32,619 nucleotides of DNA from Bacteroidaceae bacterium. GTDB lineage: Bacteria > Bacteroidota > Bacteroidia > Bacteroidales > Bacteroidaceae. The stretch covers positions 1 through 32,619 of the forward strand of contig JAGBBX010000041.1 of assembly GCA_017938245.1 (NCBI GenBank). Reading direction: 5' to 3'. The notes beneath the pieces were generated by a model. It did not search any database. It saw nothing but the letters and a program-made list of their open reading frames with translations, and was not told where the DNA came from. Numbering within the stretch: the first letter of the stretch is position 1; each line of letters starts with the position of its first letter. Below, one piece after another: positions 1-32,619 of the stretch. The translations under genes were made by a program, and so were the position numbers.

Positions 1-36
1 TGTACCTGTACCTGTACCTGTACCTGTGCCTGTACC
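1..36 (-). repeat. Hexanucleotide tandem repeat encoding (Gly-Thr)n
   Basis: Six copies of a TGTACC-type hexamer (one TGTGCC variant) lie in frame with the partial gene and encode alternating Thr and Gly on the minus strand. The array touches base 1, so its full copy number is unknown. It looks like a flexible linker and is a candidate for slippage in 6-bp steps, which would preserve the frame. Confidence 0.8.
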
Positions 37-3000
37 TATTGTAGCAGATGTATAAATATAGTTACCGTTTACATCCTTAAGATAGTAACCACCATCAGCT
101 GCCTCAAGAGTAAGTGCATAGTAAACAGCATCCTCAACAAAGTCACCGTTTACCGATGTAGCCTTTGCAGGAAGTGCAGTACCCTCGATAGGAGTAGCAA
201 TCTTACCATCGGCAACAATCATATAATTACCTGCACCGGCAACAGTAGCCTTCTTGAAGGGAGCCTTCTCCGATACAATATAATCGATTGACGATGACTC
301 ACTCACGTACTCGATACCATTGTAAACAACCCAAGCAATAGCCTTAACAGTGCAGCTGCTGCTTACACGGATAGCACCACTGTAAGCGCGAGCCGAGCTT
401 GTTGTGGGCTCTTCACCATTGATTGTGTAATAGATACGAGACTGCTCGGCAATCTCAGCTGTAGCAGTTGTAGCGTATGTTGTGAACGACTCGGTGTAGA
501 CACCGGGAGCTACCGAGAACTCGGGAGCTTTAAGACCGTTAGCGGGATATACCTTAATAGCTGTAATATACATTACGCTTGAGTAGTTACCACCCTTTGA
601 ACCGATAACGAGCTCATATACTGTACCGGCAGCCTGCTTATCGGCAGCAATCTCGAATGTATTTGTAGCAGTTGAACCAACACAAGCTGTACTTACAGCA
701 GTAGTACCAACATAAACATTCATATCTACATTCTTGTAGCTTGTTGCAGAAGAGTGACCTACAACCTCAATCTTACCAACGGGGAAGTCGAATGCAGGAA
801 GAACAATCTTAGAACCGGGCTTAGCAATGCGCAAGAAGCCGTTATTGTCGTAGTAGAAGTTACCACCGTTAGCAGTAGGATCGATATTTACAAGGTATGT
901 ATCATCGGTAAAGTCTACTGCACTCTTAACACCGCTCAAGTTTGTCTCCTCGTATGTAGGAATACCCCAATTGTTTACAGAGAAATCGAGCACAGCTGTC
1001 TGAGGAAGAAGCTCAACCTCCTCTACGCGGAATGCAGAAGAGAAACTATCGTTCCAGAAAGGAACAGAAGCACCGTCATAATCGGTACCGTCTGCCTTGA
1101 GAACCATATAACCGTATGTATCCTGGCTCTTGCCGGTATCGAAACCACGCAAACTGTACCAAGTGAGCAGACCAAAAATCTGAATATTGTCGACAGCCTC
1201 AACCTTGTTACCATTTTCCATCTTGGCAAATGTAAGGCTTGTCATCTTATCCTTACCCTGCTGCAAACCGCTGATGTTACCGCCATTCTCGAGCCAATTT
1301 ACACCGGCATATTTGCTGTGATATACAAGGTAGTTGCCATCGTAGGTCTTAAGAGCGATTGTGCCATCCTCGTTTGCCTCGCTGTAGAATACAGCCGACT
1401 GGGGAAGAGCAGCATTCTTCTTACGCTCTACCATCTCGATGTCATAATCCTCGGCATTGTAGTTGAGGTAGAACTCCTTACCACTCTTGGCAACCATTGT
1501 AAGGGTATATGTCTTACCTGCCTCGGGGAGAACAATATCTGTTGAACCACAATAAGCATTCATAGCAGCCTTAAGAGCAGCCTCACCAGAAGCTACAGGA
1601 TAAGAAGCTGCAACCTCGATAGCCGCCTGAAGTTTGGCGCGGGGAGCCTCTGTGGGATAACCAACACCCTCGAAATCGAGAAGCGCCTTAGCCTCCTCAA
1701 TAAGAGCAAGTGTGCTCTCCTCGGCAACTACATCAGCTATAGCTACAGTAAGAGCCTCGTTGTAAGCGTTGTATGTCTTAAGGTCGGCACCCTCTACATT
1801 AGATACAGCCTCGGCAACAGCCTTAAGGTTGAGGTAAGCCTGTGTCTTAGCCTCAAGACCCTCGGCGATAGAAACAGCAGCGCTTGAAAGAGCAAACTCG
1901 GCCATATGGAAGAATGTATTCTCGGCTGATACGAGGAAACGGAATGAGGTATAAGCCTCCTCTGCAAGGATTACGCCCGATGCCCAAGCCTTATCGGCAG
2001 CCTGAGGCAGACCACCCTCGATCTTTGTTATTGTGGTATAGTACTCGCCATCGTTGCTACCCTGTACCTCAATAGCATCGGGGAAGTTGTTACCTGCACC
2101 GACACGTGTGTGGTAGTTGAACGAGAAGTTCTGAATAGCGTTAGCCTCGCCAAGGTCAATCTGAATGTAGTGAGGACCATCAATTGCTACACCCCAAGAT
2201 GTGTGCATAAATGTATTGGTGTTGCCGTCAACAAGTGCGGGAACACCACCACCATCCGTGTTGCCATTATTGGCATTGTGCTCCTGAGGGCAAGTTACAT
2301 AACCTGCCGCCTCGGCATCTGTAGCCTGAAGAGCTACTTTGCTCTCCTCTACAGAAAGACCAGACTCGAGAAGCAGTGTAAATGCCTCGGCAAATTTCTT
2401 CTCGTATGTAGCCATAGCATCCTCGAGTTCCTGAGCAGCTTTCTCAAATACAGCAAGAGCCTCTGTCGCATCAAAAGCACCGGCCTCAGAAATAACCAAA
2501 CGGTTACCATCATCGGGAGTTTCGTAGTTGGCAACTACACCGTAAGTGTAACCACCCGAGAAGTTAAGTCTGTTGGTACCGTTGAACTTAATGAGGAAGT
2601 AACCGGCTACGTCGGCAGCCTCAACTGTTACATAACCCTCGGGGTTCTCGGTAAACTTAACATACTGACCATCCTTTACAGCAAATTTCTTTTCTGAAAC
2701 ACTGTAGAGATAGAGTTTGCCATCGTACTGCACGAAAGCAAACTGCTGTGCGGGATTGGTTGCATCAACAGCTACCTCCTTGTTGTGGTAGTTACCATAG
2801 GTAGCACCACAGTGCGATAAGTGTGTTGCACCCTCACCGGCATAAAGGGCACCACGATTGGCATCCTTTGCTGTGATTGCGTAACATTTATCGCTTCTGA
2901 TTCCGGATTCGGGCTCAGGTTCGGGCTCGGGCTCAGGCTCAACAGTTGCAGCCTCAACTGCATATACATAGTGGATTGTCCAACCACCCTTACCCTGATT

Positions 3001-3513
3001 ATAGGTAGGAGTACCGGCTGCACCATTCTGTACGTTAATCCAAGTCTCAGAATCGTTTACGAAACGAACCAACATATCCTCGGCATCGATGTAAGACATT
3101 GAGTCGCCATCGCCGTTGAAGTTAGAAGAACCTTCACCGGCCTGGGTAGGATTGGTTGTTGTAAACACTGCAGCACCCTCGATAGAACCGAAGTCCTTGG
3201 GAGAAGATGCCTGCATATAGGTTCCGTCTAACTTTTTAAGATAGTAAGAACCGGCCTCGCCCTCATTTACGGGCTCCCATACAAACACAGCTGCGTCTGT
3301 AAAATCGGCTGCGCTGTAGGGTACAGCGCCTGTGTTACCAACAAAATAATAATTGTTGGTAGCAGAAAGATTTTTAATGGCAATGTAAGTAGATGCAGTC
3401 TTTGCATTCAACTCAGCAGAGCTGAGACGAGTCTCGGTGAGACTGTAGCTCTGTGCCATTGCTGTCAATGCCATAGCAAAAAACAGCGACAAGAAAAGTG
3501 TAAACTTTCTCAT
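1..3513 (-). CDS. Exported multidomain F5/8 type C protein, 3' end cut by the window edge
   Basis: The frame is open from the ATG at 3513 to base 1, at least 1171 residues with no stop, so the C-terminus lies outside the window. It begins MRKFTLFLSLFFAMALTAMAQ, a clear signal peptide. Residues about 22-195 form a beta-rich module nearly identical to the N-terminus of the 1720-aa neighbour. A Glu-Pro linker follows, then an F5/8 type C (discoidin-like) module at about 390-545, a helical region with a GVGYPTEAPRAKL segment, beta modules, and a chitobiase C-terminal-like (Ig-like) segment at about 990-1045 (NGEEPTTSSA). It runs into a Gly-Thr repeat at the edge. No catalytic motif is visible. 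A glycan- or surface-binding role is inferred from the modules. A VLVK-type tail is expected beyond the edge but not seen. Confidence 0.9.
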   Translation of the reverse strand, partial: MRKFTLFLSLFFAMALTAMAQSYSLTETRLSSAELNAKTASTYIAIKNLSATNNYYFVGNTGAVPYSAADFTDAAVFVWEPVNEGEAGSYYLKKLDGTYMQASSPKDFGSIEGAAVFTTTNPTQAGEGSSNFNGDGDSMSYIDAEDMLVRFVNDSETWINVQNGAAGTPTYNQGKGGWTIHYVYAVEAATVEPEPEPEPEPESGIRSDKCYAITAKDANRGALYAGEGATHLSHCGATYGNYHNKEVAVDATNPAQQFAFVQYDGKLYLYSVSEKKFAVKDGQYVKFTENPEGYVTVEAADVAGYFLIKFNGTNRLNFSGGYTYGVVANYETPDDGNRLVISEAGAFDATEALAVFEKAAQELEDAMATYEKKFAEAFTLLLESGLSVEESKVALQATDAEAAGYVTCPQEHNANNGNTDGGGVPALVDGNTNTFMHTSWGVAIDGPHYIQIDLGEANAIQNFSFNYHTRVGAGNNFPDAIEVQGSNDGEYYTTITKIEGGLPQAADKAWASGVILAEEAYTSFRFLVSAENTFFHMAEFALSSAAVSIAEGLEAKTQAYLNLKAVAEAVSNVEGADLKTYNAYNEALTVAIADVVAEESTLALIEEAKALLDFEGVGYPTEAPRAKLQAAIEVAASYPVASGEAALKAAMNAYCGSTDIVLPEAGKTYTLTMVAKSGKEFYLNYNAEDYDIEMVERKKNAALPQSAVFYSEANEDGTIALKTYDGNYLVYHSKYAGVNWLENGGNISGLQQGKDKMTSLTFAKMENGNKVEAVDNIQIFGLLTWYSLRGFDTGKSQDTYGYMVLKADGTDYDGASVPFWNDSFSSAFRVEEVELLPQTAVLDFSVNNWGIPTYEETNLSGVKSAVDFTDDTYLVNIDPTANGGNFYYDNNGFLRIAKPGSKIVLPAFDFPVGKIEVVGHSSATSYKNVDMNVYVGTTAVSTACVGSTATNTFEIAADKQAAGTVYELVIGSKGGNYSSVMYITAIKVYPANGLKAPEFSVAPGVYTESFTTYATTATAEIAEQSRIYYTINGEEPTTSSARAYSGAIRVSSSCTVKAIAWVVYNGIEYVSESSSIDYIVSEKAPFKKATVAGAGNYMIVADGKIATPIEGTALPAKATSVNGDFVEDAVYYALTLEAADGGYYLKDVNGNYIYTSATIGTGTGTGTGTGT

Positions 3514-3537
3514 AAATGTTGAATTTGGTTAATAAAA
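3514..3537 (-). promoter_or_regulatory. Shared 5' leader before the start codon
   Basis: On the minus strand TTATTAACCAAATTCAACAT immediately precedes the start. The same string precedes the 945-aa gene (16512-16535), and a one- or two-base variant precedes the 1720-aa gene (10349-10372). There is no Shine-Dalgarno motif. Conservation could reflect a translation-initiation element, recent duplication, or both. Confidence 0.55.
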
Positions 3538-3651
3538 TAAGGTTAATTTAAAATATTATCTATACGTATGCGACTAAAAAACCCACACAACTCGCTTTTT
3601 GTCAAAGCAAATTGTGCAAAGCAATTTAATCTCAGCCAATTATGTTCGACG

Positions 3652-3659
3652 CAAAGATA
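3652..3659 (-). promoter_or_regulatory. Bacteroidetes -7 promoter box TATCTTTG
   Basis: The minus strand reads TATCTTTG, matching the Bacteroidetes sigma-ABfr -7 consensus TAnnTTTG, about 140 nt before the start at 3513. No convincing -33 TTG element is seen. It implies a long leader of roughly 130 nt. Confidence 0.5.
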
Positions 3660-3748
3660 CACAAATAGATGTAAAAAATATTTTTTTGGTTCTTTTTTTT
3701 ACAAATTGATATAAAAAAAGTTTGAAGAGCCCAACATATAACTTATAA

Positions 3749-3788
3749 AATAATAGATGCCGACACATACGTATCAACATCTATTATT
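3749..3788 (-). terminator. Possible terminator after the small exported protein gene
   Basis: An 11-bp perfect stem (AATAATAGATG / CATCTATTATT) with an 18-nt loop lies about 30 bp after the stop of the 3820-4701 gene. The stem is AT-rich and only a short T-rich stretch follows, so this is weaker than the other terminators here. Unlike its relatives it is not a GGCAGCGTG hairpin. Confidence 0.4.
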
Positions 3789-3819
3789 AGAAGTTTTTTA
3801 TCTCTATAATGATAAGAGT

Positions 3820-4701
3820 TTACTTTATATATCTCTTGCGACCGTTTACAATATAAACGCCGGGAGTTGTAATCTGCTCTACTCGACGACCTGTCAGATC
3901 ATAGATTGCACCAACAACAGCATTGTTAACAACGGGAAGTATTCCTGTAGCCTGTGAGCCATCGACGTGGAATACGAGAGTTGTTGGAGCGATGGGAGTA
4001 AGCTGGTCGGCCTGTTTTTTGATTGTGCTATCGGGAATTTGAATATAGTATGTCCCCTTTGCAACAATAGTATCGGAGAGAGCCAAACGCATCGTCAACC
4101 AACCATCGTACCAGTTGTTCTCTTCGTCGTAGCAGTGAGCAGTCACTGCACAAATGCTATCTCCCGAAGCATTTACAACCTTTAAAACATCATAACAATC
4201 CATAGGGGGATAGTTAAAGGTAAGAAGCACCTTGCTGAGCGACGACACTGTAGAGTTATTCTCGGGGTCCATTGCGACAATCTTAAAGTCCTCGGGAGCA
4301 CCAATCTTAAACACCATCTCAAAAGCGGGGCTGGGATAGACAACGCTGTCTTTTTCGAGATTGTAGTAGCCTTCGGGGATAACAACTTTCCACTCTCCTG
4401 CAGCTTTTATAGGATTGGGAGTCTCGAGAAGAGCCATTGTATAACCAATAGGATAACCCGTCATTACAGGCCCCTGACCCGAACTTACTTGCACGAGTTT
4501 AGCTTCGCCCTTACCCGAAATTTCCAAGCGGTCGGCATCGGTACCTACAGTAAAATACTGGAGTTCGGTATATACCTGATTATTATCCTCTAAAAGGTAG
4601 ATAGAAGGCCCTGTAGCCTCACCACCCTCGTTCTCGTCTTGTGCACACAATGTTACCGCACAAGCAATGAACATAGTAAAAAGAAGAGTAAATTTTCTCA
4701 T
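3820..4701 (-). CDS. Small exported Ig-like domain protein with YDLTGRRV tail
   Basis: I place the start at 4701 rather than 4707, because MRKFTLLFTMFIACAVTLCAQ then matches the signal peptides of the sister proteins. The product is 293 residues. The middle contains an Ig-like (Big_5-type) segment, DPENNSTVSSLSKVLLTF, closely resembling segments in the 1720-aa protein (VSIDPADGSTVSSLTTITVT). The end reads YDLTGRRVEQITTPGVYIVN followed by GRKRYIK, a variant of the family tail lacking the usual KKVLVK. The tail resembles type IX secretion C-terminal domains, but that assignment is inference. It has no 84-bp unit after its stop and no enzymatic motif. It could be a stripped-down paralog of the larger neighbours or a small adhesin. 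Confidence 0.85.
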   Translation of the reverse strand: MRKFTLLFTMFIACAVTLCAQDENEGGEATGPSIYLLEDNNQVYTELQYFTVGTDADRLEISGKGEAKLVQVSSGQGPVMTGYPIGYTMALLETPNPIKAAGEWKVVIPEGYYNLEKDSVVYPSPAFEMVFKIGAPEDFKIVAMDPENNSTVSSLSKVLLTFNYPPMDCYDVLKVVNASGDSICAVTAHCYDEENNWYDGWLTMRLALSDTIVAKGTYYIQIPDSTIKKQADQLTPIAPTTLVFHVDGSQATGILPVVNNAVVGAIYDLTGRRVEQITTPGVYIVNGRKRYIK

Positions 4702-4753
4702 AAGCATCTATTTTTAAATTATCATTTTAGCATTTAAAACTCTGTTTCGCTTG

Positions 4754-4761
4754 CAAAAATA
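4754..4761 (-). promoter_or_regulatory. -7 promoter box TATTTTTG
   Basis: The minus strand has TATTTTTG, fitting TAnnTTTG, about 53 nt before the start at 4701. It sits in an AT-rich stretch, so chance occurrence is possible. Confidence 0.4.
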
Positions 4762-4879
4762 TAAAACTTTCGGATAATTGCCACTTTTTTCACAAAATAT
4801 AATGCTAAAAAGTGCAAATAAATACACAAATCCATACAAATAGAAGGTAATGGGATTTAAAATACTTGTAACGCAATAA

Positions 4880-4960
4880 TTCGGGAGATTAAAAATCTCC
4901 CCTACACGCAATGAATTTCATCAATGATATATAAGTACTTATCACGCGGACAGTAGGGGC
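4880..4960. repeat. Degenerate copy of the 86-bp hairpin repeat
   Basis: It contains GGGAGATT-aaa-AATCTCCC (4883-4901), the same hairpin as elsewhere but with one stem pair changed on both sides. A CCTACA-GCAATGAA-type flank follows, and a remnant of a second unit (GCGGACAGTAGGGGC) ends near 4960. Spacing and flanks are eroded relative to the copies at 16715-17122. Confidence 0.6.
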
Positions 4961-4961
4961 A

Positions 4962-4995
4962 AAGAAAAAGGCAGCGTGCCAAAAACACGCTGCCT
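4962..4995 (-). terminator. Rho-independent terminator of the 1720-aa gene
   Basis: A 10-bp perfect GC-rich stem, AGGCAGCGTG / CACGCTGCCT, is followed on the minus strand by a TTTTTC tract. The same hairpin ends four other genes of the family. Confidence 0.85.
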
Positions 4996-5017
4996 ATAAT
5001 ATTAGGTCTTTTGATAA

Positions 5018-5188
5018 TTACTTAACCAATACCACTGCGCTTTGCGCGAACTGCTTTGCGCTCGGCAATGTTTGATTAAGCAAGCTTATCAATCATTGCT
5101 CTCACTTAACCAAAACCACTGCGCTTCGCGCGAACTGCTTTGCGTTCGGCAATGCTTGATTAAGCAAGCTTATCAATCATTGCTCTCA
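5018..5188 (-). repeat. Two tandem 84-bp 3'-end units after the 1720-aa gene
   Basis: Stop-like codons end VLVK at 5188-5186 (the real TGA), 5104-5102 (TGA) and 5020-5018 (TAA), exactly 84 bp apart and all in the frame of the gene. Each unit runs from one stop to the next: GAGAGCAATGATTG, the near-palindrome TTGATAAGCTTGCTTAATCAA, then a GCGC...TTCGCGCGAA...GCGC segment, then codons for V-V-L-V-K and a stop. The distal end, with its TAA and AATATTATAGGC, aligns with the natural end of the 1257-aa-class gene at 23718, so it looks like the vestige of the original gene end. Confidence 0.85.
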
Positions 5189-8100
5189 CTTAACCAGCAC
5201 TTTCTTACCGTTGATGATGTAAACACCCTTAACAGCATTCTTAACGCGACGGCCATTCAAGTCGTAGATAACCTGATTGCCATCCTCGGCATTAACATTA
5301 CCGATACCGCTGAGTGTACCGTCAACTGTGAATAAGAACTTAGCACCCTCAAATACCTCGCCGGTCTCTGCATTGCTAAATATATACTTAGGTATTGACA
5401 ATGTATAAACTCCGGCATCGTAAATTCCGCTTATCAGCTCAAATTTAACAACATTACCCTCTATTGAGAAATGTGACTCATTTACGCTACCATTATCGCC
5501 GAAGATATTATATGTATCGATTCCGGGACGCAACGCATCGCAAGATACTGCGTGACTGAAGGTAACTGTTATGGTAGTAAGACTGCTTACGGTGCTACCG
5601 TCGGCGGGATCGATGCTTACAACACCGAACTCAACGGGCTCAACGGGAGCGGGAGCCTCAGCCTCCTCAAGTACCCAAGTTGCAGCAGCTGTGATAGGAG
5701 CGTCGCAGAAGGGATAGTCAACGCCACCAACGTTCTCTACCTTGAAGTAGCCGTTAGCACACTTGATATAGAACTCACCCTCGTTCTTGGTTGCCTCGAA
5801 TGCAAGAGCGCTACCCATTGTTGCGTCGTTCCAAGCGTCAACGTTCCAAGCGCGGCAAACGATGTAGTAACCCTCGCTTGATACAAGATACTTACCGTTC
5901 TCGTTCTCCTCGATTGAGAATACCTGGTCGCTAACCTCGGCAAAGTCGGATACGATTACAGAACCGATAGGACCGGTTGAGTAGTCGGCATTACGCTCGT
6001 TGATGTGCAGATACTTACCGCTTGTTACGTGCTTAACGCGATAGTACTTAACAGGATTGATAACTGCATTTACAGCTGCCATCACCTCGTCTGACACCTC
6101 AACACCCTCAACAGGAACAAACTTGACGGGAGTACCACCATCGGTAAGGTCGTTCATATTGGGATTCCAACGTATCGGATGACCTTCGAAAGAAGATGCA
6201 CCACAGCCACTGCTCAAAAGATAAGTCTTATCGTTGAACTCAGCTGTTACCTGATAAGAAGCTGCATCGGCAACAGAAGTCTCGATATTGATTGCAAGAG
6301 CACTTGCTGCATCAAGACGGTTAGAGACAGCAGCATCGGCCTCTACATCTGTGTAAGTAAGGAATTTACCTGTTGCAACGTGGAACAGATACCTGTTACC
6401 GTCGTTAGCAGTGATGAGATACCAGTTAAGATCTACATTATCGGTAGCGCTGTTGTAGTGGATGTTCTCGTAACCACCGAGAGTTACGTCAGCAAGTTTA
6501 GCCTCCTCGGGGAAGTCCTCGTGATAAGCCATAAATCCGCGACCGTTCCACTCCCAATGCAACTTGTAAACACCATCGGCGAGACCTGTCTCCACCTCAC
6601 CCTCGATGGTGAATGTGAGTGTTGCACCCTCGAAGAAAGAACCGTCAGATGTCTTGTTGATGTAGTTAGCAGGAATTACAAGGCTGTAGGTTCCGGCAGC
6701 AGTAATCTCGCTCTCAAGAACAAACGATACCAAACTATAATCGTTATACCAGTTACCATCTGCATCCTGGAAGCTGGGAGTAGCCTTGCAAACCTCGTTA
6801 CCCTCGGCGTCAACAACGCTGATGGGAGTGTAAACCTCGCCAATGTTGTGGCTGAAGTCTATCTCAACGCGGCTCAATGACTCAACAACACCAACAGCAG
6901 GTGTTGTGCTCTCGATGGTGAGAGGAGAGTTGTCTACAAGGTTGTAGTAGCCACCGATTGCCTCGCTTGCAATAGCAAGACCCTCGGGGTTAAGTACGAA
7001 GAAGCCTGCAGGAACAGAAAGCTGATAGAAGCCCTCGCCTGTTACAGCCTCGGGAAGTGAAAGAACTACTGTGTTAGCGTCAACAACCGTAGCGTCAAGC
7101 TCGAAGTACTTGCTGTATACGTAGTCACCTACCTCGTCGCTCCAAACACCGCTCATAGGATCGTAAACGAAGGGAACACCTGCCTCCACGTTTACAGAAA
7201 GACCCTGAGCACAAGTGAATGTGAACTCCTTAAGCTCGCTGAGCATCTCCTCACCGGTGGGAGTGTACTCCAATACGGGATATTCGCCCTGGGCATAGAG
7301 AGTGGGAAGAACGCCCTCGGCCTGTGCCTCGGCGTATGCGCCATAGCTTGAATATTTTGTAGAGTACTGAATATACTTAGCCTTCTCGACATTGGTAATT
7401 GTAGCTGTACCATCCTCGTTGATAGCGATTGTCCAAACACCGGCCTCGGCAGGAACCTCGTCGCTTACATTGAAGCTGTTGTATGTTCCGCTCATATAGA
7501 GATACTTACCATTTGCATCCTTGATATAGTAACCACCCTCGGCAGCCTCAAGCTCGAATGCATAGTAAACCATATCCTCGACGAATGAGCCTTTAACCTC
7601 AACCTCGCGTGCATTCAAGTAACCATACTTACCCTCGACAGAGAGAGCAGCCTGTGTGCCGGCTACCATAATAACCTTACCGGGCTTAACATCCTCGGCC
7701 GACTTGATTGCCTCGTATGGCTTCATCTCGCTTATAATATAAGAAACCTCGGTTACAGGACTTACATACTGCTCCTCACCGATTGTAAGAACAGCGATTA
7801 CCTTATATGTAGCATCCTTACCAACATACAGATTACTATAGATGCGGTTAGAAGCAGCTGTAGGCTCGTCGCCATTGTCGGTATAGTAGTAACGAAGAGT
7901 ATACTCTGTACCCTCCTCTACTCCTGCTATCTCCGATACGAAGCTTACATTCAGTGCCTCGGGATAAACACCCGATTCTACTGAAGGAACGGGAGCTGAT
8001 ACCGAAATACCGCCCTCAACAACCAACTCTACCTTGATAGTATTAATATTAAGTGTACCTGTTACAGCAAACTCTACGCTCTCAGCCTCGCCTGTCCAGG

Positions 8101-10348
8101 TTCCTGCGTCGAAGCCCTCGGCTGTCATTTTAGTAGAAGCCTTGCCCTCGAATACAATGCTTGTAAGTTTTGTACCAACGGGAGCAGAAACGGTAATTGT
8201 AGAACCCGTGTATGAACGGAGTTCGTAAGCGGGACCCTTCTTTGTCCAGATACGTACCTTTGTGGTAGCAGCACCCTTGTTGACATTTACCGATACACCG
8301 TTGTTGGTGAACGTAATATCATCGAACTCAACACCTGCCGAAACTGTCTCGTTGGGAGTTACCGAAGGCTCAAGAGCTGTGGGATTTGTGAAGTCAAACT
8401 CAGCTGTTGTGGGCTGTGAAGGCTCGGGCTCGGGAGTTACACGTCCTGCCTCAACTGTTGCGATAAGAGCCGCAAGTGCCTCGGCAGCAGCGTTCATCTC
8501 CTTGATGCTCATTGCCTCGTTAGCCATAATTCTCTTATACTCGGCGTCAAGAGCAACTACATCGTCGAATGCAGCCTTGAACTCCTCGGCAACCGAGCTG
8601 ACAACGTTAGAGATACCAAACTCTGACATATGCCAGTAGATACGCTCGGCTGTAACAAGGAAACGCAAGTGGCTGTAAGCCTCAGCAGCAGAAATCACGT
8701 TCGAAGCCCAAGCCTTGTCGCCTGCCTGAGGCAGACCGCTCTCAATCTTTGTAATTGTTGTGAAAGCCTCGCCGTCGTTGCTACCCTGCACCTCTATTGC
8801 ATCGGGGAAGTCACTACCACCGTTTACGCGTGTGTGGTAGTTGAACGAGAAGTTCTGAATTGAATTACCCTCGCCGAGGTCAATCTGAATGTAGTGAGGG
8901 CCATCAATTGCTACACCCCAAGATGTATGCATAAATGTTCCTGTGTTACCATCGACAAGCGCAGGTACACCATCACCATCCGTGTCGCCATTATTAGCAT
9001 TGTGCTCCTGAGGACAAGTTACATAAGCTGCCGCCTCGGCATCTGTAGTCTGAAGAGCAACCGGAGTAGCCTCAACGCTCAACTGAGCCTCGGCAAGCAG
9101 AGCGGCAGCCTTGTCTGTTACCTCCTTAAGAGCTGCGGCAGCGGCATCAACCTCCTCCTGTGAAGGAGCAAAAAGATTCGCAATCTCCTCGGCCGAAAGG
9201 ACACCACTATATACCGACACTGCGCTGATAGTACCGTCGAAGAGTTCCATTGCGCCCTCGGCTGTCATACCACCGCCGATGTAAATCTGAGCACCTGCGT
9301 GATCCTCTTTTACCATTTTGGGAGTAGCAATCTCGTAACCGCCGAAGTTGCGGTCCATCACAGATACGCCATTGATATATGCCTTGAAGTTGTTATTTGT
9401 GGGGTTAAGAACATAAACCAACACAACATCTTCGGCTCCTGCGGGAACTGTACCTGACGAGTAACGGTCACCGGTCTTGCAAGATGCCAAATAGCTAAGG
9501 TTAGCACCGCTTGTACCATACGCTACGTATGCCGAACCTGTGGGCATAGCATCGGTATTTGCAGCCTGTGTGGGGTCTGATGTGCAGAAGATAGCCTTTC
9601 TGTCGGCCAATGTAGCAGGAGTAGTAACCTTTACAGCTACAGTAAGGTCGCTAAGAGCAAAAATCTTGGCAGCATCCTCCTCGGGAAGCTGATAGGGAGC
9701 TGTACCAACCTCGGTTGTCGACCATACGAGATCTACTGTGGGCTCGGGCTCGGGTTCGGGATCAGGTTCCGGCTCAACAGTTGCAGCCTCAACAGCATAT
9801 ACATAGTGAATTGTCCAACCACCCTTACCCTGATTATAGGTAGGAGTACCGGCTGCACCATTCTGTACATTAATCCAAGTTCCGGCATTGTTTACGAAAC
9901 GAACCAACATATCCTCGGCATCGATGTAAGACATTGAGTCGCCATCACCGTTGAAGTTAGAAGAACCTTCACCGGCCTGGGTAGGATTCGTTGTTGTAAA
10001 CACGGCAGCACCCTCGATAGAACCGAAGTCCTTGGGAGAAGATGCCTGCATATAGGTTCCGTCTAACTTTTTAAGATAGTAAGAACCGGCCTCACCCTCG
10101 AATACGGGCTCCCATACAAACACCGCTGCGTCTGTAAAATCGGCAACGCTGTAAGGAGCAGCGCCTGTGTTACCAACAAAATAGAAATTGTTGGTAGCAG
10201 AAAGATTTTTAATGGCAATGTAAGTAGATGCAGTTTTTGCATTCAACTCGGCAGAGCTCAGACGAGTCTCGGTGAGACTGTAGCTCTGTGCCATTGCTGT
10301 CAATGCCATCGCAAAGAACAGCGACAAGAAAAGTGTAAACTTTCTCAT
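5186..10348 (-). CDS. Large exported protein with LamG-like, F5/8C and Ig-like modules
   Basis: 1720 residues starting MRKFTLFLSLFFAMALTAMA (signal peptide). Modules by eye: an N-terminal beta module at 22-195 shared with the partial gene; a Glu-Pro linker; a LamG/concanavalin-like lectin domain at about 205-395 (YINGVSVMDRNF, LFDGTISAVSVYSG); an F5/8 type C module at about 430-585 (DGNTGTFMHTSWG, IQIDLGEGNSIQNF); a helical stretch; beta modules; a chitobiase C-terminal-like segment near 785-870; Ig-like segments near 1043-1250 and 1573-1680; and the tail YDLNGRRVKNAVKGVYIING then KKVLVK. I see no catalytic site. It probably binds glycans or host surfaces, and the tail may direct type IX secretion or surface attachment. 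The stop lies inside the first 84-bp unit, whose codons supply the VLVK end. Confidence 0.92.
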   Translation of the reverse strand: MRKFTLFLSLFFAMALTAMAQSYSLTETRLSSAELNAKTASTYIAIKNLSATNNFYFVGNTGAAPYSVADFTDAAVFVWEPVFEGEAGSYYLKKLDGTYMQASSPKDFGSIEGAAVFTTTNPTQAGEGSSNFNGDGDSMSYIDAEDMLVRFVNNAGTWINVQNGAAGTPTYNQGKGGWTIHYVYAVEAATVEPEPDPEPEPEPTVDLVWSTTEVGTAPYQLPEEDAAKIFALSDLTVAVKVTTPATLADRKAIFCTSDPTQAANTDAMPTGSAYVAYGTSGANLSYLASCKTGDRYSSGTVPAGAEDVVLVYVLNPTNNNFKAYINGVSVMDRNFGGYEIATPKMVKEDHAGAQIYIGGGMTAEGAMELFDGTISAVSVYSGVLSAEEIANLFAPSQEEVDAAAAALKEVTDKAAALLAEAQLSVEATPVALQTTDAEAAAYVTCPQEHNANNGDTDGDGVPALVDGNTGTFMHTSWGVAIDGPHYIQIDLGEGNSIQNFSFNYHTRVNGGSDFPDAIEVQGSNDGEAFTTITKIESGLPQAGDKAWASNVISAAEAYSHLRFLVTAERIYWHMSEFGISNVVSSVAEEFKAAFDDVVALDAEYKRIMANEAMSIKEMNAAAEALAALIATVEAGRVTPEPEPSQPTTAEFDFTNPTALEPSVTPNETVSAGVEFDDITFTNNGVSVNVNKGAATTKVRIWTKKGPAYELRSYTGSTITVSAPVGTKLTSIVFEGKASTKMTAEGFDAGTWTGEAESVEFAVTGTLNINTIKVELVVEGGISVSAPVPSVESGVYPEALNVSFVSEIAGVEEGTEYTLRYYYTDNGDEPTAASNRIYSNLYVGKDATYKVIAVLTIGEEQYVSPVTEVSYIISEMKPYEAIKSAEDVKPGKVIMVAGTQAALSVEGKYGYLNAREVEVKGSFVEDMVYYAFELEAAEGGYYIKDANGKYLYMSGTYNSFNVSDEVPAEAGVWTIAINEDGTATITNVEKAKYIQYSTKYSSYGAYAEAQAEGVLPTLYAQGEYPVLEYTPTGEEMLSELKEFTFTCAQGLSVNVEAGVPFVYDPMSGVWSDEVGDYVYSKYFELDATVVDANTVVLSLPEAVTGEGFYQLSVPAGFFVLNPEGLAIASEAIGGYYNLVDNSPLTIESTTPAVGVVESLSRVEIDFSHNIGEVYTPISVVDAEGNEVCKATPSFQDADGNWYNDYSLVSFVLESEITAAGTYSLVIPANYINKTSDGSFFEGATLTFTIEGEVETGLADGVYKLHWEWNGRGFMAYHEDFPEEAKLADVTLGGYENIHYNSATDNVDLNWYLITANDGNRYLFHVATGKFLTYTDVEADAAVSNRLDAASALAINIETSVADAASYQVTAEFNDKTYLLSSGCGASSFEGHPIRWNPNMNDLTDGGTPVKFVPVEGVEVSDEVMAAVNAVINPVKYYRVKHVTSGKYLHINERNADYSTGPIGSVIVSDFAEVSDQVFSIEENENGKYLVSSEGYYIVCRAWNVDAWNDATMGSALAFEATKNEGEFYIKCANGYFKVENVGGVDYPFCDAPITAAATWVLEEAEAPAPVEPVEFGVVSIDPADGSTVSSLTTITVTFSHAVSCDALRPGIDTYNIFGDNGSVNESHFSIEGNVVKFELISGIYDAGVYTLSIPKYIFSNAETGEVFEGAKFLFTVDGTLSGIGNVNAEDGNQVIYDLNGRRVKNAVKGVYIINGKKVLVK

Positions 10349-10437
10349 AAAAATTGAATTTGGTTAATAAAAAAGGTTATTTAAAGTATCTATTTTACTA
10401 ATAGCCATTTATTAAGGCATATTAGCCATTATATCCG

Positions 10438-10445
10438 CAAATATA
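10438..10445 (-). promoter_or_regulatory. -7 promoter box TATATTTG
   Basis: TATATTTG on the minus strand, followed by CGG, fits TAnnTTTG about 90 nt before the start at 10348. A recognisable -33 element is lacking. Confidence 0.5.
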
Positions 10446-10669
10446 ACATTTATAAAATAAATATTTATATTTTATCTAAAATTTATTTATTAACAGGAAG
10501 AACAGGAAGTAGGATAAAAAATCCCTATAATCTATCACGACTGAACACTTCGGGCTACCCAACGGGGTAAGGAGTTAAAAAGTGCGTGTTTGAAAGTTGC
10601 TTCAGAAGGTGAGTTTATGCTACTGTTGGACTTTGTCAAATCATTCCTACTTTAATGGGAAATTTGTGC
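10446..10669. other. Intergenic stretch without recognised features
   Basis: AT-rich at first, then mixed composition. I found no credible ORF, RNA gene or copy of the local repeat families here. Confidence 0.6.
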
Positions 10670-10700
10670 AAAAAGGCAGCGTGCCAAAAGCACGCTGCCT
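10670..10700 (-). terminator. Rho-independent terminator of the 710-aa gene
   Basis: An 11-bp stem, AGGCAGCGTGC / GCACGCTGCCT, with a short loop is followed on the minus strand by TTTT. It is the same terminator type as at 4962-4995. Confidence 0.85.
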
Positions 10701-10752
10701 ATAATCTGTTCCACTTATCCCCTCCACTTAGAGAGAGGTTAGGTTGGAGTTA

Positions 10753-10836
10753 TTACTTAACAAGAACTTTGGCTGCGCCCAAGTGCTTGGCGCTCGGCAA
10801 TTCTTTATTAAGCAAGCTTATCAATCATTACTCTCA
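10753..10836 (-). repeat. Single divergent 81-bp 3'-end unit after the 710-aa gene
   Basis: From the real TGA (10836-10834) to an in-frame TAA (10755-10753) is 81 bp, one codon shorter than the other units. It keeps TTGATAAGCTTGCTTAAT and GCCGAGCGC, but the second half is diverged (CAAGCACTTGGGCGCAGCC). It ends with codons AAA GTT CTT GTT AAG TAA, encoding KVLVK-stop with codons different from the live end (AAA GTG CTG GTT AAG TGA). That is expected if the distal end is the gene's former terminus. Confidence 0.8.
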
Positions 10837-12966
10837 CTTAACCAGCACTTTTTTGCCATTGATAACATAGATACCCTTAACAGGATTCTCTACGCGGCGA
10901 CCGCTGAGGTCGTAGATACCCTCAACAACTGTCTCGCCGGCTACCTGGTCGATACCTGTGTCGTCACCGGGGACATACTCCTCTATTGCCATAGCCGATG
11001 TCCAGCTACCCATAAAGTGAGGCAGGTTACCTGTGTAGAAGTAAGAACCTGAGCTATTGGGAGCGGGGAATGTTCCACCTACCTGATAAGCTACAAGTCC
11101 AAAGAGCTTCTCGTATGTTACGTCAGTCTCGCACTTGCCATTGGGATACATCTTCACGAGTGTAACATCAACCTTAGACTCAGAGATACCTGTTGCCGAG
11201 CCTGATGCACCGTTGGGAACAGTCAAATACTTGCCATCGAATGTTACGAATGAGAATGTTCCATCCTCGTTAGCCTCGCAAGTAAATACTGCTGTCTCGG
11301 GATAAGAGAGTCCCTTGCTTGTAAGAGTATCACGAACCATCGAAAGTGTATAGTCGCCTGTCTCTGTTACATTATAGTCGAGATAGTTACGTACACCACC
11401 GTATGTTACGAATGTAAGAGTGTACTTTGTACCGTTTGTGGGCAGGATAATCTCCTCGGTCTTGTAGTACTCCTGAAGAGCCTCGGCAAGTGTGATACGT
11501 GCCAATGTTGTGGGCTTAGCCTCGGCAGCGTCGATAGCAGCCTTGAATGTCTCACGACCTGCACCTGTGGGATAACCTACACCCTGGAGCTCGTAAATCT
11601 CCTTAACCTCGGCGATATACTCTACTGTCTCGGGATCATCCTCGTCGCTTGCAAGACCCTTGATAAGCTTCATAAGGTCGTTAAGCTCGGTAATCATTTC
11701 CATTATATCGTCGGCCTTATCATCGGCTCTCATATACATATCGTTACCCTCGTTGTAAAGCTCAACAAGTTCGCGGATATAAGTTACAAAGGGAAGATAT
11801 TTCTCCTCGGCTGTCTCGTTTGCCAATGCATAAAGCGAGAACTCAGCCATATGGAAATATGTACGCTCGGCAGTTACAAGAAAACGGAGATATTGGTAAG
11901 GCTGGTCGGCTACAATATCGCCTGATGCCCAATGCATACTACCCTGCTGGGGAAGATCCTTATCAAGAACAGCGATTTGAGAAAATTCTACACCATCATT
12001 ACTACCCAGCACCTCGATTACATCGGGATAGTCATCTGCACAGTTAGGTCTTGTGTCATACTCTATTGCAAATTTCTGCAAGGGTTCGTTCAAAGCATCA
12101 ACCTGCAACCAATGCTGCTTCTCAACAGGACTATTCCAACGTGAGTGGAAGAAGTTCGATGTATCGCCATCGATAAGAGCATCAATGGGACCCTCGCTTA
12201 GCTCAGGCTCATTACACCACAAGTAGTTAGCTGCAGCCTGGTCGGCAACCTGAAGCTCTATCTTACCACCACCGGTAGCAGAATACTTAAGCTCGTCGAG
12301 AATAAAGAGGTCAACCTCCTCGAGAACGTATGAGAGGCTATCCAAAGCCTCTTTGCGCAACTGCTCGCCTACTACAAGATTATAAGCAAGTGTCTCGGTC
12401 AAAGAGTCGATTGCAGCATACTCACCTACCTCGTAAATCTGACAAGAACCATAAGCTGCTCCGTCTGTAAGCGACCATCCGCAATAAGCGTAACCATACT
12501 CCTCGAATCCGTTAGCGGGAATATTGGTTATAGTACCGGTTCCGTCAAAAGCCAAAATCCAAGGATAGCTTGCGTGTCCGTATGTACTCTCAAAAGCCTC
12601 GACGTATGAAGTAGGAATATCCATCATCATAGCGCTACCGTCCTTTGCTGAAACATACTTCTGCGCAGCAATGTTAAAGAGATAGAGTTTACCTTCACAT
12701 TCTACAACTGTAAACTGCTGACTTGGATCCTCGGGATTATCCTCTACATTCGAGAACACGTATGTAGACCAAAGACGATCGGAATACTGTTCACTGCTAG
12801 GCCAAAAGAGTGAAGCCTGAGCACCATTTGCCTCAAGCCAGGGGCCAAACTGCAACCAGAAAATCTTTCCGGGCTTAATATCCTCGAGGCTTGCGATAGG
12901 ATTCTGTGCAAATGCAGTCATAGCAAATGCCACAAACATTGATAAGAAAAGAGTAAATTTTCTCAT
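10834..12966 (-). CDS. Exported F5/8 type C domain protein, 710 aa
   Basis: Begins MRKFTLFLSMFVAFAMTAFA, a signal peptide. An N-terminal beta module spans about 22-150 (IASLEDIKPGKIFWLQFG). One F5/8 type C module lies at about 229-384 (DALIDGDTSNFFHSRW, DVIEVLGSNDGVEF, YLRFLVTAERTYFHMAEF). A helical segment with GVGYPTGAGRETFKAAIDAA follows, then a beta module that also occurs in the 945-aa and partial proteins, and the tail YDLSGRRVENPVKGIYVING then KKVLVK. No enzyme motif is seen, so it is probably a surface binding protein. It has its own promoter box and terminator, so it is likely monocistronic. Confidence 0.92.
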   Translation of the reverse strand: MRKFTLFLSMFVAFAMTAFAQNPIASLEDIKPGKIFWLQFGPWLEANGAQASLFWPSSEQYSDRLWSTYVFSNVEDNPEDPSQQFTVVECEGKLYLFNIAAQKYVSAKDGSAMMMDIPTSYVEAFESTYGHASYPWILAFDGTGTITNIPANGFEEYGYAYCGWSLTDGAAYGSCQIYEVGEYAAIDSLTETLAYNLVVGEQLRKEALDSLSYVLEEVDLFILDELKYSATGGGKIELQVADQAAANYLWCNEPELSEGPIDALIDGDTSNFFHSRWNSPVEKQHWLQVDALNEPLQKFAIEYDTRPNCADDYPDVIEVLGSNDGVEFSQIAVLDKDLPQQGSMHWASGDIVADQPYQYLRFLVTAERTYFHMAEFSLYALANETAEEKYLPFVTYIRELVELYNEGNDMYMRADDKADDIMEMITELNDLMKLIKGLASDEDDPETVEYIAEVKEIYELQGVGYPTGAGRETFKAAIDAAEAKPTTLARITLAEALQEYYKTEEIILPTNGTKYTLTFVTYGGVRNYLDYNVTETGDYTLSMVRDTLTSKGLSYPETAVFTCEANEDGTFSFVTFDGKYLTVPNGASGSATGISESKVDVTLVKMYPNGKCETDVTYEKLFGLVAYQVGGTFPAPNSSGSYFYTGNLPHFMGSWTSAMAIEEYVPGDDTGIDQVAGETVVEGIYDLSGRRVENPVKGIYVINGKKVLVK

Positions 12967-13066
12967 AAATTAAAGTTTTAGTTAGTTAATTATAGGTGCA
13001 TCAGCATTGCTTTCATCTGTTCTTTCAGTTTAGAAGCAGCGCCAAATACACAATTTTAGTTGTGGG

Positions 13067-13074
13067 CAAAGTTA
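13067..13074 (-). promoter_or_regulatory. -7 promoter box TAACTTTG
   Basis: TAACTTTG on the minus strand, followed by CCC, fits TAnnTTTG about 100 nt upstream of the 710-aa gene. The 945-aa gene has the identical octamer. Confidence 0.5.
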
Positions 13075-13235
13075 ATAATTTATTATTAAATGCAACTATT
13101 TTTTTATTTTTTTTGAAAAATTGTTTTTTCATAAGACAATGAGTGGCCCCCGGGTATTTGGGAGTTACTTTTGCCGATGTTTCGGACGATTAGAAACAGA
13201 CTATTAAGCGAGTGCAAAGGAAACTTGTTTACAGT

Positions 13236-13356
13236 GCTAACATTTCGGGCGATTGAAAATCGCCCCTACAAGCAATGAGAAAAGCAATGAATATCAATGA
13301 TTTTCCTCAGCGTTAATCTTCGAGAACAGTAGGGGCGATTTCCAATCGCCCGCACA
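13236..13356. repeat. 86-bp hairpin repeat, two stems 86 bp apart
   Basis: Hairpins GGGCGATT-gaa-AATCGCCC (13247-13265) and GGGCGATT-tcc-AATCGCCC (13333-13351) are spaced exactly 86 bp. The CAAGCAATGA...AATATCAATGATTTTCCTCAGCG linker is the same as in the 16715 array. The two hairpins have opposite flank orientation (TTTC before and CCTAC after, versus GTAG before and CGCAC after). Confidence 0.8.
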
Positions 13357-13388
13357 ATAAGTTCCTCTTATTTGTAATTAAGAGGAGC
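13351..13388 (-). repeat. 38-bp repeat also present at 32233-32270
   Basis: The reverse complement is identical over 38 bp to 32233-32270. It holds the small hairpin CCTCTTA-8 nt-TAAGAGG. Here it is fused directly to an 86-bp-family hairpin. Confidence 0.8.
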
Positions 13389-13424
13389 TCCTCAAAGGAG
13401 TGAAGAGTAAAAAAAGCAACAAGG

Positions 13425-13487
13425 CAACATACTCCCTTCCCTTGCAGATGCTCCATCTAAAACTTCATAGGGAGGAAATATGTTGCA
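13425..13487. repeat. Imperfect inverted repeat
   Basis: GCAACATA (13425-13432) pairs with TATGTTGC (13480-13487), with CCCTTCC-like and GGGAGG-like inner arms. It lies just before the terminator of the 945-aa gene. It may be a remnant of a small mobile element; no function is evident. Confidence 0.35.
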
Positions 13488-13505
13488 CTTTTAATCATCT
13501 GACAA

Positions 13506-13539
13506 CAAAAAAAGGCAGCGAGCCAAAAACTCGCTGCCT
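13506..13539 (-). terminator. Rho-independent terminator of the 945-aa gene
   Basis: Stem AGGCAGCGAG / CTCGCTGCCT is followed by TTTTTTT on the minus strand. Compared with its sister terminators one pair is changed on both arms (GTG/CAC to GAG/CTC), so pairing is preserved. Confidence 0.85.
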
Positions 13540-13589
13540 ATAATCAGTTCCACTTACCTTCTCTACTCTGGAGAAGGACGGGTTGGGGC

Positions 13590-13676
13590 TTCCTTAACCA
13601 ATACCACTGCGCTTCGAGCGAACTGCTTTGCGTTCGGCAAAGCTTGATTAAGCAAGCTTATCAATCATTGCTCTCA
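13590..13676 (-). repeat. Single 84-bp 3'-end unit after the 945-aa gene
   Basis: The live stop TGA is at 13676-13674. 84 bp downstream, the position of the vestigial stop (13592-13590) reads GAA after an intact V-V-L-V-K codon run. The old stop codon has apparently been lost, consistent with it no longer ending a gene. The unit is otherwise close to those at 5018-5188 and 31989-32159. Confidence 0.8.
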
Positions 13677-16511
13677 CTTAACCAGCACTTTCTTGCCGTT
13701 AACAATATAGACACCCTTAACAGGATTCTCTACACGACGACCGCTGAGGTCATAGATACCCTCAACAACTACCTCGTTCTTAACCTCCTCGATAGCAGTC
13801 TCGCCTGCTACATACTCCTCGATGAGAAGTGCCGATGAGTAGCCATCGTTCCAGAAGGGAGCAGTTGCACCGTCGTAGTCGCTACCATCGGTTTTGAGAA
13901 CCATATAACCTGTCTCCCAAGCACCGTTGCTTGTACGGACACCACGAACACTCTTCCAAGCTATATAACCAAAGATATCAACGGGAGTTGCTACTACATA
14001 CGAAGAGGGAACAAGTTTTTCGAACTTGATGTGTGTCATTCTGTCCTTCTCGGCCTGGAAACCTACTACGTTACCGTTACCTGCAAGCCAATCGACACCG
14101 CTATACTTGCTGTGATATACAAGGTAGTTACCGTCGATAGTCTTAATTGAGTAAGCGCTGTCGATACGCTCAACAGTTACGCTATCCTCGCCAAGAATCT
14201 CAAGCTCACTGAGCTCGAACTCGAATGCTGCTGTCTCGGGATAAGCAACACCGTCAACGGGAATCATTGCTACGTCTTTACCCTCACCTGTTCTTGCATT
14301 ATCGGTGTAGTTCAGATAGAACTTGTTACCGTTCTTTGCAACCATTGTGAAGCAGTACTTCTTACCAATCTCGGGCATCTGAACGTCTGTTGAAGCTGCG
14401 TAAGCTGCAAGTGCCTCCTCAAGGATAGCCTTGTTTGCCAATGTGGGAGCAGCTGCCACAACATCGAGAACCTCCTTAAGAGCTGCACGGGGTGCCTCAT
14501 TGGGATAACCAACACCTACAAGTGCAAGCATCTCATTTGCCTGTGCTACAAGAGCAACAGTCTCGGGGTTATCGGCTGTAGAGATAAGCTCACGAAGAAG
14601 CGCTGTCTGCTCAATGAGCCGGGCTGTGATATCCTGAACAAGGAGTTCTGTTGCCTCGGGATCGGCAAGAACCGCTTGAGCCTGCTTGTAGAGGTCGTTA
14701 AGCGCCTGAAGCTGGTCGATGAAAGGAATATAAGCGTCGAATGCTACCGAACGATAGAATGCGGTTGTGAGACGGAACTCGGCCATATGCCAGTAGTCGT
14801 GGTCGGCACCTGCACCCTTACGGTCGGTAGAGGTTTTTGTTACCTCGAAACGGAGGTAGCTGTAATCCTGCTGTGCCTCGATAGGCTCTGATGAATAGCT
14901 CTTGCCGCTACCTGCAGGAAGACCTGTTACGTAAGCAATCTCCTCGAACTCTACACCGTCGTTACTACCCTGAACCGAAATCTCGGCGGGATAGTCGTTA
15001 GCAGCACCGCTACGTGTTACGTAGTTGAAACCGAATGCGCTGATTGAGTTACCACCAAGGTCGATAGTGATGCTGTGAGGCATACCGTCGTCTGATGCGC
15101 CATTATCGCTCCATCTTGTGTGGAAGAATGTAGCGTTGTTACCGTCGAGAAGGTCGGCGATGGGACCCTCAGAAGCCTCCTGAGCGTTTGTATAGAGATA
15201 GAAATCGGCCTCGGGATCGGTTGTCTGAAGTTCGAAAGGAACACCACCGTACTCCTCATAGCCTGCCTCATCATAGATAAGAGCCTCAGTATCAACGATT
15301 GCCTCTTCAAGGGCTGCAATAGTAGCATCCGATACAGCCTCGGTGTCACGTACAGTCAAAAGGATTGTTGAGCCTGCATCGGCACCACCTGTCCAGAATG
15401 CGAGGGCGGGACTACGTGTGTTCATTGCGTATGTTGTTCCGTGCTGATAGATGTAAACACCTGTCTCGACCTGGTTGCTCTTCTTTGCATACCAATCTGA
15501 AACGTAACCCTCGAGGTAAGGAAGATCCTCGTTTACGTCGTAGAGCAAAGGATAGGTGTGACCATCGTCACCAAGAGGATCGCCCGAAGCAAGAACGCGG
15601 TTCTCACCTGCTGCCATATTTACAATCTGGAATTTGAAGGGGTTACCGACAAAAGCCCAAGTGTAATTATCCTCTTTGCCCTCGGGAATTTTCTGAACGG
15701 CACCTGCGGCTGCGTTACCTGCGGGGATATACTCCTGACCCTCCTCGTAACCAAGATACCACTTGTTACCACTGTGGATAGTCATATAGTACCAACGGCT
15801 TACGCTTGCATAATCCTTTGAGAATACGATGCTGTTGTCGTAAGAGCAAGTAATCTCGTATGTTGCGTCGCCCTCAACAAGACCTTCGGGGAGGTTGTTG
15901 AATGTCACACCGTAAGCAGTGAGTGTGGGCGAAGGAAGGTTAGCACCCATATTGGCGTCAAAAGACTCTGTTGCAACAACCTCGCCATCGAGAACGTAGT
16001 TGTAAACGATTGTAGCAAGAGTAGCCTCCTCGAGAACTACCTTGAAGTTGCTAACGATGATACCCTTGTTGGCACCTGCAAAGATGAAAGAAGCCGATGT
16101 CTCCTTAAGACCCTCAACTGCAACGCTCTGAACGTCGTAAGCGGGAACATAGTCCTTGCCATCTACAGTAAGAGTAACATCATCGGTATACTCGCCATCC
16201 TTTACAAAGTCGAAACTATAAGATGCTACATAGTAACCGTGAGGAGCAGTCATCACGTACTGCGAGGGGCTAACGGTACCTACCCACAGACGAAGATTGT
16301 CGTGCTCGTCCGATACTGAAATGTTGTTGGCACTTACACTGAATGTAAAGCCGGGAACCTCGCTGCTCTCCCAAACAGAGTTCCAAGTACCTGCCGCGTT
16401 ACCCTGTGTAAAGGTACCGCTGTTACGGTCGATTGTTACGGTAATCGACTCGGCCATCGCTGCTGCCATAAACATAAACAGCATCGAAAAGATTAGAGTA
16501 AATTTTCTCAT
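13674..16511 (-). CDS. Exported F5/8 type C domain protein, 945 aa
   Basis: Signal peptide MRKFTLIFSMLFMFMAAAMA. An N-terminal beta domain covers about 20-175 (TITVDRNSG-like start, VSNFKVVLEEA end). A ricin/lectin-like region follows at about 230-400 (WYYMTIHSGNKWYLGYEEGQ). The F5/8 type C module is at about 420-584 (DLLDGNNATFFHTRWSDNG, ITIDLGGNSISAFGFNY, YWHMAEFRL). Helical segments with GVGYPNEAPRAALKEVLDVV come next, then the beta module shared with sister genes and the tail YDLSGRRVENPVKGVYIVNG then KKVLVK. No catalytic residues are recognised. It lies between its own promoter box and a strong terminator and is likely transcribed alone. A surface glycan-binding role is inferred. Confidence 0.92.
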   Translation of the reverse strand: MRKFTLIFSMLFMFMAAAMAESITVTIDRNSGTFTQGNAAGTWNSVWESSEVPGFTFSVSANNISVSDEHDNLRLWVGTVSPSQYVMTAPHGYYVASYSFDFVKDGEYTDDVTLTVDGKDYVPAYDVQSVAVEGLKETSASFIFAGANKGIIVSNFKVVLEEATLATIVYNYVLDGEVVATESFDANMGANLPSPTLTAYGVTFNNLPEGLVEGDATYEITCSYDNSIVFSKDYASVSRWYYMTIHSGNKWYLGYEEGQEYIPAGNAAAGAVQKIPEGKEDNYTWAFVGNPFKFQIVNMAAGENRVLASGDPLGDDGHTYPLLYDVNEDLPYLEGYVSDWYAKKSNQVETGVYIYQHGTTYAMNTRSPALAFWTGGADAGSTILLTVRDTEAVSDATIAALEEAIVDTEALIYDEAGYEEYGGVPFELQTTDPEADFYLYTNAQEASEGPIADLLDGNNATFFHTRWSDNGASDDGMPHSITIDLGGNSISAFGFNYVTRSGAANDYPAEISVQGSNDGVEFEEIAYVTGLPAGSGKSYSSEPIEAQQDYSYLRFEVTKTSTDRKGAGADHDYWHMAEFRLTTAFYRSVAFDAYIPFIDQLQALNDLYKQAQAVLADPEATELLVQDITARLIEQTALLRELISTADNPETVALVAQANEMLALVGVGYPNEAPRAALKEVLDVVAAAPTLANKAILEEALAAYAASTDVQMPEIGKKYCFTMVAKNGNKFYLNYTDNARTGEGKDVAMIPVDGVAYPETAAFEFELSELEILGEDSVTVERIDSAYSIKTIDGNYLVYHSKYSGVDWLAGNGNVVGFQAEKDRMTHIKFEKLVPSSYVVATPVDIFGYIAWKSVRGVRTSNGAWETGYMVLKTDGSDYDGATAPFWNDGYSSALLIEEYVAGETAIEEVKNEVVVEGIYDLSGRRVENPVKGVYIVNGKKVLVK

Positions 16512-16535
16512 AAATGTTGAATTTGGTTAATAAAT
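16512..16535 (-). promoter_or_regulatory. Shared 5' leader, same as upstream of the partial gene
   Basis: TTATTAACCAAATTCAACAT precedes the start codon, identical to the leader at 3514-3537 although the two proteins differ after the signal peptide. No Shine-Dalgarno motif is present. Confidence 0.55.
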
Positions 16536-16635
16536 AATATCATTTAAATATATTCTCGTTTCTATTTGAAAGAAAAGCGTCCAATCTGCTTTAATTTCGT
16601 TAACCACAGAGGTTTACAAAATGATTTAAACTTGT

Positions 16636-16643
16636 CAAAGTTA
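16636..16643 (-). promoter_or_regulatory. -7 promoter box TAACTTTG
   Basis: TAACTTTG (TAnnTTTG type) on the minus strand lies about 125 nt before the 945-aa gene start, giving a long untranslated leader. Confidence 0.5.
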
Positions 16644-16714
16644 TATTTTTTCTGAAAAAAAACAATTATTATTGTGTATATTTTTTTCAACAAGGGAGTT
16701 TTTTTACTTATTTT

Positions 16715-17122
16715 TTTCCTCAGCGTTAATCTTAGCGAACAATAGGGGCGATTTCCAATCGCCCGCACAAGCAATGAAAAAAGCAATAAACATCAATGAT
16801 TTTCCTCAGCGTTAATCTTCGCGAACAGTAGGGGCGATTTCCAATCGCCCGCACAAGCAATGAAAAAAGCAATGAATATCAATGATTTCCCTCAGCGTTA
16901 ATCTTCGCGAACAGTAGGGGCGATTTCCAATCGCCCGAACAAGCAACGAAAAAAGCAATGAATATCAATGATTTTCCTCAGCGTTATTCTTCGCGAACAG
17001 TAGGGGCGATTTCCAATCGCCCGCACAAGCAATGAAAAAAGCAATGAATATCAATGATTTTCCTCAGCGTTAATCTTCGCGAACATTTCGGGCGATTGAA
17101 AATCGCCCCTACAAGCAATGAA
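16715..17122. repeat. Tandem array of the 86-bp hairpin repeat
   Basis: Four full units, 16715-16800, 16801-16886, 16887-16972 and 16973-17058, each exactly 86 bp, differ by a few bases, and a fifth is partial (17059 to about 17122). Each carries GGGCGATT-tcc-AATCGCCC. The last has the hairpin and its flanks in the opposite orientation (TTTCGGGCGATT-gaa-AATCGCCCCTAC). The array lies between the nqrF terminator and the promoter of the 945-aa gene. No protein or RNA gene is recognised in it. Confidence 0.9.
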
Positions 17123-17129
17123 AACTGCA

Positions 17130-17174
17130 TCTAAAAACAACAAACCGAGCAACCTGAAGATTGCTCGGTTTGTT
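17130..17174 (-). terminator. Rho-independent terminator of the nqr operon
   Basis: A 14-bp perfect stem, AACAAACCGAGCAA / TTGCTCGGTTTGTT, with an 8-nt loop is followed on the minus strand by GTTTTTAG. It begins 14 bp after the nqrF stop. Confidence 0.85.
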
Positions 17175-17188
17175 ATCTGATAATGCTA

Positions 17189-18451
17189 TTAAGCACCAAA
17201 GTTGTCGTACATAATAGACTTCTCCTCTACACCAAGGTCGGTGAGCATATTCACCACAGCCTTTGACATAGGGCCGGGACCACACATATAGTACTCGATA
17301 TCCTCGGGAGCCTCGTGGTTCTTCAGATAAGTCTCGTAGATTACCTGATGCACAAAGCCCGGAGTATATTTTACGCCTGCTGCATCGGCAGCGGGGTCGG
17401 GACGGTCGAGTGCAAGGTGGAATGTGAAGTTGGGGAAATCCTTCTCCAACTGCAAGAAGTCCTCAAGGTAGAATACCTCGTTAAGCGCACGTGCACCGTA
17501 GAAATAGGTCATTGTACGGTCGGTAGTCTTCAGAGTCTTTGTCATATGCATAATCTGCGCACGCAAAGGAGCCATACCGGCACCACCACCTACCCACATC
17601 ATCTCTTTCTTAGAGTCGAAGATGGGATGGAAGTCTCCGTAAGGACCACTCATAATAACCTTGTCACCGGGTTTCAGTGTAAAGATATATGATGATGCAA
17701 TACCACAGGGTACATCCATAAAGCCCGAACGGTCGGGTTTGAAAGGAGGTGTTGCAATACGTACGGTAAGCATAATACGGTCGCCCTCGGCAGGATAGTT
17801 AGCCATAGAGTAAGCACGTATTGTAGGCTCGGTGTTCTTGCACTTTAGACCAAGCAGACCAAATTTCTCCCAAGCGGGCAGATACTCGTCGGTGATAAGG
17901 CTCTTGTCGATGTCCTTATCGTAGTCCATCTCGTATGCAGGAATCTTAATCTGTGCGTATGAACCGGGCACGAAGTCCATATGCTCACCGGGAGGCAATG
18001 CCACGATAAACTCCTTGATAAAGGTAGCGACGTTCTTATTAGAGATAACCTCGCACTCCCACTCTTTAACACCCATTACCGACTCGGGTACCTTGATAGA
18101 TACGTCGTTCTTGAGCTTCACCTGACAACCGAGACGCCAATGGTCTTGCTGCTCTTTGCGTGAGAAGTGTCCCTTCTCCGAGGGGAGAATCTCGCCTCCA
18201 CCCTCTACTACCTGACACCTACACTGTGCACAAGAACCCTTACCACCACAAGCCGAGGGAAGGTAAATGCCATTCTCGGCAAGAGTGCCGAGCAGTGTTC
18301 CACCTGCTGCAACCTCAACGGTATTCTCACCGTTAATGGTAACCTTTACATTACCCGAGGGGAGCAGATATTTCTTAGCCACCAACAGTATAACCACCAA
18401 CAGAAGGATGATTACAAGAAAGACGGCTATACTTGCCAATATTAGTTTCAT
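17189..18451 (-). CDS. nqrF: Na+-NQR subunit F, NADH-oxidising flavoprotein with 2Fe-2S cluster
   Basis: 420 residues, the usual NqrF length. NqrF is the entry point of the Na+-translocating NADH:quinone oxidoreductase: it oxidises NADH on the cytoplasmic side through FAD and a 2Fe-2S cluster. Residues 3-25 are the single N-terminal membrane helix. The ferredoxin domain has C68, C74, C77 and C109 in the CGGKGSCAQC arrangement. The FAD site is RAYSMANYP, and the NAD-binding reductase domain shows GGGAGMAPLRAQ and YYMCGPGPM near the C-terminus. It is the last gene of nqrABCDEF, 24 bp after nqrE, and ends at a strong terminator. Confidence 0.97.
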   Translation of the reverse strand: MKLILASIAVFLVIILLLVVILLVAKKYLLPSGNVKVTINGENTVEVAAGGTLLGTLAENGIYLPSACGGKGSCAQCRCQVVEGGGEILPSEKGHFSRKEQQDHWRLGCQVKLKNDVSIKVPESVMGVKEWECEVISNKNVATFIKEFIVALPPGEHMDFVPGSYAQIKIPAYEMDYDKDIDKSLITDEYLPAWEKFGLLGLKCKNTEPTIRAYSMANYPAEGDRIMLTVRIATPPFKPDRSGFMDVPCGIASSYIFTLKPGDKVIMSGPYGDFHPIFDSKKEMMWVGGGAGMAPLRAQIMHMTKTLKTTDRTMTYFYGARALNEVFYLEDFLQLEKDFPNFTFHLALDRPDPAADAAGVKYTPGFVHQVIYETYLKNHEAPEDIEYYMCGPGPMSKAVVNMLTDLGVEEKSIMYDNFGA

Positions 18452-18475
18452 AATCTATATTTCTTAAGTGGTTAA

Positions 18476-19102
18476 TTACATTTTAATACCCGAGAAGCAC
18501 ATAAATGCCAATGCCATCAATCCTACAGTGATGAAAGCAATACCCAATCCGCGAAGAGGCTTGGGGACAATGCAGTACTCCATCTTCTCACGTATAGCGG
18601 CAAAAAGCACAATAGCCAGCATCCAACCAAGACCCGAACCAAGAGCATAAGCGATTGAATCCCAAACATTGAGAATTGCCTGTGAGTTACCTGCATCCAT
18701 TGCTATACGCTGCTGCATAAAGAGCGAGCCACCCATAATAGCACAGTTTACAGCAATCAAAGGAAGGAAGATACCAAGTGAAGCATAGAGAGAGGGAGAG
18801 AAACGCTCTACAATCATCTCGACCAACTGCACGATACCTGCAATAACCGCAATAAAGAGGATAAATGCAAGGAACGAGAGGTCGACACCCTCGATAATAG
18901 CATCGGGACCCAACACCTTTGTCTGCAACAGATAGTTAACGGGAAGTGTTATAAGCTCTACGAATGTAACCGCAAGACCAAGACCGATAGCAGTCTTAAC
19001 GCTCTTTGATACAGCCAAGTATGAGCACATACCAAGGAAGAAGGCAAACACCATATTGTCCACGAAAATCGAACGGACAAACAAACTAAAGAAATGTTCC
19101 AT
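18476..19102 (-). CDS. nqrE: Na+-NQR subunit E, membrane protein
   Basis: 208 residues with about six hydrophobic segments, typical of the NqrE/RnfA family. Cys26 ([10 protein letters not shown]) and Cys120 ([10 protein letters not shown]) match the conserved cysteines that, with those of NqrD, bind the intramembrane iron centre in characterised enzymes. The subunit helps carry electrons across the membrane during Na+ pumping. It sits 34 bp after nqrD and 24 bp before nqrF. Confidence 0.97.
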
Positions 19103-19136
19103 AAATAAATCTCCTTTCTATTCTGTATCAACTAAT

Positions 19137-19769
19137 TTAATTCTCTTGCAGACTCTTATCCTTGGCACGCTGCACCCAGATGATGCAGGCAATCAGGAAG
19201 AATGCCATAGGAGCCATAAGCATAAGACCGTTGTTCATATAACCCATCTCGTACAAAGCATCGGGAACCACCTGAATATCGAACAATGTTCCCGAACCAA
19301 AGAGTTCGCGGAAGAATGCCACGATAACAAGGATAAGAGCATATCCCACACCATTACCTATACCATCGAGGAACGATGCCCAAGGGCCATTCTGCATAGC
19401 AAAAGCCTCGAGACGTCCCATAAGGATACAGTTGGTAATGATAAGACCGATGTAAACCGACAGCTGCACACTTATGTCGTATGCAAATGCCTTAAGAACC
19501 TCGCTCACCATTGTCACAAGAGCTGCAACAACCACCAACTGTATGATAATACGGATACGATTGGGAATAGTGTTACGAATGAGCGAAATGATAACGTTGG
19601 CCATAGCCACGATAATGGTAACCGAAAGACCCATTACCACAGCAGGCGCCAATTTACTTGTTACGGCAAGAGCCGAACAGATACCCAACACCTGCAATGT
19701 TACAGGGTTATTCTTAAGCAGAGGGCTTGTCAGCGCCTCTTTGTTTTTACTTGAAAAAAGCTCTGCCAT
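19137..19769 (-). CDS. nqrD: Na+-NQR subunit D, membrane protein
   Basis: 210 residues, multi-spanning, NqrD/RnfE family. Cys31 (VLGICSALAVT) and Cys114 (ITNCILMGRLEAFA) are the conserved pair expected to share the iron centre with NqrE. It starts 3 bp after the nqrC stop, implying coupled translation. Length and motifs are ordinary for the family. Confidence 0.97.
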   Translation of the reverse strand: MAELFSSKNKEALTSPLLKNNPVTLQVLGICSALAVTSKLAPAVVMGLSVTIIVAMANVIISLIRNTIPNRIRIIIQLVVVAALVTMVSEVLKAFAYDISVQLSVYIGLIITNCILMGRLEAFAMQNGPWASFLDGIGNGVGYALILVIVAFFRELFGSGTLFDIQVVPDALYEMGYMNNGLMLMAPMAFFLIACIIWVQRAKDKSLQEN

Positions 19770-19772
19770 AAT

Positions 19773-20627
19773 TTATTCCTCCACTGATTTTACTGATTCA
19801 ACATTTGTATTAGACTGCTTGCCGGCGAGATAGCTCTTGTAATTATTCAAGCACTTATCAAGCATTGCATTTACACCGTTACAGGTGATTGTGGCACCCG
19901 AGATTGAGTTAACCTCGACAGCCTCGTTATTAAGGCGACCCTTAACAGTCTTTAAAACTTCATTGCCCGAGAAGAGACTCTTACCGTCGAAAAGTTTTGT
20001 AAACTTTTCGCTTGCAATCTCGGCACCAAGACCGGGAGTCTCACTTGCGTGAGAGAAATAGGCTCCGTAGATGGTGTTACCATCGCTGTTTACTGCCATA
20101 TAACCCCAGATGCCACCCCAAAGACCCTGACCGGTCATAGGAATAACATATTTCTCCTCGCCGTTAACCTCACATACGTAGATGGGCAGATTGTCAGCTG
20201 TGATAGCGTCGTTAGGAACATCGAAACCACCCTCGGCTTTAACCTCACTACCTGCCGCGTTGATAACAGCATCTCTCTTAACAACTTTCTCGTACTCGGC
20301 CTTTGCATCCTTTACATCCTTGATGTGGAGTGAAGAGAGAATCTGCTTCATCTTGTCGAGCTTGATATTCTCATCCTGCATAGGCTTAAGTGCCGATGAA
20401 ACACCGGCCAACATAAATGCTACAATAACCACTACGATGGCGGCATAAATAATAGCATAAAAGTCGCTATTGGTATTCAGTCCCTTCTTCTTGGGAGCAT
20501 CGGGCGCAGCTTCCTCCTTGAACTGGTCTTTTCCGGCCTTGCACAGAGGACACACGTCGGGTGCACTACTGCCTTCGTGCACATATCCGCATACTTTGCA
20601 AATATATTTTTTTGCTGCCATATCCAT
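19773..20627 (-). CDS. nqrC: Na+-NQR subunit C with N-terminal rubredoxin-like domain
   Basis: 284 residues. The C-terminal part is NqrC: a membrane helix at about 54-80, then an FMN-binding domain with the SGATIT motif, whose Thr (about residue 246) is the covalent FMN site in this family. The unusual part is residues 1-40: YICKVCGYVHEGSSAPDVCP then LC, with C10, C13, C26 and C29 in the CxxCGY-x-CPxC pattern of the rubrerythrin-type rubredoxin Fe(Cys)4 domain. NqrC normally begins close to its membrane helix. The domain should face the cytoplasm, and an electron-transfer or sensing role is inference. The start overlaps the nqrB stop by one base (TAATG). A second ATG two codons later (20621) is possible and also keeps the domain. 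Confidence 0.95.
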   Translation of the reverse strand: MDMAAKKYICKVCGYVHEGSSAPDVCPLCKAGKDQFKEEAAPDAPKKKGLNTNSDFYAIIYAAIVVVIVAFMLAGVSSALKPMQDENIKLDKMKQILSSLHIKDVKDAKAEYEKVVKRDAVINAAGSEVKAEGGFDVPNDAITADNLPIYVCEVNGEEKYVIPMTGQGLWGGIWGYMAVNSDGNTIYGAYFSHASETPGLGAEIASEKFTKLFDGKSLFSGNEVLKTVKGRLNNEAVEVNSISGATITCNGVNAMLDKCLNNYKSYLAGKQSNTNVESVKSVEE

Positions 20628-21814
20628 TAATTCTTTTTGGTTAAACGACGTGCACGGGCATTTACATTAGCCTGCACAACACAATAATCGATAAAGGGCG
20701 CCGTTACGTTCATAAGCAGAATCGCGAGCATCATACCCTCGGGATAACCGGGGTTGAGTACACGGATAAGGATTGCCATAGCACCGATACCGAAGCCATA
20801 GATATACTTACCGGTCTCGGTACGCGCTGCTGTAACAGGGTCGGTAGCCATAAACACAGCACCGAAGCAGAAGCCACCCAAGATAAGATGCTGCCAATAG
20901 GGAACCTGAGCAACAGGATTATCGGGCAAAGCAGCCTCAAATACCAACGACATTGCAATACCACCAACGAACACGCTTGCCATAACCTTCCAGCTTGCTA
21001 CACCACTCCAAAGGAGGATGACAGCACCTATTGCAATGGCAATAACGCTTGTTTCACCGATAGAACCGGGCATAAGACCCGAAAGCATATCACAGGTAGA
21101 GAGCGCTGCGCCTGCTGCACCTGTAGCCTCGGCACCGTTAGCCGCAAACTGAAGTGCTGTAGCGCAGGTGTAACCGTCGGGGAGGTCACAACCAAGACCG
21201 AAGATAGACTCGGTAGCCACCCAAACAGTGTCGCCCGAGATAACCGCAGGATAAGCAAAGAAGATGAATGCACGTGCAATGAGTGCAACGTTTACGATGT
21301 TCATACCTGTACCACCGAATACCTCCTTGGCAAAGATTACCGAGAAAGCGGTAGCAATGGCAAGTACCCAAAGGGGACAGCCGGCAGGAACAATCATAGG
21401 AATAAGAAGACCCGATACAAGGAATCCCTCGTGAATCTCCTCCTTTTTAATCTGAGCCGCAATGAACTCGATACCAAGACCAACGCCGTATGAGACAACA
21501 ATCTTGGGCAACATAACCATAAGTCCGAAGAGGAACATCTGAATGAATGTACCCTCCTGACCTGCTGCCAAATAGTTCTGATAGCCGATATTATACATAC
21601 CAACAAGCAGAGCGGGCAGCAACGCAATGACAACGAACGACATAATGCGCTTGCTGTCGATGGCATCGTGAATATTAACGCCACTCTTCGCAGTATCGTT
21701 GGGCACGTAAAGGAATGTCTCCATTCCATCGAATACCGAGCGCAGAGCGCTTAGTTTTCCGCCCTCCTCGAAGTTAGGCTTAATTTTATTAAGGTAATTT
21801 CTCAATATTTTCAT
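20627..21814 (-). CDS. nqrB: Na+-NQR subunit B, main membrane subunit
   Basis: 395 residues with about ten hydrophobic segments. NqrB holds covalent FMN, riboflavin and part of the Na+ path, and faces the quinone site. The FMN attachment motif appears as DGYTCATALQ with Thr219, where many family members read SGAT, so a Cys replaces the Gly here. The acceptor Thr is retained. It follows nqrA by 46 bp and overlaps nqrC by one base. FMN attachment needs the flavin transferase ApbE, which is not encoded in the window. Confidence 0.96.
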   Translation of the reverse strand: MKILRNYLNKIKPNFEEGGKLSALRSVFDGMETFLYVPNDTAKSGVNIHDAIDSKRIMSFVVIALLPALLVGMYNIGYQNYLAAGQEGTFIQMFLFGLMVMLPKIVVSYGVGLGIEFIAAQIKKEEIHEGFLVSGLLIPMIVPAGCPLWVLAIATAFSVIFAKEVFGGTGMNIVNVALIARAFIFFAYPAVISGDTVWVATESIFGLGCDLPDGYTCATALQFAANGAEATGAAGAALSTCDMLSGLMPGSIGETSVIAIAIGAVILLWSGVASWKVMASVFVGGIAMSLVFEAALPDNPVAQVPYWQHLILGGFCFGAVFMATDPVTAARTETGKYIYGFGIGAMAILIRVLNPGYPEGMMLAILLMNVTAPFIDYCVVQANVNARARRLTKKN

Positions 21815-21860
21815 ACGATTATTTTTTATCTTACATTAAAAATCCGATAATATTCTCGTA

Positions 21861-23210
21861 TTAGCACATCTCGGCACGCAGTTTGTCGAGACCCTCGCGT
21901 ACGATGCGCTGAAGCTCGAGCTTCGATGAATCGACAAACTCGCAAAGTGCAAAGTCCTCGGGAGCAACCTCGTAGATACCAAGTTCCTCCATCTTGTCGA
22001 TATTGCCTGTGATGATAGCTTTAATAAGGTACTCGGGATAGATGTCCATAGGGAACACCTTGTCGTACTCGTTCGACATAATCATATGGCGCTCACCACC
22101 CTTGATACGAGCATCGATAGTGTACTCGCGCTTGGGGCAAAGCCAGCTGAAATAACTGCGGCTTGTACTGAACATAGAGAAACGGGGAGCAATCCAACCG
22201 AACATCTCGTCGCCGTCCATAATCTCGGGAATAACTGTTACCTCGGTAGAGAAAGCACCCAAGAAGCCATCGGCTGTGGTCTTTTTACCTGTAAGAACGT
22301 TACCATCGATGATACGCAGCTCGTGCTCGTTAGAGAGACGACCATCGAGAAGAGTTGTCAGCTGTGCACCAAGAATCACCTTGCTGTAAGAGGGATTCTT
22401 AACCTCGCTACCGGCAAGCGCAATGGTACGAGTAAAGTCAACTTTACCCTTGTTAAAGAGGCGACCAATGAAGATTACCTCCTCGGCACCGATTGTCCAC
22501 ACAATCTCGCCCTTGTTAATGGGAGCTACGTGGTTAATCTGAACACCTACGTTACCTGCGGGGTGAGGGCCCTTAAAAGCAGTTGTCTTGACATTCTTTG
22601 CTACGTTCAGCGCTGTCGCCTTTTGCTCGGTGCTTACACCAAGATGAACGGGAGCGATGCGTGAGAGAGCATCGAGACCAGTCTGGAAGTCCTCCTCGTT
22701 ACCCTTGAGAGCAACCTCGAAGTCTACCGCCAAAGGCTTTGAATCGAAAGTCGAAACAAAGATACCTCGGGGAGTATCGGCAGGGGTAGCAATCACATCA
22801 TACGGTCTCTGACGCAGGAAAGCAAACAGACCGGCTTTCAGAAGGTCGGCTTTTACATCCTCGGCCGAGAGTGAAAGGACATCTTTTGCCTTACACTCAA
22901 CCGACTCGAACTTACCGTCCGACTCAACTACAACGCTCAGTACACGTCTTCTCTCGCCGCGGTTAACCGCAACAACTTTTCCACTCACAGGCGAAACAAA
23001 TCGCAGTTCGGGAGCATTTTTGTCTACAAACAAGGCATCACCGGCTTTAACGGTATCCTCGGGCTTTACAACAACCTTAGGAGTAACTCGTGTAAAATCG
23101 GCGGGCATCAGGGCATACAGCTTGGCTGCGCCAACGGATGTCATCTCGGCTACAGGTGCGCCTTTTAGTTTGATATCCAATCCCTTAGAAATTTTTACGA
23201 CTCTATGCAT
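21861..23210 (-). CDS. nqrA: Na+-NQR subunit A
   Basis: 449 residues, standard NqrA length. It starts MHRVVKISKGLDIKLKGAP, the family's typical beginning, and ends EGLDKLRAEMC. NqrA is the soluble cytoplasmic-side subunit linked to quinone binding. GPHPAGNVGVQINHVAPINK and the Pro/Gly-rich PAFSM-like segment IAPRFSMFSTSRSYFSW are conserved-looking stretches. It is the first gene of the operon and has its own upstream promoter box. Confidence 0.97.
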   Translation of the reverse strand: MHRVVKISKGLDIKLKGAPVAEMTSVGAAKLYALMPADFTRVTPKVVVKPEDTVKAGDALFVDKNAPELRFVSPVSGKVVAVNRGERRRVLSVVVESDGKFESVECKAKDVLSLSAEDVKADLLKAGLFAFLRQRPYDVIATPADTPRGIFVSTFDSKPLAVDFEVALKGNEEDFQTGLDALSRIAPVHLGVSTEQKATALNVAKNVKTTAFKGPHPAGNVGVQINHVAPINKGEIVWTIGAEEVIFIGRLFNKGKVDFTRTIALAGSEVKNPSYSKVILGAQLTTLLDGRLSNEHELRIIDGNVLTGKKTTADGFLGAFSTEVTVIPEIMDGDEMFGWIAPRFSMFSTSRSYFSWLCPKREYTIDARIKGGERHMIMSNEYDKVFPMDIYPEYLIKAIITGNIDKMEELGIYEVAPEDFALCEFVDSSKLELQRIVREGLDKLRAEMC

Positions 23211-23243
23211 ATAATTTGAGTTACGTTAGTACATTATATTCCG

Positions 23244-23251
23244 CAAAATTA
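23244..23251 (-). promoter_or_regulatory. -7 promoter box TAATTTTG for the nqr operon
   Basis: TAATTTTG on the minus strand, followed by CGG, fits TAnnTTTG about 35 nt upstream of nqrA. That gives a much shorter leader than the surface-protein genes have. No clear -33 element. Confidence 0.5.
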
Positions 23252-23374
23252 CAGAAATTTTTCTTTATTATTATCATCATTTGGGCACAAATATTTTCAT
23301 AAACAAAAAAAAGTTTATTTATTGTTAAAAAAAGAGGTAATGATAGCGCGTGCTGACATACTCCATCCACTACA

Positions 23375-23650
23375 GCGTTATTCTTTGCGAACATTTCGGG
23401 CGATTGAAAATCGCCCGCACAAGCAATGAAAAAAGCAATGAATATCAATGATTTTCCTCAGAGGTAATCTTCGCGAACATTTCGGGCGATTAAAAATCGC
23501 CCCTACAAGCAATAAAAAAGCGATTTCCAATCGCCCGCACAAGCAATGAAAAAAGCAATGAATATCAATGATTTTCCTCAGAGTTATTCTTTGCTAACAT
23601 TTCGGGCGATTAAAAATCGCCCCTACAAGCAATGTCTATTTCATCAATGA
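23375..23650. repeat. 86-bp hairpin repeats, partly inverted and truncated
   Basis: Hairpins start at 23398 and 23484 (86 bp apart) and at 23604. Between them lies a truncated unit whose hairpin lacks its first two bases (AAGCGATT-tcc-AATCGCCC, from 23518). The 23518 and 23604 hairpins are again 86 bp apart, so one unit is cut down to 34 bp. Loops are gaa, aaa, tcc and aaa. This fills the gap between nqrA and the terminator of the next gene. Confidence 0.85.
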
Positions 23651-23660
23651 CTTACCAAAC

Positions 23661-23695
23661 AAAAAAAAGGCGGCGTGCCTTAAAGCACACCGCCC
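23661..23695 (-). terminator. Rho-independent terminator of the 23718-27485 gene
   Basis: Stem GGCGGCGTGC / GCACACCGCC (one G-U pair) is followed by TTTTTTTT on the minus strand. It is a sibling of the GGCAGCGTG terminators. Confidence 0.85.
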
Positions 23696-23717
23696 ATAAT
23701 ATTCGGAATTAAGTTAA

Positions 23718-26700
23718 TTACTTAACCAATACCTTCTTAGTCTCAACTACACCGTTAGCGTAAACAACCTTAACGATGTTAACACCCTTAGTAGGAACTG
23801 AAGAAGCACCACCTACAGTGTAGTAAGATACTGATACAACCTCATCACCCTCGGCTGCTACGAGATCCTCGATAGACATCTCATAGTCAACCTTAACAAG
23901 ACGCCACTGTGAAGCATCGGGATCGGCGGTCCAGTAAACTACTGTACCGTTTGAGCCGGCACCGCTGCTGTGACCACCCTGGTGCAAGCACCACTGAGAA
24001 ATGTTGTTGGGGTTAGCAAGGTTGAATGCAGAACCCTTACCGGGCTTAACGAGGTATGAACTGGGCCACTCCTCAGCAAGCTGGATAGCCTCACTCTGAG
24101 TAGAAGACTCGCTGATGTAGTAAGCTACACCGGGAACTGTTGTACCGATAGCACGAATCTGATAGAGGTTTGCTGCCTCCTCCTCGGTGAGAGTACCTGC
24201 GTCGATATATGTACCACGGTCCTCAGCCTCTGTGAAGTGGAAGTAGAATGCGGGGTTGTTCTCCTCGGTCTGCTTCCAACCAAGTGTTGCAGCATCCTCG
24301 GTTACATACATTGACTTTGTATGACCCTGCTTATTGTAGAACTCAGCGTAAGCCGACTGTATACGGTATACACCGGGAACCATAGGATTCTTCTCGAGAG
24401 TCTCGGCAAGACCGATCTTCTCGGCAAGAGCAGCAGCTGCAGCGGGAGCCTCTGCGAATGCAGAATCGGCAACAACAGCCTGTGCCTTATCGTATGCCTC
24501 CTGAAGGTCGCCAAGGCTTGCTACGCAACCGGGATCGGGACCAACCTCGATACCGAGGCCTTCAACGATACCAATCATATTCTCCAACCAATAGTAGTCG
24601 GGGTTATCCATAGTTACCTTATAAATCTGCCACTCACCCTCACCGTTAGCCTTGTTGAAGCAGAGTGAATCGCCCTTAGAGTCGAGTATACCCTCTGTAT
24701 CCTTAGGCTGAGGATCGGTTACGGCACGTGCAGCGAGACCGCTGTACCAGTCCATATAAACCATATAAGGAGTCTCAACCACTCTCTCGGTGTCGTTAAC
24801 ACCGTCAGCATCTGTATCAAGGCTATCCTTTGTTACGCGACCTGCCTGCTCCTCATAGAGTACGAATGCACCCTCTGTAGCAGCAGAAGCAACAGCCTTA
24901 ATCTTAGCAGCCTTGCTCTTAGAAGCTGTAGCCGATACGAACTTAGCGTTCTCGTCCTCAGCCATTGTAGGCCAATACTTAGCTGTAGAGAGGCTTACGA
25001 ATGTGTAAGTACCATCGTCGTTCTTAACAATGCGGTATACGCAGTTTGCACGAACAGCGTCTGCACTGCTGTGGAAACGTGAAGTACCTGCATAGAACTT
25101 AGCCTCACCCTCGGGCTCGCTCTTAACGATCTCGCCGGTCTCCTCGTCCAAGACGTTAACCGACTTGGTGTTAAGAAGACCCTTAACGATATAAAGACCG
25201 GTCTCGAGCTGAGCGAGGTCTGTTACCTGCTGACCAACGCGAACATTGTAAGGATTCTCGGCAAAGAGAAGAGGATCGTAACCTACGCCAACCTCTGTGA
25301 TAGCAAGCTTCTTGGGGAAGAGTGATACAGCACCGTTAGATGTAGTCTTATCGCGGCTGTAAAGCTCTACAGAGAATGAGCTCATAGGAGCGGGGAATGT
25401 AACATCGATGCAGATGTACTCCTGAGGCTCGCTACCGCTCCAAGGTGAGTGATAGTAAGACTGAGCAGCAGAACCCTCGGTTCCAACCTTATCGCCCTGA
25501 CCCCACTTACCGTCGCAGAGACGAGCAACTGTAGACTCGAAGCCCTCCTGTGTCTCGGTGTGGTTAGCCCAGAGAAGATCCTCTGTAAGCTCAATTTCCT
25601 CACCGTTCTCGTCATAGAGACGGAGCTCACCAAGAGCAATCATAGGCCAATCGCCACCATCACCTGCTGTACCGAGGTGACGCTCGAGGAATGTCAAACG
25701 AATACCGTTAACTGCCTGATGGAGAACGATAGCTGAAGAGTTCCAAACAGCGTTGTTGGGATAGTTGGGGTGTGTTGCTGCAGAAATGCCATCAACAATG
25801 CTGGGGAATGTTGAGAAGCGGAGAGCTGCACCCTGGAACTGCTCGATAAGACCCTCGATCTGAGAGTAGTAGTTATCGATCTGAGAGGGGCTGAGGTCCT
25901 CCCAGTTAGACTCTACTGTTGTACAGATGTAATCTGCATCGTCAAGAATCTTCTGAGTTGAGATAGGCCATTTACCCTCTGAAGTAGCATCGTAAGGAGG
26001 ATTAACAAACTCGGTAGAGCCTCTCAAATCCTCAATCTGAGACATATACATATAAACGCGCTCGCTCATATAGAAGCTGATAGCTGCTGAAAGCTCGTCC
26101 TTAGCTGCGAAGATACCTGCAATATCGTTCTCGGCGATAGCAGCCTCGGCAGCCTCGATAGCTGACTCAAGAGCCTCCTTAGAGTCGGTTACGTTACCCT
26201 CGTGGTCGCCATACTGCTCGAGACGAGCCTTAGCGTCAGCGATTGTGGGGTTGATAACGTTCTCGCAGATTGACTGAACTGAGATAGGCTCAACAGTACC
26301 CTCGGCTACGATTGCCTTGTTCAATTTGAAACCAAAGTCAACGGGGAGGTGGAATGTACCGCTCTCAAGATCGCCTGCCTCGAGAAGCTCTTTGTTCTCG
26401 GCCGAGAAAATCTTAAGGTTACCACGCATATCATAACCTACGTAAACTGTCAGAGGCTCGTCAAGCTCGTTCCAAGCCTCGTTTACCCAAACGCGTGTAA
26501 TCTCGGTAGAGAGCTCGAACTCACCATCTGCACGGAGTGTAAATGTGAACTCACCAAGGGTAGCTGCATTTGAGTGTGAGAATGCCCATCCGTTACCTGC
26601 ATCAGCAGTCCAAGCGTTTGTCCTGTTGTCGGGGTTGGTCAAATATGCATCTCTTACGGGAGCATAGATAACGTACTTACCCTCCTTAGCAGGAATAAGC

Positions 26701-27485
26701 TGCATAATATTCTTGGGAGTAGCCTCGGCTGCATCGCCTGTAGTAGAAACGCTGGGTGTCAATGTTACGTAGATGTTACCGGGACCTGTTGTCTCTGTAC
26801 CCTCTGCGTCTGTGTGAGAAGCGGGACCCTCTACATAGAATGTGAAGAGACCGGGAGCCTCAGCAAGAGCATCAAGGCTGTTTACATCGTCACCAAGCTG
26901 GAACTGATACTCACCGTAAGCCTCGGTAAACTCAACACCTGCGGGTGAAAGACCTACCAATGAGGGACGGTTAACGTGCTGGTTGGGACGTGTGTACCAA
27001 ATAAGCTGGAAAGCGTCAACGGGCTTCTCAAAAGCCATCTCGATGTAGTGGAAACCACCGGGCTCCTTACCACCCCAAGATGAGTGGAAGAAGTTGCCAA
27101 GGTTACCGTCGTTAAGAGCGGGAAGACCTGCACCGTCAGTGCCTGCACCACCTGAGTTGTGGTCGGCGTTTGAAGAAGCAGTGTAAGAGATAGTGTCACC
27201 GTTTGCATCGAGGACAATCAACTCACCCATTGCGAAGAACGGACCTCCACCGTACTGTCCACCAATTGCGCCATTGGTATTCTGTGTCTCGAGCACAGTG
27301 TAACGCACACCGCTTGTACCGGGGTGATTAAACACCTTGGTAGCCACGCGATACTGTGTCACGCCATCAGACTGAACCTGAGTACCGGGAAGACCCTGTG
27401 CCAAGGTGTGGCTCCAGTCCTGCGCTGAAACACTTACGGCTGAGATAAGTGCCAAAGCACCTGCTAAAAATAGATTTTTTCTCAT
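23718..27485 (-). CDS. Exported protein with two F5/8 type C modules, about 1255 aa
   Basis: I choose the ATG at 27485 (MRKNLFLAGALALISAVSVS, signal peptide) over the one at 27491, to match the sister genes. F5/8 type C-like modules lie at about 100-205 (LNDGNLGNFFHSSWGGKEPG) and 565-735 (LCDGKWGQGDKVG, YYHSPWSGSEPQEYICIDVT). Long helical stretches (about 410-560) separate them. Lectin-like beta modules follow, including a repeated GVYRIQSAYAEFYNK-type segment. The tail is divergent, SYYTVGGASSVPTKGVNIVK then a VETKKVLVK end, without the YDLxGRRV phrase. It lacks the 84-bp unit: the stop is TAA, followed directly by a short spacer and the terminator. It is therefore a useful unmodified comparison for the genes that carry units. 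No enzyme motif is seen. Confidence 0.9.
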   Translation of the reverse strand: MRKNLFLAGALALISAVSVSAQDWSHTLAQGLPGTQVQSDGVTQYRVATKVFNHPGTSGVRYTVLETQNTNGAIGGQYGGGPFFAMGELIVLDANGDTISYTASSNADHNSGGAGTDGAGLPALNDGNLGNFFHSSWGGKEPGGFHYIEMAFEKPVDAFQLIWYTRPNQHVNRPSLVGLSPAGVEFTEAYGEYQFQLGDDVNSLDALAEAPGLFTFYVEGPASHTDAEGTETTGPGNIYVTLTPSVSTTGDAAEATPKNIMQLIPAKEGKYVIYAPVRDAYLTNPDNRTNAWTADAGNGWAFSHSNAATLGEFTFTLRADGEFELSTEITRVWVNEAWNELDEPLTVYVGYDMRGNLKIFSAENKELLEAGDLESGTFHLPVDFGFKLNKAIVAEGTVEPISVQSICENVINPTIADAKARLEQYGDHEGNVTDSKEALESAIEAAEAAIAENDIAGIFAAKDELSAAISFYMSERVYMYMSQIEDLRGSTEFVNPPYDATSEGKWPISTQKILDDADYICTTVESNWEDLSPSQIDNYYSQIEGLIEQFQGAALRFSTFPSIVDGISAATHPNYPNNAVWNSSAIVLHQAVNGIRLTFLERHLGTAGDGGDWPMIALGELRLYDENGEEIELTEDLLWANHTETQEGFESTVARLCDGKWGQGDKVGTEGSAAQSYYHSPWSGSEPQEYICIDVTFPAPMSSFSVELYSRDKTTSNGAVSLFPKKLAITEVGVGYDPLLFAENPYNVRVGQQVTDLAQLETGLYIVKGLLNTKSVNVLDEETGEIVKSEPEGEAKFYAGTSRFHSSADAVRANCVYRIVKNDDGTYTFVSLSTAKYWPTMAEDENAKFVSATASKSKAAKIKAVASAATEGAFVLYEEQAGRVTKDSLDTDADGVNDTERVVETPYMVYMDWYSGLAARAVTDPQPKDTEGILDSKGDSLCFNKANGEGEWQIYKVTMDNPDYYWLENMIGIVEGLGIEVGPDPGCVASLGDLQEAYDKAQAVVADSAFAEAPAAAAALAEKIGLAETLEKNPMVPGVYRIQSAYAEFYNKQGHTKSMYVTEDAATLGWKQTEENNPAFYFHFTEAEDRGTYIDAGTLTEEEAANLYQIRAIGTTVPGVAYYISESSTQSEAIQLAEEWPSSYLVKPGKGSAFNLANPNNISQWCLHQGGHSSGAGSNGTVVYWTADPDASQWRLVKVDYEMSIEDLVAAEGDEVVSVSYYTVGGASSVPTKGVNIVKVVYANGVVETKKVLVK

Positions 27486-27582
27486 AAACATAAGTTTTAG
27501 TTAATAAATAAAGGTAAAAAATAAAGTCTCGTTTAGTAAACAACTTGGAAAAGGGTTCAAAATTCCAAATTATTTCAAGGGG

Positions 27583-27590
27583 CAAAATTG
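27583..27590 (-). promoter_or_regulatory. Weak -7-like box CAATTTTG
   Basis: CAATTTTG on the minus strand, followed by CCC, lies about 100 nt before the start at 27485 and differs from TAnnTTTG at the first base. Its position resembles the boxes of the sister genes. The rest of 27492-27750 is AT-rich with nothing else recognised. Confidence 0.3.
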
Positions 27591-27750
27591 GCAATATTTT
27601 TTCAATCTACAAAGAAAAATGATAAAAATTAATACAAACAACAGCCACTTTAAAAGTTAAAAACAAAACGAGCTATAGCATTATGTTAAAATTTTCATAC
27701 CTATATAATAAAAAGAGGAGAAAAAGATTATTTAAATAAAAAAATATTTT

Positions 27751-27758
27751 TACCTTTG
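27751..27758 (+). promoter_or_regulatory. -7 promoter box TACCTTTG for the M60 gene
   Basis: TACCTTTG followed by CACGAC is an exact TAnnTTTG match, about 82 nt before the ATG at 27840, in an AT-rich context. The expected TTG near -33 is not obvious. Confidence 0.6.
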
Positions 27759-27839
27759 CACGACAATGCATATTGCAATAATAAGCTAAAAAAAACAGTA
27801 TAACGAACAACAATTAACTTACCTATAAAATTTAAAACT

Positions 27840-30800
27840 ATGAGAATGAGAAATCTACTCTTGACTTTGCTCGTTTCATTGGTTGCAGCGCCTTTGGCAG
27901 CTCAGCTACAGGACGGCAAAATCTATCGCTTCATCAACAAAGCGAACACAAACATCGCGATGGAGGCATCATCTCCGACCGACATCTACGGTTCGGCAAA
28001 GAGCAACAGGTACTCACACTTGTGGCTTGCCGAGAAGCATCCCAGCAACAGCGAGGCTTGGTCGTTGCGCAGTTTGGGTAACGGCTTGTACGTAACTCCT
28101 AAAGGCACAAGTACCATTTGGACATTCAGCGCTAAGCCTTCGGCAAGCACAGTTCTCTACTGTCTGAGCACAGGTGGCGACTACTACACATTCAACTCGG
28201 TAAACAATGCTACCAACAATACTTGTATGCACTATGCCACATCACAGGGAGGTGCAATCGTAGGTTGGAATACCGGTGCCGAAGCTACACATTGGACTAT
28301 CGAGGAGGTTACAATTGATGAGGAGGAACTTCAGAAGAACTGGGACGAGTTGAACGCATTCAATGCAGCTCTCACCGACGAGAACATTGCAAAGTACGAA
28401 GCAGCTCTTGCCAACCTCTTCAGCGACAAGGCTTGCACAACACTCAAGAAGAACTTTGCAAACGTAGCAGCCATCGAGGCCGATACCGATTATAAGGCTC
28501 TGCCCGCTGAGCTTCAGGCAATGGTAAAGAAGGTTTACAGCGGCGACTGGGCCGAGGCCAACCTCGACAGCAGCAAGCCGGGATGGGACAGCGAGCACGC
28601 AAAGCGTTTCCGTATACAGAGCATCGAGCCTTACAGTATCGCAGGTGAGGTAACCGACCGTTTCGGTATCAACGCACACATAAATATGGATAACCCCACC
28701 GGTATCACAGGTAACTACCGCCAGCACGTATATATCATCGTTGAGGGCGAGATTAAGGATGGCGCCGAGCTTTATCTTGGCTCACTCGTTGGTCACGGTC
28801 TTTTGAACACATACGAGAAAGGAACACGCCTTCACGAAGGTCTCAACGTCGTTCCTTTCCACGCTAACGGCAACACGCTTTACATCAACTATGTGGTACA
28901 CACATTCCAGAATGGCAAATACACTCATAAACTGAGCGATTATAAAGACCTTAAAGTACAGATTGCCGGTGGTAATGTTAACGGTTACTACAACGGTGTA
29001 GGCGACTACCTATGGGGCGAGCCCGATGACGACGATGATTGGCAGTATTACGAGGATCGTACAAACACCGAGAGCGCAACAATTCTTGGCAAGCGTCAGA
29101 TTCTGCACTTCACAATGTGGCCCACAGAGGTTTCGGACGACAACGGCAAATACACCGAGAACAACTGTATGTCACTCTATCTTCCCGACAACATCAGTGT
29201 TCCCGCAAACACACCCGCAAAGCAAAAGGTAAACAAGATGCTTGAGGCTTGGGATCGTATACATATGTCGGAGCTTGCAACAATGGGTCTTCTGAGCAAA
29301 GCCGAAATAGACTCTTTAAACGCCCTCTACCCCCGCTACAACCAGAAATGGGAGAAAGCCGGTAACATCTACGACTACACCGAGGCAATGTATGCCAACC
29401 AGGATGGCATAGACTACAGCGAGTATTTCAATCACCACGGTATTGCGCTCGGTAACTTCAGCGGTTATATGTCGGGAGGTTGGAGAAACTGTAACTACAA
29501 CCAGAATACAATGGGAAGCATCATTGGCGAGATTGCAACAAACGCAGGCTCGGCTTGGGGCCCCGCACACGAGATTGGTCACCAGCACCAGAGCGTATTT
29601 ACAGTAAACGGTCTTACCGAGGTAACAAACAATATGCACTCTAACATTGCCGTATGGTTTATGGGTATGGGTACTTCACGCGTAAATGGCACAGCCGGTT
29701 CCCTTGCTGCAGTTTATAATGAGAATTACAGAAACAACCGCCACTTCCTGTTCCATGAAGCAAGTGACGGCGGTCAAAACCTTTGGTCACAAACACAGAT
29801 GTACTACAAACTGTGGATGTACTACCACCTTGCAGGACACAAGACCGATTTCTACCCCACCCTCTTCGAACTTAACAGACGCGACAGAATGAGCAGCAAC
29901 AACCTCGGCTGGATCGACGGCAAGGGTCACGCAAGCGGTACGGAAAGTATGCTCAAATACTACAAGCAGGCTTGTCAGGCTGCCGGTGAAGACCTCACAG
30001 AATTCTTCCGCGCATACGGATTCTTTGTTCTTCTTGACCAGGCTGAGCGCGGCGACTACTCTACCAGTTTCTATACACAGACACAGGCCGAGGTTGACAA
30101 AGCCATCGCTTGGGTAAAGGCAAAGGGTTACAAAGAGAACCTTGCTCCTCTGTTCATCAACGACTGTGTTGCTACAGCATCATACGGTCACGATGGTAAG
30201 ACAAAGCGCAGCTATTGGGATAATGAAACCGCAAACGGCAAGAACGCTACCATAGGTATGTACACAACCTGTATCGACACTTCGGTAAAGGCTCAGGGTT
30301 ACCTTTACAACTACAGCGGCACAACACTCTCAATCCTTCACGACAACGCATCGGGTGCTATAGGTTTCATCGTTTACAGTGGCGACGAGCTTATTGCTTT
30401 TACCAATAATTACAGCGTCAATATGCCTTCGATAAAGGGCGAGATTCAGGTTTATGCAGTTCAGGCCGACGGTTCAAAGGTACAGATTCCTTCGGCTGCC
30501 GAGGGTGGTAGCGAGGAGCAGCAGCGTACAGCGCTTAACTCGGCCATCAACGCTGCGGCAAAGGCCCTCAGCTACGTTACAACAACAGGTAAGGATGTTG
30601 GTTACTACCACGAGCAGGCTGTAACCGGACTTCGTTCACTCCTTGAGGGTGCAAAGAACGCTTACAACAACAAAGACCAGAGCGTAAAGACATACGGTCA
30701 GTGGGCAGTGGCACTTACGACCGAAATCAACCGTCTTGCATCCGACAAGTACAGTATGGTCAACATTAAAGAGCTGAACCACTTTACACTTACAAACAAG

Positions 30801-31991
30801 CTGGGTGCATTGGCCTACTACAACACAGGTCTTAAGGCTACAAGCGCATCACAGGTGCCCGCATCCAGTGACGACCGCCGTTGGGAGTTCGTATCAACAG
30901 GCAACCCCGATGAGTTCTACATCAAGAACGTAGGTCAGAAGAAGTTTATCACCAGCATCAGCAACAACGAGGCTGCAATACTTACCAGCACAAACACACT
31001 AAGCGCAGCCAAGTTCACAGTAATGTACAATGGTAACGGAACACTTAGTTTTGCCCTCACAGGCGACGAGAGTGCAGCACTTAACGTAAGTAGCGACAAG
31101 AGCATCATTGGTTGGGCTGCATCACACACCAACTCGCAGTGGAAAGTTACAGTTGTAGCCGACAATGCCTCAGAGGTAGAGAAAGTGAACCTCAAAACAA
31201 TTATCGCCGAGGCAAAGCGTACACTTGCCGAGATTGGTACAGTAGAGGGCGACAAGGTAACATTCAACAGCGATGTAAATGTTATATCTAACGATGTAAC
31301 CGCTCTTACCATAGCTCTCAACAACCTTTATCAAGAGGCCGAGGAGAACTTTGAGACAGCGCCCAACCTCCTCTACTACATCGACCACCTTACCGCAGCT
31401 ATCGAGGCACTCGACGGAACATACCTCCTCAGCCCCGTAGCAAGCGCCAATAACACCATCGTATGGTACAACATCAAGGATGTTGCCAACGGCACTTATT
31501 GCGGCGTTGACACTGAGAATACAACTGCCACCAAGAAGATGACAGTATCGAACACCGACGAATTTGACCGTGAGAACCGCGACTTCTGGTGGGGACTCGA
31601 AGCTACAGGCAACGAGAATGAGTACAAGATTTTCAATGCGAACCGCAATGTATATCTCTACTCGACAAACCGTAACTATGTCAAGGTAGACGGCGAGAGC
31701 GAGGCAGGTGCATACATAATCACCGTTGATAAGGAGAATGTAGGTATCGTAATTGCTCAGGGAACCAAGTTCTGGAGCAACAGTGTAGCAGGTAGCGTAT
31801 CATTGAAGAACCAGAGTTCACTTTGGAAACTCGAGAAGGCAGCAGTAGAAGAGGGTAACTTCAGCGGTATCGAAGAGATTATCGAGAGCGAGGGTGCAAA
31901 GGCAATCTACGACCTCACAGGCCGTCGTATCGACGAGATTACCGCTCCCGGCATCTACATCGTTAACGGTAAAAAAGTGCTGGTTAAGTGA
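27840..31991 (+). CDS. Exported M60-like zinc metallopeptidase with lectin-like modules
   Basis: 1383 residues beginning MRMRNLLLTLLVSLVAAPLA (signal peptide); the second ATG at 27846 is also possible. A ricin-like module spans about 24-155 (GKIYRFINKANTNIAMEASS). The peptidase domain covers about 240-720, with WGPAHEIGHQHQ: His577, Glu578 and His581, then Glu594 (GLTEVTNN), fitting the M60 pattern HExxH-x(8-28)-E. Helical segments (about 900-980 and 1115-1170) alternate with two further lectin-like modules (about 985-1105 and 1215-1320). The tail is YDLTGRRIDEITAPGIYIVN then GKKVLVK. M60-like enzymes of gut Bacteroidetes cleave mucin-type O-glycoproteins, so the same substrate class is likely here but not proven. 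It is divergent from the neighbouring leftward gene, and its stop begins two 84-bp units. Confidence 0.93.
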   Translation: MRMRNLLLTLLVSLVAAPLAAQLQDGKIYRFINKANTNIAMEASSPTDIYGSAKSNRYSHLWLAEKHPSNSEAWSLRSLGNGLYVTPKGTSTIWTFSAKPSASTVLYCLSTGGDYYTFNSVNNATNNTCMHYATSQGGAIVGWNTGAEATHWTIEEVTIDEEELQKNWDELNAFNAALTDENIAKYEAALANLFSDKACTTLKKNFANVAAIEADTDYKALPAELQAMVKKVYSGDWAEANLDSSKPGWDSEHAKRFRIQSIEPYSIAGEVTDRFGINAHINMDNPTGITGNYRQHVYIIVEGEIKDGAELYLGSLVGHGLLNTYEKGTRLHEGLNVVPFHANGNTLYINYVVHTFQNGKYTHKLSDYKDLKVQIAGGNVNGYYNGVGDYLWGEPDDDDDWQYYEDRTNTESATILGKRQILHFTMWPTEVSDDNGKYTENNCMSLYLPDNISVPANTPAKQKVNKMLEAWDRIHMSELATMGLLSKAEIDSLNALYPRYNQKWEKAGNIYDYTEAMYANQDGIDYSEYFNHHGIALGNFSGYMSGGWRNCNYNQNTMGSIIGEIATNAGSAWGPAHEIGHQHQSVFTVNGLTEVTNNMHSNIAVWFMGMGTSRVNGTAGSLAAVYNENYRNNRHFLFHEASDGGQNLWSQTQMYYKLWMYYHLAGHKTDFYPTLFELNRRDRMSSNNLGWIDGKGHASGTESMLKYYKQACQAAGEDLTEFFRAYGFFVLLDQAERGDYSTSFYTQTQAEVDKAIAWVKAKGYKENLAPLFINDCVATASYGHDGKTKRSYWDNETANGKNATIGMYTTCIDTSVKAQGYLYNYSGTTLSILHDNASGAIGFIVYSGDELIAFTNNYSVNMPSIKGEIQVYAVQADGSKVQIPSAAEGGSEEQQRTALNSAINAAAKALSYVTTTGKDVGYYHEQAVTGLRSLLEGAKNAYNNKDQSVKTYGQWAVALTTEINRLASDKYSMVNIKELNHFTLTNKLGALAYYNTGLKATSASQVPASSDDRRWEFVSTGNPDEFYIKNVGQKKFITSISNNEAAILTSTNTLSAAKFTVMYNGNGTLSFALTGDESAALNVSSDKSIIGWAASHTNSQWKVTVVADNASEVEKVNLKTIIAEAKRTLAEIGTVEGDKVTFNSDVNVISNDVTALTIALNNLYQEAEENFETAPNLLYYIDHLTAAIEALDGTYLLSPVASANNTIVWYNIKDVANGTYCGVDTENTTATKKMTVSNTDEFDRENRDFWWGLEATGNENEYKIFNANRNVYLYSTNRNYVKVDGESEAGAYIITVDKENVGIVIAQGTKFWSNSVAGSVSLKNQSSLWKLEKAAVEEGNFSGIEEIIESEGAKAIYDLTGRRIDEITAPGIYIVNGKKVLVK

Positions 31992-32159
31992 GAGCAATGA
32001 TTGATAAGATTGCTTAATCAAGCATTGCCGAGCGCAAAGCAGTTCGCGCGAAGCGCAGTAGTGCTGGTTAAGTGAGAGCAATGATTGATAAGCTTGCTTA
32101 ATCAAGCATTGCCGAGCGAAAAGCAGTTCGCGCGAAGCGCAGTGGTATTGGTTAAGTAA
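31989..32159 (+). repeat. Two tandem 84-bp 3'-end units after the M60 gene
   Basis: VLVK-stop occurs at 31989-31991 (live TGA), 32073-32075 (TGA) and 32157-32159 (TAA), each exactly 84 bp apart and in frame. Unit content matches the units at 5018-5188 on the other strand. The distal end has GTA TTG GTT AAG TAA, the same codons as the natural end of the 23718 gene, whereas the live end has GTG CTG GTT AAG TGA. Confidence 0.85.
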
Positions 32160-32182
32160 GTAAGTTTAATCCCTTATATTTA

Positions 32183-32225
32183 CAGGCAGCGTGTTTTGCA
32201 CGCTGCCTGTTTGTTTTCTGTTTTT
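32183..32225 (+). terminator. Rho-independent terminator of the M60 gene
   Basis: Stem CAGGCAGCGTG / CACGCTGCCTG is followed by TTTGTTTTCTGTTTTT. It is the same hairpin family as the leftward genes but used on the plus strand, so it travels with the gene type rather than with chromosomal position. Confidence 0.9.
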
Positions 32226-32232
32226 GCGCGAG

Positions 32233-32270
32233 GCTCCTCTTAATTACAAATAAGAGGAACTTATTGTGCG
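32233..32270 (+). repeat. 38-bp repeat, inverted copy of 13351-13388
   Basis: Identical over 38 bp to the reverse complement of 13351-13388, with hairpin CCTCTTA-8 nt-TAAGAGG. In the other copy the sequence continues into the GGCGATTGG hairpin. Here it breaks off at about 32270 into unrelated sequence. Confidence 0.8.
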
Positions 32271-32619
32271 AGGGTGACCCAAAAGTAAGATAGGGTTGCC
32301 CTCTTTGATTTTATTAGTTCAGTTTCTATACTTCTGTAGATGACAAAAAAATATAGCTATTCCTTTGAAAAACATTGGAATAGCTATTGTTTGTTTGGAG
32401 AATATTTACTATCTTTATACTACCACATAAAAAGCTAATAATCACCCCAAACATAAACGATATGGCAAAGATAAATAATATATTTGGAATAATCTCATAA
32501 TCCGCTAAGAATAAAAAGTTTATGCGGAAAGTTCAAGAACGAGGTAATGAGTTGGCAACTGTTCTGATTTCTACATACTTGCATGATTTGCATTGATGTA
32601 CAACTCATCTTGGAACAAA
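32270..32619. mobile_element. Possible decayed insertion-sequence end
   Basis: Immediately after the 38-bp repeat breaks off, GAGGGTGACCC (32270-32280) faces GGGTTGCCCTC (32293-32303), an 11-bp arm with 9 matches that resembles an element terminus or a hairpin. Further on, an ATG at 32461 opens only 12 codons before TAA, and in-frame codons after it run open to about 32575. No transposase can be recognised, so the call rests on the junction and the inverted arms. Confidence 0.25.
32353..32387 (-). terminator. Hairpin with T-run on the minus strand
   Basis: An 11-bp perfect stem, ATAGCTATTCC / GGAATAGCTAT, with a 13-nt loop is followed by ATTTTTTTG on the minus strand. It could terminate a leftward transcript coming from beyond the right edge, although no such gene end is visible within the window. 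Confidence 0.4.

Follow-up and report, generated by a model that had tools for sequence, protein, structure and literature searches.

The tandem units that follow four genes of the window (the whole 32,619-nt stretch of Bacteroidaceae DNA analyzed here) are probably copies of a non-autonomous structured mobile element of ~75–90 bp, a reading to which we give a probability of roughly 0.6. Each copy would be folded and carry its own left core, with the old gene end left downstream. Two observations carry this reading. The helices P1, P3, and P4 of the unit covary, and a short internal segment (the guide) is matched to the unit's own left end. In addition, unit copies occupy sites at which homologues have none, namely at a gene end in genome G007, at a promoter in G339, and as an in-frame insert in G591. 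The repeat family would be undescribed, as judged from Rfam and the open-licence literature, in which no account of the unit was found. It occurs in roughly one in two of the Bacteroidaceae genomes sampled (144/301) and, across many gut bacteria, bears on 3′ ends and on promoters. Insertion at a gene end would be made nearly silent by re-encoding the ending, and the copies supply natural guide/target pairs for testing base-paired site choice by small palindromic elements.

Units at gene ends in the window

The 1720-aa gene (5189..10348, minus strand) encodes a protein with F5/8 type C and lectin-like domains and the C-terminal end KKVLVK. Its coding end is GTGCTGGTTAAG-TGA, with the last codons GTG CTG GTT AAG TGA and the live stop at 5186. 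Two 84-bp units with VLVK and a stop in frame follow it, as the first-pass annotation had described. The re-encoded ends are GTTTTGGTTAAG-TGA at 5102 and GTATTGGTTAAG-TAA at 5018, and the ends at 5186, 5102, and 5018 lie in one frame with a spacing of 84 bp. Tandem Repeats Finder reported the array with a period of 84 and a score of 326.

Four further units are located 3′ of three other window genes, and every unit starts with the last codons of its own gene. The spacings are 81 bp for the gene ending at 10834, 84 bp for that ending at 13674, and twice 84 bp for that ending at 31991. On the minus strand, the unit of gene 10834-12966 (10756..10850) is the 81-bp form, with the guide AGCACTT pairing at 7/7 positions, and that of gene 13674-16511 spans 13593..13690. 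On the plus strand, the two units of gene 27840-31991, which encodes a Peptidase_M60 domain, span 31975..32072 and 32059..32156. All units that had been noted behind these three genes are present, but near 13590 the codon after the re-encoded VLVK is GAA and not a stop. The products of the four unit-bearing genes are large and contain F5/8 type C, lectin-like, or Peptidase_M60 domains, and no match was found for them in NCBIfam. The earlier claim that the unit length is a multiple of three held for all six window spacings; in a genus-wide set of 40 units, however, it held for only 26 of the 39 spacings measurable from row lengths (one unit was not measurable). The other 13 were 76, 79, 80, 82, or 83 bp, and whole-codon length was rejected as a rule.

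A covarying fold that includes the last codons

The unit can fold on the sense strand of the gene into P1, a short helix (GTGAG/CGAAC), a bulged stem (P3), and a hairpin (P4). P1 is formed by the first seven bases of the unit (the left end) and the internal guide, and at gene ends its left strand consists of the last codons. Two conserved motifs, TTAAGYGAG and CCGARCG, flank P3. In unit 1 of the 1720-aa gene (minus strand throughout), the left core, made of the last codons AAGTGCTGGTTAAG and the live stop TGA, spans 5186..5202, with the 5′ strand of P1 at 5196-5202. P3, which is bulged with the loop AAGC-TT-GCTT and has GTGAG and CGAAC on its flanks, lies at 5149..5183, followed by the guide AGCAGTT (5133..5139), of which 6/7 positions pair with AAGTGCT, and P4 (GCGC-GAA-GCGC, 5121..5131). 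The right core at 5102..5118 is at the same time the left core of unit 2 (GTTTTGGTTAAG-TGA), which spans 5021..5118, and the downstream GTATTGGTTAAG-TAA (5018..5034) is presumably the displaced old gene end. The C-GNA-G triloop, the two-base TT loop, and tandem GA are known both in stable single-stranded DNA and in RNA.

Two-sided changes were found at 16/29 pairs in alignment A1 (40 units of the genus), which was aligned by MAFFT without a model and whose structure was partly read from the same sequences. They were found at 26/29 pairs in A2 (71 distinct rows) and 22/26 in A3 (32 rows), both aligned to a covariance model and thus leaning towards its structure. The observed level of covariation was reached by 0 of 500 shuffles in each alignment and slid controls collapsed, with the proviso that the copies and base changes are not phylogenetically independent. 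Position 3 of P1 is unpaired in 26/40 A1 rows. The first-pass annotation had suggested that the unit uses the last codons of the gene, and this was borne out in a form not visible to that reader: these codons pair with an internal segment of the unit, and the resulting helix covaries.

Probable displaced gene ends

In the window's genus, the right copy is followed by TAA in 21 of 40 rows, and its codon differences from the left copy are 24 synonymous and 4 non-synonymous (32 and 10 when all genera are taken together). The synonymous share expected for single changes is 31%, which gives a P of about 2e-9 if the changes are neutral and independent. In one of the 21 TAA rows (L040 173), another unit comes next. 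The right copy has remained mostly synonymous to the left and does not drift as a plain untranslated region would, so that, judged from these codons, the downstream copy in this genus would most simply be the former gene end. Outside this genus, the first two codons are often the same in both copies, and an element-borne core and a target duplication are therefore not separated there. Among the 12 gene ends of the own genome that encode GKKVLVK*, the five with GTGCTGGTTAAGTGA all have a unit (one of them a long variant) and the other seven have none. A long form of the unit was seen at L007/L251 (G000 C23:24242) and L029 (G008 C64), with an extra hairpin-like segment of ~80 nt between CCGAAC and the guide region.

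Occurrence and position of the units

By BLAST, the own genome holds the six window copies and one partial copy, and 15 of 44 genomes of the genus, own genome counted, have a match. Covariance model R1 was built from 40 units, A1 having been gathered with a gene-end query, and its matches fall in the 144 of 301 family genomes given above, spread over 18 of the 30 sampled Bacteroidaceae genera. A second model, R2, matched 39 of 247 genomes sampled over Bacteroidales. It gave at least 14 matches in the own genome; eight lie beyond the window, and seven of these eight could be located again and read. All copy numbers are minimum values, as at most 14 (R1) or 17 (R2) candidates were scored per genome. 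One exact pattern retrieved 11 loci from a named genome collection from which own-genome records may have been left out, all in ruminant-gut Bacteroidaceae bacterium MAGs. The same kind of single query, which says little, gave no match in viral contigs (one exact pattern) or in plasmids (one promoter-type unit).

Among the 31 array-first units of A1, an automatic test labeled 24 as gene ends. Four labeled as inside a frame, with sense frames of at least 229 codons, were counted as gene ends on recount, giving 28/31; of the other three, one is a frameshifted end and two are array members. Because of its query, A1 is biased to gene ends. The same test, which is crude in that "inside an open frame" often means a chance frame, assigned the 64 first non-duplicate matches of A2 to gene ends (34), positions upstream of a divergent start (14), positions inside a frame (7), and unclear cases (9). 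For the 32 rows of A3, the corresponding numbers were 6, 9, 2, and 15. On inspection of the six A3 gene ends, L259 and L284 were well borne out and L270 weakly; L269, L272, and L273 have no ATG or are antisense to a longer frame. In-frame insertion in a protein-coding gene has one clear case, G591, and most unit copies that were read are not in ORFs.

None of the seven own-genome units read outside the window follows a KVLVK tail. Two of the seven had been labeled gene ends, one on a frame without ATG and the other antisense to a longer frame. L274 was labeled upstream of a divergent start, and L273 adjoins the start of a divergent frame although its automatic label was gene end. At L272 (G000 C37), three near-identical units, each nested in a GGGGCGATT palindrome, lie 1–5 kb apart. 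The first-pass annotation had pictured a small element that inserts at the conserved codons of gene ends, does not change the protein, and builds a structured region 3′ of the gene, and this part of its reading is supported. The proposed tie to gene ends does not hold for the family, whose members are also found just 5′ of divergent gene starts and, once, in frame within an ORF, and the CTD-like tail is not needed. The annotation had counted frequent occurrence away from such gene ends, random phase, or membership in a known REP/MITE family with unrelated insertion sites against its proposal, and by this measure the proposal is half refuted.

At L259 (G498), the ORF ends in ..LIETYG and its TAA stop falls within the unit's own TTAAGTGAG. 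At L128 (G140 C128), three adjacent genes with similar C-terminal ends have near-identical units, and the downstream flank is common to two of the three genes and not the third.

Filled and empty sites

The gene ending at 23718 on the minus strand has an empty end, GTATTGGTTAAG-TAA (23718..23732), at which the homologue in G007 carries a unit. Homologues of this gene were found in at least 43 places; 30 were fetched and 29 show the gene end, which is empty in 28 and filled in G007. The right copy of the G007 unit, GTATTGGTTAAGTAATTG, is the same as in the empty homologues, and its left copy is GTGCTGGTTAAGTGAG (GTGCTGG). In another genus, the filled site of G339 and the empty site of G337 have identical flanks except for one 7-bp repeat. 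The G339 guide, GTACCTT, matches AAGGTAC, which is already present in the empty site of G337. This site is a Bacteroides-type −7 box (TAnnTTTG) of the divergent gene. Thirty loci of this site, from at least 40 places, were inspected by eye, and two were filled, G229 and G339. No homologue of the G229 L160 gene was found in 45 genomes of its genus, so that this site has no empty counterpart. In G591, the unit encodes 25 extra residues (75 nt) in frame in a ZIP-like protein (named by eye from the sequence). The insert is absent from 14/14 other readable homologues (19 loci fetched, 18 of them others, 4 unreadable).

The G007 and G591 cases are compatible with insertion behind AAA or AAG and repetition of no more than that triplet. 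G339 fits an element-borne core without duplication beyond the triplet and an 8-bp target duplication equally. Among 24 homologous loci of a further gene, only that of G023 has a unit; its left and right copies are equal and its native end is not known, and it was left out of the gain cases.

In the window's genus, an inserted unit would bring its own left core GTGCTGGTTAAGTGAG, re-encoding V-L-V-K and a stop, and leave the former last codons and TAA downstream. Insertion would occur 3′ of an AAA/AAG triplet, presumably when a recombinase or transposase works on the single strand in its folded form. Head-to-tail arrays would form, since every copy regenerates the landing sequence. The first bases of the element, TTAAGTGA, provide a K codon with TGA in one frame and TAA in another; insertion at a gene end would hence be nearly silent, and such copies would survive.

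Comparison with elements moved by Y1 enzymes and other known systems

As to the agent, it is possible, if on balance unlikely, that the unit is an IS200/IS605-derived element or a REP moved by a Y1 HUH enzyme. The unit is palindromic, forms head-to-tail arrays, has its guide 5′ of a hairpin foot, ends in AAA, AAG, or AAC, and comes after AAA or AAG. Y1 transposase genes and units co-occur loosely but above chance (both in 61 genomes, unit only in 83, Y1 only in 38, neither in 119; odds ratio 2.3, p 9e-4). Furthermore, the RAYT subclass 2.6 of Bacteroidetes is reported to have atypical structures at its flanks (PMC6006769). These points are set against the absence of linkage. Among 34 scanned Y1 loci, out of many more, only L189 has a nearby unit copy, which is not an end of the gene's element; no mobilizing enzyme linked to the unit and no parent element bearing a TnpA Y1 transposase were found in the fetched loci, and Y1 or RAYT was rejected as the evident driver. 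Units also occur in the single-contig genomes G052 and G185, which gave no Y1 match. The two RAYT-like genes of the genus, L061 (G023) and L062 (G013), carry the motifs NHLH and YIHNNP and have their own, different flanking palindrome (GGCGGATA...TATCCGC), and no RAYT flanked by the unit was found in the 34 loci or at these two genes.

The unit resembles REP/BIME sequences associated with RAYT (TnpA-REP) in being small, palindromic, repeated in arrays, and mostly outside genes. It differs in that it is longer, its P1 is matched to the flank, it carries gene-end codons, and no linked RAYT was found. GTAG REP termini often give the stop codon to flanking ORFs (PMC3733652). The tetranucleotide GT[AG]G at the hairpin foot is absent from the unit, whose conserved motifs, by eye in the alignments, are TTAAGYGAG and CCGARCG. 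The best reading is a palindromic mobile element that is REP-like in behavior, lacks the defining features of GTAG REPs, and has an end matched to its own guide; in the way it works it comes closest to REP or RPE elements. For IS200/IS605 elements and MITEs, base pairing between a guide and the flank beside hairpins is described (PMC6006769). In the unit, the guide pairs and covaries with a flank that may hold a cleavage site, and the order of guide, hairpin, and AAR resembles the right end of IS200/IS605 elements and REPs; the guide of the unit, however, lies between two hairpins. Rickettsia palindromic elements (RPE) make in-frame fusions with genes (PMC10969869), and the G591 copy is an in-frame insertion likewise. 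They differ in that RPEs are about 150 bp and the units lie mostly at gene ends or near promoters. The attC site of integrons is a folded single-strand site at gene 3′ ends with a variable stem, arrays, and paired RYYYAAC/GTTRRRY cores. The unit is also folded, lies at gene 3′ ends, has a variable stem, and forms arrays, but it has no inverse RYYYAAC core and no gene cassette, and no integrase was shown. The attC assignment was rejected: the window unit contains GTTAAGT but, by eye, no inverse core.

Guide and left end change together

Over 45 distinct combinations from A1 and A2, guide and left end form 5.96/7 pairs on average, compared with 4.39 after shuffling (maximum 4.89 in 5000). All seven positions pair in AAGTGCT/AGCACTT, AAGTTGT/ACAACTT, and AAATCAT/ATGATTT, and six of seven in AGGTACT/AGTAGCT and AGGTGAT/ATCACCA. 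Four combinations, mostly second units of arrays, have only 4/7 pairs. The arms may be kept matched by guide pairing at the landing sequence or by later perfecting of the palindrome, and palindrome correction by template switching may contribute as well.

A far-reaching form of the first possibility, which we regard as doubtful, is that the 7-nt guide pairs with the landing sequence and programs target choice across Bacteroidales. Re-matching at new sites would give guide-specific lineages, moved by an undescribed single-strand recombinase. Its targets would be gene ends with AAGTGCT, AAGTTGT, AGGTGAT, or AAATCAT and promoter −7 boxes with AAGTTAC, AAGGTAC, or AAGATAC. Rather unlikely, too, is the opposite case, in which template switching, by correcting quasi-palindromes, produced the covariation, and neither selection nor guided targeting did. 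It would account for G229 L160, whose left end, guide, and right copy each differ from those of its sisters at the matching base while the remainder is almost identical, and for departures from Watson–Crick pairing, in which G.T and A.C are about equally common (38 vs 20 in A1, 37 vs 51 in A2, and 75 vs 71 pooled). The near fixation of TTAAGYGAG and CCGARCG argues against it, as does the G339 guide, whose matching target already exists in the empty homologue, in line with what guided choice would predict.

Gene conversion and 3′ UTR function as less likely explanations

Compared with the mobile element, it is quite unlikely that the unit is copied by gene conversion and tandem slippage among related gene ends and is not itself mobile. 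The six BLAST-level copies of the own genome share a single 32-kb contig and follow genes with similar ends, and the tandem copies in the window are nearly identical. In G007 (L010, C1), two convergent genes have unit-bearing ends that face each other ~700 bp apart, so that gene conversion could have moved the G007 unit. Conversion does not explain the members at promoters and in an ORF, where there is no gene-end homology to convert, nor the units at gene ends that have little in common beyond KVLVK-like codons.

No Rfam match at the gathering score was found in the window. A search of seven loci with a limit of E 1 gave six matches, none of which came near its gathering score, and a described structured RNA was rejected. 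Folded singly, the two window units did not give the covarying fold as the lowest-energy one, and their z-scores were weak (RNA −0.8 and −1.3; DNA 0.2 and −1.8), whereas for L037 the covarying fold was recovered with RNA and DNA parameter sets. Selection of the unit as a cis-acting 3′ UTR RNA element for stability or termination, with the last codons as part of a structured stop region, is improbable. In its favor, P1 covaries with codons, the L037 RNA fold is the covarying one with a z of −3.1, 28 of the 31 array-first units of the gene-end-queried A1 follow a sense ORF end, and G.T exceeds A.C in A1 alone. Against it, the pooled counts show no clear RNA-like wobble excess (A2 leaning to A.C), other copies adjoin promoters or sit in an ORF, seven of the 12 equivalent gene ends in this genome have no unit, and Rfam gave no match.

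The window also holds a second repeat family, consisting of GTAGGGGCGATT...AATCGCCC tandem palindromes with periods of 86 and 120, at 13215-13386, 16714-17143, and 23366-23657.
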